DNA from: Taklimakanibacter deserti | Lineage (GTDB): Bacteria; Pseudomonadota; Alphaproteobacteria; Rhizobiales; Aestuariivirgaceae | DNA length: 64,000 nt | Direction: 5' to 3' | Assembly: GCA_003574785.1 (NCBI GenBank) | Contig: QORU01000007.1 | Coordinates: 124,001 to 188,000, forward strand | Shown here: one piece after another, positions 1 to 64,000 of the stretch | Layout of the letters: each line of letters begins with the position of its first letter | Position numbering within the stretch: the stretch's first letter is position 1 | The notes under the pieces: generated by a model | The model's input: the letters and a program-made list of their open reading frames with translations, nothing else | What the model was told of the DNA's origin: nothing | Database searches by the model: none | Translations under genes and position numbers: made by a program

Positions 1-85
1 GACATCTGATCCATTATTGGCTGTTTCGCTTCCCAGTTGCGCATTCTGCTGATAGGCTCCCCGCCCGGACACTAGGGAGGCCTGC

Positions 86-301
86 ATGAGCAAAAGCAAA
101 CTGATCTGGAGCGAGGAAGATCATTCGGCCAAGGCTAACTTCACCATAGACCATGTCGGTCGCCTCAATTTCGAAGTAGCTTCCGACCTACCGGGAGCTG
201 GTCTGGACCAGCCTGCTGCGGAGCGTCGAGCCTTGGCGCTTCGTCACGCAAAGCTCTTGGTGCGTAATCTGGCAAACGAATTGGAACGGCAATCGCCGTA
301 A
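86..301 (+). CDS. Small hypothetical protein (71 aa)
   Basis: A short soluble protein that I do not recognise. A purine-rich GGGAGG lies about 7 bases before the ATG and supports this start. The sequence is mixed charged/hydrophobic, has no membrane segment, and ends in a basic/acidic helix (around residues 45-68). It stands alone, divergent or convergent to nothing obvious; the next gene points the other way. The family resembles the many 60-80 residue uncharacterised proteins of rhizobial genomes, but that is only an impression. Confidence 0.5.
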   Translation: MSKSKLIWSEEDHSAKANFTIDHVGRLNFEVASDLPGAGLDQPAAERRALALRHAKLLVRNLANELERQSP

Positions 302-363
302 CGCCGTCATCCGACAGACATCAGATGTAGGATCAGTCCTGTGAGCGGCTCGGCTCACTGCAC

Positions 364-858
364 TTACGCGGCGGCAGTGGGAAAATCCGGTCCGGTTTTG
401 AAATAGGACATGTCCCGCGCAACGGTGCTCACCGGCGTAATGCGGATCATCAGATCCAAGGGCTCAACGATCTGGGCCGTGAACCATTCATTCCATTCGC
501 TCGGCACCGGCCCCAGATAACGTTCGAGCAGCCGGCGAAGCCGCGCTTTGTCGAGGGGAAGAATATCGGCTCGCCCCCTAATCCCGACATGACGCAGAAT
601 TCCCCGCGTCACGTCAAACTCCACGATACCAATCGCACAACGCGGCTCGGCGCGAAGCCTTACGGGGTAACTATCTTCGCTGTTCGCAATAAGCCAGACA
701 GCGCCCTCTTCCCATAGGAACCAGACCGGTGAATCGCGTGGTCCATCGGGACTGCCGGTGGCGAGATGCGCCATCAACGGCTTGGCGAGCATTTCGGTAG
801 GATCGAAGTCCATCTTGTCTAAATCGATTGAGGTGGTGCCGGAAATTCTTGTGCGCAT
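364..858 (-). CDS. Pyridoxamine 5'-phosphate oxidase-fold protein
   Basis: This 164-residue protein has the split-barrel FMN-binding fold of the PNPOx-like family. The pattern LATGSPDGPRDSPVWFLWEE near residues 31-50 is the typical first strands, followed by a strand with an IANSED motif and a long C-terminal barrel half. Such proteins bind flavin or F420/heme; the substrate cannot be told. The ATG lies inside the end of the upstream GGDEF-EAL gene (40-base overlap), so the two are probably translationally coupled. The link to c-di-GMP signalling is an inference from that overlap only. Confidence 0.8.
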   Translation of the reverse strand: MRTRISGTTSIDLDKMDFDPTEMLAKPLMAHLATGSPDGPRDSPVWFLWEEGAVWLIANSEDSYPVRLRAEPRCAIGIVEFDVTRGILRHVGIRGRADILPLDKARLRRLLERYLGPVPSEWNEWFTAQIVEPLDLMIRITPVSTVARDMSYFKTGPDFPTAAA

Positions 859-3125
859 TTCCTTTCAAAGAGCTCCTCCGCCGTCACCGGCTTGCTGAAA
901 TAATATCCCTGATATTCGTCGCACCCATTCGGCCTCAGGAACTCGATCTGCTCCAGCTTTTCCACCCCTTCAGCGAGAGTGCGGAGGTTGAGCTGGCGAC
1001 CCAGTGAAATGATGGCCTTCGCGAGCGCGGCATCGTCTTGATTGAGCGGCAAGCCGCGGATGAACGACTGATCAATCTTGAGGCGCGTCAGCGGAAAACT
1101 CTTGAGGGCGCTCAGATTGGAATAGCCAGTGCCGAAGTCGTCGATGGAAAGCTGCACGCCCATTTCCTTGAGCCGGTGCATGGTCATCGTGGCGTGCTGA
1201 ATATCCTGCATGATGAGGCTCTCAGTGAGCTCGAGATCGAGATATTGCGGATCGAGATCACTGGCGGTGAGCGCCGCCTCGACACGCTTGATCCAATTAT
1301 CCTCCATAAACTGACGGGCTGATACGTTTATCGAAACACCAATTTTTCGCTGTTCCCTCTCTTGCCACGCCTTGCATTGACTGCACGCCGTATTGAGCAC
1401 CCATTCACCGATCTCGACGATGCGGCCGCTATCCTCAGCCTCGCGGATGAACTGGGTGGGATAAATGACCCCCAAATGCGGATGCTGCCAGCGAATGAGC
1501 GCCTCGGCCGCAAACATCTCGCCCGTGCGCAGGTCGAGCTGAGGCTGATATAGCAACCTGAATTCTTGACGCGAGACCGCGTTCTTGATGCCTTCCTGCA
1601 GCATCAGCCGGGCTTGCGTCCTCTTTTTGAGCTCGCCGGTATAGCGCTGGAGATTGTTGCGACCAGACTCCTTTGCGGCATACATCGCCGCATCGGCATT
1701 GGTCAGAAGCGTTTCGACGTCATCGCCGTCAAAAGGATAGATGACGAGGCCAGCGCTGCAGGTGATCCGCAAGGTATGGCCGCAGACATGGATCGGCTCG
1801 GCAAGTCTTGTCTCCAGCCGATGAAACCAGGCCTCCGCGTCCGGGGGATCAAGAAACAGGATGACGAATTCGTCACCGCCCAGGCGCACCACCGTGTCGC
1901 TCGCCGTCACGCAGGATGTCATGCGCTGCGCCACAATCTGCAGCACTTCATCACCGGCATTGTGACCAAGTCCGTCATTGATGAGCTTGAAATTGTCCAG
2001 ATCGATGAAGGCAACGGCAAGGTTTGATTTGAAGCGGCCGGCATAGAGCAGCAATTGGGCCAGCCGGTCCTTGAGCAAGGTGCGATTGGGAAGTCCGGTC
2101 AACGCATCATGATGCGCCAGATGATGGATACGCTTCTCGACGATCCGGCGCTCGATTGCGATACCGGCAATCCTGCTGGCGGCTTCTACAAGGCTGAGCT
2201 CGAAGCCACTGGGGGAACGAGCTACGCGCGAATACATGGCGAAAGTGCCGAGCACATTACCCAGATGCGACAATATGGGGGTTGACCAGCAACTGCGAAA
2301 GCCAAAGGGAGCCACAAGCTGATGGTAATCGGCCCACAAGGGATCGTTCAGGACATCCGTCACGATCACGGTTTCGCGCCGGAAGGCGGCGGTGCCGCAG
2401 GACCCGACGCTCGGGCCGATGGCAATGCCGTCGATGGCCTGATTGTAGCTCATCGGCAGGTTCGGCGCCGCTCCGTGCCTGAGCCTGAGTTCCTCATCGA
2501 GCAGGAGGATCGAACCGGTAATGCCCTCAAGCTGCCCTTCGATGAAATGGATCGTCTCCTTGAGCACATCCTCGAGGGCGATATCGGTCGCGATCATCTC
2601 GAGGATGCGCCCCTCACCGCTGCGCAGAAAGTCGCTGCGCTTGCGGTCGGTGATGTCGCGGCACATGCCAACGATGCCCACGATCTCCTGGGCGGCGTTG
2701 CGCAGCGGCAGCTTGGTCGTCGAGAGCCATTTCCTGACGCCTGCCGACGTTATGAGAAGCTCTTCAAAGTCGATAAGCGGCTCGCCCGTCTCAATGATGC
2801 GCCGGTCATCCGCCATGATCTGCTGGGCAATTTCCGGTTTGACAAAATCAAGATCGGTCTTGCCGATGAGATCGGCGGCCGTTGCGAGGCCAAGATCAGC
2901 GGCCACGGCCTTGTTCGCGATCACAAACCGGCTCGCCAGATCTTTGACGAACAAATAGTCCGGCAGGAAATCCACAATCGTTCGAAGGAGATTCGAATCC
3001 TCAATAACCTTGCCTGAGCTGATGAGCTCGGAGAGCTCAATCTGCAGGTCCATATTGGCCCGGGCGAGACGTTTCGTCAGAACGCCTATTTCCCCGGTTC
3101 CTGGATTTCGCGTATCGGGAATCAT
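819..3125 (-). CDS. PAS-GAF-GGDEF-EAL c-di-GMP signalling protein
   Basis: A 768-residue cytoplasmic protein with no membrane segment. Domains in order are PAS (about 45-160, ending in a DITDRK linker), GAF (about 165-325), GGDEF (about 335-495) and EAL (about 510-755). The diguanylate cyclase signature GGDEF is intact at 416-420. The phosphodiesterase motif EAL is intact at 541-543, with the later DDFGTGYSN loop also present, so both making and breaking of c-di-GMP are possible. The PAS and GAF domains presumably sense a small ligand or redox state. The 3' end overlaps the PNPOx-fold gene. Upstream is a 200-base gap toward the divergent small membrane protein at 3337. Confidence 0.93.
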   Translation of the reverse strand: MIPDTRNPGTGEIGVLTKRLARANMDLQIELSELISSGKVIEDSNLLRTIVDFLPDYLFVKDLASRFVIANKAVAADLGLATAADLIGKTDLDFVKPEIAQQIMADDRRIIETGEPLIDFEELLITSAGVRKWLSTTKLPLRNAAQEIVGIVGMCRDITDRKRSDFLRSGEGRILEMIATDIALEDVLKETIHFIEGQLEGITGSILLLDEELRLRHGAAPNLPMSYNQAIDGIAIGPSVGSCGTAAFRRETVIVTDVLNDPLWADYHQLVAPFGFRSCWSTPILSHLGNVLGTFAMYSRVARSPSGFELSLVEAASRIAGIAIERRIVEKRIHHLAHHDALTGLPNRTLLKDRLAQLLLYAGRFKSNLAVAFIDLDNFKLINDGLGHNAGDEVLQIVAQRMTSCVTASDTVVRLGGDEFVILFLDPPDAEAWFHRLETRLAEPIHVCGHTLRITCSAGLVIYPFDGDDVETLLTNADAAMYAAKESGRNNLQRYTGELKKRTQARLMLQEGIKNAVSRQEFRLLYQPQLDLRTGEMFAAEALIRWQHPHLGVIYPTQFIREAEDSGRIVEIGEWVLNTACSQCKAWQEREQRKIGVSINVSARQFMEDNWIKRVEAALTASDLDPQYLDLELTESLIMQDIQHATMTMHRLKEMGVQLSIDDFGTGYSNLSALKSFPLTRLKIDQSFIRGLPLNQDDAALAKAIISLGRQLNLRTLAEGVEKLEQIEFLRPNGCDEYQGYYFSKPVTAEELFERKCAQEFPAPPQSI

Positions 3126-3336
3126 CTTTCGCTGTCCCGCAATCCCCGAGAAAGTTTATCACGAATGCCCACCTTGAGTGGCCAGGCAGGCTTTAGCGGT
3201 TAATAACTCAAGGTTGTACCTTTTGCAAAAGGGACCTATTGACCGATGTGTGTGAGTGTCGCGCCTCCTTGATCCGAGGACGCTCATCGATCACTTCTTA
3301 CTGTGAGCTCACACACAACGAAGGCGCAATAATCTC

Positions 3337-3657
3337 ATGTCCACGACGCCCGACCATCCTCCCGGTCCGTCGGGCCAGCAAGAGCCCGTCGAAACCGGAC
3401 TATCGCGTATCAGCCTGGGCAAGATCATTGGCGGCACAGCAGCGCTCGCCGTCTTGACGGTGATGGGGACGTACATTTTCGGCGGATTTAACGGCCTAAG
3501 CGCGGGCGGTGCGATGGCCTTGATCCTGGGGGTTACTCTATCTTATGCCCTGGGCGTCGGGCTGATGGTCGCTATCTTTCACAGCAACCGCTTCTATGAC
3601 GAAAGCGCCCATCATGCTGCTCTGGATCATTTCAAGGATCGACACAAAGACATCTGA
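3337..3657 (+). CDS. Small two-TM membrane protein (106 aa)
   Basis: A hypothetical inner-membrane protein. A polar, proline-rich N-terminus (about 25 residues) precedes two hydrophobic segments at about 30-50 and 57-80, with a glycine-rich turn between them. The C-terminus is charged and His-rich (about residues 85-106). I do not recognise the family; the layout resembles small aa3-type oxidase-associated or stress-related membrane proteins of alphaproteobacteria, without clear signature. It is divergent from the GGDEF-EAL gene and convergent with nothing; no operon partner is visible. Confidence 0.65.
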   Translation: MSTTPDHPPGPSGQQEPVETGLSRISLGKIIGGTAALAVLTVMGTYIFGGFNGLSAGGAMALILGVTLSYALGVGLMVAIFHSNRFYDESAHHAALDHFKDRHKDI

Positions 3658-3881
3658 AAGCCGGAATTTTCGGACCGGCCGCGCGTCACGACCCATCGAT
3701 GCGTCGGAGCAGCTTGTTCGAACATCACGCTCAGATCATCGATTTCTTCACCGCTCAGGCTTCTCTGTGGCATAGCTTCTTCTGGCTGTGCCGATGTGCG
3801 CTCCGGTGACGAACAACCCTTCCGATCCTTCCCCGAATACCGGCAAGATTGCCGAACTTCGGCTTCGAGCATGAGATCACC

Positions 3882-4610
3882 ATGACCCAGAATATCTACG
3901 ACAATCCCGAATTCTTTGCCGGCTACAGCCAACTCGAGCGTTCGAAGACAGGTCTCGCCGGCATGGCCGAATGGCCAGCGCTCAGGGCACTCCTTCCCGA
4001 TATGAAAAACAAGCATGTGGTCGACCTTGGCTGCGGCTATGGCTGGTTCTGCCGTTGGGCCCTGAACGCGGGGGCGCGTGACGTTCTCGGCATCGATGTG
4101 TCGGAGAAGATGCTGGCGCGCGCACTCAACGAGCCCGGACAGGATGGCATCACCTACCAGCGCAGCGATCTCGAAACGTTGATGCTGCCCGAAGCGGCAT
4201 TCGACGTCGCGTACAGCTCGCTGGTGGTTCATTACGTGGAAAACCTCGAGCGCCTCTTCAATGTGATCCACCGGGCACTCCTGCCTGGCGGCAGTTTTGT
4301 GTTTTCCACCGAGCATCCCATCTACATGGCGCCGCGACGTCCCGAATGGCAGATCGATCAGGAAGGACGCAAGACATGGCCTCTCGATTCCTATCTGATC
4401 GAAGGGCCGCGGAGCACGAACTGGCTGGCACCCGGCGTCATCAAGCAGCATCGCATGATGGGAACGATGCTCAATCTTCTCATCCGCACGGGCTTTGTTG
4501 TCAGGCATGTGGAGGAGTGGCGGCCGAGCGACCAGCAAATCGTGGAACGGCCGGAATTTGCCGAAGAACTCGAGCGCCCCATGTTCCTGCTTGTCGCTGT
4601 GACCCGATAG
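3882..4610 (+). CDS. Class I SAM-dependent methyltransferase
   Basis: A 242-residue methyltransferase. Motif I is VVDLGCGYGWFCRWAL (about residues 45-60), followed by an acidic end of strand 2 (LGIDVSEKML), the motif II region YQRSDLETL and post-motif LPGGSFVFSTEHP, so the AdoMet-binding Rossmann core is complete. The order matches Methyltransf_11/ubiquinone-menaquinone-type small-molecule enzymes; the acceptor substrate is unknown. An in-frame TTG at 3849 would add 11 residues. The ATG at 3882 is preferred because MTQNIYDNPEFFAGY is the usual beginning of this family. A tRNA gene follows 100 bases downstream. Confidence 0.88.
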   Translation: MTQNIYDNPEFFAGYSQLERSKTGLAGMAEWPALRALLPDMKNKHVVDLGCGYGWFCRWALNAGARDVLGIDVSEKMLARALNEPGQDGITYQRSDLETLMLPEAAFDVAYSSLVVHYVENLERLFNVIHRALLPGGSFVFSTEHPIYMAPRRPEWQIDQEGRKTWPLDSYLIEGPRSTNWLAPGVIKQHRMMGTMLNLLIRTGFVVRHVEEWRPSDQQIVERPEFAEELERPMFLLVAVTR

Positions 4611-4706
4611 CTCTCTTTAATTAATCGACTATTCAGTCTATTATTATCTGCATCTTGCACGGCAAGGTCATTGCGGGGCGGCAGGTGGCGGACTAGATCA
4701 CTGCGG

Positions 4707-4783
4707 GGCCCCGTAGCTCAATTGGATAGAGCATCAGACTTCGAATCTGAGGGTTGGAGGTTCAAATCCTTCCGGGGTCACCA
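4707..4783 (+). tRNA. tRNA-Arg (anticodon TCG)
   Basis: A 77-base cloverleaf including an encoded CCA. The acceptor stem is GGCCCCG paired with CGGGGTC (one G-U), the D arm is GCTC/GAGC, and the anticodon stem is CAGA/TCTG with loop CTTCGAA, giving anticodon TCG (reads CGA). The T arm is GGAGG/CCTTC-like with TTCAAAT. tRNA-Arg genes are common phage attachment sites, but I found no second copy of its 3' end in the window. Confidence 0.95.
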
Positions 4784-5527
4784 TTATTGCAGGAAGTCTC
4801 GTCGTGAGGACCGGGCGGTGAGTAGATCGAGGCAACCTGAACGACAAATGATCCGGAGGCGGGAACTGCTCCCATGCGCAAGCCCGACCCAACCAAATGG
4901 CCGCCGGGCGTGCGCGCCATAACCGCCGATGAGCTTCATGCCATAGGTGTCGATCAAAGAGGCGATCTTCACTGACATGGCAAGCACGTCCAAATAAGGC
5001 AACCCATTGGTGCTGGATTGCCGGCACAGCCTGCTTGCCGCCGGCGCCGCACTGTCAGCGATCGCGCTTGGACTTACCGAGATCATCCGGTTCTGTTTCG
5101 AGATGGCAGCGCGCTGAAGTCTGCCCTCCTCCCAAAAGCGCGACATCGCTGTGATGATAGTGCTTCTTGAAAGCATTGCGCCCCAAGGTCGCCGATCCTG
5201 CCGGCAAAAGCGGCGGCGGCGTCATCGGCATGAGCGGTTAGTGGCTGTGAAACAACAAACGCCGACAACACGGCGAGACCCGAAGCAAGACTGGGGATGC
5301 TATAAACGCCGTTGTGACCTCCGCTCGATAAGGCATCTCGACCATTGTCGACAGGCGCCGCGGAGAATCAGCGGGGCGGTCTCCAGGCGGCTTTTGCACG
5401 ATAATCACAACCGCCGCCGTTCCCTGTTGATAACTTTCCGCTTGGATACCGGACCTCCTAAATCATTGAGTCTGCGGGTTAATTCCGGTGATTCGGGCGT
5501 CAAAGTTTCGCCACAGCCGGATGAGAA
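4784..5527. other. 744-base stretch without a confident gene
   Basis: No ORF here has the look of a conserved protein. On the minus strand, pieces in two frames (about 5083-5271 with a hydrophobic start, then about 4870-5100 in another frame) could together be a decayed gene broken by a frameshift, but I cannot name a parent. The region directly follows a tRNA gene, a place where integrases and their debris often accumulate; no recombinase motif was seen. Confidence 0.35.
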
Positions 5528-5614
5528 ATGAAGGCCGGTAATATTGATGAATATTTGAAGTTTATTAGCATTCTACGGAATGTTACTTTCATCTGGCCAC
5601 GGACGAGACGACAG

Positions 5615-6421
5615 ATGCCTTTGGCGAAAGCCTTGAAGCGCATGGGAACGGAAGAGCCGAAGCTGCGAGGGTCTCTGGCCTGCGCAGTTGTCGTGTTTGG
5701 ATTGTTCGGCGCTGCGCCTGCCTGGGCCGAATGCCAGAGCCCGTCCGTCGATGCCGGTTCCACAACGACGACCGTTTACCCCTGCCGGGAGGAGAGCGCC
5801 ACCGGGGGACAACAGCCCATCATCGTCGATACAGGCAAGGCAGATTCGGGCAATTCAAGTGTCGTCGAGCGCGGATCCGCCGATGTTCCCTGGTTCGAGC
5901 CCAAGCCGACCACGACCGCAGATCCCATAGGGCTGCCAAAGACAGCTTCCGAGAACGAGAAGAAGCAAAAGCCGGCGAACGAGAAGAAGCAAGAGCCGGC
6001 GGCGGCAAAGGAAGAGATCGTCAAGATAGAGCCCGTTCCTGTGGAACCGCCTGAAAAGACGGAAGCCGAACCAACTGATGCCAAGGCCAAGGTCACGAAA
6101 CAAGAAGCGACAGAAGCCGAGCCGGCCAAGGCCAAGGCCACGACAACCCGGAAGAAGGTAACGAAGGCGAAGTCAACGAAGACGAGGGTTGCCAAGGCCA
6201 AACGGACCAAAGTGAAGCTGGCCAAGACCAAGCGAACCAAGGCCGTGGTCGCGCAGGACAAGCCGACCAAGACTAAGATCAAGGCGGTAAAGGCCGAACC
6301 GGCGGAGCCAAGGCCGGAGCCCGCCAAGACCGAGCCGGCGAGAGGCGACGACAAGGTCATCGTCATGACCAAGAAAGACATGCCGCTCGGAAGCCGCATC
6401 AAGAATTGGTTTGGCTTTTAG
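5615..6421 (+). CDS. Secreted Lys/Ala/Glu-rich repetitive protein
   Basis: The ATG chosen gives 268 residues; in-frame ATGs at 5528 and 5642 are alternatives. A Sec signal peptide is clear (charged start, then a hydrophobic core, then the cleavage-like APAWAEC). The middle is Pro/Thr-rich. From about residue 110 on, the protein is made of Lys, Ala, Thr and Glu with degenerate repeats such as KTKRTK and EPAK, like histone H1 tails. The last 20 residues return to an ordinary sequence ending in a Trp-Phe-Gly-Phe segment. It probably acts in the periplasm or at the envelope, where the basic tail could bind polyanions; this is inference. It stands alone between two gene-free stretches. Confidence 0.65.
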   Translation: MPLAKALKRMGTEEPKLRGSLACAVVVFGLFGAAPAWAECQSPSVDAGSTTTTVYPCREESATGGQQPIIVDTGKADSGNSSVVERGSADVPWFEPKPTTTADPIGLPKTASENEKKQKPANEKKQEPAAAKEEIVKIEPVPVEPPEKTEAEPTDAKAKVTKQEATEAEPAKAKATTTRKKVTKAKSTKTRVAKAKRTKVKLAKTKRTKAVVAQDKPTKTKIKAVKAEPAEPRPEPAKTEPARGDDKVIVMTKKDMPLGSRIKNWFGF

Positions 6422-6850
6422 TATCTCCTTCTATTGCGGGCACAGGCGACGATGAGCCGGCCTGTCCCAGATTGAAACCACGCGCCGCGGGTTCCCGCAG
6501 ACACAATTGATTTGCTTCACAGTCGCCACGGCATCGGCGACGAATGCGCTGCATCTGAACATTCAACTGGCCTATTGGGAACTGCGACAACATCACGGAA
6601 CCGACCTTGACGCTTGAACCATTTCGAGGCGATCTCGAATAAATTTTTTGTGGCCGAGGCGGCAAAGAGACTGGTATTACCTCAGGGAATTGTTATCGTA
6701 GTGTCTTGCTGGCATGCCAATTGGATGAGGCCCGATTTGGCAGAGCAGTGGTGGCCCTTAAGGCCCATCTTGTAAACGGTCCGGTGATTCGGATGCCGGT
6801 CTGTCCAGCAACGCGGCCTCAAAGTTTTTGACCGAGGACGGAAACTTAAG
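6422..6850. other. 429-base intergenic region, nothing recognised
   Basis: Possible ORFs on either strand have no family resemblance and no good ribosome binding site. The stretch separates the Lys-rich secreted protein from a small membrane protein. I see no hairpin with a T-tract and no repeat. Confidence 0.4.
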
Positions 6851-7126
6851 ATGACGACCATGTTGTTCGACACGACGCGCGAACGCTCCAAGCTGTTTAC
6901 ACATCTTGCCATTTGCTGCCTGGTGGCAATTCTAGGGATAGGCGCCTATCTCTATTCGGCGACGCTTGGCGTTAACTATACGCGCGAGCGCGACAATATC
7001 GGCAATACCTATTGCCTGTACTGGATGCCCTTTTCCACCTTCGAGAATACCGTGGAAGACGAAGGGAATGTCTTGTCGTGCCCCTATCTCGCAAAGCCCG
7101 GACAGCGGCCTGGCGCACAGACATAG
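6851..7126 (+). CDS. Small single-TM protein (91 aa)
   Basis: A hypothetical protein with a basic N-terminus, one hydrophobic segment (about residues 19-42) and a 45-residue polar C-terminal part containing two cysteines (in the CLYW and SCPYL segments). This topology suggests an anchored periplasmic domain in which the cysteines might pair. The family is not recognised. It is followed after 91 bases by the 7218 gene on the same strand. Confidence 0.5.
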   Translation: MTTMLFDTTRERSKLFTHLAICCLVAILGIGAYLYSATLGVNYTRERDNIGNTYCLYWMPFSTFENTVEDEGNVLSCPYLAKPGQRPGAQT

Positions 7127-7217
7127 GGCAACCCGGGTCTCGAAAGACCCTGCCTTCCAGCCTCCTGCCACAGGCAAAGGTTGACCGCGCCCTGAAAGCC
7201 GGGCTACGGGGTCAGCC

Positions 7218-7610
7218 ATGACTGCGTTTGAACCCAATGGCATCGGCGAGAGCCAAGTCGCCACGGACGGAAAGACGATTTCCATCACCCTCGACACGGC
7301 CGATTCCGGCCTCATCACCCTCAACCTGCCCCTGTCGCTGAGCGGGCATTTGATCCGCGTCTTGACCGCGCGGACGCGCGAAGCCCATGAAAGGCTCAGG
7401 AAAGCCGGCGAAAACACCGATTTCCTGAGCGAAATCGCCGATGTGACGACGCTGAGCGTCGGCGGAACCGAGAAACATGCGCATCCGATCCTCAGCCTCG
7501 AGACCAAGGACGGGGTGGTGACCGCCTATCATGTGCCAGCCAACATCCTACAGAGGCTGGCCATCGGCCTGACGAAGCTTTTCTCCGACGTCGCTGCTCG
7601 CCGCGGATAG
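7218..7610 (+). CDS. Hypothetical protein (130 aa), parent of a downstream truncated copy
   Basis: A soluble protein of unknown function. The N-terminal half looks like a beta-rich segment with the repeated pattern ISITLDTADSGLITLNLP; a helical piece (residues 45-70) follows, then a C-terminal part beginning TTLSVGGTEKHAHPIL. That C-terminal part (7444-7610) is repeated at 7726-7892 with the same length and roughly 85-90% identity by eye, including the stop codon. The repeat shows that this locus was involved in a duplication next to the phage cluster. Function is not inferable. Confidence 0.6.
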   Translation: MTAFEPNGIGESQVATDGKTISITLDTADSGLITLNLPLSLSGHLIRVLTARTREAHERLRKAGENTDFLSEIADVTTLSVGGTEKHAHPILSLETKDGVVTAYHVPANILQRLAIGLTKLFSDVAARRG

Positions 7611-7619
7611 ACCTGGCGC

Positions 7620-7727
7620 CGCCAGCCCGGCAACACCGATGCTCCAAGACGCGCCAGATCCTCCTAACCCGTACCTTCGGCAAGCTGACGCACCGTTTCG
7701 GAGGCGAGCGAGCTGCCGAGCCACATG
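7620..7727 (-). pseudogene. Fragment of a phage virion-protein gene
   Basis: This 108-base stretch matches 9205-9311 (inside the phage gene at the left end of the cluster) at roughly 80-85% by eye, with one single-base indel. Read on the minus strand it encodes a QLAEGTG/EDLARLGASVL segment, but a TAG stop splits it. It therefore comes from a related, diverged phage and not from the copy next door. It abuts the truncated copy of the 7218 gene directly, with the join at about 7726. Confidence 0.8.
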
Positions 7728-7892
7728 ACGACGCTGAGCGTCGGCGGAACCCAGAAACACGCGCATTCGATCCTCAGTCTTGAGACCAAAGACGGCGTGG
7801 TGACCGCCTATTCCGTGCCGACCAACATCCTGCAGCGGCTGGCCAGCGGCTTGACGAAGCTGTTCTCCGACGCCGCCGCTCAGCGCGGATAA
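7726..7892 (+). pseudogene. Truncated second copy of the 7218 gene
   Basis: The segment repeats the last 55 codons and stop of the 7218 gene without indels. The 5' two thirds are missing and are replaced by the phage-gene fragment ending at 7727. An ATG at the join keeps the frame open, so a 55-residue product is conceivable, but no ribosome binding site is evident. I treat it as a remnant. Confidence 0.75.
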
Positions 7893-8102
7893 ATCTAACG
7901 ATTTGCCAGCGAACCGGCGGTCGCTCGTGCCCACAGTATGTCTGCGCTTTCCTTTGCGGCGATGGGTGGGCCGTAAACGCCGCCTCCATTGCGAGATCAG
8001 CAGTTTTCTCTTATATAGGCAGTTCGTCAGCCCATGATTGAATACTTCGATCTCCTTAACCTTAGGATGCAGCGCTGACTACGGACGGATGAGTCTGATA
8101 AA

Positions 8103-8522
8103 ATGAGTAATAGCGCTACCGCGACAAAAAAACTGCTTTATGCGCTGCCCGACCTTGGCTGGATTATGCTTTTCTGCATCCTAGCCTTTACTATGCATGA
8201 TCTAACGATCGTATGGGTGCAGGTGATCGCACTCTTGACCTTTCCCTCCATCTGGAGTCCGGTTTCGGAGTGGCTGTTCAGGCGGTCAAACGAGCATCAG
8301 CAAGCGATAGGTTGGAGAGATCCCGTATATTTGGCCATTGCCCTTGTTGCGGTTGTGCTGGCTTCACTTGCGGTTGGATGGGCCGTGGATGGGATGGCAG
8401 AACTTCTCGGCCATTGGGTGCGGATAACCTGGGTCCTTCTCGGCGCGGCACTTGCAATTGTCGCAATGACTCGTCGTGCTCGAGAGAAACACTCACAAGT
8501 TTCGGATAGCCAGGGGAAATAG
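8103..8522 (+). CDS. Hypothetical membrane protein (139 aa)
   Basis: About four hydrophobic segments (residues 12-30, 34-50, 75-97, 104-124) and a polar C-terminal tail. The family is not recognised. It sits at the left border of the phage cluster, and its 3' half is antisense to the apparent 3' extension of the phage gene at 8297-9769. Base composition is closer to an ordinary gene than the antisense frame, so I consider this one real and the antisense overlap spurious. It may be a host gene next to the insertion point or a phage-end accessory gene. Confidence 0.55.
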   Translation: MSNSATATKKLLYALPDLGWIMLFCILAFTMHDLTIVWVQVIALLTFPSIWSPVSEWLFRRSNEHQQAIGWRDPVYLAIALVAVVLASLAVGWAVDGMAELLGHWVRITWVLLGAALAIVAMTRRAREKHSQVSDSQGK

Positions 8523-9769
8523 CTGGTCTCATTGGCCGGCCCGAATCGCTCGTTCTGCAGCAGTGCACGAATGAGGGTTTGCCGGGCCTCGGCTCGATCT
8601 GCTCCAGGCTTTACACCATTGCGGATTTCTCTCTCGGCATTTCGGACATTGCGATTGGATGTTGCACGGGCCAGCAAAGCAGCAGCTGGCCCGCTCGCTC
8701 GCGAAAGTGTTGGCAATGCACCTACACCTCCTCCTATCAGTGTCCCTATTGCTCCGCCGGTGACGGCTGTCGACGCGTCACCAAGCAATAATCCCGCACT
8801 TCCACCGATCTGACCTCCTGTCTTACTGCTGTCTTTGACATTTTTAATGAACCTCTCGATCTCGTCCGGAAATGGCAAGGGCAAAGCCGATTTTCGCTCA
8901 ACCCAGCGCGAAGTCCTTTCTACGAGATCATCACCGCCCGCGCGCCGCACCGCGGCCTGCTCTGAAGGTGAAAAATGCCTTATCCCTTCAGGCGTCATCT
9001 TCCCAGACGGATCGGCCGCTTCGTCGAGGATCGCACCTTTCTTCGCCTGTGCGGCCGGCACCTGTCTTTGACGCAGTGCGTCGGCGAAGCGCTCAGGATT
9101 TCTTTCCCCCACCTTTGCTATGCGCGCTTCGGCCTCATCGAGCAGGTCATCCCAATATTTCGTCGGGTGCGGCATGCGCGGACCAGGTCGCCCAAGGCGC
9201 GGCCTGCCGCCCGTTAACACCGATGCACCAAGACGCGCCAAATCCTCGTAGCCCGTACCTTCGGCGAGTTGGCCCGCCGCTTCGGAGGCGAGTGAGCTGC
9301 CGAGCCACATGGCCCCTTTGCGCGCCAGGCCGGCGGGTCCGGTCACGAAGCTTGGCGCGAGCTCGCCCATGGTACGGGCATATTTGCCGGCGGTCGTGCG
9401 CGGCTGATGCTTGAACAGGCCTTCGGAATTCAAGCCGAACCCTCTGGTATAGCCGTTCATCGCCTGAAGCGTCTCATCCGAAGTCGGGAGATAATCGTCG
9501 ACCGCCTTCAGTTGCGTATCCAGCCAGGCGCGATGCTCCGGCGTGTCTTCAATGACCCCTGCCTTGCGTCCGACCCAGTCGCCGCCGCGGGTCGCCATGT
9601 CGATCGCCGCCATGGGAAGTCCGACCACGCCGGCAACGCCTTCGCCGACACCGGTCAATCCGCTGCGTGCGACATCTTCGAGGACATCGATCTCGCCCTT
9701 CCTGCGCATCTCGCGCTCGCGGGCTTGCGCAAATTCAAAGGCCTTTCGGCGATCGGGGGTTACGAGCAT
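8297..9769 (-). CDS. Phage internal virion/ejection-like protein, 3' end probably altered
   Basis: The last late gene of the phage cluster. From the ATG at 9769 it would be 490 residues (an ATG at 9802 adds 11). It has a charged N-terminus, Gly/Ala-rich amphipathic segments (about 30-60), and a glycine-zipper-like hydrophobic stretch (about 330-365) of the kind seen in podoviral ejection proteins that enter membranes. No enzyme motif is seen. Sequence up to about the RALLQNERFG segment (base 8535) looks phage-like. The remaining 75-80 residues, antisense to the membrane-protein gene, are low-complexity Ser/Arg/Ala and are probably read-through into foreign DNA, meaning the gene was cut at the cluster border. 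Confidence 0.6.
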   Translation of the reverse strand: MLVTPDRRKAFEFAQAREREMRRKGEIDVLEDVARSGLTGVGEGVAGVVGLPMAAIDMATRGGDWVGRKAGVIEDTPEHRAWLDTQLKAVDDYLPTSDETLQAMNGYTRGFGLNSEGLFKHQPRTTAGKYARTMGELAPSFVTGPAGLARKGAMWLGSSLASEAAGQLAEGTGYEDLARLGASVLTGGRPRLGRPGPRMPHPTKYWDDLLDEAEARIAKVGERNPERFADALRQRQVPAAQAKKGAILDEAADPSGKMTPEGIRHFSPSEQAAVRRAGGDDLVERTSRWVERKSALPLPFPDEIERFIKNVKDSSKTGGQIGGSAGLLLGDASTAVTGGAIGTLIGGGVGALPTLSRASGPAAALLARATSNRNVRNAEREIRNGVKPGADRAEARQTLIRALLQNERFGPANETSYFPWLSETCECFSRARRVIATIASAAPRRTQVIRTQWPRSSAIPSTAHPTASEASTTATRAMAKYTGSLQPIAC

Positions 9770-9856
9770 TATGATGATCCTTTCGTCGATGATGCCGGTC
9801 ATTCAGGGAGGAGAGGTGCCTATAAAGCGAGACCGCCTCTCCAGTTTGCCTGCTCC

Positions 9857-10102
9857 CTATTGGTGGATGCGGCGGACACTCGCGCGCCAAAGGATGTCGG
9901 CGATCTTCCTTTCGGCGGCGGCGATAGACTTCTCTTCCATGCCGGGGAAGGCCACATGCAAGGCCTCGTGAACGAGCGTCGACAGCCATTCCCGGGGTTT
10001 CTGGCGCTGCTCTATTTCGATGATGCCCTCGTCCAGGAAGACACGGCCGACGGCGCGCTGACGCTTCAGCTTGCGCTCCACGATCCTGACCTTGCGAGGC
10101 AT
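9857..10102 (-). CDS. Small phage zincin-like protein (81 aa)
   Basis: The ATG at 10102 follows directly after the stop of the o-spanin gene. The protein is helical with the motif LVHEALH at about residues 43-49, fitting the HExxH zinc-metalloprotease core, and a conserved-looking acidic/aromatic segment FPGMEEKSI after it. A longer ORF upstream is only the antisense-like frame of Rz1. Proteins of this type occur in phage late regions; the activity is unproven. It closes the lysis cassette. Confidence 0.6.
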   Translation of the reverse strand: MPRKVRIVERKLKRQRAVGRVFLDEGIIEIEQRQKPREWLSTLVHEALHVAFPGMEEKSIAAAERKIADILWRASVRRIHQ

Positions 10103-10103
10103 G

Positions 10104-10385
10104 TCATTTCCCGGCGGCCGTCTGGCGCAGGCGCAGATACCACGCCTTGCTCTTGCGCAAGCGCGAGTTGGCTTGCTTGAGGGCCATGCGGTCGCGCGCC
10201 AACGCGTCGCGCGCATCCTGCTCGGCCCTGAGCTTCTGCACCGGCACGGGCGCCATGAAGGACGGCGGCTTGGGCAGTCTCGTGCCCGAGGCGTCGATGA
10301 CGGGAACCGACCTATTGCAGGCGCTCAGCATCAGGACCAAGCAGGCACTTGTCAGGACGTTTCGCGAGTTCTTCAAGGTAAGCAT
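10104..10385 (-). CDS. Rz1-like outer-membrane spanin lipoprotein
   Basis: 93 residues. The signal peptide ends in the lipobox LMLSAC, so the mature protein would be a lipoprotein starting at Cys23. It is followed by a short Pro-rich stretch (PKPPSF, PVPV) and a basic helix, the layout of o-spanins. It starts inside the i-spanin gene in another frame (74-base overlap), the classical Rz/Rz1 arrangement. Together they would span the periplasm and fuse inner and outer membranes in the last step of lysis. Confidence 0.8.
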   Translation of the reverse strand: MLTLKNSRNVLTSACLVLMLSACNRSVPVIDASGTRLPKPPSFMAPVPVQKLRAEQDARDALARDRMALKQANSRLRKSKAWYLRLRQTAAGK

Positions 10386-10650
10386 CGATCACCTTCTTCT
10401 GCTGTTCGTTTTCCTGCTCCAGTTCGGCGCGCAGCCGGTCTTCTGCTTCATCCGCCTCCTTCTGGACTTTCAGCTCGAGCTCGAGTCTCACGATCTTCGC
10501 CTCGAGCTGCTTCGCCTTCCACAAGCTGTCGGCGAGGGAATAGCCGAGGCCATAGACGTAAAAACTCCAGGCCGCGAAGGCGACGACGGCGCCGATCGCG
10601 AGCCAGGCCCGCAGCGAAAGACCGCTCAGGCCAGAAACTATCCAGCTCAT
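10312..10650 (-). CDS. Rz-like inner-membrane spanin
   Basis: 112 residues from the ATG at 10650, which overlaps the endolysin stop by four bases (ATGA). One N-terminal membrane segment (about residues 12-35) is followed by a long Glu/Lys/Leu coiled coil (about 43-100), as in i-spanins. The upstream part of the longer open frame is an artefact of the endolysin gene. It works with the Rz1-like lipoprotein whose gene begins within it. Confidence 0.8.
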   Translation of the reverse strand: MSWIVSGLSGLSLRAWLAIGAVVAFAAWSFYVYGLGYSLADSLWKAKQLEAKIVRLELELKVQKEADEAEDRLRAELEQENEQQKKVIDAYLEELAKRPDKCLLGPDAERLQ

Positions 10651-11324
10651 CCGAACAAGCGGTCCCACAGCCGCTCTCTGCGGTCCTCGCCGATCGCCCA
10701 GAGCGTCGCCACACCCGCAATGCCGATGAGGGCGCCGATGACGAGAAGACCGCGCCAATCGAGAAACGAGGACAGGCCAAGCCCCAAGCTCGATGCAAAG
10801 CTGTCGGCCGCACCGGCGAGTGCTGTGCCGCCGATCGTGCCGTAGGCGCCGGCAACGGCCCATTTGGCGGGCGTCGTCCCGCCTCGCGAAAGGAACAGCC
10901 GCTTCTCGGCTGCCCTCCGCCGCGTGAGACCGGGAAGAACCCTGCCGCCGGCCTTGTTCCAGGCGAGGAACGCCTCGGCCGCCCTCATTTCCTCGCCGAT
11001 ATTGAAGGCACGGGCGACGCTCGATCGCGTGAAATTGCCGGGCCCGATGTTGAAGCAGAGGCTCACCATCGCGTCGAACTGATTTTGCCTCGGCGGGCGT
11101 GTGACCACCTTGTCGACGACGCGCTCATATTCGATCAGATCCTGGGCGAGTATCGCTTCAGCCTCGAGCCTCGTGATGCGCATGCCGGCCGCAGGTCTCG
11201 GCGAGCCTGCCTGCGCCGTGTGGCCGTAACCAATGGTCCAGATGCCGAGGGAATCCTGGTAGGCTTCGAGGCGCAGACCCTCATATTGCTTGATCAGGGC
11301 GAGGCCCCGTGATCCGGTCTTCAT
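10647..11324 (-). CDS. GH24 endolysin (lysozyme) with C-terminal membrane segment
   Basis: 225 residues from the ATG at 11324. The catalytic triad of phage T4-type lysozymes is present with exact spacing: E15, D24 and T30, followed by the TIGYGHT signature. It would cleave the peptidoglycan glycan strand. Unusually, a Gly/Ala-rich linker leads to a second hydrophobic stretch near residues 190-212 and a short basic tail, so the enzyme may be anchored in the inner membrane by its C-terminus. There is no N-terminal signal or signal-arrest segment. It overlaps the protease gene upstream (ATGA) and the Rz gene downstream. Confidence 0.88.
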   Translation of the reverse strand: MKTGSRGLALIKQYEGLRLEAYQDSLGIWTIGYGHTAQAGSPRPAAGMRITRLEAEAILAQDLIEYERVVDKVVTRPPRQNQFDAMVSLCFNIGPGNFTRSSVARAFNIGEEMRAAEAFLAWNKAGGRVLPGLTRRRAAEKRLFLSRGGTTPAKWAVAGAYGTIGGTALAGAADSFASSLGLGLSSFLDWRGLLVIGALIGIAGVATLWAIGEDRRERLWDRLFG

Positions 11325-12247
11325 TGGGCCATCCTGTCCATGATGCGCTGGAAGATGCGCGGCCATGTCTCGAGGTCCATGGTCATGACGTGACCGGGAC
11401 CGCTGCTCATTCTCTCATCAATCTTCGTCGCACCGTCCTTGGCGATGCCCGGACCGTTTGCGTCCTTGAAGCCCTTGTCCTTCAAGAGTTTCTTGGTTGC
11501 CGCGATCGGAACGACAAAGTTGATCCCGGCACCACGAAGGCCGGCGTCAAGCGTGCCGACAATCTGCCCCTGCTCGTTGAGGACCGAGCCGCCGGAATTG
11601 CCGCCGATAGCCACGGCATCGATCTGAAAGACCTTGATCTTCTTGCCGCGGCCGAAGTCGAGCGTGCGTTCGGTGGCGGAGACGATACCTTTGGTGAGCG
11701 AATTGTCGAACTCGACGCCGGGATTGCCCACGACATAGATGGTCTCACCGCGCTTGAGCCTGTAGTCATCGGGCGCAAGCGTGGCGGCATAGCTTAGGAC
11801 ATATTCCGGGTCGACGATCTGGAGAATAGCGACGTCGTTCTCGGGGTCTCGCGCCCATATCTTCGCCGTCAGGCTTTGCCGGGAGACGATCTCGTAGTTC
11901 TTGACGATGTTCTTGGAGACGACCAGATCCAGGCGGCGCTCGACGGTGGCGGTCGTGACCACGCCGGTGATCGGATCGACGAACTCCTTTTGCTCGCGGC
12001 GAATCCGGTTCCTGACGCAATGGTCCGCCGTCAGGATGAATCGGTTCAGGATTGAGATCACCGTGCCGGAGCAGAAATCCCCATCCTCATCACCAACGAG
12101 GACGTTAGCTTTGTCTATATAGTCGTTGATGGCGTCAATGCTCCATTGCGGGGCGGCCTCTGCTGCCGAGCAGGACTCGATATCGATGAGCACGGCCATG
12201 ATGCCGAATGCGCAAAGGGCCGCGATCAGCCACTTCTGGACTGTCAT
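11321..12247 (-). CDS. Secreted trypsin/HtrA-like serine protease
   Basis: 308 residues. A signal peptide (about 1-28, ending near CSAAEA) is followed by a chymotrypsin-fold domain with the triad H76 (TADHC), D138 (NDVAIL) and S218 (GGNSGGSV). No PDZ domain follows, only about 60 residues of linker and tail. The family includes periplasmic stress proteases and secreted trypsins. Here it sits between holin and endolysin with a four-base overlap to the latter, so it is part of the lysis operon. A role in cleaving envelope proteins during release, or in activating the endolysin, is inference. Confidence 0.8.
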   Translation of the reverse strand: MTVQKWLIAALCAFGIMAVLIDIESCSAAEAAPQWSIDAINDYIDKANVLVGDEDGDFCSGTVISILNRFILTADHCVRNRIRREQKEFVDPITGVVTTATVERRLDLVVSKNIVKNYEIVSRQSLTAKIWARDPENDVAILQIVDPEYVLSYAATLAPDDYRLKRGETIYVVGNPGVEFDNSLTKGIVSATERTLDFGRGKKIKVFQIDAVAIGGNSGGSVLNEQGQIVGTLDAGLRGAGINFVVPIAATKKLLKDKGFKDANGPGIAKDGATKIDERMSSGPGHVMTMDLETWPRIFQRIMDRMAQ

Positions 12248-12277
12248 GTGAATGTTCCTTTTGGGAGAGATTGGAGA

Positions 12278-12454
12278 CTAGTGCTTCGGCTTCCGCCAAT
12301 CCCGCAGAAGCTTGATGATCTGGAGGACGGCAAGCAAAAGACCGAAAATCGGGAGCAACAGCGCGGCAGCAGCGGACACGTCAAACAACATCCTGATCCA
12401 CCAGGGAGAGACGATTGCCGCGCCGGCAATGGCGAAGTTCGCGAGAGCGGTCAT
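12278..12454 (-). CDS. Putative holin (58 aa)
   Basis: A short gene with ATG at 12454 and TAG at 12278. The product has a hydrophobic segment near residues 4-18, a second and longer one at about 26-46, and a basic C-terminal tail (KLLRDWRKPKH). Two membrane segments and a charged tail directly before protease, endolysin and spanins are what a small phage holin looks like. It would form the membrane lesion that triggers lysis. The family was not identified by sequence. Confidence 0.6.
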   Translation of the reverse strand: MTALANFAIAGAAIVSPWWIRMLFDVSAAAALLLPIFGLLLAVLQIIKLLRDWRKPKH

Positions 12455-12457
12455 TGC

Positions 12458-12778
12458 TTATCCCACCGTGAGACCGACCATGGTATTGCTGTCGTTTTCT
12501 CCCCAACTCGCCTGAATTGATACTCCATTGCCGCTCTGTTTGGGGACGTAGGCTGCGGATGTCGGCTCGTAAAACAGGTCACCATCATCCTCATCTTCGA
12601 AGTATTGTTCGAAAAATTCGGTAGCGCCTGTCCATGAGCAGTTGGGGATCACATTTATCGAGGAGCTGCGCCGGGAAAGGAAGATCCCATAACCATTGGC
12701 TGGAAAATCCATGGAGAGTTGGAGCGGCTCGGCCTCTTCCGTGCTTGCAGTGTCATGGGCGGTTCCTCCGCCCTGCAA
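12458..12778 (-). CDS. 3' part of a frameshifted phage structural gene
   Basis: 106 residues, acidic and beta-rich, ending just four bases before the putative holin. It aligns by pattern with the C-terminal half of the phage protein at 30794-31477: a P-x-G-[FY]-G segment, then an SWTGATE-like strand, then a final NDSNTM strand against NDGGMI. The N-terminal half is encoded in another frame by the preceding gene (12753-13148). Joined by a +1 shift near 12780, the two would make one protein of about 229 residues, the same size as the paralogue. So this is either a broken gene or a programmed-frameshift product. Confidence 0.6.
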   Translation of the reverse strand: MQGGGTAHDTASTEEAEPLQLSMDFPANGYGIFLSRRSSSINVIPNCSWTGATEFFEQYFEDEDDGDLFYEPTSAAYVPKQSGNGVSIQASWGENDSNTMVGLTVG

Positions 12779-13148
12779 ATTGTCGAGTGCTATGCACCAT
12801 TACACTACGCACTGCATGGCTGAAGGTAGCGACGACAACGGCGGCGCTGCCTGTAGGGACAGTGGCGGACGCGATCGCAAGAATGATATCGTCGCCATTA
12901 TTGTGCTGCACCTCGATGGTGGCCGAAATCCCGCCGATCGTCACGGAATTAAGGGCGGCGGGACCAGGCGATACGAGTCCCAGTTCAGCGGAGATGAGCG
13001 CATAGACCTTTCTTGTCGCCGAGGCGGTACCGATCGGCCTTGCATCGCTGGTGACCAGCACATTGCTTGTTGTGCGCGTATACCAGCTTGTGTTGCGCTC
13101 CAGCTCGGCGACGCCAGCGCCGGCGAAGAAACCCGGAGCCGTCATCAT
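12753..13148 (-). CDS. 5' part of a frameshifted phage structural gene
   Basis: 131 residues from the ATG at 13148, overlapping the tail-fibre stop. After a short lead it carries the beta pattern VYALISAE, LNSVTIGGIS, IILAIASATVPTG and VVVATFS. The same pattern, in the same order, occurs in the phage protein at 30794-31477 (VIYAYVFN, LPNSVMIGGV, IALSLYAALVPAG, VIVATTYP). The reading frame then leaves the homology and stops, while the homology continues in the frame of 12458-12778. A virion surface or baseplate-type function is inferred from position. Confidence 0.6.
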   Translation of the reverse strand: MMTAPGFFAGAGVAELERNTSWYTRTTSNVLVTSDARPIGTASATRKVYALISAELGLVSPGPAALNSVTIGGISATIEVQHNNGDDIILAIASATVPTGSAAVVVATFSHAVRSVMVHSTRQFAGRRNRP

Positions 13149-14011
13149 GGCACGATGTCTCCGATGAGCAGCCATTCATCGGTCGCGATCTTGATCAGCG
13201 ATCCGGCCGAATACTGCGTGCGCGCCTTGTAATTGTTGGCGGGGCGAAGCGTGACGCCGGCGCCCTGCGTGAAGGTGATCCGGCCTATGCCCTTCTGCCA
13301 CCAGTCGATCTTCGACTTCACCGGGAAGGCGACCGACGAATTGGGCGGCACGGTCCAGGTGATGGCGGAGGCATTGCTGCCCGAGACCAGGCGACCCTTG
13401 TCGGTGAGCGCGAATGTATAGGTCGTGCCGGTCTGGTCATTGACGGCCGAATACTCGCCTAGTGGTTCAAATGATGTTCCACCGACATTAGGGTTCAGCA
13501 GGATCACATCGGTGCCGTTGTAGACGCAATCGCAGATGTGGCCCGCGCCCGTGATGTCGCCGATCGCCAAGGCAACGCCGTTCAGCTTCTTGATCGTCTT
13601 CGCGCCCAGGCCGTCGACACTGATGGTCGGATTGACGGACGTATTCATCGCACCAGCGGTGAAGCGGAAGCGCATCTTGGCGGTGTAGGCCGTGAAGGTC
13701 GGCGCGAAGATGGCGGTGATGGCATCGGCGGAGCCGCCGACCGAGGCAGCATGCGCAACGATGTCAGATTGCACCTGCCCCAGATTGGCGCTGTCGGTCG
13801 CCGCCGTTCCCGCGCCCTGATTGGTGAACTTGAAGCCGCCCATGGGCTGATTGGCCTGCCAGGGCGCCGTGCCGTTCACATTGATGCTGTTGGTCATCGC
13901 CTCGGCATTGTCGGCGACATAGGCGTTGTATTTGGCGCTTTCGATGGGCGTGTTGGGCGTGGCCGTTGTGCCGGCCGGCGGGCCGTACACGCCCGATCCG
14001 TTGCGGGGCAT
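13145..14011 (-). CDS. Phage tail fibre protein
   Basis: 288 residues. The start MPRNGSGVYGPPAGTTATPN and the following SAKYNAYVADNAEAMTNSIN segment are typical of short tail-fibre proteins of alphaproteobacterial prophages. The rest is Gly/Ala/Thr-rich beta structure (about 50-280) with few charged residues, as in trimeric fibres. It probably binds the host surface. The downstream gene starts within its stop codon. Upstream lies the low-GC insertion at 14.3-16.4 kb. Confidence 0.75.
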   Translation of the reverse strand: MPRNGSGVYGPPAGTTATPNTPIESAKYNAYVADNAEAMTNSINVNGTAPWQANQPMGGFKFTNQGAGTAATDSANLGQVQSDIVAHAASVGGSADAITAIFAPTFTAYTAKMRFRFTAGAMNTSVNPTISVDGLGAKTIKKLNGVALAIGDITGAGHICDCVYNGTDVILLNPNVGGTSFEPLGEYSAVNDQTGTTYTFALTDKGRLVSGSNASAITWTVPPNSSVAFPVKSKIDWWQKGIGRITFTQGAGVTLRPANNYKARTQYSAGSLIKIATDEWLLIGDIVP

Positions 14012-14624
14012 GGATTACCTCATAGGAAATGATAGGGGCACTCAAAGAACGTTTGAGCGGCGGGACGACTCGGCCTAATCTTTGGGCATCCTCGCACCGA
14101 GGTCTCTGCGACCGGGCTATGATACGCCTGCCTCTCAAAGAGACACCCTTGGTGCCTGCACAAGGTAGCGGGAGCGCAATCGAATACCTCGTGGCCCTCA
14201 GACGGTCGCGCCGTTCCTTAAGCCGATCAGGCAGGGCTCCGAGGACCCGCCCAAGGCAGTTCGCGACTGTCGAGGGCGGGCCGATGCTGCCACGAACGGC
14301 GGTTACCCGTTCGGTGGCCATGACCAACAGCAACCTTACGGTTCTGTGGGCTCACGGACCAGAAAGGTTCAGGGCAATGCGCCCGACCAAGCTGGTTGTT
14401 ATCGAGGTCCGCCTCAATGTCGCCCTCTGTCTCTTCGGGATAGCGGCGATTATTACGGCAATCCTCGCTTAGCAGGGAGGCTGCTCGGCCAACGCTGGGT
14501 GGCCTTTCCCTTTCTGTTGGCCGTCTTCTTTGGCTCTGTGTCGGAATTTCAGCGTGCGGCTTGTGCGGTGTATGAGCATGCCACTTTAAATTCGTCGCGT
14601 CTTTCATCTTCGGGAGTCTTTGCC
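14012..14624. other. 613-base non-coding or poorly coding region at the edge of the moron island
   Basis: No convincing gene on either strand. A possible tiny membrane peptide lies at 14377-14472 on the plus strand (31 residues, one hydrophobic segment), too weak to call. The stretch lies between the minus-strand tail-fibre gene and the plus-strand HEPN-like gene, so it should contain promoters for the latter and the transition from phage to inserted DNA. Confidence 0.4.
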
Positions 14625-15134
14625 ATGACTCACGTCCCGACTTTCAATTCCCAGCAGGAATCGGAACGGATCTATATCGTTTGCGGTCGGATCGCCATCT
14701 ATTGGGGGCCTGTTGAGCTAAGCGTTGAAGGCGTCCTTACCAAGCTTCGGAATAATCTTCGATATGGGCAAACCCCTGGCAGCTTCCTATGGTCAATACC
14801 CTTCCCGAAACAGTTTGGGAGGAAGGTCGAGGAAATCAAGCTTCACCTGAAATCATCACCCAAATACGCCAACGTAAGAAGTGAGGCCGCCCCCCTACTC
14901 ATTCGTTGCTACAATGCCTTTCAGGTTCGAAACCATGTGGTTCACAGCGTCTGCCAAGGGACGGACTCAAAGGGAAGGGTGATTTTCGGAACCTCGGATC
15001 ACAAGAAGGGCAAATCGTATGTTGAGGTACGGCTCAGTCCCAAACAACTCGAAAACGCCGCTGTGGCCATGCTGCGCCTGGTTGATGAGTTGAAGAAGCT
15101 ACACGATCAATTGCACAATCCGGCCTTGCGGTAA
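14625..15134 (+). CDS. HEPN-like candidate RNase (169 aa), phage-borne accessory gene
   Basis: Start at ATG 14625. An alpha-helical, soluble protein with no signal peptide. It carries FQVRNHVVHS, giving R102-N103 and H107: the R-x4-H motif, with a polar residue after Arg, that marks HEPN-domain ribonucleases found in toxins and abortive-infection systems. Helices before (about 10-45 and 85-100) and after (about 135-165) fit a HEPN bundle. It reads against the phage late genes and has visibly lower GC than its surroundings. The neighbour at 15272 is convergent. RNase activity is inference from the short motif; another helical family remains possible. Confidence 0.55.
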   Translation: MTHVPTFNSQQESERIYIVCGRIAIYWGPVELSVEGVLTKLRNNLRYGQTPGSFLWSIPFPKQFGRKVEEIKLHLKSSPKYANVRSEAAPLLIRCYNAFQVRNHVVHSVCQGTDSKGRVIFGTSDHKKGKSYVEVRLSPKQLENAAVAMLRLVDELKKLHDQLHNPALR

Positions 15135-15271
15135 ATTTCACAATCTTCCGGGATTAAGAACAATGCTCGAAAGTCTTAGGAAGCAGTCTCACTTGATGCT
15201 GGAAGTCTTCTTATGGCCTTAGGTTCCTGGTGAGCATTGCGCTAAGTAGCGTTGAACCCATCTAGCAAAAA

Positions 15272-16387
15272 TCACACTCGCTTCTTTGGATAGAATAACG
15301 CTGGCTCCGCTCCAAGCTTTTCACAGTACTCCATCGCCGTATCACGGGCGACGATCCAATACGGATTTGCAGCGACCGGGACATTGTTGGTTTTTGCTAT
15401 GGCGTCTTTGATAACTTCGCCCAAATTTTCTCTGACTACTTTCAATCCACCGGACTCAATATCGCGGCTTAGCGCCTCGAAGCGGTCGCGAGCTTTTTGC
15501 GAAGGCAAAGGCAGACTTGGTAAATAGCATTCCCACAAGCATGCAATCTCGTAGAGTTTGAACCTGTCGAGCGCGTCCCATTTGTCCCAGTCGATCGGGT
15601 TAGAAACTTGGCGGACCGTCACATGCGGCGGTTTGATTTCTTGCTTTCGTATTACATCCAGATATTCCCTAACAATCGGGTCTATGTCAGCGTGTGTAAA
15701 GGACCGTCGGTACTTTTTGTCGTGGTACTCAAAGAAGAAAGTAAACGGAACAAACTTCGAAAGAAACTTGTCTACCGGCATGGGCTTTCGGTCAGGCGAA
15801 AAAAAGGCGTGAGTGGCTATACTCGCGCCAACCGGTATCGGATTTATCTCATCACCGGAATAGAAGGAATCGCCAATCTTGAAGTAGAGTGGATATATAT
15901 CGTTGGTGGTGTCCGACCTGACATAACCGTGGGCGTTTGTGATTGGGTCGCCCGTTAGGTTTTTTCCGTACGCATAGAAATCATGGACAACAATTGCCCC
16001 TTGTGGCGCACTCATACCGATGAAAGGGTAGTTCTTGTGTAGGTCAAAATTCCATTCAAGGTCAGTCTTGGGTCGTTTCTCGACCGCGTTCCCCTCTATC
16101 GTTTTGGTCGTGTCCGGTAATAGCGCAACGGGTTGCTGAGGCGACGGCAATGACGAGGTGTTATGGATAGCACGCGCGATTATGAAACCTCCAAGCAGTG
16201 CGCTCGCGAGAGAGCCCAATCCGCTACTCAGGAAATTGGAAACCTGTGGCCAATGAGCGAGCATAAATTCCATGTCACCCGCCTTGCCTATTAGCCATAG
16301 CGTCGGCTTCCACAGAACAATGGCCGTGCCCAGAATTCCCAGTGGCGTTTGTATCGCCGCCAATAGACGACGGATGGCCGCAAACAT
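15272..16387 (-). CDS. Membrane-anchored hypothetical protein (371 aa), phage-borne accessory gene
   Basis: Two membrane segments at about residues 12-35 and 53-74, then a roughly 295-residue soluble domain of mixed beta (about 110-245) and alpha (about 260-365) structure. The segment KLYEIACLWECYLPSLPLPS near residue 280 resembles a short helical module seen in many uncharacterised bacterial proteins, but I cannot name it. GC content looks near 50%, lower than the phage genes on both sides. Its 3' end faces that of the HEPN-like gene. Position and composition fit a prophage accessory gene such as superinfection exclusion; that role is inference. Confidence 0.55.
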   Translation of the reverse strand: MFAAIRRLLAAIQTPLGILGTAIVLWKPTLWLIGKAGDMEFMLAHWPQVSNFLSSGLGSLASALLGGFIIARAIHNTSSLPSPQQPVALLPDTTKTIEGNAVEKRPKTDLEWNFDLHKNYPFIGMSAPQGAIVVHDFYAYGKNLTGDPITNAHGYVRSDTTNDIYPLYFKIGDSFYSGDEINPIPVGASIATHAFFSPDRKPMPVDKFLSKFVPFTFFFEYHDKKYRRSFTHADIDPIVREYLDVIRKQEIKPPHVTVRQVSNPIDWDKWDALDRFKLYEIACLWECYLPSLPLPSQKARDRFEALSRDIESGGLKVVRENLGEVIKDAIAKTNNVPVAANPYWIVARDTAMEYCEKLGAEPALFYPKKRV

Positions 16388-16427
16388 GCCGGACTCATAT
16401 CATACCCTCTCTCCCTACCCCAAGGGC

Positions 16428-16790
16428 TTACGTCCGGTTCAGCTGTTGCTTATAGAGAGCTTTGGCAATGGAACGCTGGCCCGGGTTGACCCAGGGATTT
16501 GCGAGGACACTCGCGACGGTGCCGGCGTCCGGTGCCTGCTTCTTTCGCAGGGCTTCGATGAGCGGCGCGAAACTGGTTTCCGCTCTCGCCTTCCCGTCTA
16601 TTCCAGCCTGGTCAAGCTGGCCCTGCGCGACCCGGCTGCTGATGGCGCCGACGAGCTTATTGGCTCCGTCCCACATGTTGCGAGTGGGCTGGTTAAGCTG
16701 GCGCGCGACCAGCGCCCGTATCAGCGCGCGGCGATCGGCCAGTTCATCCGGTGAATTGATGGCGTCATTGCCAAACAGGTTGAATGCCAT
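16428..16790 (-). CDS. Phage hypothetical protein (120 aa)
   Basis: A helical, soluble protein beginning MAFNLFGNDAINSPDELADR. It lies directly downstream of the S74-type fibre gene (adjacent, no gap) and is part of the same minus-strand operon. Rich in Ala, Arg and Gln with no motif I know. Similar small proteins accompany tail or internal proteins in podoviruses; the function is unknown. Confidence 0.65.
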   Translation of the reverse strand: MAFNLFGNDAINSPDELADRRALIRALVARQLNQPTRNMWDGANKLVGAISSRVAQGQLDQAGIDGKARAETSFAPLIEALRKKQAPDAGTVASVLANPWVNPGQRSIAKALYKQQLNRT

Positions 16791-17789
16791 TTATGCAGTC
16801 CTCACACGTTCGCCAAGGCGAAGCGCCTTGCGATAGTCGACCATCTTGAAGCCGCCCGGGCCTTTGACGACCGCTTCCGGCTTCGCCTTCTCGACCTCCT
16901 GGGCGATGAGACCGAGGCGCAGCGGACCGCCGCCCTTGTAGCGATAGCTGTAGATGCCGAGATCATCGGAAGTCTCGCCAACCTTGTGGATGTCTTCCTT
17001 CAGCCGCTTGTCGGAATAGGCTATCGCCGTCCCCGCGAGGCTGAGCAGGCTGCCGAGCCTGGCATCGTTTTGAGCCTGCTCTTGCTGATGTGCCGCAAAC
17101 TGGTTCTGATAAGCATTGTCAACCATTTGAGCCAAAGGCACGCCATCGACGCCGGCCTGTGGCGTGTTGCTGACGAAACTGGGCTGGCTGACCTGGGAAC
17201 CCGAGAGCAGCGCCGTGGTATAGTTGAGATCCCGGGCGTGATCCCGATCTGCTTCCGCATAGGCTTCGGCGCGGCTGGTCAAGGCGTGCTGATTGTAGGC
17301 GTCGTTTTCGTTCTCCCCCACTTGGCGCATGAGCCGATCATAGGCATCAGACCCCAGGCGAAGACCGCGATTGGCGGCATCGGTTTCAGCCTGGCGACGC
17401 GCTTCCGCGAGACGCGGCGCAAGGCGCTTGTTGCCGAGATCGAAGAGCCGCGCCTCCACCTCCTCATCGACCTTGAAGGGCTCCTTGTTGATCCTTCCCG
17501 ACAAGTAGCTGGCAGCATTGGCGAGATTGTATTTGGCGGCATCGGCCTCGTTCTTGATCCGCTTCTGGGCGTCAGACAGGGTCGTGGTCGCGGTGTAGAT
17601 CGGGATATCCCGCCCACCCACTTTCTGCTTTCCCGTTTCAGTGTAGATAATCGCCCCATCATCCGTGACCTGGTTGGTGCGGTTGATGGCGTTTTGAGCC
17701 AAGGCTGTGTCGATGTTCATCTGTGCTTGAAGCCTCGCCGTCGCCTTCGGATCAGGCGGTTTCGGGGCCTTGCTGCTCTTGCTACCCAT
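16791..17789 (-). CDS. Phage tail/internal protein with S74-like intramolecular chaperone domain
   Basis: 332 residues from the ATG at 17789, which is preferred because it overlaps the GNAT stop and yields MGSKSSKAPKPPDP, a usual start of this family. The body (30-260) is Gln/Ala/Asn-rich helix with coiled-coil character. The C-terminus carries YSDKRLKEDI and GLIAQEVEKAKPEAV, the hallmark of Peptidase_S74/endosialidase-type chaperones that assist trimer folding and cut themselves off. It is probably a tail spike, needle or fibre subunit. Confidence 0.75.
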   Translation of the reverse strand: MGSKSSKAPKPPDPKATARLQAQMNIDTALAQNAINRTNQVTDDGAIIYTETGKQKVGGRDIPIYTATTTLSDAQKRIKNEADAAKYNLANAASYLSGRINKEPFKVDEEVEARLFDLGNKRLAPRLAEARRQAETDAANRGLRLGSDAYDRLMRQVGENENDAYNQHALTSRAEAYAEADRDHARDLNYTTALLSGSQVSQPSFVSNTPQAGVDGVPLAQMVDNAYQNQFAAHQQEQAQNDARLGSLLSLAGTAIAYSDKRLKEDIHKVGETSDDLGIYSYRYKGGGPLRLGLIAQEVEKAKPEAVVKGPGGFKMVDYRKALRLGERVRTA

Positions 17790-18225
17790 GAATGTGTTCC
17801 TTATGAAAACCATTCGCACGCCACGCTTCCGCGGTGAGCGCCGAAATGATGCCGTCCATGCCGCGGCCAAAGAGCCGCGGTACCGTTACTTGCTCGAAAC
17901 CATAGGCCCTAATGATGCGCACCGCGTTTTTCAGCCCGGCCGGTGTGCGGGCCACGGCGAGCTGGCAGCCGAGTTGATCGAAGACATAGGAGAAAGCCGC
18001 ATAGAGAACCGGCCGCGTCAACCACCTCCGGTTATTTCCAGCAAAGCTGATCTCGATCACGCCGGCCTTTGGATTGTAGTTGTGGAACACGAACCCGCCG
18101 ACGAGACGAGCGCCGTCCGTCACGCCAATGGCCGTGCAGCCGCCAAAATCCTCGCGATCGCAATCTTCGATGAGAGCTGAAACGAGCATCGCCACAGCTT
18201 CATCATTGCCGTAAACCGGCCTCAT
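17782..18225 (-). CDS. Phage GNAT-family acetyltransferase
   Basis: 147 residues. The second half shows the acetyl-CoA-binding layout of GNAT enzymes: beta strand IEISFAG, then RWLTRPVLYAAFSYVFDQLG with helix alpha-3, a strand CQLAVARTP, and the late helix KNAVRIIRAYGF that in GNATs follows the cofactor site. GNAT genes between tail genes are a recurrent feature of rhizobial and other alphaproteobacterial podovirus-like prophages. The target (virion protein or host factor) is unknown. It overlaps both neighbours by a few bases. Confidence 0.75.
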   Translation of the reverse strand: MRPVYGNDEAVAMLVSALIEDCDREDFGGCTAIGVTDGARLVGGFVFHNYNPKAGVIEISFAGNNRRWLTRPVLYAAFSYVFDQLGCQLAVARTPAGLKNAVRIIRAYGFEQVTVPRLFGRGMDGIISALTAEAWRANGFHKEHIHG

Positions 18226-19799
18226 ACCGCGATGCCGCCCTGCTCATAGAGAAGATCGAAGGAGACGAGCTCCGCCTCCGGCGGCGCCACATGGGAATTG
18301 GTGAGCTGAACGTTCGGCGCCACCGAAAATCCCTGGCCCGTAACGCTGACCCAGCGCGTCACAGTCTGTTGCGTCGTCGAGGAGTCCCACAGAGCGACGT
18401 CCCAGAGACCCGCGTCCCAGACATCGAGGCTCGGATGCGATGCCGCCGCGGGATATGGCGGCAGCTTCGGCAAATAGTTGAAGGAGCACGAGACCCGCGG
18501 GTTAATCGGTTTCCGATAGAGCCAGGTGGTGCGCGCCATTCTGGTGGTCTTTGCCGAGGCCGGCGACCCAAGGTGATCGTAGCGGCCCACGAATGTCGAG
18601 AGGTATGTCTGCCCGTCATCCGTGCCGCCGGCCTCGCCAATGTAGACCCCGCCGCCCGGCGTGCCGAAATAGATCAGGCTTCCCGCCTCGACCGAGCAAG
18701 AGAGGTCCCAGTTCGTATATTTCGCCCAGGCTCCGGTAAGGAGATTGACGACATAGCAACAGACTTCGGATGCGCCCACGCTCGGCAGGCCGATGATGGC
18801 CATGCTGCGCGCCACCCATTTGACGCAAGACCAGGCGCGCGACGACTGCCGCGCGAGCGCCTGCGCGCGCCATTCGTCTTCAATGGTCCGCGTGATCGAG
18901 GCCAGCGTCAACGCCGCCGGATCCTTCTCTTTTGCCGCGGACAGCGGGACGAGCCCGTCCAGAGTGGCAATGATCACATCGCCGCCGGCGCGAAAATATG
19001 CATTGGGGCCGAGCGGCTGGCCGATGTCATAGGTGCCGACCAGTCCCCAGGCCGTCGGAAGAGCGGGATCGGTGCCGGCAAAAGCCGCCATCTCCCCGGT
19101 CGTGGTCACGAAGACGCAGACATCATCCATGCCGTCGCCGGCATCGACCGACCACGTCGTGCCGAACAGCAGCGAACCACCTTTCTTGAAGACGCCGGAG
19201 AGGGAGATCTGCGTTGCCGCGCCGCCAATGCTGTCGACGGGCAGGCACCAGGCAACGAGCGTGTCCTTCTGGATGAAGAACAGCCGGTTCTTGAACACCC
19301 AGACATAGGAAAAGGTCGATGACGTAGCACCCGTGATGCTGGGACTGGTGCTCCATGTCGAACCATTATAGACGCGCCGGTCGTTGGCGCCGTTGACGGC
19401 GATCAGGAAATCACCGCCCGATGTCGAGAACATTGTCGATGAAAAGAACCCGCTTGTCAGGCCTGTGACATCGGCCGCTGGCTGCACCGTCGGGCTTGCC
19501 GGGCTCGTGATGTTGTAGATGCTGTCCGCATCGCTCGCGAATATCCGCTCAGCCGTGCCGCTGCGCCAAGCCATGAGGCTGATAACGCCATCCGTGATGG
19601 TCGCATGGCGGAGCCTGCCTCCGCGTGGTCTTATTCCGCGTGTCGTCGGGAAGAAGTTCTCGAGGATCGAAGCGGCGCCCGGCTGGTCGATTGCCAGGCT
19701 CTCCGACGTGACCCAGCCGCGGACGGGTGCGGGGAATGTCTTGGGGATAGAATGCGCACGAGCCTGCGCCGCAACGGCTTTTCGACGGAGATTGGGCAT
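18222..19799 (-). CDS. Phage tail/DNA-stabilisation-like protein (525 aa)
   Basis: A large beta-rich protein with repeated short strands and GDFLIAVNG-, DGMDDVCVFVT- and VGRYDHLG-type turns, suggesting a beta-propeller body. The start (LRRKAVAAQARAHSIP) and the FPAPVRGWVTSESLA segment are familiar from prophage tail-hub or head-closure proteins. Its position after the connector-like gene corresponds to P22 gene 10 (packaged-DNA stabilisation), but the sequence does not prove homology. Start and stop overlap neighbouring genes by one to four bases. Confidence 0.65.
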   Translation of the reverse strand: MPNLRRKAVAAQARAHSIPKTFPAPVRGWVTSESLAIDQPGAASILENFFPTTRGIRPRGGRLRHATITDGVISLMAWRSGTAERIFASDADSIYNITSPASPTVQPAADVTGLTSGFFSSTMFSTSGGDFLIAVNGANDRRVYNGSTWSTSPSITGATSSTFSYVWVFKNRLFFIQKDTLVAWCLPVDSIGGAATQISLSGVFKKGGSLLFGTTWSVDAGDGMDDVCVFVTTTGEMAAFAGTDPALPTAWGLVGTYDIGQPLGPNAYFRAGGDVIIATLDGLVPLSAAKEKDPAALTLASITRTIEDEWRAQALARQSSRAWSCVKWVARSMAIIGLPSVGASEVCCYVVNLLTGAWAKYTNWDLSCSVEAGSLIYFGTPGGGVYIGEAGGTDDGQTYLSTFVGRYDHLGSPASAKTTRMARTTWLYRKPINPRVSCSFNYLPKLPPYPAAASHPSLDVWDAGLWDVALWDSSTTQQTVTRWVSVTGQGFSVAPNVQLTNSHVAPPEAELVSFDLLYEQGGIAV

Positions 19800-20494
19800 C
19801 AGGGAACGATGGCCTCCGGAAGAGCGATCTGGGCATCGGATGGCAGGCGGTCGCGGCCGATGGTGAGAATGCGCGAGCCCTTGTCGGCGGTGATCAGCTT
19901 CTCTTTAGCGTCCTCGTAGTTCCCGAAATCCTCGCCATAGGCGAGGCCCTTATTGGCCCGCCATTTCCAGATCATGCACAATTCGAGCAGCTTCTCGGAG
20001 AGCCGGAACGTGTCATTGTCGGCCGAGAAAGCGGCCTTTGGGGTCGCGTTGCTGTCCAGAGCCCATTTCGAGCTCATGTAGAAATACTTGACCTCTTCAC
20101 CATTGGCGGGCGCCGGCTTGATGTGGATCTGGTCGCCATGGATCGTCCAGGCGCCGGCCACCAGATTGAACTGGCGAATGCTCATGTCGAGCCACTGGTC
20201 GCTCGAGGTGACATGCCTCAGCGCGGCAACATGCCGGCTCGTGCGCAGCTCCGCCTTCTTAAGCATTCGGTCATAGTCGGCCGGAAAGTTGAAATCCTCG
20301 GTCGTGCCGTCGCCGTTGATGGTGGCTACGCCCTTGAGCTTCTGCCATTCATAGTCCTTGGCGATGTGATCGGCCGCCATGTTCGCTAGAACCTGCAATT
20401 CAAAATGCTCACGCTCCTGGCTGGCGAAAATCGCATCCGGCCGGTTCAGCGGGAGGGTGCCGCAGGCGCTTTGGATGACGGTGAGAACGGTCAT
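19799..20494 (-). CDS. Phage head-tail connector/tail accessory factor-like protein
   Basis: 231 residues, mainly helical. The N-terminal half has a CGTLPLNRPDAIFASQEREH segment and helix ADHIAKDYEWQKLKG. The middle contains a compact beta part (DFNFPADYDRM, WTIHGDQIHIKP, EVKYFYMS), and the C-terminal helices are SEKLLELCMIWKWRANKGL. This succession matches gp4-like adaptor proteins that dock under the portal of P22-like podoviruses, and the gene position agrees. Stops at the start of the next gene. Confidence 0.65.
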   Translation of the reverse strand: MTVLTVIQSACGTLPLNRPDAIFASQEREHFELQVLANMAADHIAKDYEWQKLKGVATINGDGTTEDFNFPADYDRMLKKAELRTSRHVAALRHVTSSDQWLDMSIRQFNLVAGAWTIHGDQIHIKPAPANGEEVKYFYMSSKWALDSNATPKAAFSADNDTFRLSEKLLELCMIWKWRANKGLAYGEDFGNYEDAKEKLITADKGSRILTIGRDRLPSDAQIALPEAIVP

Positions 20495-20572
20495 GGGCAG
20501 TGTTCACCAATTGAGTGGGCTTGTTGGCATGGGGAAAAATCGCACCGGGGCAGGATGCCAAAGGCTTGGCAA

Positions 20573-21316
20573 TTAGCCGTTCGGGTACCAACGATCGCGC
20601 TTGCGGTGCTTCTGGTGGTGCTGAGGCTTGGGGTGTCGCTGTTGAGGCTGGGGGCTCTCTTGTTGATGTGTAGGCTGGCGGCTCTCATGATGTGGCGGCT
20701 GCTCGTTTTCGTGCCCCTCAGGTGGCTGGGCCGGTTCGTCTTGGACCGCTGGCTTTTCTCGGATGATCGCGTCCTGCTCGCGCTGCCGCTCTTTTGCTTC
20801 GAGCGCCTCCAGGCGCTCGCTCAACTCGGCATTCCGCGCAGCAAGCGCGGTCGCATGGGCAGAATCCTTGGCCGTTGCGATATAGGCGGCGGCCTTCTCC
20901 TTAAGCTCACGGCCAAACATGCCGAGGCGGGACAGGTTGATACCTTCGAGGCCGGCCAGCGCTTCGGCCGTGTGGACGTGGAGCGCCTTCAGTTCGGCAC
21001 GGCGGGCGGAATCGATGAAGGGCAATTCATCGATCGGCGTGCCCTCCCCTACGGCGGCTTCGCCGGATTTGAAGGCTTCATAGTGGCGGTGATAGACCTG
21101 GGCGTAGCTCACCCAAAGGTTCGATTGAGGGTCGCGCATGCATTTCTCATGCGCTGGCGCGACCAGTTCCTTTTTCGTGTCGCCGGCGAAGCGGATGAAG
21201 ACCTGCTCCTGCTGGTCATAGATCGGCCGGCCCTCTTTAAGACTCTTGGCCTTGTTTTCGACGGCGACATTGCGGAATTCGATGTGCAAATGGCGTGTGC
21301 TCGAGGGATCGAACAT
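20573..21316 (-). CDS. Phage hypothetical protein with coiled coil and His/Gln/Pro-rich tail
   Basis: 247 residues. The first 100 residues are globular (QEQVFIRFAGDTKKELVAPA with an adjoining WVSYAQVYHRHYEAF segment). Residues about 110-185 form a Leu/Ala/Glu coiled coil, and the last 55 residues are low-complexity His, Gln, Pro and Glu. The His-rich tail may be disordered or metal-binding. It lies between the decoration-like protein and the connector, where podoviruses often carry small assembly proteins. Function unknown. Confidence 0.65.
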   Translation of the reverse strand: MFDPSSTRHLHIEFRNVAVENKAKSLKEGRPIYDQQEQVFIRFAGDTKKELVAPAHEKCMRDPQSNLWVSYAQVYHRHYEAFKSGEAAVGEGTPIDELPFIDSARRAELKALHVHTAEALAGLEGINLSRLGMFGRELKEKAAAYIATAKDSAHATALAARNAELSERLEALEAKERQREQDAIIREKPAVQDEPAQPPEGHENEQPPHHESRQPTHQQESPQPQQRHPKPQHHQKHRKRDRWYPNG

Positions 21317-21334
21317 GGATGTCCTTCCGGTAAA

Positions 21335-21823
21335 CTATGCCGCCAATCCATCGTCCATGAATGGACGCCAGATTTCGCATTCGGCGAGGCCCGCGGACGG
21401 CGTGCCGTCGGCGGAAGCGAATTTGGCGTTCTTCACGCGATCACCGGCGACGACGGCGTCGTCTACTTGGCCAGGTGTGGCGGTGGCATAGACATTGGCG
21501 TCATTGACGACAGTGCCGGCTTTGACGACGGCCTTGCCCTGGATCTGGTACCAACCGAACTGGTTGGCGACGGTGGCCGCCATGGCTACGGCGACGGGGC
21601 CGATGTCGTTGGGGGCGAGAAGCGAGGTGGAGAAGTCGTCGGGATTGTAGATGACGACGGAGCCGAGGACGGTGGAGGCGACACCCTTCAGGTAGATGTG
21701 CTCGCTGGAGCCGAGTAGCAGGTCTTTCGTGCGGATGATGGCGCCGAGGTTGTGACGCTGGATGGAAGAGGTTTCCGCGATCGGTTGGCCGATGAGGGTG
21801 TTTTCCTGGATGGTGAAGGGCAA
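21335..21823 (-). CDS. Putative phage head decoration protein
   Basis: 162 residues, beta-rich and low in charge, starting MPFTIQENTLIGQPIAETSS. The segment IIRTKDLLLGSSEHIYLKGV and the alternating Val/Ala/Thr strands resemble capsid cement/decoration proteins. It is encoded next to the major capsid protein, as decoration proteins usually are. About 180 bases separate the two genes, with a GC-rich inverted-repeat-like stretch (21940-22000) in between. Confidence 0.55.
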   Translation of the reverse strand: MPFTIQENTLIGQPIAETSSIQRHNLGAIIRTKDLLLGSSEHIYLKGVASTVLGSVVIYNPDDFSTSLLAPNDIGPVAVAMAATVANQFGWYQIQGKAVVKAGTVVNDANVYATATPGQVDDAVVAGDRVKNAKFASADGTPSAGLAECEIWRPFMDDGLAA

Positions 21824-22006
21824 GGGGCGTGTACTCCTGAAGGACGCTTCGAGGCTCGCTTCGCGAGCACCTCAGCGTGACGGGGTGGAAAGTGAGCAGA
21901 AGGTCGTTGTTGGGCGAGGAGCTAGGTCGTCGAGGGGCCCCTCACCCTCCCATTGCTTCGCAATGGGGCCCTCCCTCTCCCCGCTGCGCGGGGCGAGGGT
22001 ATTTCG

Positions 22007-23005
22007 TTACGGTGCGGAGTCGTAGAGCTTGGCCATGTGGAGGGGGTTGTTCATGGTGAGCTCGCCGAAGAAGCCGATATGCTGGACGATGGCGTCCTGG
22101 TTGATCGGCATCTGCTTGCCGCCGAAGCGCACGAAGTTCCGGTCCGGGTGATAGCGGAAGCGCAAAGCCGCCGTGTCGATGAAATAGGTGGTGTTGGGGG
22201 GCATGGCGGTGCCGATGCCGCCTTCGAGCACGACGTCGACGGCCTTGCCGGCGCCGTGAAAACGCAAAGACGTGAAACCGAGCTTGCCGAGCTCATTCTG
22301 GTTGGTGATCTGCTGGATGGCGACGAGAGCCGAACTGAAAGCGGTATAATGCTCAAGCGAGCTCAAGATCAGATTCGGGCCTTTGGCGCCCCGGCTTCTC
22401 TGGATGATGATGGTCTCGAAGATCCGCCGGACGGTCGTGGCATCGACCTGAGTGATTCCGGGAAAGGCCGAATTTGCATCATAGGAACTCGTCTGCCAGA
22501 TCGCATTCGAGCGGGATATGCCGCCATAGGTGCCGGCATTGACCACCGTGGGGATAGCGAGCTGCAAGCCGCCGATCTGATTCGGCAGCGTGCCGTTGGC
22601 GTGAAGGTCCTCGACAAAACGATCGACCAATTCCTGCTCCGCTGCGGTAATATGTTCTTCCATGACCTCCTTGAGCTGGTTCGAGCCCGAGTTCTTCAAG
22701 ATCTCCTCATTGGAGAGGGTAACCGAAACCGCCGCCAAGCGGGGCGCGAACTCGGCATCGTTGAAAAGCTCGGCCGGTTGCGGATTGAGGAACTCATAGC
22801 CCGCATAGCGAATATAGGTGCCGCTTTCATTGTAGAGCAGGCGCTCGCGGATCGTCGGACCCGAGAACGTCTTGAACTGGTCGCGCTGCTTCATGGTGAA
22901 GAGCAGCGCATTGGAGTTGGACACAAGGTCGGCATAGCCTTGCGAGCGATCCTCCAAAGCCAGCGAGAACGCCTCTTGCGGGCGCTCATTGGTGTTCAAG
23001 GCCAT
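22007..23005 (-). CDS. Phage major capsid protein
   Basis: 332 residues. Recognised by the succession GYADLVSNSNALLFTMKQRD, FKTFSGPTIRERLLY, then the helix QELVDRFVEDLHANG, and a C-terminal FVRFGGKQMPINQDAIV strand. These are the hallmarks of a family of HK97-fold coat proteins of alphaproteobacterial podovirus-like prophages. It would build the head shell around the scaffold encoded just upstream (30-base gap). Confidence 0.88.
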   Translation of the reverse strand: MALNTNERPQEAFSLALEDRSQGYADLVSNSNALLFTMKQRDQFKTFSGPTIRERLLYNESGTYIRYAGYEFLNPQPAELFNDAEFAPRLAAVSVTLSNEEILKNSGSNQLKEVMEEHITAAEQELVDRFVEDLHANGTLPNQIGGLQLAIPTVVNAGTYGGISRSNAIWQTSSYDANSAFPGITQVDATTVRRIFETIIIQRSRGAKGPNLILSSLEHYTAFSSALVAIQQITNQNELGKLGFTSLRFHGAGKAVDVVLEGGIGTAMPPNTTYFIDTAALRFRYHPDRNFVRFGGKQMPINQDAIVQHIGFFGELTMNNPLHMAKLYDSAP

Positions 23006-23034
23006 TCATTCATTCCTTAGGCAATAGTGGTGAC

Positions 23035-24078
23035 TCACCCGAGGCCGAGAGAGGCGAAAGCGCTATCGACGCTTTCCCGGGCGGTTTGCGGCGCCTTGCG
23101 CCTAGCCGGGTTTGAGCCGGAGCCAGGAGCGCCCGTGATCGAGAGATTGCCGAGCCGGGTCTGAGCCGGGGCAGATTTGCGGTTGGCCGCGTTTGAGGCA
23201 GCCGGTTGAGAGTCATTGACCGGCTCCGGACTGAGCCGGACGGCCATATCGAAGGCGGATTTGAGGTCCTGCGCGAGGCCGCCACTCAGAAGCCGCGTCA
23301 TCATGCGCTGCACTTCGGGCTCTTTCAGCCGCGGGTTCTCAGCGGCAAACGCATTCACCTGCCTCGAAATCTCATCATCCATGCGCTGCTCGAGCGACTT
23401 CGACATGCCACCCAACTCATTGCGCAGATCGGTCAACTCCTGGCGAAGGCCGCGAATGGCTTCGTCGTCGCGCGGCTGTGTCGCTTCCGGCTTCTGAGCC
23501 ATGACCTGGGCGGCATAGTCGCGCGGCGTGATGCCGGCATATTCCAGGACGCTGGCGATGGCGTTCATCCGCTCATCCGGCGTCTTGGAAAGGAGCGCAA
23601 AATCCAGGGCGACATAGCGGCCGAGCGTCTCATGGATGGTGGTGCCGTGCTTTTCGGCCAGTTGCTGATAGGGCTTCAGCGGCTCGAACGCTGCCTGATA
23701 GCGGTTCATGCCATCGTTCAGCTCCTGAAACGCGCGATGGGTCTCGGTGCGGACAGATTCGGGGACGTCGGCCCAGGCGGCCTTGGCTTCGGTCGAAAAC
23801 CGGGCTGGAGCCTCTGCCGGGTTGCCGGCGCGCTCGTCCTTGCCGGGTGCATCCGCCTTTACAGGCTTTGCCTCATTCCGCGCGTCGGCTTCCTCAGAAC
23901 GTGGCTGTTCGAGCGCCGCGAAGGCCCGATCGACGGACGCGCGTGCGGTCTCCCGTGATCGCTCGACAGTTGCGCGGGACGCCTGCGGAGCGTCGGTCCG
24001 CCCGCCATCGCCATTGTCCGATTGCGCAAGCGAAATGCTTTCGGTCGCGGCGCTGGCCGCTCCGGCTTCGTCAATCAT
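23035..24078 (-). CDS. Phage scaffolding protein
   Basis: 347 residues, almost entirely helical and highly charged: an acidic, Ala-rich disordered N-terminus (1-110), a central domain with WADVPESVRTETHRAFQELN and LGRYVALDFALL, then a coiled coil (about 210-270) and a polar tail. Composition and position directly before the coat gene are those of internal scaffolding proteins that guide capsid assembly. It is the first gene after a leader with a strong terminator. Confidence 0.8.
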   Translation of the reverse strand: MIDEAGAASAATESISLAQSDNGDGGRTDAPQASRATVERSRETARASVDRAFAALEQPRSEEADARNEAKPVKADAPGKDERAGNPAEAPARFSTEAKAAWADVPESVRTETHRAFQELNDGMNRYQAAFEPLKPYQQLAEKHGTTIHETLGRYVALDFALLSKTPDERMNAIASVLEYAGITPRDYAAQVMAQKPEATQPRDDEAIRGLRQELTDLRNELGGMSKSLEQRMDDEISRQVNAFAAENPRLKEPEVQRMMTRLLSGGLAQDLKSAFDMAVRLSPEPVNDSQPAASNAANRKSAPAQTRLGNLSITGAPGSGSNPARRKAPQTARESVDSAFASLGLG

Positions 24079-24138
24079 GTGTATTCTCTCGCCTGACTGG
24101 GGGATCAGATCCGCAGCCGCAATGAGCTGCGCATCTCA

Positions 24139-24175
24139 CAAAAAAGCCCGGACGCTTGATGGTTCAAGCCCGGGC
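24139..24175 (-). terminator. Intrinsic terminator in the leader of the scaffold/capsid operon
   Basis: Read on the minus strand, a two-part stem (GCCCGG pairs with CCGGGC, and GCTTGA with TCAAGC, four-base loop region) is followed by six T residues. It lies about 70 bases before the scaffold gene, so transcription from upstream must read through it. That suggests antitermination control. Confidence 0.75.
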
Positions 24176-24180
24176 GGGAT

Positions 24181-24257
24181 GACCGGGTCAAGCCCGGTCA
24201 CAGGTTCTTCGATCCTGATATTTCCCAAATCTCATTGAATGGCCCGCGATGTCAATA
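24181..24257 (-). promoter_or_regulatory. Phage late leader element A (repeated at 37.3 kb)
   Basis: On the minus strand this begins with TTGACATCG and GGGCCA, then, after 11 bases, TTGGGAAATATCAGGATCG, then a perfect hairpin GACCGGG/CCCGGTC (24181-24199), and then the terminator. The same blocks occur at 37281-37325 with 10 instead of 11 bases between them, again directly before a terminator. TTGACA could be a -35 box, but no good -10 follows at the usual spacing. It may be a promoter, an antiterminator loading site or a short RNA. Confidence 0.6.
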
Positions 24258-24292
24258 GGCCAGATGCCAAGAGCCAACTTTTTTTGCGCTCG

Positions 24293-26473
24293 CTAGCTCT
24301 TCAGAACAAGCCGCGCGCAACCAGTGCGATGAACGGCATGCGCCGCGATCTCGCGGCCTGCCCGGCGCAGAGTGAAGTCGAGCTTCGCCTCGCCGGCATG
24401 GACGCGCCGCAGCGTGATCTCATCGAGAAACTTCGGAAGTTCCGGACGCTCGAGACGGATTTCGCCCGTCTGCGGATCACATTCAAGGCCGAGGGAGGAT
24501 TGCAGCAAGCTCAGCAACGAGGCGGCGGCCCAGGCCTGCGGCGAACAAGCCACCGGATAGAAGGTGGGACCTCGACCCGGCCGGCGGGGAAATCCACAAA
24601 AGAGCTCAGGCAGCCGGCGAAGGTCGAGATAGGTCGCAGCACTGAAGAGACCTTCGAAAATGCGGAGGATAGAAGACTTGTAGCCATAGCGCGCAAAACC
24701 CAATGCAATGAGCGCGTTGTCATGCGGCCACACCGAGCCATTATGATAGGACATCGGATTGTATCGAGCTTCATCCGTCGCCACGGTCCGGATGCCCCAG
24801 CCCGACATCGATCTTTCACTCATAAGGGTCTTCACGGTCTTCGCCGCCAGGTCGGGCTCAGCGATGCCGGCGAAGAGGGCGTGGCCGGCATTGGATGATC
24901 TTACCGCGCAGCATGCCTTCTCGCCATCCAGAGCCATGGCGAAAGTACCGAGCTCATCGCACCAGAAGGCTTCGTTGAAATGGCGACGCAGCTCATCCGC
25001 CTGAGCACGAAGGGCTGTCCCCGTCTCAAGCTCAGCCAGCCGATCAGCCAGATTCGCGGCCGCCAGCAGAGCGGCGTAATAATAGGCCTGAACCTCGCAA
25101 AGGGCGATGGGCGGCTCGGCAAGCCGTCCGTCTCGATGAAAAATCGAATCATGACTGTCTTTCCAACCCTGATTGAAAAGGCCGCTCTCGGCCTTGCGGC
25201 GGTATTCGATGAAGCCATCACCATCGAGATCGCCATAGGTCGTCGCCCAGCGCATGGCCCTTTCCACGATCGGCCAGATTTCGCGGGCAAAACCGTCATC
25301 ACCGGTGCGATCGCAATAGGCTCCGGCGAGCATGACGAACAGCAAGGTAGAATCGATGCTGCCATAGTAGTGGCGAAACGGCACCTCGCCCAAGACAGCC
25401 ATTTCACCGTTACGGGTCTCGTGCAAGATCTTGCCGGGTTCCGCATCATTGAAGGCATTCTCTTCCGTCGCCTGATGAGCGGCCAGAAACGACAGCACGC
25501 CACGCGCAAGGCTGGGGTCGCTCCACAGAGTCAGCAGAGAAGTGATCAGGGCGTCACGCCCGAAAACCGTACTGAACCAGGGTATGCCGGCATAGACATA
25601 AGGTCCCCGAGACGTGCGGGATGTCAGCATGCCAATATCGGCCTGCGCGCGCCTCAGCGCTTCATTGAAAATATCGTTGGAGCTATGGACCTCAGCGGCA
25701 TCGGGCTTGCGGGCGCGTTTCTCCCGCCGCAAAGCAACCAGGGACCGTAAATAGTCTTCGCGCGGCGCGCGGCCCGGGGGACCCGTGCAGGAAATCGTCA
25801 CGAAGATGATCCGATGCTCCTGAGAAGCGCAGGCAATATTGTAGATAGCCCTGGTTCCGTCCAGCCGCTGCGGCGACGGGTCGAAGACAATGTCGGTCGC
25901 GAGGGTGCGCCGGTCGAGCCCCTCATATTGAAGTCTGACGGCCTCCTTATCCAGTTTGGGATCGAAGATGGCGCCGCGCCGAGCACGCTCCAAACCGCGC
26001 ACCTCGAAGATATCGGCAAAATCCGAACGGAAGCGGAATTCGAGCGACAGGGTCACAGAGGCATCGGTATAGTTGCGGATGATAAGGCGTTCATGACATC
26101 GGCCAGCATTCAGGAACTTCGACCGGTGGATGTGCATGGAATCATGTCGCAACACGAGCTGCTGACCGGCGAAGACATCGGGATTGGCAAGATCGGAGAA
26201 GACCATGGTGTTATCGTCGGTCAGGCTTGACGACAACAGTATCGGCCTCACCCCCGAGATCAGAAGCTCGTAGTGAGAAAGATAGCGCGTGTCCTGGTAA
26301 TAGAGACCATCGGAACTGCCATAACCCGACAGAAAATCCCCTTTGGGATCCAGAACCGCGAAGGCTTCGTCCTGTTTGAGGATGCGCGGACGCCGCTCCT
26401 GAAGCGAAAAAAAAGCGCTAATCTGGAACTGCTCTTCGCCCGCCTCATGCGGGTCGGTGCGGTCTTGCAGCAT
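24293..26473 (-). CDS. Amylo-alpha-1,6-glucosidase (glycogen debranching family)
   Basis: 726 residues from the ATG at 26473 (a TTG at 26488 follows the upstream stop directly). The N-terminal GDE-type beta domain (about 20-235) contains GYGSSDGLYYQDTRYLSHYE. The C-terminal (alpha/alpha)6 barrel has FGRDALITSLLTLW, HYYGSIDSTLLFVML, NQGWKDSHDSIF and NGSVWPHDNALIALG, which hold the catalytic acids of this class. It acts on alpha-1,6 branch glucose of glycogen-like glucans in the cytoplasm. It forms an operon with the GT4 gene upstream. This is a host-type gene lying inside a phage late cluster. Confidence 0.9.
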   Translation of the reverse strand: MLQDRTDPHEAGEEQFQISAFFSLQERRPRILKQDEAFAVLDPKGDFLSGYGSSDGLYYQDTRYLSHYELLISGVRPILLSSSLTDDNTMVFSDLANPDVFAGQQLVLRHDSMHIHRSKFLNAGRCHERLIIRNYTDASVTLSLEFRFRSDFADIFEVRGLERARRGAIFDPKLDKEAVRLQYEGLDRRTLATDIVFDPSPQRLDGTRAIYNIACASQEHRIIFVTISCTGPPGRAPREDYLRSLVALRREKRARKPDAAEVHSSNDIFNEALRRAQADIGMLTSRTSRGPYVYAGIPWFSTVFGRDALITSLLTLWSDPSLARGVLSFLAAHQATEENAFNDAEPGKILHETRNGEMAVLGEVPFRHYYGSIDSTLLFVMLAGAYCDRTGDDGFAREIWPIVERAMRWATTYGDLDGDGFIEYRRKAESGLFNQGWKDSHDSIFHRDGRLAEPPIALCEVQAYYYAALLAAANLADRLAELETGTALRAQADELRRHFNEAFWCDELGTFAMALDGEKACCAVRSSNAGHALFAGIAEPDLAAKTVKTLMSERSMSGWGIRTVATDEARYNPMSYHNGSVWPHDNALIALGFARYGYKSSILRIFEGLFSAATYLDLRRLPELFCGFPRRPGRGPTFYPVACSPQAWAAASLLSLLQSSLGLECDPQTGEIRLERPELPKFLDEITLRRVHAGEAKLDFTLRRAGREIAAHAVHRTGCARLVLKS

Positions 26474-26488
26474 CCCGGCCTCGGTCAA

Positions 26489-27595
26489 TTACAACGCGCC
26501 AACGGGCTGGAGGTCCACCGATGGAACCGGCGCGAGGGGTGGACCATAAATATGTCGATTATCAGGTCGCGCCTGCAGAAGCTTCTCATAGAGCCGGACA
26601 TAATCGCCGGCCATGCGCTCCACGGTAAAGCGCCGATCGAAGCATCGCCGCACTATGCCGCGATCGAATTCGTGGGTCTTCTTCACCGCGGCGATGGCCG
26701 CCTGGCGGTTGCCGACGATTGTGCCCGACAGGCCCTCCTCGATGATCTCGGGAACCGAGCCGAGGGGATAGGCGATGACCGGTGTCCCGCAGGCCATAGA
26801 CTCGATCATAACCAGGCCAAACGGTTCGGGCCAGTCGATCGGAAACAACAACGCTCGCGCATTACCCAAGAACTCCGCCTTCTGCCTTTCAGTGACCTCC
26901 CCCACATATTCGACATTGCGATTGCGACGCACCATGGGCTTAACGACCTCGCGCCAGTAATCGACATCGACCCTGTCGATCTTGGCCGCAATCCGCAAAG
27001 GCAGGCCAGTGGCAGCAGCTATTTCGATGGCATCGATGGGATTTTTCTCCGGTGAAATCCGGCCGAGAAAGGCCAGGTAGCCGCCCTCCCCCGTACCGCA
27101 TCCCAGCATCCGAGGGGGCAGACCATGATAGATCATAGACGCCTGCACCTCATCGGGCAGCATACGGCGCTGAGACCGCGAAATGGTGACAAGCTGGGCT
27201 TCGCTGAACTCACGGTAGAAGGAAAGAATCCCAGGACTGTCGAGCCGGCCATGAAGCGTGGTCACCGACGGGCAACCCAGAGCACGCAAAAAGGGAAATT
27301 GGAGAAGATCAAGGTGAAAGTGGATAACGTCGAAATCGCGGCAGCGGTCGCGCAGTTTCTCGAGCATCAGGAGATGATGCAGCACGGGATCGCGGCGGTT
27401 ACTACTCAAGCGCAGAGCCGCTTTACTGCCCGGGACGAGTTCCGCAGCCGTCTGCGAATCGCCCGAGGCAAACAGGGTCACTTCATGACCTTGCCTGACA
27501 AGCTCTTCAGTCAGGAACGAAGCGATACGCTCGGTCCCGCCATAGAGCTTCGGGGGCACGCTTTCAATAAGGGGCGCAACTTGCGCAATCTTCAC
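26489..27595 (-). CDS. Family 4 glycosyltransferase
   Basis: 368 residues starting at a GTG (27595). This start is chosen because VKIAQVAPLIESVPPKLYGG is the usual beginning of these GT4 enzymes; the longer open frame upstream has no such character. GT-B fold marks are GGTERIASFLTEELVRQGHE, LGRISPEKNPIDAI and the nucleotide-sugar motif EPFGLVMIESMACGTPVIAY. The sugar and acceptor are unknown; pairing with the debranching-type glucosidase suggests glucan or compatible-solute metabolism. A GGAAC-N16-GGTT promoter lies 30-60 bases upstream. Confidence 0.88.
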   Translation of the reverse strand: MKIAQVAPLIESVPPKLYGGTERIASFLTEELVRQGHEVTLFASGDSQTAAELVPGSKAALRLSSNRRDPVLHHLLMLEKLRDRCRDFDVIHFHLDLLQFPFLRALGCPSVTTLHGRLDSPGILSFYREFSEAQLVTISRSQRRMLPDEVQASMIYHGLPPRMLGCGTGEGGYLAFLGRISPEKNPIDAIEIAAATGLPLRIAAKIDRVDVDYWREVVKPMVRRNRNVEYVGEVTERQKAEFLGNARALLFPIDWPEPFGLVMIESMACGTPVIAYPLGSVPEIIEEGLSGTIVGNRQAAIAAVKKTHEFDRGIVRRCFDRRFTVERMAGDYVRLYEKLLQARPDNRHIYGPPLAPVPSVDLQPVGAL

Positions 27596-27627
27596 TGTAC
27601 TGAACCATCTTCTTGACTTCGCAAAAC

Positions 27628-27652
27628 AACCCTCGCAGCCACGGATGGTTCC
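27628..27652 (-). promoter_or_regulatory. EcfG-type promoter of the GT4-glucosidase operon
   Basis: On the minus strand GGAAC (27652-27648), 16 bases, then GGTT (27631-27628). The alphaproteobacterial general-stress sigma factor consensus is GGAAC-N16/17-CGTT. The -10 element lies 33 bases before the GTG start, a suitable leader length. Confidence 0.55.
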
Positions 27653-27835
27653 TATCTCTACGGCATTTCCCTCAAGGGCGGCGCAAGCGCGTCGCCAGAA
27701 GCAGGGCCAGCCAGGCAAACGCGATTCGGAATAACGTTCCGCCGACACTATTCTGTTTTACTTTTACTACAACCGCGAAAATCTGACTTACCTTCTCTGA
27801 TCAGCACGAGCCTAGATAAATCGCGCCCGACGCCC

Positions 27836-28936
27836 TTGCGAGGCCGAGGCTCCACGGCGACAGCCCAGCCGGGGCGCAAGAGGGTCGAACCCGACGCTCC
27901 GACGGAACCGGCGACCGGGTCAGTGCGTTTGTGGCGCATGCCGCATGATGGAGCCATCGAGCGACGCAAGTTGCGCAAGGCAGAGGTCGAGAGCTTCCCG
28001 ATCCTGCGCTCGCCCGGCGGGCGTGCGCGCAGAGTGGTCAACGGCAAGACGCGACCCGTCTCCGAGCAGGACGCCAGGAGGATCGAGAAGCTGGTGATAC
28101 CGCCGGCCTGGCGAGACGTGCGCATCAGCGCCGACCCGCGCAGCCACATCCAGGCCGTGGGACGAGACGAGGCCGGACGCCGGCAATATATCTACCACCA
28201 GGAATGGGAGGCCGTGCGCAGCGCCGAAAAGGCTCTAAGGCTGCGACGCTTGATCAGGGCATTGCCTCGCATAAGGCGGACGATCGCGCGCGATCTCGAT
28301 CATTCCGGCAACAGAAGGGTCCTGGCCACCGCCGCCCGCCTCGTGGACCGGTTGTGCCTGCGTGCCGGCCACGAGGAATATGCCGGCGAGGAGAGCGGCC
28401 GCGGCGCAGCGACCCTCCTGTGCAAGCATGTACAGGTGGAGCAGGACACCGTGGAGCTCGATTTCCCCGGAAAGGGCAAGCGCCGGATCGTGACCAGCCT
28501 GACCGACGCCAAGGTCGCCCGGAATGTCAGGGAAGCACGTGGGATCCGGGGCAGTCGCCTCTTCAAGCTCAAATCGGGCCAGTCCCATCGCAACATGACC
28601 GCCAACGACCTCAACAGCTATCTGGCCCGGATCGCCAAATGCGACATATCGGCCAAGGATTTCCGGACCTTGCGGGCTTCATCACTCGCCATCGTCGATC
28701 TCCAAACGAATCCAGCGGAAACGGCGACGGCACGTCGGCGGATACTCGCCAAGACCTGTCGCGACATCAGTGCCGTCCTGTGCAATACGCCGGCCGTCGT
28801 CCGCAAGAGCTACATCCATTCGCCGGTCATCGCGCAGTATGAAGAAGGCAACCTAACCGGGATGAGAGCCGGAACGGCCCTCCCCTTATGCACGCAAGCC
28901 GAGAGTCTTTTGCTTGCCTTCCTGCGTAGGCGATAG
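27836..28936 (+). CDS. DNA topoisomerase IB
   Basis: Up to 366 residues from a TTG; an in-frame ATG at 27938 is an alternative start. It contains the bacterial TopIB N-terminal domain (IPPAWRDVRISADPRSHIQA, then GRRQYIYHQEW) and the catalytic domain with RLVDRLCLRAGHEEY, LFKLKSGQSHRNM and the active-site tyrosine in VVRKSYIHS near residue 325. It relaxes supercoils through a 3'-phosphotyrosine bond. Bacterial TopIB genes often sit in stress and DNA-repair neighbourhoods. Divergent from the GT4 operon; no phage relationship is evident. Confidence 0.88.
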   Translation: MRGRGSTATAQPGRKRVEPDAPTEPATGSVRLWRMPHDGAIERRKLRKAEVESFPILRSPGGRARRVVNGKTRPVSEQDARRIEKLVIPPAWRDVRISADPRSHIQAVGRDEAGRRQYIYHQEWEAVRSAEKALRLRRLIRALPRIRRTIARDLDHSGNRRVLATAARLVDRLCLRAGHEEYAGEESGRGAATLLCKHVQVEQDTVELDFPGKGKRRIVTSLTDAKVARNVREARGIRGSRLFKLKSGQSHRNMTANDLNSYLARIAKCDISAKDFRTLRASSLAIVDLQTNPAETATARRRILAKTCRDISAVLCNTPAVVRKSYIHSPVIAQYEEGNLTGMRAGTALPLCTQAESLLLAFLRRR

Positions 28937-29092
28937 AAGCGCGCAAATATCGGAACCAACGCGCCTTCGTCACCGTTCGACAGATACCTACCTTGTGTGG
29001 GAAATGTTCACTCGGCCCGCCAGACGCGATGCGATTGGCGGGCCTTGTGTGAGGGCCAGGCACTCGAGGTCTCGGACTCCACGCATCTCCCG

Positions 29093-29251
29093 CTAGAAAT
29101 TGACACGGCCCATCAGAACAAGAATGAGGAGAATAATCAGGATCAGGCCAATGCCGCCGCTCGGATAATAGCCCCAACCACGGCTATAACCCCAATTCGG
29201 CAGGGCGCCGATCAGCAGCAAAATCAGGATGATAATCAGGATGGTGGACAT
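29093..29251 (-). CDS. DUF3309-type small membrane protein (52 aa)
   Basis: The ATG at 29251 gives MSTILIIILILLLIGALPNW, the typical start of DUF3309 proteins; a longer frame upstream runs through the promoter. Two hydrophobic segments (2-18 and 32-48) flank a Gly/Tyr/Trp-rich turn. Such tiny proteins are common in alphaproteobacterial stress regulons; their role is unknown. It has a near-perfect EcfG-type promoter. Confidence 0.8.
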   Translation of the reverse strand: MSTILIIILILLLIGALPNWGYSRGWGYYPSGGIGLILIILLILVLMGRVNF

Positions 29252-29282
29252 TCGTTTTCCTTTCTCAGCTCCGCCCGTACTC

Positions 29283-29307
29283 AACGCAGAGGGCGGTTCC
29301 GAGTTCC
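29283..29307 (-). promoter_or_regulatory. EcfG-type promoter of the DUF3309 gene
   Basis: On the minus strand GGAAC (29307-29303), 16 bases, CGTT (29286-29283): a full match to the general-stress consensus GGAAC-N16/17-CGTT. The -10 is 31 bases before the ATG at 29251. Only about 20 bases separate this promoter from the next phage gene's stop codon, so the host/phage junction must lie between 29308 and 29328. Confidence 0.75.
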
Positions 29308-29327
29308 CAAACAGGAACTTTACATGG

Positions 29328-29624
29328 TCAGCCCCGAAGGCCGGCTCGCGAGAAGGCCCGGGCTATTGCCGCCTTGATCGCCCGCCGATCGGGTTTCGTC
29401 CTGGGCCGCGGTCTCAACATTGCGGGGTCGTTGCCGACCTCCATCATGCCTGCCGCGCGATAGGTCGCTCTCAGCGCAGACTTGCTGTCATAAAGCCTGC
29501 CGTCCAGCATCGACCGCACGGGCGCCATGGTGTCGGACATGACAGAGGGACAAGCATAGGACGATCGCGCGCGGCGTGCCGGCGCCGCCCCGTGGGAGAT
29601 GCGAAGAACAACAACCATTGTCAC
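29328..29624 (-). CDS. Small phage head-region protein (98 aa)
   Basis: The central segment MLDGRLYDSKSALRATYRAA followed by GMMEVGNDP matches a family of small proteins (pattern DG-x-YxSKxxxR...EVGN) that podovirus genomes carry near portal and capsid genes. The C-terminus is basic (RPRTKPDRRAIKAAI). It lies on the minus strand at the end of the terminase-portal half of the cluster and would directly precede the scaffold gene if the 5 kb host block were removed. The function is unknown. Confidence 0.6.
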   Translation of the reverse strand: MTMVVVLRISHGAAPARRARSSYACPSVMSDTMAPVRSMLDGRLYDSKSALRATYRAAGMMEVGNDPAMLRPRPRTKPDRRAIKAAIARAFSRAGLRG

Positions 29625-29733
29625 GAGGTCCGGAACGGCGCTTCAAGAGCGGCCATCACATTGGCGTAATGCATCGTGTCTATTCTCCTGTGTTAAGGCG
29701 TTCGTGGCCCTGCCGAGAAACGCGTGTCAGCGT

Positions 29734-30462
29734 TCAAGCCGCGAGCAGCAGAATAGCAAAGGCTTCCTCCTCCTGAAGCCGCTCCCGCTCGGCAATGAAG
29801 GCTTCCCGGCGCTCGCGATCGACAAGCAGCGCCTGAGCGAGCAATCCGTCGATGACCGCCGAATAGTCCGGCGACGGGATCGGCTGAGTTGTGACCGGGT
29901 CGATGATGCCGGAAGCAACCAGAAATGACCTGTCGATGATCCGGCGCAGCTCTTCCCGCCATTCGCGTTGCCGCCGCTCGCGGATCAGGCGCGGGTCATC
30001 GCCGCCTACATGAGCGAAGACAAGCGGGGCCGGCGCATCGGCGACCGCCGCCGTGGCTGCAAGCGTGTCGCCAGCCTCGGCGACGCTGATCGTGCCGGTG
30101 ATGGAAAGCGCAGCTGCGGCGCTCAGGCCATCATCTGCCTCGGCGAGGTCGAGCGAGCCGGTGGTGAGCGGCTGGCCCGCTCCCTGAGCTGACAGCGTAT
30201 CACCAGCTTCGGTGAGCGACAGCGTCCCGGTGATCGGCAGGACGCCGGCCGAAGCCGGCGTATCACTCGCCTCAGAGGCAGCGAACGTGCCCTTGATAAG
30301 CAAGGCTGCGGCGCTGGAAAGCGTGTCCCCGGCTTCCGTTGGGCTCGCGGCGCCCTTAATCAGGAGCGTCGCCGTCGCCGAAGACGTGTCGTTTGCTTCT
30401 GTAACCGAAAGCGAGCCGACTGAAGCGCTTGCCGTGGCGCCGGCAAAGAGGAGTAGGAGCAT
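29734..30462 (-). CDS. Phage repeat protein (TEAxDTLSA repeats)
   Basis: 242 residues. After a short hydrophobic lead, residues about 15-140 consist of six degenerate repeats of roughly 21 residues with the core S-[LV]-[TA]-E-A-x-D-T-[LP]-S-A, separated by IKG- or ITG-type turns. The remaining 100 residues are charged helix (RERRQREWREELRRIIDRSF, then a helix of Glu/Arg). The repeat part looks like a beta-solenoid or fibrous virion surface element; the helical part may anchor it. No known catalytic motif. Confidence 0.6.
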   Translation of the reverse strand: MLLLLFAGATASASVGSLSVTEANDTSSATATLLIKGAASPTEAGDTLSSAAALLIKGTFAASEASDTPASAGVLPITGTLSLTEAGDTLSAQGAGQPLTTGSLDLAEADDGLSAAAALSITGTISVAEAGDTLAATAAVADAPAPLVFAHVGGDDPRLIRERRQREWREELRRIIDRSFLVASGIIDPVTTQPIPSPDYSAVIDGLLAQALLVDRERREAFIAERERLQEEEAFAILLLAA

Positions 30463-30520
30463 TTGCGGCTATCTCGTCTTTGGTGCTACGCTCCGGCAAC
30501 CCATTCGGAGAGAAGATGCC

Positions 30521-30631
30521 ATGCCGGCTAACATCGAAGCTCTTCCCGCAAATCAGGCCATAGAAGCTTTTGCCGCGGAATTGGAGGACCTAGCGAAGTG
30601 GATCGCAGACAACTGCGAGGAGGAGGTCTAG
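30521..30631 (+). CDS. Tiny plus-strand ORF between phage genes (36 aa)
   Basis: ATG at 30521, acidic and helical product (MPANIEALPANQAIEAFAAE, then an acidic tail), preceded by GAGAGAAG. It reads against the phage operon, together with the ORF at 30644. It could be a small accessory gene or antisense noise in a 330-base gap. Confidence 0.35.
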   Translation: MPANIEALPANQAIEAFAAELEDLAKWIADNCEEEV

Positions 30632-30643
30632 TGGTCGACGCCT

Positions 30644-30841
30644 ATGAACGCCGCAACTATCCTCCGTATGATAGCTACAGAACGTGATGACCTCGCAAAC
30701 AAGGTAATGGCCGAGATCGCGCATCATAGAGACCAATGCAGACTTGATCCGGAGCGGCTCAGCTATCACCGGGAACGCTTACGCATCCTCGACCTACCAT
30801 CCCAGCCAAGCGGCAATCATTCCACCGTCGTTGGCGGATGA
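30644..30841 (+). CDS. Tiny plus-strand ORF (65 aa), partly antisense to a phage gene
   Basis: Begins 13 bases after the preceding tiny ORF. The product is helical with ATERDDLANKVMAEIAHHRD and an Arg-rich helix HRERLRILDL. The last 16 codons overlap the 3' end of the minus-strand phage gene. The helix pattern looks protein-like, but no family is known. Confidence 0.35.
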   Translation: MNAATILRMIATERDDLANKVMAEIAHHRDQCRLDPERLSYHRERLRILDLPSQPSGNHSTVVGG

Positions 30842-31477
30842 TACTCCCAAAACTCCAGATGATGCCAGTGTTGCAGCGCCCATCTGTGTGCCCGCCTCGA
30901 CAAGTGAATCAACAACCTCTGCCGATCCAGCTCCGGTAAATGTGAGCGGATTAGCCGCTGTGTCGTCCTGAGCCAGGACTCCTACAAAACCGGTCCGGGG
31001 AATGATGACATCGCCCGATATAGGGGCGGTGCCGCTGGCTGACAGCGTTCCCGAGAAGCGGGGCGTAATCCTGGGTGCAATCGTGGCGGCGATGACAGCC
31101 CCGCCACGAGTCTGCGTCGCTGGATAGGTGGTCGCCACGATTACCGTCTCACCCGCCGGCACAAGAGCAGCATAGAGAGATAAGGCAATGGTGTTGTTCT
31201 CGGTGAACGTGACCTGCTCCAGCAAAGTGGTTGTGACGCCTCCTATCATGACAGAGTTCGGCAGGGCGTTCGCGACTGTGGTGCCGGTCACCCGATTGAA
31301 GACGTACGCGTAAATGACTCTTTGCCGATCAGGCCCATAGGGCACCACCAGGTTGGTGAAGGAGTACGACGAAAGATCAGTAGCATTCACGGCACTGCCG
31401 CCAATCAGCACTTTTGGAACCGATCTATACCTTGTCGCCAGTCTATGGCGACGTCGGTCCAATGCCGTCACCATCAC
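30794..31477 (-). CDS. Phage virion protein, paralogue of 12458-13148
   Basis: 227 residues, beta-rich with few charges. Patterns VIYAYVFN, LPNSVMIGGVTTTL, IALSLYAALVPAGETVIVAT and the C-terminal FVGVLAQDD and SSANDGGMIAAWLGW recur in the frameshifted gene near the lysis cassette, so the two are duplicates within the phage. The start overlaps the stop of the preceding gene (ATGA). It probably belongs to the tail or capsid surface. Confidence 0.65.
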   Translation of the reverse strand: MMVTALDRRRHRLATRYRSVPKVLIGGSAVNATDLSSYSFTNLVVPYGPDRQRVIYAYVFNRVTGTTVANALPNSVMIGGVTTTLLEQVTFTENNTIALSLYAALVPAGETVIVATTYPATQTRGGAVIAATIAPRITPRFSGTLSASGTAPISGDVIIPRTGFVGVLAQDDTAANPLTFTGAGSAEVVDSLVEAGTQMGAATLASSGVLGVSSANDGGMIAAWLGW

Positions 31478-32133
31478 GTCAACCGCTGGATCTTGAAGCG
31501 GAAGGTGAAGGCCTCTCCGCTGGCCGGCGTGTAGGCGTTCTTTGCCCGAACCAAAAAGCGAAGATTGGCTGAGCCGACACAGGTGAATCCCATATTCAGC
31601 CCTTGAATATGGTCAACATCGTTGTTCCCAACGTCCTCAAGGGCAATTGGGACAACGCCGACAAGCTTGGCCATGTCCGCATCCGATAAAGCGAAAGCGG
31701 CATTATCGTTCGGCGATGTGACGGAGCTGTCGAAGATGAATATTTCACCTTGAAGCGGCGTGGCCGGGTCATTGTTCGACACCACGACGATATCGGTGAT
31801 GAGGCCCGATCCGCCAGAGGCCTTGGCAGCATTGGAGATCGTGAAGGTGGTTGGCGCCGAGGTGGAATCCGAGACCGTATCGTTGACGGCATAGGCCGTG
31901 GTGTCGGCAGGCCGGTTAAAGGCCGTGGTTACGGTGACGAATTCGTCATTCGGTCCAACAACGGCCAGGGCGGAGGCAGATGCCTGAGCGCCGGCCAGGA
32001 TCGGGGTGCTGGCGCCATCACCGCCACCGTCAAGCTTGACGCGCTGATAGTGAATACCCGAGACGTCATCGGTCGCGACGATCGGAGTTGCCGTGCCCGA
32101 TCCAGTTGCGGGGATGGTGACATTGTCAGCCAT
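31474..32133 (-). CDS. Phage structural protein (219 aa)
   Basis: Begins MADNVTIPATGSGTATPIVA and continues with YQRVKLDGGGDGAS, a start found in many alphaproteobacterial prophage virion proteins located after the portal gene. The chain is beta-rich; the C-terminal half has DVDHIQGLNMGFTCVGSANL and ends in a strand FTFRFKIQRLT. Shares overlapping start/stop codons with both neighbours, so it is translated as part of the late operon. Exact virion role unknown. Confidence 0.7.
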   Translation of the reverse strand: MADNVTIPATGSGTATPIVATDDVSGIHYQRVKLDGGGDGASTPILAGAQASASALAVVGPNDEFVTVTTAFNRPADTTAYAVNDTVSDSTSAPTTFTISNAAKASGGSGLITDIVVVSNNDPATPLQGEIFIFDSSVTSPNDNAAFALSDADMAKLVGVVPIALEDVGNNDVDHIQGLNMGFTCVGSANLRFLVRAKNAYTPASGEAFTFRFKIQRLT

Positions 32134-32540
32134 CAGGGATTGCCCGCAGTGAGTGTGAAGCTCGTGACGGTGAAGGCCTGGCCGGCAGTGAACGATGTCG
32201 AGTCCACCGTCAGGTCGCCGCCGCCGCCCGTCAGGGTAACGGTGCCTTGCGCGTGGCAGGTCGTTCCGTCAGATGCATAGAGCCGGAAATGAGCGGCGGT
32301 GCCGTTATTGTCAGCAGAAAGGTCTTCCCATGTGCCCGACTTCGCCTTGCTGCCGCCCGAAGCAGCCGCCATCCAGTCGGACGGCAGGTTAGCGGTGGCA
32401 AGTACCGTTCCCGAATCCGCTGCGGCGCAGTTGCCCGGCGCGGCCCCGGTCCTGATTTTCAGGACGGCAGAAGTGCCGATTGCCGTTTCGACGGCGTCGA
32501 GCTTGGCATTGCGGACCGTGGTCGAATATTGAAGCGTCAT
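32133..32540 (-). CDS. Phage structural protein (135 aa)
   Basis: Starts MTLQYSTTVRNAKLDAVETA and has VLKIRTGAAPGNCAAADSGT, a pattern typical of small prophage virion proteins of rhizobia. Thereafter Gly/Thr/Ala-rich strands, including FRLYASDGTTCHAQGTVTLT. It lies two bases from the portal stop. The sequence suggests an exposed beta-sandwich; no enzymatic motif. Confidence 0.7.
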   Translation of the reverse strand: MTLQYSTTVRNAKLDAVETAIGTSAVLKIRTGAAPGNCAAADSGTVLATANLPSDWMAAASGGSKAKSGTWEDLSADNNGTAAHFRLYASDGTTCHAQGTVTLTGGGGDLTVDSTSFTAGQAFTVTSFTLTAGNP

Positions 32541-32541
32541 A

Positions 32542-34719
32542 TCAATTCATCCTCGCTGGAGCCGTGGTGTAGGTTCGGCCGTCGGGCGTCGTGACGGACT
32601 TCGGCGCGGCGATGGCGCCGGCAAGCTGCTCGATGGCTTGCGCTATCTGCAATTGGCCGGCTGCCAGTTGTTCCAGCATCTCCTGCTGCGAATAGGCCGA
32701 CGGAAGTACTGTTCCCGCCTCGCCACTCCCGCTCACCGGTGAGATATGCTCCTGGTCAGCTTCGGCGCGGGACTGACGCGCCTCGAGCCGCTGCCGATGC
32801 GCGATCTCCTGCCGGCGCACGGCCATTTCGTCGTCGTGCTTCTGCTTGTCGAAAGCAAGCTTCTTGTCTTCCTGTTGCGCCTTGATCTGCTCAGCGCTCG
32901 ACTGCGGACTTTGTTGCGCCTGCTGCGCCTCTCTCTTCACCGTCTCGGCGTATTGTTCGATCGCGCCGGCGAGGGCGCGGCCGGCGCGGAAGGGCGCCAC
33001 GGCGAATTTGAGCGTCTCGGCCGCAAATGGCGCCGTCGCCGGCTGTTGCGCCACCAGGGGCACCAATTGCTGCATGGCGCCGCTGAGCGCGCCCAAAAAC
33101 TCGGTTCGGCTCGCCTTCTCGGCATTCTCGTCCGGCTGGATCGTCGAATCGGTTTCGATCTCCAGCACAAAAGGCCGGATGCGCTGTTCACGCAGGAGGC
33201 CGACGATCTTTTCCATGGTGACCGTGGCCTGGAGTTGTTGGATCTGCCCGTCCATCTGACTCTTAGTCTTTGCCAGCGCTTGCACGTTCTGCTGCAACTC
33301 CCGGCCTTCGGGGGATTCCAGGTATTCCAGCGCCTGCCGGCCCAAAGCCTTCACCTGCCCGGCAATGTCGGCCTCGGTCGGCAGATCCATTTGCGCCATA
33401 TCGGCGAATTGCCGGGGCGTATAATTCTCCGCCATGATCTCGGCCGAGATGCGTGTCAGGTCGCGCGCGAAACGCACCAGCTCGCTTTGCCGGTCGCGAA
33501 TGCGGATCGAGCCGTATTGGCTCTTGAGCCGCTGGGCGCCCAGCGTCTCTTCCGGATCGGTGGCGCCGCGCATGATGTCGGAAATACCGCTGATCTGATA
33601 AACATCATCGATCAACTGCCGGCGGAGCGCCACAAGCGAGGTGATGGTGTTCGCCACCTCGACGATCGGCAGCCAGACGACGCTGTCCCTGAGCGAAGCG
33701 CCGCCCAGATTCTGGTAATTGGCAACCGGGATGAGGCGGGCATTGTTGCTCGTATCCTTGAGCGCCGCCTCGATAGCCTCGGCCAGATCGCCGGCGCCGC
33801 CCGGATAAAAGCCCTTGAGCTTCAGCGCCTCGGCCAGGGACGAGATGCGCGCCGTAAGCTCATTGATCTCCTCGAGCTGATCGCGATAGTAACAGAAGTC
33901 AGGCACCGGAACGAGCGAGCGCCGCTCCAGCGTGGCATAAGCGGGCTTCGGGCACGGAAAGAACCTGTCGAGCTTCAGGTAAGGGTCCCTGGCGTCCAGG
34001 ACCTCCTCGACACCGGGCGATACCCAGACGACGACGCCCCGCGTCTTGGACCAGATTTCCCAGACCTCCGCCTTGCTCTCGCCCTTGTAGTCGGGAATCC
34101 GCACCTCGCCTTTGGCATAGTTCGGTGTCTTCAGCTTGATGCTCTGGGCAATCTCGTCGCCGAAACGCGCACGGACCTGCTCACGCGTCAGCCAGGCGCG
34201 CTTCGCCACCCAGCCGACTTCCGCCCATTTGCGGGCGGGCTCATGCAGGAAATCAGCCCGATCCAGGTGGTCGATGACATTGCGGTCGCCGCCGGCCGCC
34301 TCTTCAAGCCTGACCCAGGCGATGCCGCGGCCCACCGTCGCCAGATCGTCGCGGACCTGCAGCATAATGGTGTCAAGACCGATCTCCTCGAAATTGAGGA
34401 TGAGCGCGCGCTCGAGCATCTCGGAGGCCTTGCGGGGCAGTTCTTTTTGATCCGCCCAACGCGGCACCACGACCGGCACCGGGGACCTGGAATAGATCGC
34501 CGGCTTCAACACCTCCATATTGGCCCAGAACATCTTGTATTCACGATCGACACCGGTGGCTGCCATCTTCTTGAGGTCGGCATAGAGCTTGTCGATCGAA
34601 TCGGATTTCTCGTTCCAGAAAGCGAAGAACTTCTGGGCATCGCCGATGCAGTCCAACCAATATGCGGCGTTGCGATCTTCCGCCGATACGGTGTCGCCGC
34701 CGGCTTCGTACGCGGCCAT
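32542..34719 (-). CDS. Phage portal protein (P22-like size)
   Basis: 725 residues from the ATG at 34719, which shares one base with the TerL stop (TGATG); a longer upstream frame lies inside TerL. Typical portal elements: an N-terminal helical domain, then KMFWANMEVLKPAIYSRSP, a wing region with VIDHLDRADFLHEPARKWAE, and a long alpha crown with VYQISGISDIMRGATDPEET. The last 130 residues are Gln/Ala/Glu-rich coiled coil, like the barrel of podoviral portals. It forms the DNA channel at the head vertex. Confidence 0.85.
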   Translation of the reverse strand: MAAYEAGGDTVSAEDRNAAYWLDCIGDAQKFFAFWNEKSDSIDKLYADLKKMAATGVDREYKMFWANMEVLKPAIYSRSPVPVVVPRWADQKELPRKASEMLERALILNFEEIGLDTIMLQVRDDLATVGRGIAWVRLEEAAGGDRNVIDHLDRADFLHEPARKWAEVGWVAKRAWLTREQVRARFGDEIAQSIKLKTPNYAKGEVRIPDYKGESKAEVWEIWSKTRGVVVWVSPGVEEVLDARDPYLKLDRFFPCPKPAYATLERRSLVPVPDFCYYRDQLEEINELTARISSLAEALKLKGFYPGGAGDLAEAIEAALKDTSNNARLIPVANYQNLGGASLRDSVVWLPIVEVANTITSLVALRRQLIDDVYQISGISDIMRGATDPEETLGAQRLKSQYGSIRIRDRQSELVRFARDLTRISAEIMAENYTPRQFADMAQMDLPTEADIAGQVKALGRQALEYLESPEGRELQQNVQALAKTKSQMDGQIQQLQATVTMEKIVGLLREQRIRPFVLEIETDSTIQPDENAEKASRTEFLGALSGAMQQLVPLVAQQPATAPFAAETLKFAVAPFRAGRALAGAIEQYAETVKREAQQAQQSPQSSAEQIKAQQEDKKLAFDKQKHDDEMAVRRQEIAHRQRLEARQSRAEADQEHISPVSGSGEAGTVLPSAYSQQEMLEQLAAGQLQIAQAIEQLAGAIAAPKSVTTPDGRTYTTAPARMN

Positions 34720-36086
34720 CAGATGACCATCCTCTTGCTGGCGGAGGGCTCGGGGGCGCCGGGCAGAAACACCGTGCCCCCAGGCCATGGCTTCGGCTTC
34801 TCGACGGTCTTCGGAACCACCAGTCCGCAATTCACGGCGAACTCGCCGAAGGCATCGGCGCCGTGGCTGTTTTCGTCATGGAGCGGGACGCCGAAAGTCT
34901 GCATGCGCTCGTTGAACCTGCGGCTATAGCGGCGCAGCCGCGAGACCCCCAGCATCACCCGCGTGGTCCGATTGAAGCGCATCCTGGGCAATAGAGCGCG
35001 CGCAGCGTTTATGCGCTCGACCGGCCCAAGTGCCGCACCAATGTGGATGGGCTTCACGCCGAGCCGCATGAGCGTCAGCGCGCGGGTTCGCCCGCCTGCC
35101 CCCCATTCGCGGTTCCTCACATCATGGGGCAGAAAGTGCTCGCCATAGCGAAATGGCGCTTCGCGCCCGATCTCGCGGCGCTGCCGGAAACCCTCGGCCA
35201 GGTCCGGATCGAGCTCGGGCAAGGCTTCCCTGACGATGTCCTCGGCGCCGAGACCGCTCGTCTCGTAATAGTCGATTGCCGTCGCCCACAGGCCGTCATC
35301 CTGGAAGAACCAAATCGAGGTGTAATCGTCGATGCCGATATCCCAGGCCGTCTTGACCGGCCGCGCCGGATCATGCGGGAAATGGCCAATTTGGGCGTCC
35401 TTCTCGGCCTGGGCGATGAGACGGCCATAATAGCTCGCCTCGCTGACATGCTCGTAGCCGCCGCCCCAGACATGCGCCGCCATCTCAGGATCGGCGGCAT
35501 AATCACTTTCCTTCTCTTGGCGCAAGACATCAGGAAACCAGGGATTGTCGTTCCAGTTGACGGCGACGATGACGGCATCATCGCGGGGCTTCCCTCCCCT
35601 GAAAAACTTGTCGACGGCGTCGGTCTCGTGCCGCGGATTCCAGGAGAACCAGATTTCCGAACCCTGCTTGCGGATCGTGGGCCTGAGGAGCCTGAGCGAT
35701 TTGTTGGACAGGCTCTGCGCCTCCTCCACCCAGGCTATGTCATAGTCCTCGAGCGACTTGATGTTTTCAGCATTGTAGGATTGCATGCCCTTGAAGATGA
35801 CGAGCGAGCCGTTCTTGCCGCGGATCTCGGATTCGAGAATGGTGAAGCGGGCGCCCAACCCATAATAAGCGATCTTGTCGACGACCAACTGGCGCACGGA
35901 TTCCTTGATGGAATTCTGCACCTCGCGAATACACACGGCGCGGGTCTTGACCCTGGCGCACAGCAGAACGAGCTGGCCGGCGAAGAAATGCGACTTGGCG
36001 CCGCCCCTGCCGCCATAGGCGCCTTTGTAGCGTCTGGATGTCAGCAGCGGCAGGAAAGCGCGCGGGACATCAAGCTTTCGGATCAA
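34719..36086 (-). CDS. Terminase large subunit
   Basis: The ATPase/nuclease of the DNA-packaging motor. The most sensible start is the TTG at 36086, just inside the end of TerS, giving 455 residues; the frame is open to an ATG at 36239, but that extension is antisense-like. Walker A is GGRGGAKSHFFA (about residues 26-37), Walker B is YDIAWVEEAQS, and the C-terminal RNase H-like nuclease starts with TAWDIGIDDYTSIW. All three are intact by eye. The portal starts on its stop codon. Confidence 0.88.
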   Translation of the reverse strand: MIRKLDVPRAFLPLLTSRRYKGAYGGRGGAKSHFFAGQLVLLCARVKTRAVCIREVQNSIKESVRQLVVDKIAYYGLGARFTILESEIRGKNGSLVIFKGMQSYNAENIKSLEDYDIAWVEEAQSLSNKSLRLLRPTIRKQGSEIWFSWNPRHETDAVDKFFRGGKPRDDAVIVAVNWNDNPWFPDVLRQEKESDYAADPEMAAHVWGGGYEHVSEASYYGRLIAQAEKDAQIGHFPHDPARPVKTAWDIGIDDYTSIWFFQDDGLWATAIDYYETSGLGAEDIVREALPELDPDLAEGFRQRREIGREAPFRYGEHFLPHDVRNREWGAGGRTRALTLMRLGVKPIHIGAALGPVERINAARALLPRMRFNRTTRVMLGVSRLRRYSRRFNERMQTFGVPLHDENSHGADAFGEFAVNCGLVVPKTVEKPKPWPGGTVFLPGAPEPSASKRMVI

Positions 36087-36537
36087 CGACGTGGATCTCG
36101 AATTCGGGGGACGCGTTTTCGGCAGACTCGTCGTTTTCAGCCGGCGAGGCAGCGGTGGCAAGATCGGGCACGATCTTCCTGGCGAGCGCAATGCCGGTCG
36201 CCACCTGCTCCGGCGAGAGATCGCGCCGGCCTTCGACAAAATCGATCAGGGCGTCGATGACGCCCGAATCCATGATCTTGTGGCGCAAGACGGTGATGCC
36301 GCCCTGGCGCGAAGGGAAAAGGCTCGATGGGACGGAGGCGAGATCAGGCGGGCGGACAGGCGGTACGGAAGCGATGAAGAGAGGCGACGGGACTGTATGC
36401 GGATCCTCCGCCGAAGGCTCCGCGCGTTCGGATCGCGGCTGCCTGCCCCGCTTCGGGGGATCGCTGGTGCGATGGCCTTTTTCAGTCAGGATGGCGGGCA
36501 CGGCCGAATGCTGGCCGCGGAAACGATAGGTGACCAT
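36070..36537 (-). CDS. Putative terminase small subunit
   Basis: 155 residues from the ATG at 36537. The N-terminal half is basic and Pro-rich (KRGRQPRSERAEP), fit for DNA contact. The C-terminal half has a helical segment DSGVIDALIDFVEGRRDLSP followed by QVATGIALARKIVPDL and an acidic end. Position directly before TerL with overlap supports TerS; no sequence signature proves it. A GC-rich inverted repeat lies upstream. Confidence 0.6.
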   Translation of the reverse strand: MVTYRFRGQHSAVPAILTEKGHRTSDPPKRGRQPRSERAEPSAEDPHTVPSPLFIASVPPVRPPDLASVPSSLFPSRQGGITVLRHKIMDSGVIDALIDFVEGRRDLSPEQVATGIALARKIVPDLATAASPAENDESAENASPEFEIHVVDPKA

Positions 36538-36877
36538 GATGTTCCTCAATGTTGCGATGGTGGGCACGGCGCGCCCAGAAAAGGCGCGGAAGAGCCAGGG
36601 CGGGATGGAAAGGGCGAGAGGAGGAGAAAGCTGCGCAGGGACGCGCTGAAGCTCTCTATACGATAGACCCGGGCGGCTGCGCTGGCGCGCTTCCGCCCGG
36701 GGTCTACGCAAGGTAAAATATGACTCGGCGGCGCATATAGGTCGCCCCCAAACGCGCTGCCGAGCCCCGTCGGCACCTCCCGGTCGCCGGCGGGGCGCTC
36801 GTCGCCGACCGGATTCTGGACGACTGAAGTATCGCCGTGCCGACCTTCGCCGCCCGACGGCGGTTCAGCCGCTCATT
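36538..36877. other. GC-rich 340-base region upstream of TerS
   Basis: Contains no plausible gene. It has several GC-rich inverted repeats, the strongest at 36664-36706, and another GC-rich hairpin area near 36760-36830. Packaging-recognition (pac/cos) sites usually lie in or near the small terminase gene, so this is a candidate area. Confidence 0.45.
36664..36706. repeat. Long inverted repeat upstream of TerS
   Basis: Left arm TAGACCCGGGCGG, right arm CCGCCCGGGGTCTA, complementary over 13 bases with a single bulged base and a 16-base loop. No T-tract follows on either strand, so it is not a standard intrinsic terminator. It may be an operator, a packaging signal or a transcription barrier. 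Confidence 0.65.
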
Positions 36878-37060
36878 TTATCGAGGGCCAACAATGTCAA
36901 AGGCTTCGAAAGCTTCTTCCCGCAGTCCGCAGCGGATAAGCTCCCTAATCGTATCCGCTTGGTCGCGCAGCCCTTTTCTTAGGCGCAATACCTCCAGGGC
37001 CTCCACCTCGGCCTGATCCAAGGATACTGACAAACTGATCATCAAAGCCTTGTCCGACAT
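36878..37060 (-). CDS. Ribbon-helix-helix-like small regulator (60 aa)
   Basis: The sequence ISLSVSLDQAEVEALEVLRL, then a helix with QADTIRELIRCGLREEA, follows the beta-alpha-alpha pattern of Arc/CopG-type DNA-binding proteins. It is the first gene after the 37.3 kb leader and may regulate the late operon by binding there; this is inference. A helix of acidic/aromatic residues ends the protein. Confidence 0.6.
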   Translation of the reverse strand: MSDKALMISLSVSLDQAEVEALEVLRLRKGLRDQADTIRELIRCGLREEAFEAFDIVGPR

Positions 37061-37243
37061 TCGGTCATTTTACTGAACGTAATACGGCGAATCTAAGAAC
37101 GGCCGGTTGGTCGCATGATAGCCGCTACAAGCAGATCCCGACATTGAACCGGACGACAAAGCCTGACCATCGCATGCTTCGCCTGCCGGCGAAACGCTAG
37201 CCGGATGCAAATCTCGCAAATCGCAAATGGCGGTCAGAGCATG

Positions 37244-37325
37244 AAAAAGCCCGGGAGCTTTTTGTTCCGGGCGCAGTTCCGATCCTGATATTTCCCAATG
37301 CTACCGTTTGGCCCACGATGTCAAT
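37244..37325 (-). promoter_or_regulatory. Phage late leader element B with intrinsic terminator
   Basis: Minus strand: TTGACATCG and GGGCCA, 10 bases, TTGGGAAATATCAGGATCG, then a terminator stem GCCCGG/CCGGGC (37249-37272) followed by five T residues. It duplicates the leader at 24.2 kb in element order and sequence. It stands upstream of the RHH-terminase-portal operon. A terminator directly behind the candidate promoter again points to read-through control. Confidence 0.6.
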
Positions 37326-37420
37326 GGGCTTTGTCGCAGAGCCCGAAATTTGTACATCGCAACTGCGGCTTCAACTCGGCCCGTTGACAAAGGAAACCGA
37401 GCGGCCCCGCAACCGCGCTC

Positions 37421-37930
37421 TCACAGATTTCGGCTGTCGTAAGCCCAATGCAAGAGCGCTTGGCGCTGGCGCCGGCGACACATGCGGTCGCCAGGATCGC
37501 AATTCCTCTTTATCTGAGCGACATGCCGCCTCATCGCCTTCCATCGCCTGATCTGCCGACTGTCCTCTTCGGGCATGCGTCGGCCCATGTAATAGCGGCA
37601 ATACCACTGGAACCAGCCGCGTGGATCATCGGGATGTATCCATCCCTTCTGGCGCCACGCTGACAACGATTGGCTCGCGTCCACGCCGAAATAATTGAGC
37701 GAGCAGTCGCGGCGCGAAGGCGAAAGTTTTGCCCGTGCGAACCAAGCCGCGGGAAATTCGTCCCGACAATCGGTCAGGTACTTACCGCAGAACACTCCCA
37801 GTGCAAGCATCTGCTTGGGCGTCAGGTCGGGCTGAAACTCCGGGTCGAAATTGCGACCTACCGATGCGGTCAGTGCGTAGCGATAGCGGCGCTGCATTGT
37901 GTCGTTAACGGTGATGATCCGGCGAGGCAT
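37421..37930 (-). CDS. Conserved hypothetical protein (169 aa)
   Basis: A protein I recognise as widespread but uncharacterised in bacteria. Conserved pieces are PRRIITVNDTMQRRYRYALT, LTPKQMLALGVFCGKYLTDC, LNYFGVDASQSLSAWRQKGW, DPRGWFQWYCRYYMGRRMPE and QRQALLHWAYDS. It is full length, with many aromatic, Cys and Arg residues. No catalytic motif is evident. It is the first host-type gene to the right of the phage cluster. Tryptophan/cysteine-rich conservation suggests a nucleic-acid or cofactor binder, but that is a guess. Confidence 0.8.
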   Translation of the reverse strand: MPRRIITVNDTMQRRYRYALTASVGRNFDPEFQPDLTPKQMLALGVFCGKYLTDCRDEFPAAWFARAKLSPSRRDCSLNYFGVDASQSLSAWRQKGWIHPDDPRGWFQWYCRYYMGRRMPEEDSRQIRRWKAMRRHVAQIKRNCDPGDRMCRRRQRQALLHWAYDSRNL

Positions 37931-38086
37931 CCTGTGTTCCGATCAGTTCAATATGCAAATCGCGCCATCCAACAGTGAAGCTATTTCCAAAACTTGAACC
38001 CACTACAGATTGGCAGAGCAAGTTTGCCCCGACATGGCCCCAAAATGACCTAGAACTGACGTGGGGTCCGGAGCGTTTTCTGTATC

Positions 38087-38326
38087 ATGGACAGAAGGCA
38101 GCTAATAGAGCTGGTCACACACGCCCGTAAGGCAGCGGATGAGTGTGAACGTCTCAGGGTGACCGAAATTCTTGCAATTAGGGCCTTGCGAGCGGCGGGA
38201 GAAAGCACCCAGCTACTGGAGGCCGCATTGATCGCACGGGAAGCAGAGTATGATCGGCATGTCGCCGAAATGGAAAGATTGCTCGACGAACTCGACGGCC
38301 TGCCCGCGATCGAAATGAAAGTCTAA
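38087..38326 (+). CDS. Small helical protein (79 aa), paralogue of 45962
   Basis: A soluble, charged, helical protein: an amphipathic helix with ADECERLRVTEILAIRALRA, then a coiled-coil stretch EAEYDRHVAEMERLLDELDG. A diverged copy lies at 45962-46186 with similar flanking DNA, including the downstream hairpin. Unknown function. The ATG is preceded by a non-coding 150 bases. Confidence 0.6.
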   Translation: MDRRQLIELVTHARKAADECERLRVTEILAIRALRAAGESTQLLEAALIAREAEYDRHVAEMERLLDELDGLPAIEMKV

Positions 38327-38441
38327 CCCTTGGATCTGGCGACAAAACAGTAGCAGGCTGGTTCTATGTCCCACGGCTCATTTTGGGCTTCATTGATTGC
38401 GGCGCCGCCTACCAAGACCCCCGTCCAGTAGGAGATGGCGC

Positions 38442-38478
38442 CCATGAAAGCCCTTGGATATCTCCCGGGGCTTTCATG
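38442..38478. terminator. Bidirectional hairpin terminator
   Basis: Stem CATGAAAGCCC paired with GGGCTTTCATG, 11 base pairs, loop about 15 bases. It lies downstream of the 38087 gene on the plus strand and just behind the 38482 gene on the minus strand. The same hairpin recurs at 46292-46326. Confidence 0.65.
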
Positions 38479-38481
38479 CTC

Positions 38482-38616
38482 TCAGGCTCCGAGAACGAAG
38501 CCAAACGCCACGCTAATCAAGAAGAGAATAAGGAGCAGACGCAACCAGTGCCGAAGTGACCGGTGGGCCGGCGGTTCGTCGTTTCGCTCGAATGAGTCAC
38601 CAATGCGGGAACGCAT
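38482..38616 (-). CDS. Small single-TM protein (44 aa), paralogue of 42104
   Basis: ATG at 38616, stop at 38482. A polar N-terminus starting MRSRIGDSFERNDEP leads to one hydrophobic segment (about residues 24-43) ending FGFVLGA. The paralogue at 42104-42295 shares the MRSRI start and the LILFL...FGFVLGA segment but continues further. It is too short for most gene finders, but the copy conservation supports it. Function unknown. Confidence 0.5.
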   Translation of the reverse strand: MRSRIGDSFERNDEPPAHRSLRHWLRLLLILFLISVAFGFVLGA

Positions 38617-38788
38617 CCCTCTGAAAGGTCGCAACGGCCAATAAGGTTTCATAGTCGCGTGCCTTTGGCGGCAAACGACAGGATTCGCGCAGCTATCGTT
38701 GCTCTCTCGGCATCATCACAGCCAAGTTTCAGACAGGCTTCGTCCACGACCTTCGAGAAGAGCGCTATTTCGGCCGGATTGAAGGCGC
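38600..38788 (-). pseudogene. Broken copy of the 42279 gene
   Basis: Nearly identical to 42282-42470 (more than 90% by eye), but the start codon region is deleted (the bases TTTTGCATG are absent at about 38788). A two-base deletion in a CGCG run near 38657 shifts the frame. The intact copy encodes a 65-residue protein. Confidence 0.75.
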
Positions 38789-38798
38789 CTCACCTCCG

Positions 38799-38912
38799 TC
38801 ATAGCCCGCGCCGCTTCTGTCGCCTCACACGTGCGTTCTGCTCGCAGATACCGGCGTGAACTTCATACAGCGCGGCGACCAACTCAGACCTGTTGTCGTT
38901 TGCTGGCGGCAT
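38799..38912 (-). CDS. Tiny Arg-rich protein (37 aa), paralogue of 42489
   Basis: ATG at 38912, stop TGA at 38799. It begins MPPANDNRSELVAALYEVHA and ends in a basic tail RRQKRRGL. The second half is almost identical to the 42489 gene product, while the first half is different, so the copies have swapped N-termini. Unknown function. Confidence 0.5.
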   Translation of the reverse strand: MPPANDNRSELVAALYEVHAGICEQNARVRRQKRRGL

Positions 38913-39250
38913 GGTCGGTCGACTCCTGTAGAAAGCAGAAAGCAGACACCCGGAGGCCAGATTCTGCAATCGGCCCTAGAACGGCCGATCTGGTCGGGGG
39001 CCACTAGCGTAGCCAAGGTTTCGAAATCGCCGTCCTTGCACTGACATGACAGCGGGAAATGGGCATCTATGCTGCATCGAGGTTTTGTGTCCCGCGGGTC
39101 GAATCGAGGTAAGGAGGATTTGGCGCGTGGCAAGCCCAAATCATCGCCGTCCATCGAGTGCCCCGCTCGGCCGCGCTGGCGGGTTTTTGTTTGAGCAATG
39201 AGGGCAAAATCCGTAATTTGCCCACCGTCGACGAGCTAGGGAGCACCCAA

Positions 39251-39700
39251 ATGTATGCCAATATTCTCTTGAGCACGGATGGATCGGATGTCGCGAAAAA
39301 AGGCGTCGAGCATGGGGTTGCTTTGGCAAAGGCCCTGAATGCCAAAGCAACGGTGGTCACCGTGACCGAACCTATGCCGGCCAACCTTGCGGGAGGTTTT
39401 TCAGGATATACCCCTAGGCAGGAATTGATCGATAACTTTGACGCAGCCGCCAAGGAACGTGCGGGCGAGATACTGGATAACGTTCGTGCCATGGCGGAGC
39501 AAATCGGGATATCTGTAGAGCTGTTGCATGTTCCGAATGCGCACCCAGCCACTGCGATTATCGAGACAGCAAAGTCCAGAGGTTGCGACTTGATCGTTAT
39601 GGCCTCTCATGGGCGTCGCGGCGTCACGAAGCTATTAATGGGGAGTCAAACATCGGAGGTCCTGGCTGACGGAAGCGTGCCGGTGTTGCTCGTGCGGTAA
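39251..39700 (+). CDS. Universal stress protein (UspA family)
   Basis: 149 residues from ATG 39251; an upstream extension of the frame is not Usp-like. A single Usp domain: MYANILLSTDGSD at the start (first strand and the adenine-pocket Asp), TVVTVTEPM, the acidic helix, and the ATP-binding pattern ASHGRRGVTKLLMGSQTSE (G-x2-G-x9-G) followed by VPVLLVR. It binds ATP and is linked with stress resistance in the family. No promoter of EcfG type was found in front of it. Confidence 0.92.
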   Translation: MYANILLSTDGSDVAKKGVEHGVALAKALNAKATVVTVTEPMPANLAGGFSGYTPRQELIDNFDAAAKERAGEILDNVRAMAEQIGISVELLHVPNAHPATAIIETAKSRGCDLIVMASHGRRGVTKLLMGSQTSEVLADGSVPVLLVR

Positions 39701-39822
39701 CGCCTTGCCGTGTCCTGCCGCGCCCGCGCTGCCAAAAGAAAAAGCCTGCCAGCGTTTGCCCCCAACGTAAGGCGGCGCTCGCGAGAGCGCCGGAACCAGT
39801 GTCCCCGAGTCTTTCGTGCGCC

Positions 39823-40092
39823 TCACGGCTCGCGCGTGCCTTCGTCGACCTTCGTGATCCCTTCGCCCAGATTATAAATCTCGAGTGCTTTCAAGACCTC
39901 GGCCTCAGTCAGTGTATCGCCGCGGCTTCCGATGATCGCCCGGAGCGCGGTGGGGGCGCCATGACGATCGATTACAGCCAGTAGCGCGCCATGCGTGCCG
40001 ACGAGGCTGGGCGTTGTCGGCGGTATACCCAGTCCCTGTAGCGCCATGCTGATCTCTGCCTCGATGCGCGTTCGCAGATCCTGATTGGCCAT
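39823..40092 (-). CDS. Hypothetical protein (89 aa), paralogue of 41677
   Basis: Begins MANQDLRTRIEAEISMALQG and contains a SRGDTLTEAEVLKALEIYNL segment; both match the 41677 protein (RIEAEIANALEAL and SYGDTLTDAEVLSALEAYN). A helical soluble protein of an unknown, apparently rhizobial family. The ATG overlaps the stop of the 40092-40280 gene, forming a two-gene operon with an EcfG-type promoter. Confidence 0.6.
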   Translation of the reverse strand: MANQDLRTRIEAEISMALQGLGIPPTTPSLVGTHGALLAVIDRHGAPTALRAIIGSRGDTLTEAEVLKALEIYNLGEGITKVDEGTREP

Positions 40093-40280
40093 TATCGGGT
40101 CGTCTTATCGAGCGCTATCGCCAGAAGGGCGTCGTATCGGCGCTCGCCTCGATTTGCAAAGCCGAGGACGCGGGCGGCGATTATCGGCCGCATAGCTGCG
40201 TCGCATTGAAGCGTGTCGCAGGCTTCGTTGGTCACTTTAGCGACCATGTCCAGTTCGTCCGGAGTCAGCGCATTTCTCAT
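40092..40280 (-). CDS. Hypothetical protein (62 aa), paralogue of 42279 and 62121
   Basis: A small helical protein: ALTPDELDMVAKVTNEACDT, then IIAARVLGFANRGERRYDAL. The pattern P-x-E-[IL]...DEA...[AR]ARxLxFAxxG-x-R-x-[YF] recurs in the products at 42279 and, more weakly, 62121, defining a family of at least three members in this window. Promoter GGAAC-N16-CGTT lies 50 bases upstream. Function unknown. Confidence 0.6.
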   Translation of the reverse strand: MRNALTPDELDMVAKVTNEACDTLQCDAAMRPIIAARVLGFANRGERRYDALLAIALDKTTR

Positions 40281-40329
40281 GGCAAAGCCTCATGCGCCGT
40301 CCCTGGTGCAGAGGGGTCTAAGAGGGCAG

Positions 40330-40354
40330 AACGTCGGCGGATTCGGGAAGTTCC
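40330..40354 (-). promoter_or_regulatory. EcfG-type promoter of the 40280-39823 operon
   Basis: Minus strand GGAAC (40354-40350), 16 bases, CGTT (40333-40330): full match to GGAAC-N16/17-CGTT. The -10 lies 50 bases before the ATG at 40280. Confidence 0.7.
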
Positions 40355-40406
40355 TGTTTCGGCGGGCGTAGGCGGCCCTGCGCTTTCGCGACTCATCCAA
40401 AGATGA

Positions 40407-40436
40407 ACCCGCCCGGATGGTGCACCGCGGGCGGGT
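40407..40436. terminator. GC-rich hairpin, possible terminator
   Basis: Perfect stem ACCCGCCCG / CGGGCGGGT with a 12-base loop. No T-tract on either side, so termination is uncertain. It separates the stress operon promoter at 40330 from the 40491 gene. Confidence 0.45.
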
Positions 40437-40490
40437 CAGGTGACGACCTACCAGGGGGACTGCGGGGAGTGGGGGCAGGTCGACGTGCGG

Positions 40491-40772
40491 CTAACGCGCT
40501 TGCGTCTGAAAGGTTGCGGGGCGGCCGGAAGCAGGTTCGATGGCAATCCACGGGCCGGCCACTTCCTCGATCACAACAACCCAGCGCTCCTGAATCGTGC
40601 CGCCAGACACGCACGCATCAAATGCATCCCGGTACGCGAACCCCTCCCGATGGCCACCCTCAGCGCGTTGGGCCGGTTCCCAGCACCGCGCGTCGCTTCG
40701 TGGCGCTGCGCAAGAAGGATTCGCCAAGACGGTAACGGCGAGAATGCCGGTGATGAGGAAGGCAGCACGCAT
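40491..40772 (-). CDS. Small secreted protein (93 aa)
   Basis: A clear signal peptide (MRAAFLITGILAVTVLANPS with cleavage near SCAA) is followed by a 70-residue domain containing two cysteines (ARCWEP and FDACVSG), a strand ERWVVVIEEVAGPWIAIEP and a polar end. It probably resides in the periplasm with a disulfide. No family recognised. Confidence 0.55.
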   Translation of the reverse strand: MRAAFLITGILAVTVLANPSCAAPRSDARCWEPAQRAEGGHREGFAYRDAFDACVSGGTIQERWVVVIEEVAGPWIAIEPASGRPATFQTQAR

Positions 40773-40819
40773 AAGCGATCAACGCCTAGTTAGGCCGTTG
40801 GTTCGATTGGCGTTGGTCG

Positions 40820-41038
40820 TCATCTCTTTCTCTTTCGGCCGGTCGGACTCTGATCGGGCTCGAGCAACTTGACGGTCAGGCTGAAGCCCCTTTCGGGCAG
40901 GGCAGCGGCAACGTGCGCCAGAACCTCCTCAGGCAGATACGTGATGACCTTGTCGGAGCATTCGATCAGAAGCTGGACCTTCCGCTCTGTCCTGGTGACG
41001 GGGTCGTAGACTTCATGGTCGGAGAGATATTTGGGCAT
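40820..41038 (-). CDS. Hypothetical protein (72 aa)
   Basis: A soluble alpha/beta protein: YLSDHEVYDPVTRTERKVQL, then EEVLAHVAAALPERGFSLTV and a Lys/Arg tail (PTGRKRKR). Codon use looks coding and the frame is free of low-complexity. No motif or neighbour gives a function; it could be an operon with the 41086 gene 47 bases upstream. Confidence 0.5.
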   Translation of the reverse strand: MPKYLSDHEVYDPVTRTERKVQLLIECSDKVITYLPEEVLAHVAAALPERGFSLTVKLLEPDQSPTGRKRKR

Positions 41039-41085
41039 GAGCCGGAGGATCGAAGCGGTCTAAATTTGCTGGCGCTTGACGACAA

Positions 41086-41283
41086 TCATCGCGCCTGTTC
41101 TCTCAGCATCTGATCCTTCCGGGCACGCTTCGCGACCAGATCGTTCAGACGGCGGGTGAGAGTGCCCAGGTCGAGATGGCCCTCGACAGCGACCTTAACA
41201 TCGTCTGTTCGAATCCTCGAGCCCGCCGCAACCCCGGCCTCCCTGATGACGGTCAGAACCTCGCCTTTGGTGATCGTTTCCAT
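41086..41283 (-). CDS. Hypothetical protein (65 aa)
   Basis: A helical, charged protein beginning METITKGEVLTVIREAGVAA and ending in a basic helix (LNDLVAKRARKDQMLREQ). The layout (helix, short strand, GHLDLGTLTRRL helix) could be a small winged or helical DNA-binding fold, but no family is recognised. Confidence 0.45.
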   Translation of the reverse strand: METITKGEVLTVIREAGVAAGSRIRTDDVKVAVEGHLDLGTLTRRLNDLVAKRARKDQMLREQAR

Positions 41284-41676
41284 GCGCCCTTAACGTAGGG
41301 AGACCCGCGCGGTTCCAAAGGCAGCGCGCCGGCGCGTGACTATTTGCGTTTGGGCGAGAGGCGAGTTTTCATGGCCCAGTCGACCTCGACCTCGCGAGCA
41401 TCCAGGTTCGAACACCTTCACGGTGACGTGGGGTGGCAAGCAAGTCGCTCTGTCTTCGAAAGCCGCTGGCACCATTGGGCGGCGCGTACCAGTCGAGCCG
41501 GCAGGGACCGCCATCACTGCTTTGCCGGTTCGCAGTTTTCTGAATTGCGCATGGCAACCCACGGATACCTCCTACTGCGCACGCCGATGCCAAAATCCTA
41601 GCAACGTCAGTCAACGCCCAGGGTCTAGCTGTTGGCTGATGACAGCTTCGGGCCGGACATGGGCTATAAGGGGCGC
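41284..41676. other. 393-base intergenic region, nothing recognised
   Basis: Competing open frames on both strands lack protein-like composition (many Arg/Ser/His, no ribosome binding sites). No terminator or promoter of EcfG type was seen. Confidence 0.35.
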
Positions 41677-42000
41677 ATGGCAAATACGGATATTCACGTA
41701 AGGATCGAAGCCGAAATTGCGAATGCCTTGGAGGCCCTGAAAGCGCCGCCGGCTATGCTGCGCCTTGCTGGCACGCGCAACGCTGAGGGCGCCTTGTCGG
41801 CGGCTCTGGAGCGCTTGGGCGCACCTATTGAACTGATGGGTATTATCGGCAGCTATGGCGATACCCTCACTGACGCTGAAGTCCTTTCGGCGCTTGAGGC
41901 TTACAATCGCGGTGAGGCCATTATGGAAGTCGGGCTCGACGCGCGAGAGCTTGAAGCTGACCGCGCATTGAAAGGTCGCTTATCTCCAAGGCGTAAATGA
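41677..42000 (+). CDS. Hypothetical protein (107 aa), paralogue of 39823
   Basis: The ATG at 41677 aligns with the start of the 39823 paralogue (MANTDIHVRIEAEIANALEA). The shared core includes LRLAGTRNAEGALSAALERL and SYGDTLTDAEVLSALEAYN. It has a longer, basic C-terminus (about 20 extra residues). The two copies lie on opposite strands, about 1.6 kb apart, each with other duplicated genes near. Unknown function. Confidence 0.6.
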   Translation: MANTDIHVRIEAEIANALEALKAPPAMLRLAGTRNAEGALSAALERLGAPIELMGIIGSYGDTLTDAEVLSALEAYNRGEAIMEVGLDARELEADRALKGRLSPRRK

Positions 42001-42103
42001 CCTAGGCCAGCGGCCCTCGATACGGCAGCCATACCTTCGCTTCTTTTGCAGCCGCCTCAAAGCTTTCTTGGCCTTCTCGATGTCAGCCGTGCCAGCAAAG
42101 GCG

Positions 42104-42295
42104 TCAGCGATGAGGATAGCCGCCTTGTCGCGCTTCTTGCTCGTTGGCCATTTCAGAAGCTCCTGCGCCGAGAACGAAGCCAAACAGCAGTCCAACTAGA
42201 AAGAGAATGACAAGCAAGCGTATCCAGCGCGGAACCCTCGGCTGCGTTGAGGGATATTGCCTCAAATTTGAACGGGCACTAATGCGGGAGCGCAT
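42104..42295 (-). CDS. Small single-TM protein (63 aa), paralogue of 38482
   Basis: ATG at 42295 gives MRSRISARSNLRQYPSTQPR, then a hydrophobic helix (about 27-46) ending FGFVLGA, then a 17-residue polar tail not found in the paralogue, where a stop follows FGFVLGA. A competing frame (41980-42195) overlaps its 3' end. Unknown function. Confidence 0.45.
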   Translation of the reverse strand: MRSRISARSNLRQYPSTQPRVPRWIRLLVILFLVGLLFGFVLGAGASEMANEQEARQGGYPHR

Positions 42296-42476
42296 CCCTC
42301 TGAAATGTCGCAACGGCCAATAAGGTTTCATAGTCGCGCGTGCCTTTGGCGGCAAACGACAGGATCCGCGCAGCTATCGTTGCTCTCTCGGCATCATCAC
42401 AGCCAAGTTTCAGACAGGCTTCGTCCACGACCTTCGAGAAGAGCGCTATTTCGGCCGGATTGAAGGCGTTTTGCAT
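42279..42476 (-). CDS. Hypothetical protein (65 aa), family of 40092
   Basis: MQNAFNPAEIALFSKVVDEA, then LGCDDAERATIAARILSFAA and GTRDYETLLAVA. Same family as 40092 (PDELDMVAKVTNEA... ARVLGFANRG). A near-identical but broken copy lies at 38600-38788. The start is supported by the spacing to the upstream 42489 gene. No function known. Confidence 0.6.
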   Translation of the reverse strand: MQNAFNPAEIALFSKVVDEACLKLGCDDAERATIAARILSFAAKGTRDYETLLAVATFQRDALPH

Positions 42477-42488
42477 GCCTCACCTCAG

Positions 42489-42677
42489 TCACAGTCCGCG
42501 CCGCTTCTGTCGCCTCGCCCGTGCGTTCTGCTCGCAGATACCGGCATGAACTTCATACAGCTCGGCCACCAAGGATGAACCACATTCGGCGGCTAATTTC
42601 CGGGCGCGTTCCGCCTGGGTTAGGAGGCGGACCATTTTGTTACCCTTCTGGGCGCGCGGCTTTTTTCTGTCTTGCAT
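42489..42677 (-). CDS. Small Arg/Lys-rich protein (62 aa), paralogue of 38799
   Basis: The ATG at 42677 is preceded by AGGAGG three bases before it; a second ATG at 42635 is also possible. A basic lead (RKKPRAQKGNK) goes into a helix LLTQAERARKLAAECG, followed by SSLVAELYEVHAGICEQNAR and a basic tail RRQKRRGL. The last 30 residues match the 38799 product. Unknown function; the basic composition would fit nucleic-acid binding. Confidence 0.5.
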   Translation of the reverse strand: MQDRKKPRAQKGNKMVRLLTQAERARKLAAECGSSLVAELYEVHAGICEQNARARRQKRRGL

Positions 42678-42808
42678 GAGCCTCCTGTTGGCCAGGAGGC
42701 TACGACAGCTTTCAGGACGCCAACTTAACATAGGATGTGTTCCATGCAGGACCCCAATGGGCCGCAGGCGGGCGAACCTCAACACACTACAGCTTAGCAC
42801 ATTCAAAA

Positions 42809-42847
42809 GCGGAGCCCGCCACCGTGCTGAAGGATGGCGGGCTCCGC
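42809..42847. terminator. Perfect GC-rich hairpin
   Basis: Arms GCGGAGCCCGCCA / TGGCGGGCTCCGC, 13 base pairs, 13-base loop. It lies between divergent or unrelated small genes; no T-tract. Possibly a bidirectional terminator or REP-like element. Confidence 0.45.
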
Positions 42848-42962
42848 GCACTTCGCCGACGTCGCATTAGGAAAGCGGCTAACTCACTTCTGCCTTGAAG
42901 TGCTCTGAAGCGGAAGCAGGCCGCCCGCCTTTACACGTATCGCCGACAGATCTGTCGGGCGG

Positions 42963-43280
42963 CTAGTTGACGACCGCAACCACCTTCCGGCTGCTGTCGA
43001 CCACGTAGACCCGGTCATTCAGGTACACATACTTGTGCCCCTTCAGCTTCGGGGTCTTCACAACGACCGTCTCAGGGACATCGTAGACTTCGACTTCTGC
43101 CGGCACCACGACGCCGACTTTTACGTCGCCATCCCACTTATGGGATTTGTATTTCTTGACCTTCACCTCGTCATGGAACTGCACGCCGATCTCCGGGGCA
43201 ATGACTATGTCGTCAGCTAAGGCCAACGGGGCGCCGAATGCCAGTGAGGACGCGATAAAAAGAGAAGGCAGGATACGCAT
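42963..43280 (-). CDS. DUF1236 family periplasmic protein
   Basis: 105 residues: a signal peptide (MRILPSLFIASSLAFGAPLA, cleaved near ALADD), then a Lys/Val-rich domain ending LKGHKYVYLNDRVYVVDSSR and a final VVAVVN. The VYLNDRVYVVDSSRKVVAVV end is the signature of DUF1236, an alphaproteobacterial family of unknown function often induced by stress. It has a full-consensus EcfG-type promoter. Confidence 0.85.
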   Translation of the reverse strand: MRILPSLFIASSLAFGAPLALADDIVIAPEIGVQFHDEVKVKKYKSHKWDGDVKVGVVVPAEVEVYDVPETVVVKTPKLKGHKYVYLNDRVYVVDSSRKVVAVVN

Positions 43281-43322
43281 GGGTCTGTCCTTTTTCCGTT
43301 GATGCCCCCTGGATCAATTTGG

Positions 43323-43347
43323 AACGTGGTGAGTGTCGAGCGGTTCC
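43323..43347 (-). promoter_or_regulatory. EcfG-type promoter of the DUF1236 gene
   Basis: Minus strand GGAAC (43347-43343), 16 bases, CGTT (43326-43323), a full match to GGAAC-N16/17-CGTT. The ATG is 43 bases downstream. The same stretch is partly palindromic, with GGAACG on the plus strand at 43321. Confidence 0.75.
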
Positions 43348-43541
43348 GAGAACCGGCAACGCGTATCAGAAAATTTTTGTGGGGGCAGCGTCAGGAACTA
43401 AAAATTTCGACCGCACGTTCTGGCCATACCGCGATGGTCTGGAGCCGCCGGCAGGCGGCACGACAGAGGGCCTGCAGGATCGAACGGACGGTCGGTCCTG
43501 TGGGTCCTCCAGCTATTTATCCAGCTCAAGCTGATTCAAAA

Positions 43542-43742
43542 TCATCTCCATGCGGGAATAGTGTAAATCGCGTTCGCCTCCAACGCCTTCATCGCTGTCA
43601 TGGCATTGATGGTTTCGGCGCCACTAGCTTGCAGATCGTCGATCAAGGCTTGTTGCCGTTCAATCTGCTCGTCAGCCTTCGCAGCGTCCCTTCGGGCTCC
43701 ATCCAAATAATCAAGAAGCCGCTTTTTAGTTGTAAGAGCCAT
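43542..43742 (-). CDS. Small coiled-coil protein (66 aa)
   Basis: ATG at 43742: MALTTKKRLLDYLDGARRDA leads to a coiled coil (about 12-38) with AKADEQIERQQALIDDLQAS and a C-terminal TMKALEANA-type helix. The upstream frame is hydrophobic but has no ribosome binding site. A common kind of small rhizobial protein; function unknown. Confidence 0.55.
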   Translation of the reverse strand: MALTTKKRLLDYLDGARRDAAKADEQIERQQALIDDLQASGAETINAMTAMKALEANAIYTIPAWR

Positions 43743-44095
43743 AGGTTCCCGTCCCAGCACCACGGCTGTTGAGTACACTGCAATAATCGGACGCCCTGCA
43801 GAAAAAGCCCGCGCTATCAGAAACAGCACGAGCCAGTTGAGGGAGATGTCCAAGTAGGATCGAACAACAAGATAATGATTAAACGCTCAATCAGTTCCGC
43901 AGAGTTCCTTTGAGAAGGAACCCGCCACGGGGGACGGCGATACACCGCGACGGGCTCCCCGCATCCGCATACCTGGCGACAGGAGCGGAGTGCTGCGTCA
44001 ATGATCTACCAATTGCTTCGGCGCAACAATATCAAGCCGCAAAAAAGCTGTTTCGAAATGACGCGATCACGGCATAATTCGGAGTAGTCGCTTGC
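43743..44095. other. 353-base intergenic region
   Basis: Contains inverted GC-rich stretches around 43905-43965 (with ACCCGCC and ACGGGCT) but no convincing gene. The upstream part reads as an open frame continuing the 43542 gene and is probably its leader. Confidence 0.35.
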
Positions 44096-44464
44096 CTAAT
44101 GCTCGGCTGGCGGCAGTCCAATCGCGGCTTCCATGTGGCGAAGAAATTTTCGCGCGACCTCCAGCGACATAACGAGAGTTTGCTCGCCGCCGTCGGTCTC
44201 AATCGTCCATCTCATGGTACTGCCATCGGGTGAGACTTCTACCAGCAGATGCTGCTTGATCCTGTTCAACGGCTGATCGCCTACAACGGCATTGTAAGCC
44301 AGGACGTCACGATCGGGGGCTCGGGTAACCTTCGCCCGGACACCTTCGACCTTGAACTGGCAGCTGCCGGGCGTTCCGTCCAGCTGGCCGCCAAGCAACA
44401 GGATCAGGCAACCATCCTCCGGGTCGGCCTCGCTCGAAACGCTGAGGACTTCAAAGTCTGGCAT
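44096..44464 (-). CDS. Hypothetical protein (122 aa)
   Basis: A soluble beta-rich protein: CLILLLGGQLDGTPGSCQFK, RVTRAPDRDVLAYNAV, QHLLVEVSPDGSTMRWTIET and a C-terminal helix SLEVARKFLRHMEAAIG. Full of coding-like periodicity and free of low complexity. No family recognised. It is alone between two gaps. Confidence 0.6.
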   Translation of the reverse strand: MPDFEVLSVSSEADPEDGCLILLLGGQLDGTPGSCQFKVEGVRAKVTRAPDRDVLAYNAVVGDQPLNRIKQHLLVEVSPDGSTMRWTIETDGGEQTLVMSLEVARKFLRHMEAAIGLPPAEH

Positions 44465-44883
44465 GGTGCTTCATATCCCGGCAAACGTATCTCGAAAAGG
44501 CTAGGACTAACCAGCGCTGGGGAGTCTCTTGGGCCATCATCAGCGGAACCGACATTGACGACCCGAGGGTGAAGCAGCTCAAAGCTCGCTATACCGGCTC
44601 CCCCCGCTGCTGATTATCCACCGCCCTTGAGACAGGCCAAACCCACCATGACGACAGCACGCCGGGCCCCCATTCACAACAGGTTCAGCGACAAAGACCG
44701 GAAGCAGCCTACGCCAACTCCACGGCCCATGGCCGTCGGATTCTGCAATCAGCTGGGAGGGGCCTGACGAGACGCGACAGGACTTCTGTGAGCGAAATGA
44801 CCCATCAAGGTTCTATCGGGGGAACCCTTAATTGATCATCCGGGAACTGAACATCCAGTCAACATCACCCGCATTTACTCGAG

Positions 44884-44908
44884 GGAACCAATAACGGCAA
44901 GTCGAGTT
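44884..44908 (+). promoter_or_regulatory. EcfG-type promoter of the 44935 gene
   Basis: GGAAC, 16 bases, AGTT, three of four -10 bases matching CGTT. The -10 is 27 bases before the ATG. The 470 bases upstream (44465-44883) hold only weak ORFs such as 44648-44767. Confidence 0.55.
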
Positions 44909-44934
44909 ACTTCCTTCACCAATGGAGGAGTCCC

Positions 44935-45561
44935 ATGAGAGCCACTCTTACTAGCACCGCGCTTGCGTCGCTGCTTCTCGTCGCCGGCGTCGCCATCTCG
45001 TCGCCCTCGGCCTTTGCCCAGGACGGTCAGCCCTGCGTCGGCGAAAACTGCCCGAAGCCCGACATGCAGGGCGAGCAAGGCCGTAAGAAGTATGATCAGA
45101 ATACGGACGACCACACCGGCCAGACGCCAACGCGCAAAAAGCGCATCCAGGGCTCGACCGACCAGGACGACATGCAGGACGGCCAGATGCCGCGCAAGAA
45201 GAAGGTCCAGCAGAGCACGGACGTCGATGTCGATGTGGACGTCCGAAAAAAGGGCGCAAGCCGCAGCGATTGGAGGTATGTGCCCGGCAAGCATCAACGC
45301 CGCAAGAGCAAGAGCGGGATCTACATCTATTTCTATAACGGCTGGTGGTATCCGCAACCCTATTGGGAAGTGTACACCGTCGGTCGGGGACGCTACAGCT
45401 GCGGCGCAGGCCGGGCCATCGTCGCCGAACGCTTCAACCGCGTGCGCGTGATCGAATGCAATGGCGGCACTTATACCTATGTCGGCCGCCTGCAAGGTGA
45501 CAGCTATCGCATCCTGTTCAATTCTCGCTCGGGCCGCATTGTCGGCCGCGCGCCGATATGA
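44935..45561 (+). CDS. Secreted protein with basic repeats (208 aa)
   Basis: Signal peptide (residues 1-28, ending SAFAQDG) after a good GGAGGAG ribosome binding site. The mature part has a Cys pair (CVGENC), a disordered Lys/Gln/Asp region with repeated P-[TR]-[RK]-K-K motifs (65-105), a short acidic DVDVDVDV run, then a C-terminal domain rich in Tyr/Arg/Trp (SGIYIYFYNGWWYPQPYW, CNGGTYTYVGRLQG, SYRILFNSRSGRIVG). The C-terminal part looks like a small beta domain for surface or periplasmic binding. Family not named. The 45558 gene overlaps its stop. Confidence 0.65.
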   Translation: MRATLTSTALASLLLVAGVAISSPSAFAQDGQPCVGENCPKPDMQGEQGRKKYDQNTDDHTGQTPTRKKRIQGSTDQDDMQDGQMPRKKKVQQSTDVDVDVDVRKKGASRSDWRYVPGKHQRRKSKSGIYIYFYNGWWYPQPYWEVYTVGRGRYSCGAGRAIVAERFNRVRVIECNGGTYTYVGRLQGDSYRILFNSRSGRIVGRAPI

Positions 45562-45692
45562 AACGGTCTCGCGCAATCATGACGATGCAACCAGACCGGC
45601 GGTTCCTGCTCTGGATCCTGTCCGGTCTGGCGGTGGCAACGATGAGTTCCGGAGCCATTGCCTTGGCTACGGCCATGACGATGGCGGGGTGA
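45558..45692 (+). CDS. Small single-TM protein (44 aa)
   Basis: The ATG overlaps the preceding stop (ATGA), suggesting translational coupling to the 44935 secreted protein. The product has a basic start and one hydrophobic stretch LWILSGLAVATMSSGAIALA near residues 18-40. Short, but the overlap and membrane character support it. Confidence 0.4.
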   Translation: MKRSRAIMTMQPDRRFLLWILSGLAVATMSSGAIALATAMTMAG

Positions 45693-45961
45693 CTCGAGTA
45701 GTCCTGGGACCGGCTTCGGTTAACTGAAGGGTTTAAAGCTTTCGATCTCCCAACAGCGAAGGGGATCTTAGAGTCTTTAAGTAGCACGGTCTCTGCGATC
45801 ATCTCGGTACGGTAGCGCACAATTGCTCGCGGCGTCCGCCGGTAACCCACATACAGAAAATCAGCGGCCTTAAGTGGCCACTTGGCCGCTGACTAGAGGC
45901 CCGTCGGTCACGATTTGCCGGCGGACCTCCTCCCAGAAGATAGCTCGCGTGAAGCGATCAG

Positions 45962-46186
45962 TTGGTGAATGCCGTCCCAGAAAGGTGGCGCCGAAACCGC
46001 AACGCGGTAGATGAGTGTGCACGCCTGAGGGTTGCTGAAATTTTGAGAATCGCAGATTTGCACGCAGCCGGCGAGAATACGGAGCAACTGCAAATTGCTT
46101 TGGGCGAGCCAGACGCCGAGTGCGAAGAGCATGCCGGAGAGATGGAGCGGTTGCCGGACGCACGCGACAGGCTGCCGACGCTCTGA
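45962..46186 (+). CDS. Diverged paralogue of the 38087 gene (up to 74 aa)
   Basis: VDECARLRVAEILRIADLHA, then GENTEQLQIAL and EEHAGEMERLPD match the 38087 protein segment by segment. No ATG is present at the equivalent place, so the start (TTG 45962 or GTG 45965) is unclear and the copy may be decaying. Flanking DNA to the hairpin at 46292 is also similar to that at 38337-38478. Confidence 0.45.
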   Translation: MVNAVPERWRRNRNAVDECARLRVAEILRIADLHAAGENTEQLQIALGEPDAECEEHAGEMERLPDARDRLPTL

Positions 46187-46291
46187 TGAGCTGGCGACAA
46201 ATTAATCACCGGCTGGTGCTATGGCCTGCGATCATTCTGGGCTTAACTCGCAACGGCGCCCGACCAAAGACCCCCGGTAGTGACTGGCGCC

Positions 46292-46326
46292 CATGAAAGC
46301 CCTTGGACGCCTCCGGGGCTTTCATG
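46292..46326. terminator. Second copy of the CATGAAAGCCC hairpin
   Basis: The same stem as at 38442-38478, with a different loop. It lies after the 45962 copy and runs into the end of the minus-strand 46322 gene. Confidence 0.6.
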
Positions 46327-46651
46327 CTTTCAGCTCTTCTGCATGAGCTTTTTCGAGGTCCCTATAATGCCCAAGCGCGGCCGGGCGACCGTGAAAATGC
46401 GGCAGTCCCGGCGGCGAGCCGCTCGGTTCGCGCTGTGCTGTGTCAACCGTTGCCTTGTAGCCGCTTGCAATCCCAGAACTGCCGGCCAGAAGCTGACGAG
46501 ACTCGACGATCAGTCTGCGAGACTCGACTAGCATGGCGCGCGTGGTTGTCGCAGAAAGCCGCATTTGCAGGATGATTTTGAGGGAAACGGCCTGCAAGTC
46601 CGCCAGTTGCTGGCCGGTCTCTTGGATAAGCTGGTGCGAGTTGGGGGGCAT
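46322..46651 (-). CDS. Small protein (109 aa), paralogue of 52733
   Basis: ATG at 46651: MPPNSHQLIQETGQQLADLQ, then a Ser/Arg-rich helix MLVESRRLIVESRQLLAGSS and GIASGYKATVD, all with counterparts in the 52733 protein. The 75 bases upstream are also similar, so promoter and gene were duplicated together. The last 40 residues here are unrelated to the paralogue. Function unknown. Confidence 0.55.
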   Translation of the reverse strand: MPPNSHQLIQETGQQLADLQAVSLKIILQMRLSATTTRAMLVESRRLIVESRQLLAGSSGIASGYKATVDTAQREPSGSPPGLPHFHGRPAALGHYRDLEKAHAEELKA

Positions 46652-47095
46652 ATTGTGCTCCACGATCAAGGCGGGAGCACATGGAAACTCTCAGCCGTCA
46701 GAGCCCGGTTGCAGTGAATGCACGTGCTGACGATGCCGGGACAATAGCACAGAGATGACAAAAGTTCCATCCGGTCGGAACTTTTCGCCGTGCCATACGT
46801 TTTTTCATCGTTCCGCACTGCTCCCCAGTCCCCTGCGGATCGTCATCACACTCCAGAACCCGCCCCGAGGCGAAGCTTCGGAGGCGGGTCGTCCTTGTGG
46901 AGGCCATCGGTCCCGTGACCGAAAAAAAATATTTCGAGGCCACCGGTAGACAATGCCACCTGGCCTCGTTCCGCAACATAAGCGCACAGACCGCATTTCT
47001 TACGGACGATCCTCGCAGTTGCGAATCAGCTTCATTCGACCATACCAAATTCGCTGTGTCATACTGCGCACGTGACTCGTGGTGGGGGGCCGCCG
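46652..47095. other. Region upstream of the symporter fusion gene
   Basis: 444 bases. It begins with the leader shared with the 52733 paralogue (46652-46727, minus strand), and carries a strong hairpin at 46858-46889 (ACCCGCC...GGCGGGT with an inner CCGA/TCGG stem). The rest should contain the promoter of the 47096 gene. No gene seen; long open frames here are antisense or out-of-frame. Confidence 0.4.
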
Positions 47096-49267
47096 ATGCC
47101 GGACGTCAAGCAATCCAGACTGCCGATCTATATCCTGGCGAGTGCGGTCATCGGCACGATAACCGGCATCACCATCGGGGACAAGGCAGGCATCTTGGAA
47201 CCGATCGGACTTGCCTATTCCAAGATGCTGGAGATTGCCGTCTTTCCGTATCTGGTCTGTTCGCTGCTCGTCGGCCTCGGCGGATTGCCGAGAGCCAGAG
47301 CAGCAAGACTGCTGAAGGCCAGCTGGGGCGTGTATGGGGCGCTGTGGCTCCTGACCTTCCTCGCCATCTTCCTGCTCGGCGCGTTCATTCCAGCCGCGCC
47401 TCCGCCGGCCGTGCTCTTGCCGGGCTCGGACGGCGCGCTCTCCGGCATCCTCGACCTGGTGATACCGGCAAACATCGCCGTGGCGCTCGACCGCAATTTC
47501 GTACCCGCCATCGTCGTCTTCGCGCTGTTGTACGCCATCGCCATTCAGGAGCTCCCACAGAAGGCGACACTGCTCGAATCCATGGAGGCGCTGCGCAAGG
47601 CCAGCGTCGTCATCTGGAACTGGATCGTCTATTTCGCGCCAGTCGGCGTCTTCGCGCTCTTCGCCGCGACAGCCGGCACGGTGAATGCCGCCGCAGCCGG
47701 AAGCCTTGCCGTCTATATCGCCCTCTTCCTGTTCGGGACCGTCGTGCTGGGCTTCATCATCCTTCCGTGGCTGCTATCGCGGCTCCTGCCGCAGAGCTAC
47801 GGCGAGATCCTGGCCGAGCTGCGGCCGGCCCTCATCCTGGCGCTGGTGACGACGCTCTCGGTCGCCGCCCTGCCCTTCATCCAGAAGGCGGCGGAAGAAT
47901 TGTGCCGGCGGGAAGGGGTGGAAAGCGAGGAATCCGGAGATGTCATAAAGGCGAGCCTGTCCGTCGCCTATGTGCTGAGCCAGCTGGGCAACTATTTCGT
48001 CGCCCTGTTCTTGATCTTCGCCGCCTATCACCAGCGCGTGACACTGGACACCGCGCAGTGGCTGGTGCTGCCTTTCATGACACTGCTGTCCGGCATCGGC
48101 TCGCCCAGCGCCTCGGTGGACGCGGTCGCCTTTCTCGCGCAGTGGCTGCATTTGCCCTCGAGCACCGTCAATCTCTATGTCGAGACCATGACCATCACCC
48201 GCTACGGTCAGGTGGCTCTATCGGTGATGGGCTTCGCCTTCGTCACCTTCGCCGCTACCCTGATTTATTTCGGCAAGGCTCGGCTGCGGCTCCGTCTGGT
48301 GCTCGGGGCCGCGGCAATGACGGTGGCCGTGTTCGGCACCTTGGCGCTGGGCGGGCGGCTTTATGCCGACAAGCTGTTTCCCGCACCCAGCGACGTCGCC
48401 ATCATGGCCCGAACGCTCGATCGCGACCTTGTGCGCCAAGTCGATGCCACCGTCCTGCGCGAGCGCCCGGCGGATCTAGCCTCACTCGATGGGGCGGCCA
48501 CGTTCGACGGGATCAAACGCCGCGGCCGCCTACGCGTCGGCTATGGCCGGGACATCGTACCCTTCAGCTATTTCAACGGCGCCGGCGATCTCGTCGGTTA
48601 TGATGTCGCGGCGGCCTACCGCCTGGCCCGTGACCTGCGCGTGGCGCTCGATCTGGTGCCGATCGACTGGGCAAGCGTCGAAGAAGACCTCATCGCGGGC
48701 CGCTACGATATCGTCATGGCCGGCGCCTATGCGACGCCGGACCGGCTGCGCCGGCTCGGCGTCTCGGACTTCTACCTGGCCAACCCGCTCGCGCTGATCG
48801 TGCCGTCGGCTCGCGCCTCGCAGTTCCGATCTTACGAGGCGGTGGCACAGACGACCGGTCTGACCCTCGCCGTGTTCCGCGACCCGGTTCTGGGGCCGTT
48901 GGTGCAATCGCTGTTTCCGAAGGCGCGGATCGTCGAACTTGCCTCCTATGACGAGCTGCCCGCACGGACGGAGGTCGATGCGGCGCTATGGACCGAGGAT
49001 CAGGCGGTGGCGTGGACGCAAGCGCGGTCCGGCTACACGGCCGTGGTGCCCGCCGACACCGGCGCTCCACTGCTGTTCACCTATCTGATGCCGCCCGCCT
49101 CCGCCGATATGCTGCGCTATGTCAATCTGTGGCTCCAGTTCGAGGCGGGCAGCGGCGTGCGCGAAGGCGCGCTCGGTTACTGGGTGAAGGGCGTCCCACG
49201 GCGCGGGAACGAGCCGCGCTGGAACCTGATCGACAATGTGATTGTACCGATGTTCCGGGGGACTTAA
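47096..49267 (+). CDS. Dicarboxylate/cation symporter-like protein fused to a periplasmic solute-binding domain
   Basis: 723 residues from ATG 47096 (a GTG at 47072 is possible). Residues about 1-405 form an SDF-family (glutamate/dicarboxylate:cation symporter) membrane domain with 8-9 helices, including the reentrant-loop-like LLSGIGSPSASVDA. The usual NMDGT sodium motif is not visible. After an extra hydrophobic segment, residues about 455-700 are an SBP_bac_3 domain (IKRRGRLRVGYGRDIVPFSY, DLVGYDVAAAYRLARDL, YDIVMAGAYATPDRL), which should face the periplasm. A single-chain transporter plus receptor is unusual. Substrate unknown; acidic amino acids or carboxylates are likely by family. Confidence 0.85.
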   Translation: MPDVKQSRLPIYILASAVIGTITGITIGDKAGILEPIGLAYSKMLEIAVFPYLVCSLLVGLGGLPRARAARLLKASWGVYGALWLLTFLAIFLLGAFIPAAPPPAVLLPGSDGALSGILDLVIPANIAVALDRNFVPAIVVFALLYAIAIQELPQKATLLESMEALRKASVVIWNWIVYFAPVGVFALFAATAGTVNAAAAGSLAVYIALFLFGTVVLGFIILPWLLSRLLPQSYGEILAELRPALILALVTTLSVAALPFIQKAAEELCRREGVESEESGDVIKASLSVAYVLSQLGNYFVALFLIFAAYHQRVTLDTAQWLVLPFMTLLSGIGSPSASVDAVAFLAQWLHLPSSTVNLYVETMTITRYGQVALSVMGFAFVTFAATLIYFGKARLRLRLVLGAAAMTVAVFGTLALGGRLYADKLFPAPSDVAIMARTLDRDLVRQVDATVLRERPADLASLDGAATFDGIKRRGRLRVGYGRDIVPFSYFNGAGDLVGYDVAAAYRLARDLRVALDLVPIDWASVEEDLIAGRYDIVMAGAYATPDRLRRLGVSDFYLANPLALIVPSARASQFRSYEAVAQTTGLTLAVFRDPVLGPLVQSLFPKARIVELASYDELPARTEVDAALWTEDQAVAWTQARSGYTAVVPADTGAPLLFTYLMPPASADMLRYVNLWLQFEAGSGVREGALGYWVKGVPRRGNEPRWNLIDNVIVPMFRGT

Positions 49268-49331
49268 GTCGGATAACATCCCGTCCGCAAGATGAGGCGA
49301 CGCTTGGCGAACTGCAGGACATAGGGCTCGC

Positions 49332-50006
49332 ATGCCACGGAAACTGAAGGTCTATCAGACATCACTCGGCTTCTATGATCTCGCCATCGCAGCGCCTACG
49401 ATGAAAGCGGCACTCAAAGCATGGGGTGCGAGCGAAAGCAATCTGTTTCAGCAGGGTTTTGCCAAGCAATCCGACGACCGGCAAGTCATCGCCGCCGCAA
49501 TGGCAAATCCGGGAGTGGTCCTGCGGAGGCCGGTCGGATCGAACAAGGGCTTCCAAGAGCGTGCCGAGCTGCCGACCGCTGAATCGCTCTCGGAGCATTT
49601 CAGGAAGACCGAGCTCCCGCGCAAGAAAGCCCCGGCGCCAAAATCACCAAAGGCAATCGAGAAGGCAAAGCGCGACGCTGCCGAAGTGGCAGAGCGTGAG
49701 GCCGCGGCTAAGGTCGATGAGAAGGCAGAGCGAAAGGCGGCCGCCGCATATAAGAAAGAGGAGCGCCGGCGCGAATTGAAGCGCCAAAAGGAAGCGGCAA
49801 CCGCTGCGAAACTTCGCTCCCGGCGAAATGCCGCGTTGGAGAAGGCCAAATCAGCCCTCGACAAAGCGCGCCGCGAACACGTCAAAAAGACCGCGGCGAT
49901 CGAAAAGAAACGTGCCGCGGTAGACCGCCGTGCACAACAAGAGGAGACGCGCTGGCAGAAATTGGAGCGCAGGCTGGAAGAGGCGTTGCAAAGGGCGGGC
50001 CGCTAG
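49332..50006 (+). CDS. TolA-like Lys/Ala/Glu coiled-coil protein
   Basis: 224 residues. The first 80 are a small domain (LKVYQTSLGFYDLAIAAPTM, QSDDRQVIAAAMANPGVVLR); the rest is a continuous Lys/Ala/Glu/Arg helix (about 90-222), which makes automated pipelines call such proteins TolA-like. Without signal peptide or membrane segment it is cytoplasmic. The N-terminal domain recurs in rhizobial genomes; function unknown. Confidence 0.65.
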   Translation: MPRKLKVYQTSLGFYDLAIAAPTMKAALKAWGASESNLFQQGFAKQSDDRQVIAAAMANPGVVLRRPVGSNKGFQERAELPTAESLSEHFRKTELPRKKAPAPKSPKAIEKAKRDAAEVAEREAAAKVDEKAERKAAAAYKKEERRRELKRQKEAATAAKLRSRRNAALEKAKSALDKARREHVKKTAAIEKKRAAVDRRAQQEETRWQKLERRLEEALQRAGR

Positions 50007-50168
50007 GGGCTAGCCAAGTTCGAGCCGCAAACTGATGGAACCTTCAGGCAGGCCGATAGATCTGCACTATACGAAAAGTCCTACGCGACAGCCGCGACGC
50101 GTGGGACTTTTCGGAGCATCCTGCCTAGGACAACCTCACAATCCACAAGTACAACCGGGGTTCCACCA

Positions 50169-50381
50169 TCAGTCTTCTTCAGCCGGCACGAGCTTGTCTT
50201 TTGGGTCATATGCAGCGGGCACCGCGTGGGCTTCCTCTTCCGAAGCCGCATTCTTCTGCGCCGCCTCCAATTCCTCGCGGGCACGGTCCCAATGCTCTCG
50301 GTCCAAGCCGAAGGGTTCGCCCTCGCTCTTCCAGATTTCATGCGCGCGCATCCTGATTTTTTCTTCACGGTCGTTGTCCAT
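50169..50381 (-). CDS. DUF2934-type protein (70 aa)
   Basis: REEKIRMRAHEIWKSEGEPF with the W-x-x-EG pattern, then DREHWDRAREELEAAQ: the DUF2934 signature (a short helical unit found in alphaproteobacterial stress proteins). The gene lies 18 bases behind the DUF892 gene and probably belongs to its operon. Confidence 0.8.
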   Translation of the reverse strand: MDNDREEKIRMRAHEIWKSEGEPFGLDREHWDRAREELEAAQKNAASEEEAHAVPAAYDPKDKLVPAEED

Positions 50382-50398
50382 CGACCGATCTCCACCTG

Positions 50399-50905
50399 CT
50401 AGTGTTTCGCGGTCACGCCAGCCTCTTCTCGCTGGAGATAGTTTGCAGTGAGGCTTTCAATGTGTTCATCGAGCCATTTGGCCATCGCTTCCTCCTCGCG
50501 CAGAATCTGGCCGCAGACGGTGGCGGTTTCAGTATCGCCGACCTGTTGGGCCGTCTTGACCAGGATTGTGTAGGAGGTGATTTCCATGGCTTCGAAGGCG
50601 CGGCTTGCCAGAGCGCCTTTCATAACCTCGTCGCCGACAAAGATTCCGCTGAGAGCTTGGCCAAGACCGATAGCCTTGGCGCCCGCTACTTTGAACGCGG
50701 AGGTGCTGCCATTACGCCGCTCGATGCATTTCTTGATCTCTTCGGCCTGGCGTTGTGTTTCTTTTACGTGCCGGGTGACGCGGTCTTTCAGCTCGGGATA
50801 GTGCTCAAGGCGATCTGCAAAGCTCGACAGCATTGTTTCAGCCTGCTCCTCAGCAGCATGGGCATCACGCAACCACTCCATCAAGCGCTCTTCGGCTTTT
50901 GCCAT
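50399..50905 (-). CDS. DUF892 ferritin-like protein
   Basis: 168 residues forming a four-helix ferritin-like bundle: LMEWLRDAHAAEEQAETMLS with the Glu pair, RVTRHVKETQRQAEEIKKCI, then MKGALASRAFEAMEITSYTI and ILREEEAMAKWLDEHIESLT. This is the YciE/YciF-type DUF892 family, associated with oxidative and osmotic stress. The metal ligands (E and H in helices 1 and 2) appear to be there. It is translated with the DUF2934 gene. Confidence 0.85.
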   Translation of the reverse strand: MAKAEERLMEWLRDAHAAEEQAETMLSSFADRLEHYPELKDRVTRHVKETQRQAEEIKKCIERRNGSTSAFKVAGAKAIGLGQALSGIFVGDEVMKGALASRAFEAMEITSYTILVKTAQQVGDTETATVCGQILREEEAMAKWLDEHIESLTANYLQREEAGVTAKH

Positions 50906-51054
50906 TGGAAGGGGTCTCCTCGTTCGGGTTCATATTCGAAGGAGGCCCACAAATACTGCCGATTCGGGGCCTCATTTGTCGCCAAAGCCAACTTGATTGG
51001 GGCGACGTCTCTTAATCAATGGTGGGAGCAGAAGGTTCCTATTGGCGACGCTTA

Positions 51055-51079
51055 GGAACCACGAAGAGCATCCTTGGTT
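51055..51079 (+). promoter_or_regulatory. Possible EcfG-type promoter before the LysE-like gene
   Basis: GGAAC, 16 bases, GGTT (three of four -10 bases). If real, translation of the LysE-like gene must start downstream of about 51090, not at the TTG at 51074. Confidence 0.4.
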
Positions 51080-51781
51080 AAGCATCGAACAGTTCGCGAC
51101 CGAAAAACTACGTGTAAGGCGAGACCGCGGAACGGAACAGAAGAGGTCATTATCAGCTTCTTATCATGGCTGGCATTCCTTGGGACGGTCTTCATCATGC
51201 AGCTGCCGCCTGGCCCCGACAGCATGCTCGTGGTCGCGCGTGGGATCGGGCAAGGGCCGCGCACTGCTCTCTTAACCACGCTCGGGATGACCCTCGGCGC
51301 AGGGCTCGTACAATTGCCTCTTCTTGCGCTCGGATTATCGGGCTTGCTTACCAATTCGCCCTGGGCTTTTCGTTGCTTGCAATGGCTGGGCGCCGCTTAC
51401 CTGCTTTGGCTTGGCTTCCGGCTATTAGTGGCTCCTGTGGCCGATTGGACGATTCAAAGCCCATTGGTGCAATCGCCTTTCGCGGCGGTCAAGGAAGGGA
51501 TGATAGCGACCCTTCTCAATCCCTGGCCGATGACCTTCATGGTTGCGGTTTTGCCCCAGTTCCTCGATCCGCGCGCAAGCCGTCCCGTCCTCGAACTGCT
51601 CATTCTGGGGGGGACCCAGAAGGTGTCGGGCGCTGTCGTGCTCAGTACTTACGCTCTGGCGGCTGGTCTGGTCGGCGATTGGGTCAGGCGCCATCCGCAA
51701 GCCCAGCTGTGGCAACAGCGGATGGCCGGAATTTTCATTATGTCGCTCGCTCTGTACATGCTCTTTATCGAGCGGCCCTAA
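51074..51781 (+). CDS. LysE/RhtB family exporter
   Basis: Up to 235 residues; six hydrophobic segments and the N-terminal LPPGPDSMLVVARGIGQGPR, the LysE-family signature (PGPxxxxVxxxGxxxGxxxG). Exporters of this group expel amino acids or related small molecules. No ATG lies between 51074 (TTG) and the ATG at 51198, which would cut the first helix, so the true start is uncertain and may be a non-standard codon near 51140. A possible stress promoter overlaps the annotated start. Confidence 0.75.
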   Translation: MVKHRTVRDRKTTCKARPRNGTEEVIISFLSWLAFLGTVFIMQLPPGPDSMLVVARGIGQGPRTALLTTLGMTLGAGLVQLPLLALGLSGLLTNSPWAFRCLQWLGAAYLLWLGFRLLVAPVADWTIQSPLVQSPFAAVKEGMIATLLNPWPMTFMVAVLPQFLDPRASRPVLELLILGGTQKVSGAVVLSTYALAAGLVGDWVRRHPQAQLWQQRMAGIFIMSLALYMLFIERP

Positions 51782-51908
51782 TCTCCAGATGCCGGCATCG
51801 AAACTGCACCAGCCCATCGACCGGATTGGAAGTTGGGATCAATCAAGCGAGAAACTTTAGCTCACGCTGCTTCTTGTCTAAGGCCGGTCCTTTTCCTGGA
51901 GTTGTCAG

Positions 51909-52343
51909 TTGCCAAGGCCAAAAAGCAGAGCGACCGAACCTAAAGCGAAGGCCGCCGTCGGAGTCTTAGTTGTCTCGACGAGAAAGCCCGGTAAGATTCT
52001 TCTTGTGACATCGCGGCGCTCCAAGAGCTGGACGTTGCCGAAAGGCCATGTCGATCGGATTCTGGGGCTTGCCCAGTCCGCCAGAAGAGAGGCCTTTGAA
52101 GAAGCCGGCGTGCTGGGCCGCATGACCACCATGCCTATCGGCTCTTATAGCCATCGCAAATCAAGCGGCGGTATATTTCGGGTGCGGGTCTTCAAGATGC
52201 ACATCCGGAGGGAGCTTTCCAGATGGCCAGAAAAAAAGGAGCGCCAAAGGCGCTGGGCCTCCAGCAGATCCGTGTTGAAACTGGTCGCGAATCCGAGCCT
52301 TCGGCGATTTATCAAGATACAGCTCGGTGTACCACGAGGATAG
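51909..52343 (+). CDS. NUDIX hydrolase
   Basis: 144 residues from a TTG. The Nudix box reads GHVDRILGLAQSARREAFEE with AGV; the REAFEEAG core is intact, but the first Glu of the consensus (position 7) is Leu. Diphosphoinositol-polyphosphate-type Nudix proteins of this clade often have a non-Glu here, so it is not a clear defect. It would hydrolyse nucleoside-diphosphate-like compounds. The C-terminal third is basic. Confidence 0.75.
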   Translation: MPRPKSRATEPKAKAAVGVLVVSTRKPGKILLVTSRRSKSWTLPKGHVDRILGLAQSARREAFEEAGVLGRMTTMPIGSYSHRKSSGGIFRVRVFKMHIRRELSRWPEKKERQRRWASSRSVLKLVANPSLRRFIKIQLGVPRG

Positions 52344-52732
52344 CCACATCCTCCATTTGAGCAACATGGGTACGGGCAGCGCATCGGGATATACGCCGAT
52401 GCCCGCACCGGATCTAAATACCCCTGCGACCCGGCGAGTTTGATCTAGTTTGGGCTTATCCACCTTCAAGACCCGGGCCGAAAATTTTTTGCCCGTTGGC
52501 GTCACCCATACCGGTGCCAGGTGCCTTTGCCTTGGTCCGCCGGAGGTGTGGCAAAGCATGGCTCGACCACTGCCGGCCCGAAGGTTCCGGACTGGCCGAA
52601 AATAAAGTGCTTGGAGCCCCCCCCCCCCCGCGAGGCATATCCGCCACATATCGTCAGCACGTGCATTTACCGCAACCAGCGTTAACGGCTGAGAGTTCCG
52701 ATGTGTTCCCGCCTCGATCATGGAGCACAGCT
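52344..52732. other. 389-base intergenic region with a poly-C tract
   Basis: No confident gene. A run of 13 C residues occupies 52617-52629. From about 52655 on, the sequence is similar to the leader of the 46651 paralogue, so the promoter and 5' region of the 52733 gene were duplicated together with it. Confidence 0.45.
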
Positions 52733-52978
52733 ATGCCCCTCAACTCACCCGATCGCATCGAAGAAGCGGAAGAAGGCCTGACTGACCTCCAGGCCGTTTG
52801 CCTCACAACTCTCCATTCAATGCGGGATTTTGCGGCGACCTCTCGTGCGATGGCGGCGGCATCGCGAAAACTGATCACCCAGTCTCGACAACTCCTGGGT
52901 GACACTGCAGGCATTGCGATCGGGAACAGGGCGACGGTCTACCCGGAACTGAACGTGCCACCCATCGCCGCCGAGTGA
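52733..52978 (+). CDS. Small protein (81 aa), paralogue of 46322
   Basis: MPLNSPDRIEEAEEGLTDLQ, then AMAAASRKLITQSRQLLGDT and GIAIGNRATVY match the 46651 product. A helical, Ser/Arg/Gln-rich protein without membrane segment. Two copies with conserved upstream DNA point to a family with common regulation. Function unknown. Confidence 0.55.
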   Translation: MPLNSPDRIEEAEEGLTDLQAVCLTTLHSMRDFAATSRAMAAASRKLITQSRQLLGDTAGIAIGNRATVYPELNVPPIAAE

Positions 52979-53072
52979 CCTTGTCGGTAACCACCGCCGC
53001 CAAGCCGCCGGCAAGGTTGGAAGTCCCATCAGTACTGGGGAACAGGCGCCCGGGACGCGGCGTTATACAAGC

Positions 53073-53189
53073 ATGGCAACCATTCCTTCACCCCCGCAGC
53101 CCGGTACTCCGGACCCACAACCGGCCCCCGTTCCGCCGCATGATCCATTGCCGCAGCCCCCTGGTCCGGAGCCTGACAAGCCCAAGTGA
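53073..53189 (+). CDS. Tiny proline-rich protein (38 aa)
   Basis: Starts MATIPSPPQPGTPDPQPAPV and ends PGPEPDKPK; almost half the residues are proline. Tiny Pro-rich proteins of this form are encoded in many rhizobial genomes. It is too short for usual gene calling; the Pro-rich pattern and intact frame support it. Confidence 0.5.
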   Translation: MATIPSPPQPGTPDPQPAPVPPHDPLPQPPGPEPDKPK

Positions 53190-53229
53190 CAGAATCTATT
53201 CAGAAGTGATCTGGAAAAGCCGTCGGGCA

Positions 53230-53433
53230 TCAACTCAAGGTGGGATCGATGTCGTTTCGGTTGATATAGCCGCGGTCTACGCACCATTCGGTAAAGGCTT
53301 CTCGCAGGGCATCCGATCGATTGCTGTGGGGAGCTTCCTCGCGAATGTAGCGGTCAAGAGCCGCAACCAGCACCGGCGACAGCAAGGCTGTCACGAAATC
53401 CCATCCTCTTTCCGTTGTCTTCTGCGTCACCAT
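53230..53433 (-). CDS. RHH-like small protein (67 aa), paralogue of 54078
   Basis: ERGWDFVTALLSPVLVAALD, then RYIREEAPHSNRSDALREAF and EWCVDRGYI. The pattern strand-helix-turn-helix with an SRxxALRxAF-like helix resembles ribbon-helix-helix DNA-binding proteins. The 54078 product has the same frame (W...P.LVxAFDRYIAEEAP...R...ALRDWCxxxGY). Target unknown. Confidence 0.6.
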   Translation of the reverse strand: MVTQKTTERGWDFVTALLSPVLVAALDRYIREEAPHSNRSDALREAFTEWCVDRGYINRNDIDPTLS

Positions 53434-53754
53434 TGCGAGGCCTCCTTAGTGGCATAGGCCAAGAATCAATAGAGAATCCGGCAACCAGTTCCAGCAACCG
53501 CCGCCCGGCGGCGTGGATTCGCGCAGTGAGCCTCGTGTCTCGGTTCACTCAAGCCGGCGAGGGTGATTGGTGTACCGGATATGCGGAAACTTCCGCCAGT
53601 TCGGTCCAGGCCGGTCATCGGCCTACCCTAGCCCCGTCGCGGCCAGGGCTCGCAAAAACCCACCCTTGAAGAGGCCCGCGGGCGAACTAGATAAACCCCC
53701 GACGAGCCTCCCGGCCTATGGCGGATGGAGCTTGTTGCATTTCAGGAGGAGGAC
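53434..53754. other. 321-base intergenic region, nothing recognised
   Basis: Lies between two divergent small genes. GC-rich with competing low-complexity frames. The end (53740-53750, AGGAGGAG) is the ribosome binding site of the 53755 gene. Confidence 0.4.
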
Positions 53755-54081
53755 ATGAAGAGCACCCGATTTGAGGAACCGGTTACGGTGCTGGTCGGCC
53801 TGGGCTTCCCGAGGAGGATCGAAAGCGCAATCGAGGCCCACCAGCTCCTTGCAGACATCCGGCTGACCACCTTCGAGACGGCGCATAAGGCAGCAGTGAA
53901 CGCATGCAAGGCCGCGGTCGATGGGAAGATCGATCCAGACGTGGCCAGGTCAGTCTTCGTGGCTTTTGCCCGCCGCGCCGCGATGCTGGTCTCGGAGGAT
54001 CCCTGCGGATCGAAGGGACGCACGAGACCAACGGGTGAACGGGCGCCCCTCGAAAGGGGATTGGATAGGCGAGCACAATGA
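53755..54081 (+). CDS. DUF982 family protein (108 aa)
   Basis: ATG 53755 follows a strong AGGAGGAG. Conserved elements: PVTVLVGLGFPRRIESAIEA, then TAHKAAVNACKAAVDGKIDP and DVARSVFVAFARRAAM. DUF982 is a rhizobial family of small proteins without known function, present in many copies per genome. The gene overlaps the following RHH-like gene by four bases (ATGA). Confidence 0.8.
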   Translation: MKSTRFEEPVTVLVGLGFPRRIESAIEAHQLLADIRLTTFETAHKAAVNACKAAVDGKIDPDVARSVFVAFARRAAMLVSEDPCGSKGRTRPTGERAPLERGLDRRAQ

Positions 54082-54272
54082 CAGGCGTTCACGAGCCGGA
54101 TGACACTAAGACAGGCTGGGCAACCATCCTGGTTCCACCGACATTGGTGAAAGCGTTCGACCGGTATATCGCCGAGGAGGCGCCCGATATGAGCCGGCCA
54201 CAGGTCATGTGCCACGCATTGCGGGACTGGTGCGCCGAAATGGGCTATCTCTCGTCGAGGCGCGATGAATAG
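54078..54272 (+). CDS. RHH-like small protein (64 aa)
   Basis: Paralogue of 53230: WATILVPPTLVKAFDRYIAE, then EAPDMSRPQVMCHALRDWCA and EMGYL. Probably DNA-binding. Translationally coupled to the DUF982 gene. Directly after its stop, in another frame, follows the tail end of a Crp/Fnr regulator gene. Confidence 0.6.
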   Translation: MTGVHEPDDTKTGWATILVPPTLVKAFDRYIAEEAPDMSRPQVMCHALRDWCAEMGYLSSRRDE

Positions 54273-54569
54273 TGGGGCCAGATCGCGCATCTGCTGTGCG
54301 AGATGCATGTGAGGCTCCGCTTCGTCGGGCTGGTCGAAGACAACGGCTTCGACCAGCCCATCAACCCGGAAGAACTTGGAGACGCCTTTGGCCTTTCCGC
54401 CGTGCATGTCAACCGGATGCTCCAGGTCTTGCGGCGAGCCAATCTGATCGTCACCGCCGGCCGGCGGATCGCGATACCGGATCTCGCTGCTCTGAAGGAA
54501 GCGGCCGGCTTCGATCCGATCTATCTCGAGGCCAAGGGCCTCCGGACCCGGCCGAGTGAACAAAACTGA
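54273..54569 (+). pseudogene. Remnant of a Crp/Fnr-family regulator
   Basis: Only the C-terminal winged-helix part exists: GQIAHLLCEMHVRLRFVGLV, then LGDAFGLSAVHVNRMLQVLR (the recognition helix) and LAALKEAAGFDPIYL, typical of Crp/Fnr regulators. The N-terminal cNMP-binding domain is absent. The sequence that is homologous starts right at a TAG, immediately after the RHH gene. An 88-residue product from ATG 54303 could still be made, but I treat it as truncated. Confidence 0.75.
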
Positions 54570-54574
54570 TCGCC

Positions 54575-55156
54575 ATGGCGATCCACGGCACGGAAATTGA
54601 CTTCACACAGGCGCCCGAGCACGTGGCCGAAAAGCTGATCGGAGCTTTTTTCTTTGTGGACGGGGTCGGCGGTCGGATTGTCGAGACCGAGGCTTACGAC
54701 GAAGCTGACCCCGCCTCGCACAGCTATAAAGGCCCGTCGGCGCGGAACGCCGCCATGTTCGGCGATCCCGCCCATATATATGTATACCGATCATATGGGT
54801 TGCATTGGTGTCTGAACTTTGTCTGTCGTGAGGCCGGGCGCGGCGCGGCGGTCCTCCTACGCGCGCTCGAGCCGACGGCCGGCATCGGCGCCATGGAAAA
54901 GCGACGCGGCCAGTGCCAGCTTCGCACGTTGTGCGCCGGTCCAGGCCGCGTCGGCCAAGCGCTCGGCATAAGCAAGTCCCATGACGGCCTTCCGCTCAAT
55001 CGTTGGCCGCTTTTGCTCACGCCACGGGAGCGGGACATTCCAGTCGTCGCCAGCAAACGAATCGGAATCAATCGAGCACAAGACGTCCTGTGGCGTTTTG
55101 AGCTGGCCGGATCTCCGTTCGTCAGCAGGACCAGCCACGGCGCCGTCTCATCATAG
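54575..55156 (+). CDS. 3-methyladenine DNA glycosylase (AAG/MPG family)
   Basis: 193 residues. Catalytic Glu in GGRIVETEAYDEADPASHSY, the intercalating Tyr region YVYRSYGLHWCLNFVC, and the base-flipping pocket LRALEP; a late GPGRVGQALGI loop is typical. It removes alkylated purines (3-methyladenine, hypoxanthine) to start base-excision repair. It lies five bases behind the Crp/Fnr remnant, with no promoter of EcfG type in front. Confidence 0.92.
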   Translation: MAIHGTEIDFTQAPEHVAEKLIGAFFFVDGVGGRIVETEAYDEADPASHSYKGPSARNAAMFGDPAHIYVYRSYGLHWCLNFVCREAGRGAAVLLRALEPTAGIGAMEKRRGQCQLRTLCAGPGRVGQALGISKSHDGLPLNRWPLLLTPRERDIPVVASKRIGINRAQDVLWRFELAGSPFVSRTSHGAVSS

Positions 55157-55389
55157 CTATTCCGAAACTCCTACGTCACCATTGGCGTCAAGATGCCATG
55201 GTCAGCTCGTTCACTAGCGCTGAGCTTCACGCCCCGGCACGACAGGCGATCACGGCCGTGGTGCCCTCCAACTCGGAGGATGCCTCAGGAACCAAAGTTC
55301 TCGCTCGTCATTGCTCGAGGTGTCCACTTGGCCGTGGCACGTCTCCGGGCTCCACGCAGGAAACTGCGTGGGGCCTTCAACGTCCAAAA

Positions 55390-55415
55390 GGAACATTTCG
55401 ACCGCGACGGTAGTT
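55390..55415 (+). promoter_or_regulatory. EcfG-type promoter of the DUF892 gene
   Basis: GGAAC (55390-55394), 17 bases, AGTT (55412-55415); consensus GGAAC-N16/17-CGTT. The ATG is 35 bases downstream. Confidence 0.5.
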
Positions 55416-55449
55416 CACCATCCTCTCAACCCAGAATAGGAGAACCGCC

Positions 55450-55950
55450 ATGCCGATGAACTCACTCGATGCCCTTTTCGAAGATACCCTGCGCGACATG
55501 TACTACGCAGAAAAGAAGCTCACCAAGATCCTGCCCAAAATGGCCAAAAAGGCGACGTCCGAAGAGCTGACCGAAGCCTTCACTTCGCATGCGGAAGAGA
55601 CCCAGGGCCAGGTCCAACGCATCGAGCAGGTCTTCGACATGCTCGACAAAACTCCCCGCGCCAAGAAGTGCGAAGCGCTGGAAGGCCTGTCGGCGGAAGG
55701 CGACCATGTGATGGAAGAGGCCGAGGACGACGGTGTCATGGACGCCGGCCTGATTGCCAGCGCGCAGGCGGTCGAGCATTACGAAATCGCCCGCTATGGC
55801 GCCCTTATCGCCTGGGCAAAGCAGCTCGATATGTCCGATGCGGCGGATCTTCTGGCCGAAAGCCTGGAAGAAGAAAAGGCGGCCGATGAGAAGCTGAACG
55901 GACTCGCCGAAACGGTGAACCCCATGGCAGCCCGCCAGGAAGCTGCCTAG
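55450..55950 (+). CDS. DUF892 ferritin-like protein (YciE/YciF type)
   Basis: 166 residues: LDALFEDTLRDMYYAEKKLT, then SHAEETQGQVQRIEQVFDML, VEHYEIARYGALIAWAKQL and a final SLEEEKAADEKLNGLAE. These are the four helices with Glu/His metal ligands. The family is related to ferritins and induced by stress in many bacteria. It is a second DUF892 copy, distinct from 50399. A clear intrinsic terminator follows. Confidence 0.9.
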   Translation: MPMNSLDALFEDTLRDMYYAEKKLTKILPKMAKKATSEELTEAFTSHAEETQGQVQRIEQVFDMLDKTPRAKKCEALEGLSAEGDHVMEEAEDDGVMDAGLIASAQAVEHYEIARYGALIAWAKQLDMSDAADLLAESLEEEKAADEKLNGLAETVNPMAARQEAA

Positions 55951-55963
55951 CCCATGCGTGTCA

Positions 55964-55991
55964 GCCCGCCCCTGCGGCGGGCCCCTTTTTT
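55964..55991 (+). terminator. Intrinsic terminator of the DUF892 gene
   Basis: Stem GCCCGCC/GGCGGGC, five-base loop, then CCC and a run of six T residues. Confidence 0.85.
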
Positions 55992-56001
55992 GGAGGTGCA
56001 A

Positions 56002-56442
56002 ATGCGACTCAACCCAGAGCCGTCAACAGATGTCGAGGCCGGCATCGAGGAGCTCGAAGCGCAGCGCACAGTCGGGCTCACCCGGATGACGCCGGCCGAT
56101 CCCGTCGATACGGCGCCGGTCGAGGAAAGTAGCACAGCCCCGGAAACGGTCACGACATATGAAATCGCCATCGCGACGATGTCCAACAGTCTCGATGGCG
56201 GACAGGGCGTGATCGAGGGAACCGTGGAAATCACCGAGTATGTCAACGATACCTATGTGAGCGCCGTGTCCGTCACGTCTTCAGTCATCGTCGAAAAGGA
56301 TACGCCCCTCAGCCTCATCGAAGACCGCCTCCTCAATTCGACCAGGGACACTCTGAACCGCCTGGCAGGGTTGTCAGAAAGCGACCTGCGCGGCTGCTTC
56401 GATGCGACGAAGAAGGATCAGGACCAGGCCTATCAGCGATGA
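56002..56442 (+). CDS. Hypothetical protein (146 aa)
   Basis: ATG 56002 with GGAGG upstream. An acidic N-terminus (residues 1-50, disordered) is followed by an alternating beta domain (TTYEIAIATMSNSLDGGQGV, IEGTVEITEYVNDTYVSAVS, TSSVIVEKDTPLS) and a C-terminal helix. No family recognised. It begins after a terminator, so it has its own promoter, and precedes the 56456 gene by 14 bases. Confidence 0.55.
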   Translation: MRLNPEPSTDVEAGIEELEAQRTVGLTRMTPADPVDTAPVEESSTAPETVTTYEIAIATMSNSLDGGQGVIEGTVEITEYVNDTYVSAVSVTSSVIVEKDTPLSLIEDRLLNSTRDTLNRLAGLSESDLRGCFDATKKDQDQAYQR

Positions 56443-56455
56443 ACAAGGAGACAAA

Positions 56456-56932
56456 ATGACGAATAGTGACCAGAATTCGCCGGGAAGGTCGGGCGCCGAG
56501 GGCCTGACCCCCGTGAGCAGGGAAAAAGAACCCTATGACGCCACGCGCGACCCGCGCACCGGTCGACCGCCCAACCCGCTGGAAGCGCAAAGGCTGGCAC
56601 GCAAACACGAGCAAGAGCGGCTTGCCGAGCCGAACGAAGACGACACGCCGATCGGACCCCAAACGGCCTCGGCCAATGATGCGAGCCACGGCGATGATGA
56701 GCTCGACAGATCGCCCGTCCCTGCAGGTCAGGTCCCCGCTCGCATGACCTCACCGACCGACAGTGAAGATGAAAAAGCCGCTATCGACGCTTTGGTACAG
56801 AAAGGCGTGACTCGGGAATATGCCGAGAGTCTCGTCGAAACCCATGGGACGAAGTGGGAGACGCTGAAGGCCGCGGCCTTCGCAAAAGACAATATGGATG
56901 AAAGCAATGGCCAGCAGACCGAAACCACCTAA
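56456..56932 (+). CDS. Hypothetical hydrophilic protein (158 aa)
   Basis: ATG 56456 after AAGGAG. Very hydrophilic and disordered for the first 110 residues (SPGRSGAEGLTPVSREKEPY, TRDPRTGRPPNPLEAQRLAR). A short structured end follows: DEKAAIDALVQKGVTREYAE, then SLVETHG, resembling a small helical UBA-like unit. Composition is of a stress-type or hydrophilin-like protein. The following small gene overlaps its end. Confidence 0.55.
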   Translation: MTNSDQNSPGRSGAEGLTPVSREKEPYDATRDPRTGRPPNPLEAQRLARKHEQERLAEPNEDDTPIGPQTASANDASHGDDELDRSPVPAGQVPARMTSPTDSEDEKAAIDALVQKGVTREYAESLVETHGTKWETLKAAAFAKDNMDESNGQQTETT

Positions 56933-57089
56933 ACGGGGCACGGATGAAACCTCACCCTATCTGAAAGGCGGAGAGTTCAAGAGAGAGGCAGACGAAGCCA
57001 ATGACCGCACCTCGGCGACGACGCCGCTGAGCGAGGCTGATTGGGCCGATCTTCCCCCAAAAGAACAGGACAAGCGCCAAAGGGGCTAA
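56907..57089 (+). CDS. Hypothetical hydrophilic protein (60 aa)
   Basis: Overlaps the end of the 56456 gene in another frame; ATG at 56907 (or 56898). It is Lys/Arg/Glu-rich and contains ADWADLPPKEQDKRQ. Probably disordered. The overlap suggests translational coupling; no function is known. Confidence 0.45.
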   Translation: MASRPKPPKRGTDETSPYLKGGEFKREADEANDRTSATTPLSEADWADLPPKEQDKRQRG

Positions 57090-57369
57090 GCGCAATGGCT
57101 TCAGATCGAGTCGCTTTCGCGCTTCACCTTCTTTGCCCATGATTTTCCGGAAAGCCGATAGACGGCGGCGCATGGACGGCACGCGCTTCCGGATCATGCT
57201 CCAGCATCAACCTCTCCCGGCTGGTCTCCACAGCAACCTGGACGGGCAACCCAGTGAAAGCCCCGCCGCGGATCGGATGGCCGGCGAGGCTCTCCCCGGC
57301 TTGAGCGACTCCTGAGCGGGGGCTTTGCGAATGAAGCATGGGGAACATGGCGTTCCGGTCAGATGGGCC

Positions 57370-58701
57370 TTACTCCAACGCCGCCCCCTCCTGGCTCACC
57401 ACCTGGCGCGCAGGAGCCTCGATCGTCCAGGTCAGGCCAAGCGGTGTGAAGGCGGTCTTGGCATGACCGGAGAGGGCCGCGGGCGTCAATCTCCGCAAGA
57501 CTTTCCATCCGAAGCCATGCGCATCGGGCTCTTCGCTCTTGGGACCGCCGCTTTCCCGCCAGGCAAGAGTGAATACCGGCTCGGAATCGATCGACGCAAT
57601 GCTCCATTCAACGCCGACGCGTCCTTGCGGCTGCGAGAAGGCGCCATGCTTGGCGGCATTGGTACACAGCTCGTGGAACGCCATGCCGAGATATTGCGCA
57701 GCGGTCGCGGTCAGCGACACGACAGGTCCCGAAACATCAAGGCGATCGGACAAGCCGAAGGCCTCCACATGGGCGATCAGCAGCTGGCGCAGGTCGACCG
57801 ATTCCCATTCGCCATGGATCAGAAGATCATGCGAGCGCGACAAAGCGGCGATGCGCTCTTGCACCAAGCGCTCGAATTCCGCCGGACCGGCAGCCTGCTT
57901 GCCGGTTTCGCGGACCATCGCCAGGATGACGGCATACTGGTTCTTCACCCGATGGGCGAGCTCGCGCATCAGCGACTCGATCCGCCTCTCGTCCCGCTTG
58001 CGGCTGGTGATGTTCTGGGTAATGCCGATGAAATGACGGCTGCCGTCCTTCACCTCGGCGCGGTAGTTTTCAAGCCAGATCATCTGTCCGTCGGGTCGCC
58101 TGAGCCGGTATTCGTCGCGCGGCGCCGGGCGGGTCCCCTGATCCATGAGATTGCGCGCCTCGAGCATCCGCGCGCGGTCGTCGGGATGCACCATGGCGAG
58201 AAACCGCTCGGTCGCGGGTGGATCCTTGGCGGGATCAAGGCCGAGCATCCGGAAGAAGCTGTCGTCCCAATGCAGCTTGCCGTCCGCGTGCAGCTCCCAT
58301 GTCGCGAGGTTGGCCGCCTCGAGGGCGAGCTTGAGCCGGTTCCTTTCATGCTGCAGTCGCTGCACCGCATTGTCGAGAAGGTCGACAATGAAGACGATGA
58401 GCGCGCAAACCGCCGCGAAGCCAAGCACGGCCAAGTTGCCCCATATTCCCGGATAGCTGTCATCGCCGGACGTCTTGAAATAATAGGCGGCGAGGACCGT
58501 GCACACCGCCCAGGCCAGGATTCCGCCTCTGCGCCCCCCGACAAAGGCGCTCAGCAGCACGACCGGATAGAGTGGAAGAAAGGGCGGCAGCTGTGGGAAA
58601 ATCAGCTTGAGGACGACCGCCGTCGCGATGAAGCCGATACTGGCGAGGACACCGTACCAGGGATGCCGCCGCATCCTCGGCAGCCTTTTATCGATCCACA
58701 C
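57370..58701 (-). CDS. HWE-type sensor histidine kinase
   Basis: 443 residues. Four membrane segments (about 15-105; DUF4118-like) come first, then a PAS domain (about 130-240, with FFRMLGLDPAKDPPATERFL and FIGITQNITSRK) and an HWE kinase core: H box ELAHRVKNQYAVILAMVRET, N box FHELCTNAAKHGAFS, the W-x-E motif WRESGGP and the G box GFGWKVLRRL. HWE kinases are largely alphaproteobacterial and often control the EcfG general stress response. No response regulator is adjacent; a single-domain one lies at 59967. Confidence 0.88.
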   Translation of the reverse strand: MWIDKRLPRMRRHPWYGVLASIGFIATAVVLKLIFPQLPPFLPLYPVVLLSAFVGGRRGGILAWAVCTVLAAYYFKTSGDDSYPGIWGNLAVLGFAAVCALIVFIVDLLDNAVQRLQHERNRLKLALEAANLATWELHADGKLHWDDSFFRMLGLDPAKDPPATERFLAMVHPDDRARMLEARNLMDQGTRPAPRDEYRLRRPDGQMIWLENYRAEVKDGSRHFIGITQNITSRKRDERRIESLMRELAHRVKNQYAVILAMVRETGKQAAGPAEFERLVQERIAALSRSHDLLIHGEWESVDLRQLLIAHVEAFGLSDRLDVSGPVVSLTATAAQYLGMAFHELCTNAAKHGAFSQPQGRVGVEWSIASIDSEPVFTLAWRESGGPKSEEPDAHGFGWKVLRRLTPAALSGHAKTAFTPLGLTWTIEAPARQVVSQEGAALE

Positions 58702-58926
58702 GCCGTCGCCTCGCTTCTTGTCAGATTTGCCGTCTTTAAGGGGCCGGCGCCAAGAATTTCGGCTGAATCTGGTGCGAATGTCCGCTTAGTCAAGCCGAAA
58801 AATGGGGAATTCGAAGCCAACTCCTCCGACCAAGGACTTTTTCGATGCTTTGTGAGGATCGGGCCCTCGGGAACCCAAGACGATATTCAAGAATTGTCCT
58901 CGGTGCGGCGCGTTTTGGAGAAGGCC

Positions 58927-59418
58927 ATGGCAAAAGAAAAAGAGCTCAGAGAGAAATTGTGGAAGGCGCTCAAGTCCGACATGACCGTCATGCTGGGCCT
59001 CACTGATGATGTCGAAGGCGATGCCAGGCCGATGACCGCGCAGATCGAAGGTGACGAGCAGGGACCCATCTGGTTCTTCACCGCCAAGGACACCGAGATC
59101 GCGCAGAAGCTCAAGACCGAGCGGCCGGCCTTCGCGACTTTCGCCTCCAAATCGCATGATCTCTTCGCCGCGATCCACGGCACGCTCATGCTCGATATGG
59201 ACCGGGACGCCATCGACCGCCTGTGGAACCCTTATGTCGCGGCCTGGTTCGAGAAGGGCAAGGACGATCCGAAGCTGGCGCTTTTGCGCTTCGAACCCGA
59301 GCGCGCCGAAGTCTGGGTCGATGCCTCGAGCCTCGTCGCCGGGATCAAGATCCTGCTCGGCTTCGATCCCAAGAAGGAATATCGCGACAAGACGGGCGAG
59401 GTGCGGCTCGGGCGCTAG
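58927..59418 (+). CDS. General stress PNPOx-fold protein (GSP26-like)
   Basis: 163 residues from ATG 58927, preceded by GGAGAAGG. Pattern: ELREKLWKALKSDMTVMLGL, then MTAQIEGDEQGPIWFFTAKD and ATFASKSHDLFAAIHGTLML, with a C-terminal AEVWVDASSLVAGIKILLGF. This matches the general stress protein 26 branch of the pyridoxamine-oxidase fold, which binds flavin. The long upstream frame belongs to antisense reading of the kinase gene. It diverges from the kinase. Confidence 0.88.
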   Translation: MAKEKELREKLWKALKSDMTVMLGLTDDVEGDARPMTAQIEGDEQGPIWFFTAKDTEIAQKLKTERPAFATFASKSHDLFAAIHGTLMLDMDRDAIDRLWNPYVAAWFEKGKDDPKLALLRFEPERAEVWVDASSLVAGIKILLGFDPKKEYRDKTGEVRLGR

Positions 59419-59966
59419 GTCGATCTCAGTCCTCGCCATAGCTCGTTGACCAAGGTGTGATAGATCCCCTCCCCTCGCCAGGCGGACGCTGACGAGAAGC
59501 CGCGGAACAAGGAGCGTCCCAAGCGATCATGGCAATGAAGAATCTCAAATCAAGCTGGCTTCGGTAGGGTGCGACTCCCGGTCTCCGGAGGGCGGACGAT
59601 CTGCCAAGACGCTCGCAATCATGGTGCATTTTGAAACCAAGGGGATGACCAACCCGTTGCGTCCTCGGATCGGCAGTCAGGACAATCGTCCCGAAAGGGC
59701 GTCGGATCCCTCCGCCACAAAGCCTCGCCGGACCAGCACCGGCGGGGCCTTATGTTCATCGGGTGCCTGTCCCGCGGTTCGTGCGCTCCAATTCTTCGCC
59801 ACATGGTTCCAAGGCTTGAGATAACGGCTTTTGGCCCTCCCCCACCAGGCGAGATGTGAGACGGCGTACGGTTTCGTACAGATCGGCTGCTTCACCTGAC
59901 AGGACCGTCGCGACCTATGGAACAAAAAGCATAGGCCTTACTTAAAGAAAGCAAACGAGGACGGCC
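59419..59966. other. 548-base non-coding region
   Basis: No plausible gene on either strand. There is a GC-rich hairpin at 59722-59748 (GCCTCGCCGG/CCGGCGGGGC). The end contains the leader of the response-regulator gene (ribosome binding site AACGAGGACGG). A structured small RNA could fit here, but nothing proves it. Confidence 0.4.
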
Positions 59967-60362
59967 ATGAGAAAGCACTATAAGATATTAGTCGTCGAGG
60001 ACGAACCGGCCATTAGGCTGGCCTTGGCCGATCATCTCGACAAGGAGGGATTTGAAGTCCTCGAGGCCGACTCCGGCGAGCGGGCGATCGAACTCATCAA
60101 GAAGTCGAATGTCGACTTGATCGTGACCGACATTCAGATGCCGGGGTGGCACGACGGAATAGGCCTCGCGCTGTGGGTGCGCGAGAACCATCCACATATC
60201 AAGCTCATCATCGTGTCCGGCGCCACAGATGAATCCTCTTCCCTGCTGCCGCTTGGCGCCGAAGGCACGATCTATACAAAACCCTATTCGGTGGAGGAGA
60301 TCGGCTTGCGGGCCGAGGCGCTCTTGCATGAGACAAGGCACAAACCGGTCAATAGTCGCTGA
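59967..60362 (+). CDS. Single-domain response regulator
   Basis: 131 residues with one receiver domain: acidic pocket VVEDEP, phosphoacceptor D55 in LIVTDIQMPG, conserved Ser in IIVSGATDE and K105 in IYTKPYS. No output domain, so it acts by protein contact or as a phosphate relay. Neighbours are the GSP26-like gene and the ROK gene. A link with the HWE kinase 1.3 kb away is possible only. Confidence 0.88.
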   Translation: MRKHYKILVVEDEPAIRLALADHLDKEGFEVLEADSGERAIELIKKSNVDLIVTDIQMPGWHDGIGLALWVRENHPHIKLIIVSGATDESSSLLPLGAEGTIYTKPYSVEEIGLRAEALLHETRHKPVNSR

Positions 60363-60473
60363 TACGGCGCGTGACGCAGCAAGCAAAAGTTCGCGTCAAG
60401 CCTGCCGGCTTCGAATTGTCGGACCACCCCAATTCCATACGCATCCAACAAGATATCGGTCAGGAAGCCCAGC

Positions 60474-61562
60474 ATGCCAAAGGACAAGACACCACCGCGC
60501 GCCGATTTGCCGGCCCATGGAGCCGAGGTGCTCCCGAGCGTGACCGTGAACAGCTACAATCTCGAGCTTAAAGACGATGAGGGCTTCATAGGCGATAAAG
60601 CCAGCAAGAGTGCGTTCTGGGATTTCGTTGAAAAGTGGCGCAAGCCACTGCGTGAATCGGCCGATGACCCGCTGGGCGACAAGGCCACGGAAGAGATCAG
60701 CAAGAAGAAACTGGCTGAAATGCTTTTCGACGGCGATTCGGAAGAAGTAGCCCTGGTGCAAAGTGCGGTCGAGGATTTTGCGCAGCAACTGGCGTCGGTC
60801 ATAAAGCGGTTCATGCGGATCAAGCAATGGCGCGAAACGGAATGCATTGTTGTCGGCGGCGGCTTTCGCGGCAGCCGCATAGGCGAAGTCGCCATTGCCC
60901 GCGCCGCTTTGCTGCTCAAGGCCGATGAGATCAAGGTCGACATCGAGATGATCCGCAACGATCCGGACGAAGCAGGTCTACTCGGCGCGGCGCATCTTCT
61001 GCCAGCCTGGATGCTCAAGGGCCATGACGGCATCCTGGCGGTCGATGTCGGGGGCACGAATATCCGCGCCGGCCTTATCGAGCTCAATCTCGACAAGTCA
61101 CCAAGCCTCAAGGGCGCGCGCGTGGCCAAATCCGAAATCTGGCGACATAGCGAGGAAAAGATAAAGCGCGACGACGCCATTGAAAGACTGACGGATATGC
61201 TGAATGACCTCGTAAGCTGGAGCGAGAAAAACAAGCTGTCGCTCGCGCCCATCATCGGCATCGGCTGTCCCGGGTTCATCGAAGAAGACGGAAGCATTGC
61301 GAAAGGCGCACAGAACCTTCCCGGGAACTGGGAAAGCAACCGTTTCAACCTGCCCCGGCTGATCCGTGAAGGGGTGCCAAAGATCGACCAGACCGAAACC
61401 CTGGTGGTGATGCACAATGATGCCGTGGTCCAAGGCCTGAGTGAGCTACCTTTCATGACGGAGCGCCGTCACTGGGCGGTCCTCACGATCGGTACGGGGC
61501 TTGGCAATGCTTCCTACACCAACCGGCAATCCAGCCACTCAAAAAAGCCAGCGTCCCAGTAG
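60474..61562 (+). CDS. ROK-family protein with circularly permuted motifs
   Basis: 362 residues. Normal ROK kinases run DVGGTxIR, GxGxPG, NDA, GTG and end with a GG-x-GSxxG...EAGLLGAA segment. Here the latter type comes first (ECIVVGGGFRGS at about 123-134 and DEAGLLGAAHL at 165-175), and the phosphate-binding ILAVDVGGTNIRAG follows at about 187-200, then GIGCPG, MHNDAVVQG and a final IGTGLGNASYTN. So the chain looks like a circular permutation of a ROK sugar kinase. Substrate unknown. No ROK zinc motif (CxCGxxGC) was noticed. Confidence 0.75.
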   Translation: MPKDKTPPRADLPAHGAEVLPSVTVNSYNLELKDDEGFIGDKASKSAFWDFVEKWRKPLRESADDPLGDKATEEISKKKLAEMLFDGDSEEVALVQSAVEDFAQQLASVIKRFMRIKQWRETECIVVGGGFRGSRIGEVAIARAALLLKADEIKVDIEMIRNDPDEAGLLGAAHLLPAWMLKGHDGILAVDVGGTNIRAGLIELNLDKSPSLKGARVAKSEIWRHSEEKIKRDDAIERLTDMLNDLVSWSEKNKLSLAPIIGIGCPGFIEEDGSIAKGAQNLPGNWESNRFNLPRLIREGVPKIDQTETLVVMHNDAVVQGLSELPFMTERRHWAVLTIGTGLGNASYTNRQSSHSKKPASQ

Positions 61563-61761
61563 GCGGCATCCCGGCTGTTCAGTGTCGCCAGCAGATCCGA
61601 CCGCCCTGGGGTGATTGACGGGTCGAGAGCCCGTCCGCACGGCACATAGGCGACCAGGGGCCCCCTGTACGTTAGCGTACAGAATGGATGCATCGAATCG
61701 ACCACGTCACCACCTGCGGACTGTGGCAGGAACCGGAAAGGCTCGGCCTAGTTATCGACGC

Positions 61762-62124
61762 ATGACCAAGCACCTCTTAGACAAGGAAGCGAGCGCAGCA
61801 AGCCAGACCGTCAAGGCCAAGGTGACCAGATTTGTACCCGGTTTCGGGAACGCGGAAACTGTCGCCGTGAAGGCAGCGCACTCCGCTCATAAACGAAAGC
61901 CACCCCGCCCGAGATTCGTCACGATCGATCGCTTCAGGGCCAAAAAGCTCGGCGTCCTGGTGACCGTCGAGCTTGATCGGGATACGGAGGACTTTGCCCA
62001 CCTCATCGGCAAGAAGATCGTCATCGACGGGAAAATGGAGGTGTGCTTCTCGGTCGAGCGCCTGCCGCATGCGCCGCCGGTGAAGAAAGGCGAGCGCGTG
62101 AGCCTTTTGATCAAAAAGGGATGA
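61762..62124 (+). CDS. Hypothetical protein (120 aa)
   Basis: ATG 61762. A basic N-terminal half (HKRKPPRPRFVTIDRFRAKK) leads to a compact alpha/beta part with KLGVLVTVELDRDTEDFAHL, then IVIDGKMEVCFSVERLPHA. The last residues are basic. The ATGA stop overlap with the next gene supports an operon. A GGAAC-N16-AGTT motif lies at 61729-61753, but its -10 is too close to the ATG for an ordinary leader. Confidence 0.5.
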   Translation: MTKHLLDKEASAASQTVKAKVTRFVPGFGNAETVAVKAAHSAHKRKPPRPRFVTIDRFRAKKLGVLVTVELDRDTEDFAHLIGKKIVIDGKMEVCFSVERLPHAPPVKKGERVSLLIKKG

Positions 62125-62363
62125 GGGCGGTCCGGTTTGATGCCATGAACGATCCTCCTTTTGACAAGATCGAGCTCATGTTGTTCGACGCGGTGCTCGA
62201 GGAAGTCAGCCGCGATCTCGAAATCGCCGACGAAGCGGGTCTTTCAAGGCTGCGCGCCAGAATTCTCTTCCTCGGCAAGATCGGCGTTCGAGACTTCGAC
62301 GTCCTTTATACCTATGCCACGAGGCCCCAGATCTTCAAATTTTCGATGGTCGATCCGGCCTAG
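62121..62363 (+). CDS. Hypothetical protein (80 aa), distant paralogue of 40092/42279
   Basis: ATG at 62121 overlaps the preceding stop (alternative 62145). The core FDKIELMLFDAVLEEVSRDL, then SRLRARILFLGKIGVRDFDV and YTYA, follows the same pattern as the 42279 product (FNPAEIALFSKVVDEACLKL, IAARILSFAAKGTRDYETLL). This supports a family with more than two members in this genome. Function unknown. Confidence 0.5.
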   Translation: MRAVRFDAMNDPPFDKIELMLFDAVLEEVSRDLEIADEAGLSRLRARILFLGKIGVRDFDVLYTYATRPQIFKFSMVDPA

Positions 62364-62602
62364 CTCCTGTCCCGCGAACCGCCATCCAAAGCATCGCCCG
62401 CCTGCAACTGTCGCAAATGGCCGGCTGAGGTGTCGCGGCTGTGACAGCGCGCAGATCGTCGATCCGATGTTCATATGGCGTCCAACACCACAATCAGATG
62501 GCGCACCGTCACTGGGCGGCGTCCATCACCGCCCTGCTCTGCGACTCGGAAAGTTTCTCATCGGTTGTTACATCGCAAGCAAGTCCTCAATGAGCCTGAA
62601 TA

Positions 62603-62627
62603 GGAACCATATGCCCCTGCGCGTGTT
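62603..62627 (+). promoter_or_regulatory. EcfG-type promoter of the 62655 gene
   Basis: GGAAC (62603-62607), 16 bases, TGTT (62624-62627); three of four -10 bases match. The ATG is 28 bases downstream. Confidence 0.5.
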
Positions 62628-62654
62628 CGATCAGAAAACTCCACGGGAGAAAAC

Positions 62655-63632
62655 ATGGACAGCTCTTCCTCATCTTCAGTCGGCTCACTGCGGCTCAAGG
62701 CCGAAAACTCCAGGGCGCGTCTTAAAGAGACAATAGGCCAGTTCAACGAAGCCCTTTCGGAAACCAGCGACGACATCAAGACGACCTTTTCTCCAGAGCA
62801 CCTGAAAGACGAAGCGCGCGCCTATGCCAAGAAAAAGCAAGCGAACCTCGTTCGCTCCGTGCGCGAGAGCGTGACTAACCGGCCTCTCGAAGCCCTGGCC
62901 ATTGGAGCCGTAGTCACCTATCCGCTTCTCGGCCTGCTCAGAAAAGTTCCAGTCCCCCTCGCCTTGATCGGCGCCGGCCTTATCCTCGTCCGCAAAGGAA
63001 ATGGCAAAAACACGGCAGCACCGACGAGCCTGGCTGAAGATGAAGATCAAGACAGGAGTGAGGAAGGGCTGGGCGGAAGGCTTCGTGCCGGTCTGAAGGA
63101 AGCGCAAGGTACGATTGCGTCCAAGGGCGCCCATGCGGCGAAAAGCCTGGTCGGGATGGCCAGTTCCGCGGCTGCGGGCGTCGAGTGCAAGACACAAGAC
63201 TTTGCGGCCACTACGGCGCAAGCGGCCAAGAACACGGGCGACAGCCTCGCGAGCCTGGTCGAGCGCAACCCGTTGATCGTCGGGGGCGTGGCGCTGGCCG
63301 TCGGCGGCTTCATTGCCGCCTCCCTCCCCGCATCGAGGATCGAAGAACGCGTTCTCGGCAAGGGCGGCGAAGTCTTGAAGGACACCGCGCGGAAAGCCAC
63401 GGATGAAGCGGTCCAGGGGGCCAAGGCGGAGGCAAGCAGGGTCGTCGACGATATTTCCGTCGCCGCGCGTGGTGCCGGCCTCACGCCTAAAGCCTTGGAT
63501 CAAGCCGTCGATACCGTCGCGGACAAGGTCGCCTCGGTTGCGGATCGGGCCGTTGATGCCGCACTCGGCGGGAAGACCTCGAAGGCTGAAACTGGAAGTA
63601 AACGCGATGGAGACGAGAATGCAAGGTTTTGA
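62655..63632 (+). CDS. Membrane-associated helical stress-type protein (DUF883/DUF3618-like)
   Basis: 325 residues: a Ser-rich start, amphipathic helices (15-80) with RPLEALAIGAVVTYPLLGLL and a second hydrophobic piece VPVPLALIGAGLILV. Then Gly/Ala/Lys/Asp-rich linker (110-190), a further hydrophobic pair ERNPLIVGGVALAVGGFIAA, and helices of Ala/Asp/Val type at the end. The R-P-x-x-A-LAxGA-VxxPLLGL motif is that of DUF883/DUF3618-like stress proteins. It may bind ribosomes or the membrane; unknown. Its end overlaps the next gene. Confidence 0.7.
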   Translation: MDSSSSSSVGSLRLKAENSRARLKETIGQFNEALSETSDDIKTTFSPEHLKDEARAYAKKKQANLVRSVRESVTNRPLEALAIGAVVTYPLLGLLRKVPVPLALIGAGLILVRKGNGKNTAAPTSLAEDEDQDRSEEGLGGRLRAGLKEAQGTIASKGAHAAKSLVGMASSAAAGVECKTQDFAATTAQAAKNTGDSLASLVERNPLIVGGVALAVGGFIAASLPASRIEERVLGKGGEVLKDTARKATDEAVQGAKAEASRVVDDISVAARGAGLTPKALDQAVDTVADKVASVADRAVDAALGGKTSKAETGSKRDGDENARF

Positions 63633-64000
63633 AAGAGACGAGGGTCTGCCGCAAGCCGACCAGGCCGGAGCTCAGTCAGTGGGAGATGAAATGAAGGCCG
63701 CGGCGTCAGAATCGGCAGAGAAGGTGACGAGCGCCGTCCGCGAACAGGCGGCCAAAGTCGGAGAAAAAGCGAAAACGATCGCGGGCGATACCGGAAAGAA
63801 GATCGAGAAGGCCTTGAACGAACAGCGCGCCACAGGGGCCGACTATCTGCAGAGCATGGCCGGTCTCGTCCATCAAGCGGCTGACGTCTTCGAGAGGGAG
63901 GTCCCGCAAGCCTCGCGCTATATCCACCAGGCGGCGCAGCAAATCGACACGGTAGCCGATGCCGTCCGGACAAAGAACGTGCAGGACGCCGTCCACGAGA
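63607..64000 (+). CDS. Helical LEA-like protein, cut by the window edge
   Basis: Begins at ATG 63607 (or 63619) inside the end of the 62655 gene in another frame, and stays open to the end of the window, giving at least 131 residues. The product is an uninterrupted Ala/Lys/Glu/Gln-rich amphipathic helix region (SESAEKVTSAVREQAAKVGE, ADYLQSMAGLVHQAADVFER). This is like proteins annotated as nutrient-deprivation-induced or LEA-like in rhizobia. Probably forms one unit with the 62655 gene. Confidence 0.7.
   Translation, partial: METRMQGFERDEGLPQADQAGAQSVGDEMKAAASESAEKVTSAVREQAAKVGEKAKTIAGDTGKKIEKALNEQRATGADYLQSMAGLVHQAADVFEREVPQASRYIHQAAQQIDTVADAVRTKNVQDAVHE

What the first reader, a model, noticed from the sequence alone, without database searches (positions are those of the whole stretch)
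14012..16427. Low-GC accessory island in the late operon: HEPN-like candidate RNase plus a membrane protein
Between tail-fibre and fibre-type genes, two genes (14625 plus strand, 15272 minus strand) have lower GC than the phage and no virion character. The first has R102-N103...H107, the R-x4-H motif of HEPN ribonucleases in a helical protein. The second has two N-terminal TM helices and a large soluble domain. Prophages often carry anti-phage or exclusion systems at such places. This pair could be an undescribed defence or exclusion module, with a soluble effector and a membrane partner.
Basis: inference. Interest (0 to 1): 0.75.

Follow-up and report, generated by a model that had tools for sequence, protein, structure and literature searches.

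The report
Orphan HEPN-like gene in prophage cargo site
A remnant bacterial virus carries, at a spot where some of its relatives keep optional genes, a small gene that looks like an RNA-cutting defence protein; the membrane-protein gene beside it is probably unrelated to it.

Summary
The low-GC island is real (50% against 60% GC for the phage region). Both genes are real and match no named family significantly. P0001 (14625-15134, +) has eight relatives. R102 and H107 are invariant in 9 of 9; N103 is not. The model (pLDDT 85) has four long helices, with R-x4-H at the end of the third, as described for HEPN RNases. HepT toxins take 6 of the 15 best structural rows, but with modest Z (6.2-6.5), and profile similarity to HepT comes from the motif alone. 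HEPN is likely, not proven.

The "module with a membrane partner" is not supported. The genes are convergent, and the one reachable independent P0001 relative (Erythrobacter MAG) shows no P0002 (n = 1).

The most informative result is position. In related podoviruses the stretch between ejection-protein genes and tail fibre is variable; some carry inverted cargo there: paralogous 3-TM proteins (L004), an addiction module (L011), sieA/immI in P22. P0001 is inverted cargo in that site. Best reading: a single-gene, prophage-carried HEPN-like RNase for defence or addiction, in the style of Tha and AbiF. P0002 is a separate membrane-anchored Ig-like protein standing where close relatives keep ejection protein 2.

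The parts
14625..15134 (+). P0001, 169-aa orphan HEPN-like protein, inverted relative to the late operon
   Evidence: 8 relatives; model pLDDT 85
14928..14945 (+). codons of R102-N103-H104-V105-V106-H107, candidate HEPN R-x4-H motif; R102 and H107 invariant in 9 of 9
   Evidence: at the C-terminal end of predicted helix 79-107
15272..16387 (-). P0002, 371-aa membrane-anchored protein, same strand as the late genes
16178..16366 (-). P0002 residues 8-70, two predicted TM helices
   Evidence: hydropathy; helices 15-35 and 58-78, low pLDDT
15638..16075 (-). P0002 residues 105-250, conserved Ig-like beta-sandwich; block pLDDT about 78-93 over residues 121-240, lower at both edges
13145..14011 (-). 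fibre-like gene, left border of the cargo site; 97% identical protein in L004
16428..16790 (-). short gene (120 aa) matching the N-terminus of a gene in the ejection-protein-1 position of relatives (L006, 35%) and a short gene of L004 (61%); right border of the island
8297..9802 (-). displaced gene related (51.6%) to the L008 protein that stands directly before the fibre gene in L008; read as an ejection protein by synteny

Best explanation
P0001 is a single-gene piece of optional prophage cargo. It sits, inverted, in the variable site between the DNA-ejection genes and the tail fibre of a P22-type podovirus prophage remnant. It most likely folds as a HEPN domain and works as a homodimeric, metal-independent RNase with R102 and H107 at the active site. 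Expressed from the prophage independently of the late operon, it would cut host or phage RNA when triggered, halting infection by a competing phage or penalising loss of the prophage. P0002 is a separate acquisition: a two-TM protein with a predicted cytoplasmic Ig-like domain, co-directional with the late genes and standing where close relatives have the second ejection protein. Shown: gene conservation, low GC, motif invariance, predicted helical fold, the variable cargo site. Inferred: HEPN membership, RNase activity, dimer, trigger, defence or addiction role, independent expression, P0002 topology.
Confidence: 0.47

Rival explanations
1. P0001 is a helical-bundle protein without RNase activity, a HEPN look-alike or an inactive HEPN, for instance a binding or regulatory protein, in which R102 and H107 are kept for structure.
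For: Modest Z and unrelated bundles ranking as high; no significant Foldseek match; loose position after R; the profile signal rests on the motif alone.
Against: R102 and H107 invariant at the expected place at the end of a helix; H107 is the only invariant histidine.
Confidence: 0.3
2. P0001 and P0002 form one two-gene defence module, soluble HEPN effector plus membrane partner, as the first reader proposed and as the name of the HEPN-TM system suggests.
For: Adjacency and shared low GC. HEPN-TM is named as an immune system of phage-inducible islands (PMC12948488 passage).
Against: Convergent orientation, stops 137 bp apart. The P0001-positive Erythrobacter MAG shows no P0002 (one genome). 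Apart from the 396,102-base contig that both window proteins report, no longest-contig length coincides between the two hit lists (weak, contigs are not named). No significant PADLOC match in 9 P0001-family and 6 P0002-family members; one weak MTase_II match, E 0.039, in 1 of 9.
Confidence: 0.1
3. P0002 alone is the functional gene here: a SieA-like exclusion protein that blocks DNA entry at the inner membrane; P0001 is incidental.
For: TM protein near the site where P22 keeps sieA and L004 keeps 3-TM proteins; [quoted passage not shown]
Against: P0002 shows no similarity to SieA (best E 1.4 over 8 residues) or to the cargo proteins of the site (best E 1.8); it is large, mostly soluble and on the late-gene strand, whereas sieA is inverted.
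Confidence: 0.12

Closest known systems
Tha (S. aureus prophage anti-phage system; PMC11087260, abstract, outline and passages seen)
   Same: Single HEPN-domain protein encoded in a prophage; R-N-x3-H motif (RNSIMH there, RNHVVH here); structural match to the same HepT structure 5yep, though much weaker here.
   Different: Tha-1 is 301 aa with a separate N-terminal region, transcribed from the cI promoter and paired with the antisense gene ith. P0001 is 169 aa, has no further domain, sits in the ejection/fibre site, and no partner was found. Sequence relation not tested.
AbiF / AbiD-F (PMC12373285, passages seen)
   Same: Prophage-borne HEPN gene among late genes (lysis module there); R and H of the motif needed for toxicity there.
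   Different: No abiF RNA motif or other Rfam match beside P0001; no Pfam match to an Abi family.
HepT of HEPN/MNT toxin-antitoxin (PF01934)
   Same: Best named structural neighbours; motif aligned by hhalign.
   Different: No MNT antitoxin recognised beside P0001; the Y two residues after H in RX4HXY (recalled) is V109 here; no PF01934 match.
P22 sieA/immI region (NC_002371)
   Same: Same genome position, after the last ejection-protein gene and before the tailspike, with inverted genes.
   Different: Different genes; P22 SieA is predicted to have three TM helices in 162-164 aa, P0001 has none. A short local match P0001 131-166 to SieA (28%, E 0.005 against this one sequence) was not followed up.
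HEPN-TM of phage-inducible islands (named in PMC12948488 and PMC11087260, passages seen; primary paper not read)
   Same: HEPN plus TM by name.
   Different: Sequence relation not tested because the primary sequences are not held; here the genes are convergent and were not found together elsewhere.

Membership tests
HEPN superfamily (RNase type) | R-x4-6-H motif conserved across the family | tested here: met
   R102 and H107 invariant in 9 of 9
HEPN superfamily (RNase type) | Motif at the end of helix 3 / start of the loop to helix 4 | tested here: met
   Model: H10-46, H54-57 (short), H64-77, H79-107, H139-162; H107 is the last residue of the third long helix; feature read in PMC3710099 passages
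HEPN superfamily (RNase type) | Polar residue (mostly N, D, H) directly after R | tested here: inconclusive
   N 1, T 5, G 1, V 2 of 9
HEPN superfamily (RNase type) | Upstream acidic residue, typically in Ex3[KR], found in many families | tested here: inconclusive
   E31 and E35 invariant in the first helix; E70 in 8 of 9 followed by invariant K72 (ExK, not Ex3K)
HEPN superfamily (RNase type) | HEPN fold by structure comparison | tested here: inconclusive
HEPN superfamily (RNase type) | Profile similarity beyond the motif | tested here: inconclusive
   Motif only, and only against HepT; HepT, AbiU2 and DUF4145 (the last recalled as HEPN-like) also failed to find each other in this test (scores 11.73-17.88), so it has little power
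HEPN superfamily (RNase type) | Homodimer with composite active site; metal-independent RNase activity | not testable with these tools
   No dimer prediction or assay available
HEPN/MNT toxin-antitoxin (HepT) | Adjacent MNT antitoxin gene | tested here: not met
   Pfam finds no nucleotidyltransferase in P0002, the fibre gene, 14029-14472 or 16428-16790
HEPN/MNT toxin-antitoxin (HepT) | PF01934 match over its cut-off | tested here: not met
   Not listed for P0001 at E up to 1, nor for any of 4 members at E up to 5
Two-gene HEPN plus membrane module | The two genes co-occur in other genomes | tested here: inconclusive
   The one reachable P0001-positive genome shows no P0002; n = 1, no positive control; other contigs could not be opened
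SieA superinfection exclusion | Inverted gene between last ejection gene and tail fibre/spike | tested here: met
   Position of P0001 by synteny, not of P0002; ejection protein 2 itself is displaced in the window
SieA superinfection exclusion | Inner-membrane protein with about three TM helices | tested here: not met
   P0001 has no TM segment; P0002 has two and a large soluble domain

The most novel reading that the evidence does not exclude
P0001 founds an undescribed, very rare HEPN-derived RNase family with a relaxed R-x-H-x2-H active site and a beta insertion between the last two helices. It acts as a stand-alone prophage defence effector in the P22 sieA-equivalent site, a site that in alphaproteobacterial podoviruses is a recurrent place for inverted exclusion, addiction and defence genes.
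Probability: 0.28. Interest if true: 0.62.

Novelty: new member of a known kind. Interest (0 to 1): 0.42.

Why it matters
If right, it adds a minimal HEPN effector family that the defence library used here misses. It also marks the stretch between ejection and fibre genes as a place to look for exclusion, addiction and defence genes in podoviruses beyond P22. The site, with related phages such as L004 and L011 for comparison, makes the idea directly testable. The negative part matters too: adjacency and shared low GC do not by themselves make a two-gene system.

Tried and rejected

Led nowhere: scans of viral contigs with both families and with gene 16428; none of the 59 viral loci fetched holds P0001 or P0002; phage and plasmid records by protein and DNA; sequence search of solved structures; 384 other alphaproteobacterial genomes for P0001 and 385 for P0002, and 2 more genomes for P0002; a relaxed search of 240 genomes gave 10 with weak matches (best E 0.006), of which 5 were opened and judged chance; an attempt to find the host through one of its genes gave 28-29% identity in 1 of 289 genomes; promoter and terminator scans were near chance. 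A BFVD hit, A0A4Y5TZQ9 (prob 0.99, TM 0.47/0.50, E 0.028), carries no name and was not opened.

Rows dropped: of 45 PF01934 matches, 30 got loci; I used 25, leaving out 5 short, weak or broken ones, and 24 (L090, without the motif, dropped; all 24 trimmed around the motif, five of them by a G-start variant). Of 15 DUF4145 loci, 11 were used.

Full report
Observation. The two genes exist as described. The island 14625-16387 has 50.1% GC against 60.3% for the phage region 8297-36239, and the eight lowest windows of that length in the 64 kb all overlap it. P0001 (14625-15134, +) and P0002 (15272-16387, -) are convergent, with 137 bp between their ends. Neither has a significant match in Pfam, PHROGs, PADLOC or NCBIfam (best listed E 0.048).

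P0001 family. Database searches found P0001 and eight relatives of 167-183 aa, 36-59% identical. An alignment of the nine has 27 invariant residues, among them R102 and H107, W27, E31 and E35. H107 is the only invariant histidine. H104 is H in eight of nine. Random placement of the invariant residues would give an invariant R-x4-H in 2.4% of trials; a bare R-x4-H occurs in 40% of shuffles of this protein.

Profile test. HepT proteins came from 142 genomes searched with PF01934; 25 were taken and 24 used, trimmed around their motif, which favours motif alignment. hhalign of the P0001 family scores 19.58 and aligns R102-H107 to the HepT motif. None of 299 column shuffles reached this, but 12 of 200 block shuffles did, the reversed profile scores 14.87, and masking the motif lowers the score to 14.69. 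With all 25, untrimmed, the same motif alignment scores 22.71; no shuffles were run for that version. Against sets of 5 AbiU2 and 11 DUF4145 proteins the scores are 13.08 and 15.12, without motif on motif. The similarity is therefore the motif itself, and to HepT only. The three reference sets scored 11.73-17.88 with each other, so the test has little power to exclude.

P0002. It has five relatives beyond its own record (P0006-P0010), 30-45% identical over the alignment. All six share the stretch of invariant columns between residues 112 and 247 and differ in their N- and C-terminal parts; P0008 carries a precomputed PF01336 domain. The model is poor overall (pLDDT 64), but most of residues 121-240 is confident and forms a beta-sandwich. 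Matches are Ig-like domains of many kinds: Kir-channel cytoplasmic domains, archaellum FlaG/FlaF, transglutaminase. Two moderately hydrophobic segments precede it. A cytoplasmic location for the domain is an inference from positive charges before the first and after the second segment.

Do they belong together? P0001's only independent relative with readable context is in an Erythrobacter MAG, in a locus with pheT-like, prfC-like and EEP-family genes on one side and glnK/amtB-like genes on the other (names read from the ORFs by eye). No P0002 relative lies in that 20-kb locus or was found in that genome. P0002 relatives were found in 0 of 385 alphaproteobacterial genomes, and P0001 relatives in 1 of 385, that MAG. 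One search had no positive control. Contigs of the other relatives could not be opened. So the pair is not shown to be a unit, and the convergent layout argues against one.

The site. The prophage has P22-type late gene order. Scanning viral contigs with gene 18222 gave 59 loci; none holds P0001 or P0002. L004 matches the window at 94% over 11076-14037, 92% over 16805-20496 and 72% over 16432-16835, but not across the island. There L004 has a 649-aa gene in the ejection-protein position, then two inverted paralogous 3-TM proteins of 137 and 134 aa, then the fibre gene. Of the 59 loci, 16 hold both a match to the S74 protein and a downstream fibre start (ORFs of 60 aa or more, not gene predictions). 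Among these 16, three have clear inverted cargo just before the fibre (L004, L005, L011), four have only short inverted ORFs of 60-100 aa (L006, L009, L017, L021), and nine have none there. L011's cargo includes an addiction pair: PF21716 antidote (E 2.6e-28) and a Gp49-like protein (E 1.6e-5). L005 carries there relatives of the window's own genes 7218-7610 and 6851-7126. Among four annotated phages opened, phiGT1 and RHph_N2 have a small inverted CDS there and ppBjS10J-1 has none, while P22 has sieA and the immI genes. The phiGT1 annotators note small inverted frames at this position in related phages. P0001 fits this pattern; P0002, on the late strand, does not.

A rearrangement. The proteins in the ejection-protein-2 position of L004 (649 aa) and L006 (568 aa) have no match in the window at E 1e-3. 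The L008 protein that stands right before the fibre gene matches 8549-9772, at the far end of the window's late operon, followed by inverted ORFs 8103-8522, 7218-7610 and 6851-7126. So in this prophage an ejection gene and its inverted cargo may have moved, and the low-GC island occupies the place. 'Ejection protein' is assigned by synteny with phiGT1 and P22, not by a family match. No integrase, repressor or replication gene was recognised on the right side, so this is probably a remnant; the scan was not exhaustive.

Mechanism. The best-supported reading is a stand-alone HEPN-like RNase carried as prophage cargo. Precedents are Tha, a prophage HEPN RNase with motif RNSIMH activated by tail proteins (PMC11087260, abstract, outline and passages), and AbiF of C. 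difficile prophages (PMC12373285, passages). Position suggests exclusion or addiction, as with SieA in P22 (PMC10883804, passages). Catalysis, dimerisation, trigger and target are inferred. I saw no paper on this gene family, but searched only by HEPN, prophage and exclusion terms, not by sequence identifiers.

Verdict.

Noticed in passing
window 6851-9802: Displaced ejection-type gene 8297-9802 runs on past the end of its L008 relative and overlaps an inverted 139-aa TM ORF (8103-8522). Nearby repeats: 7444-7609 with 7726-7891 (87%) and 7625-7727 with 9209-9311 (87%), a fragment of the same gene.
   Followed up: partly
L011 18056-21325: Seven inverted small ORFs in the same site of a related podovirus, including an addiction module (PF21716 antidote and Gp49-like protein).
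   Followed up: partly
L004 13687-14814: Three inverted, low-GC small ORFs, at least two of them alike, with signal-like N-termini, in a second variable spot between the S74 gene and the 16428-type gene (likeness read by eye).
   Followed up: no
window 11321-12247: Trypsin-like protease (Trypsin_2, E 1.5e-20) inside the late operon next to lysozyme, kept in L004 (95%) and L008 (53%).
   Followed up: no
window 9857-10216: Small late gene with an HEALH zinc-peptidase-like motif (seen by eye) and no Pfam or PHROG match; a 62% relative in L008.
   Followed up: no
window 14320-14472: Possible 50-aa ORF upstream of P0001, same strand, with one C-terminal TM-like segment; no convincing relatives in the fetched loci.
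   Followed up: partly
window 26489-27748: Glycosyltransferase-like gene (phrog_2170, E 3.1e-12) between the capsid and portal parts of the late operon.
   Followed up: no
window 38598-38882 and 42277-42572: A 92% identical repeat of about 296 bp outside the recognisable phage genes.
   Followed up: no
window 4707-4783: tRNA-Arg near the left end of the prophage remnant, but no exact repeat of 16 bases or more of the stretch 4600-5600 elsewhere in the window.
   Followed up: partly
window 15015-15122 (P0001 residues 131-166): Short local match of P0001 to P22 SieA 63-92 (28%, E 0.005 against that one sequence), probably chance in helical segments.
   Followed up: no
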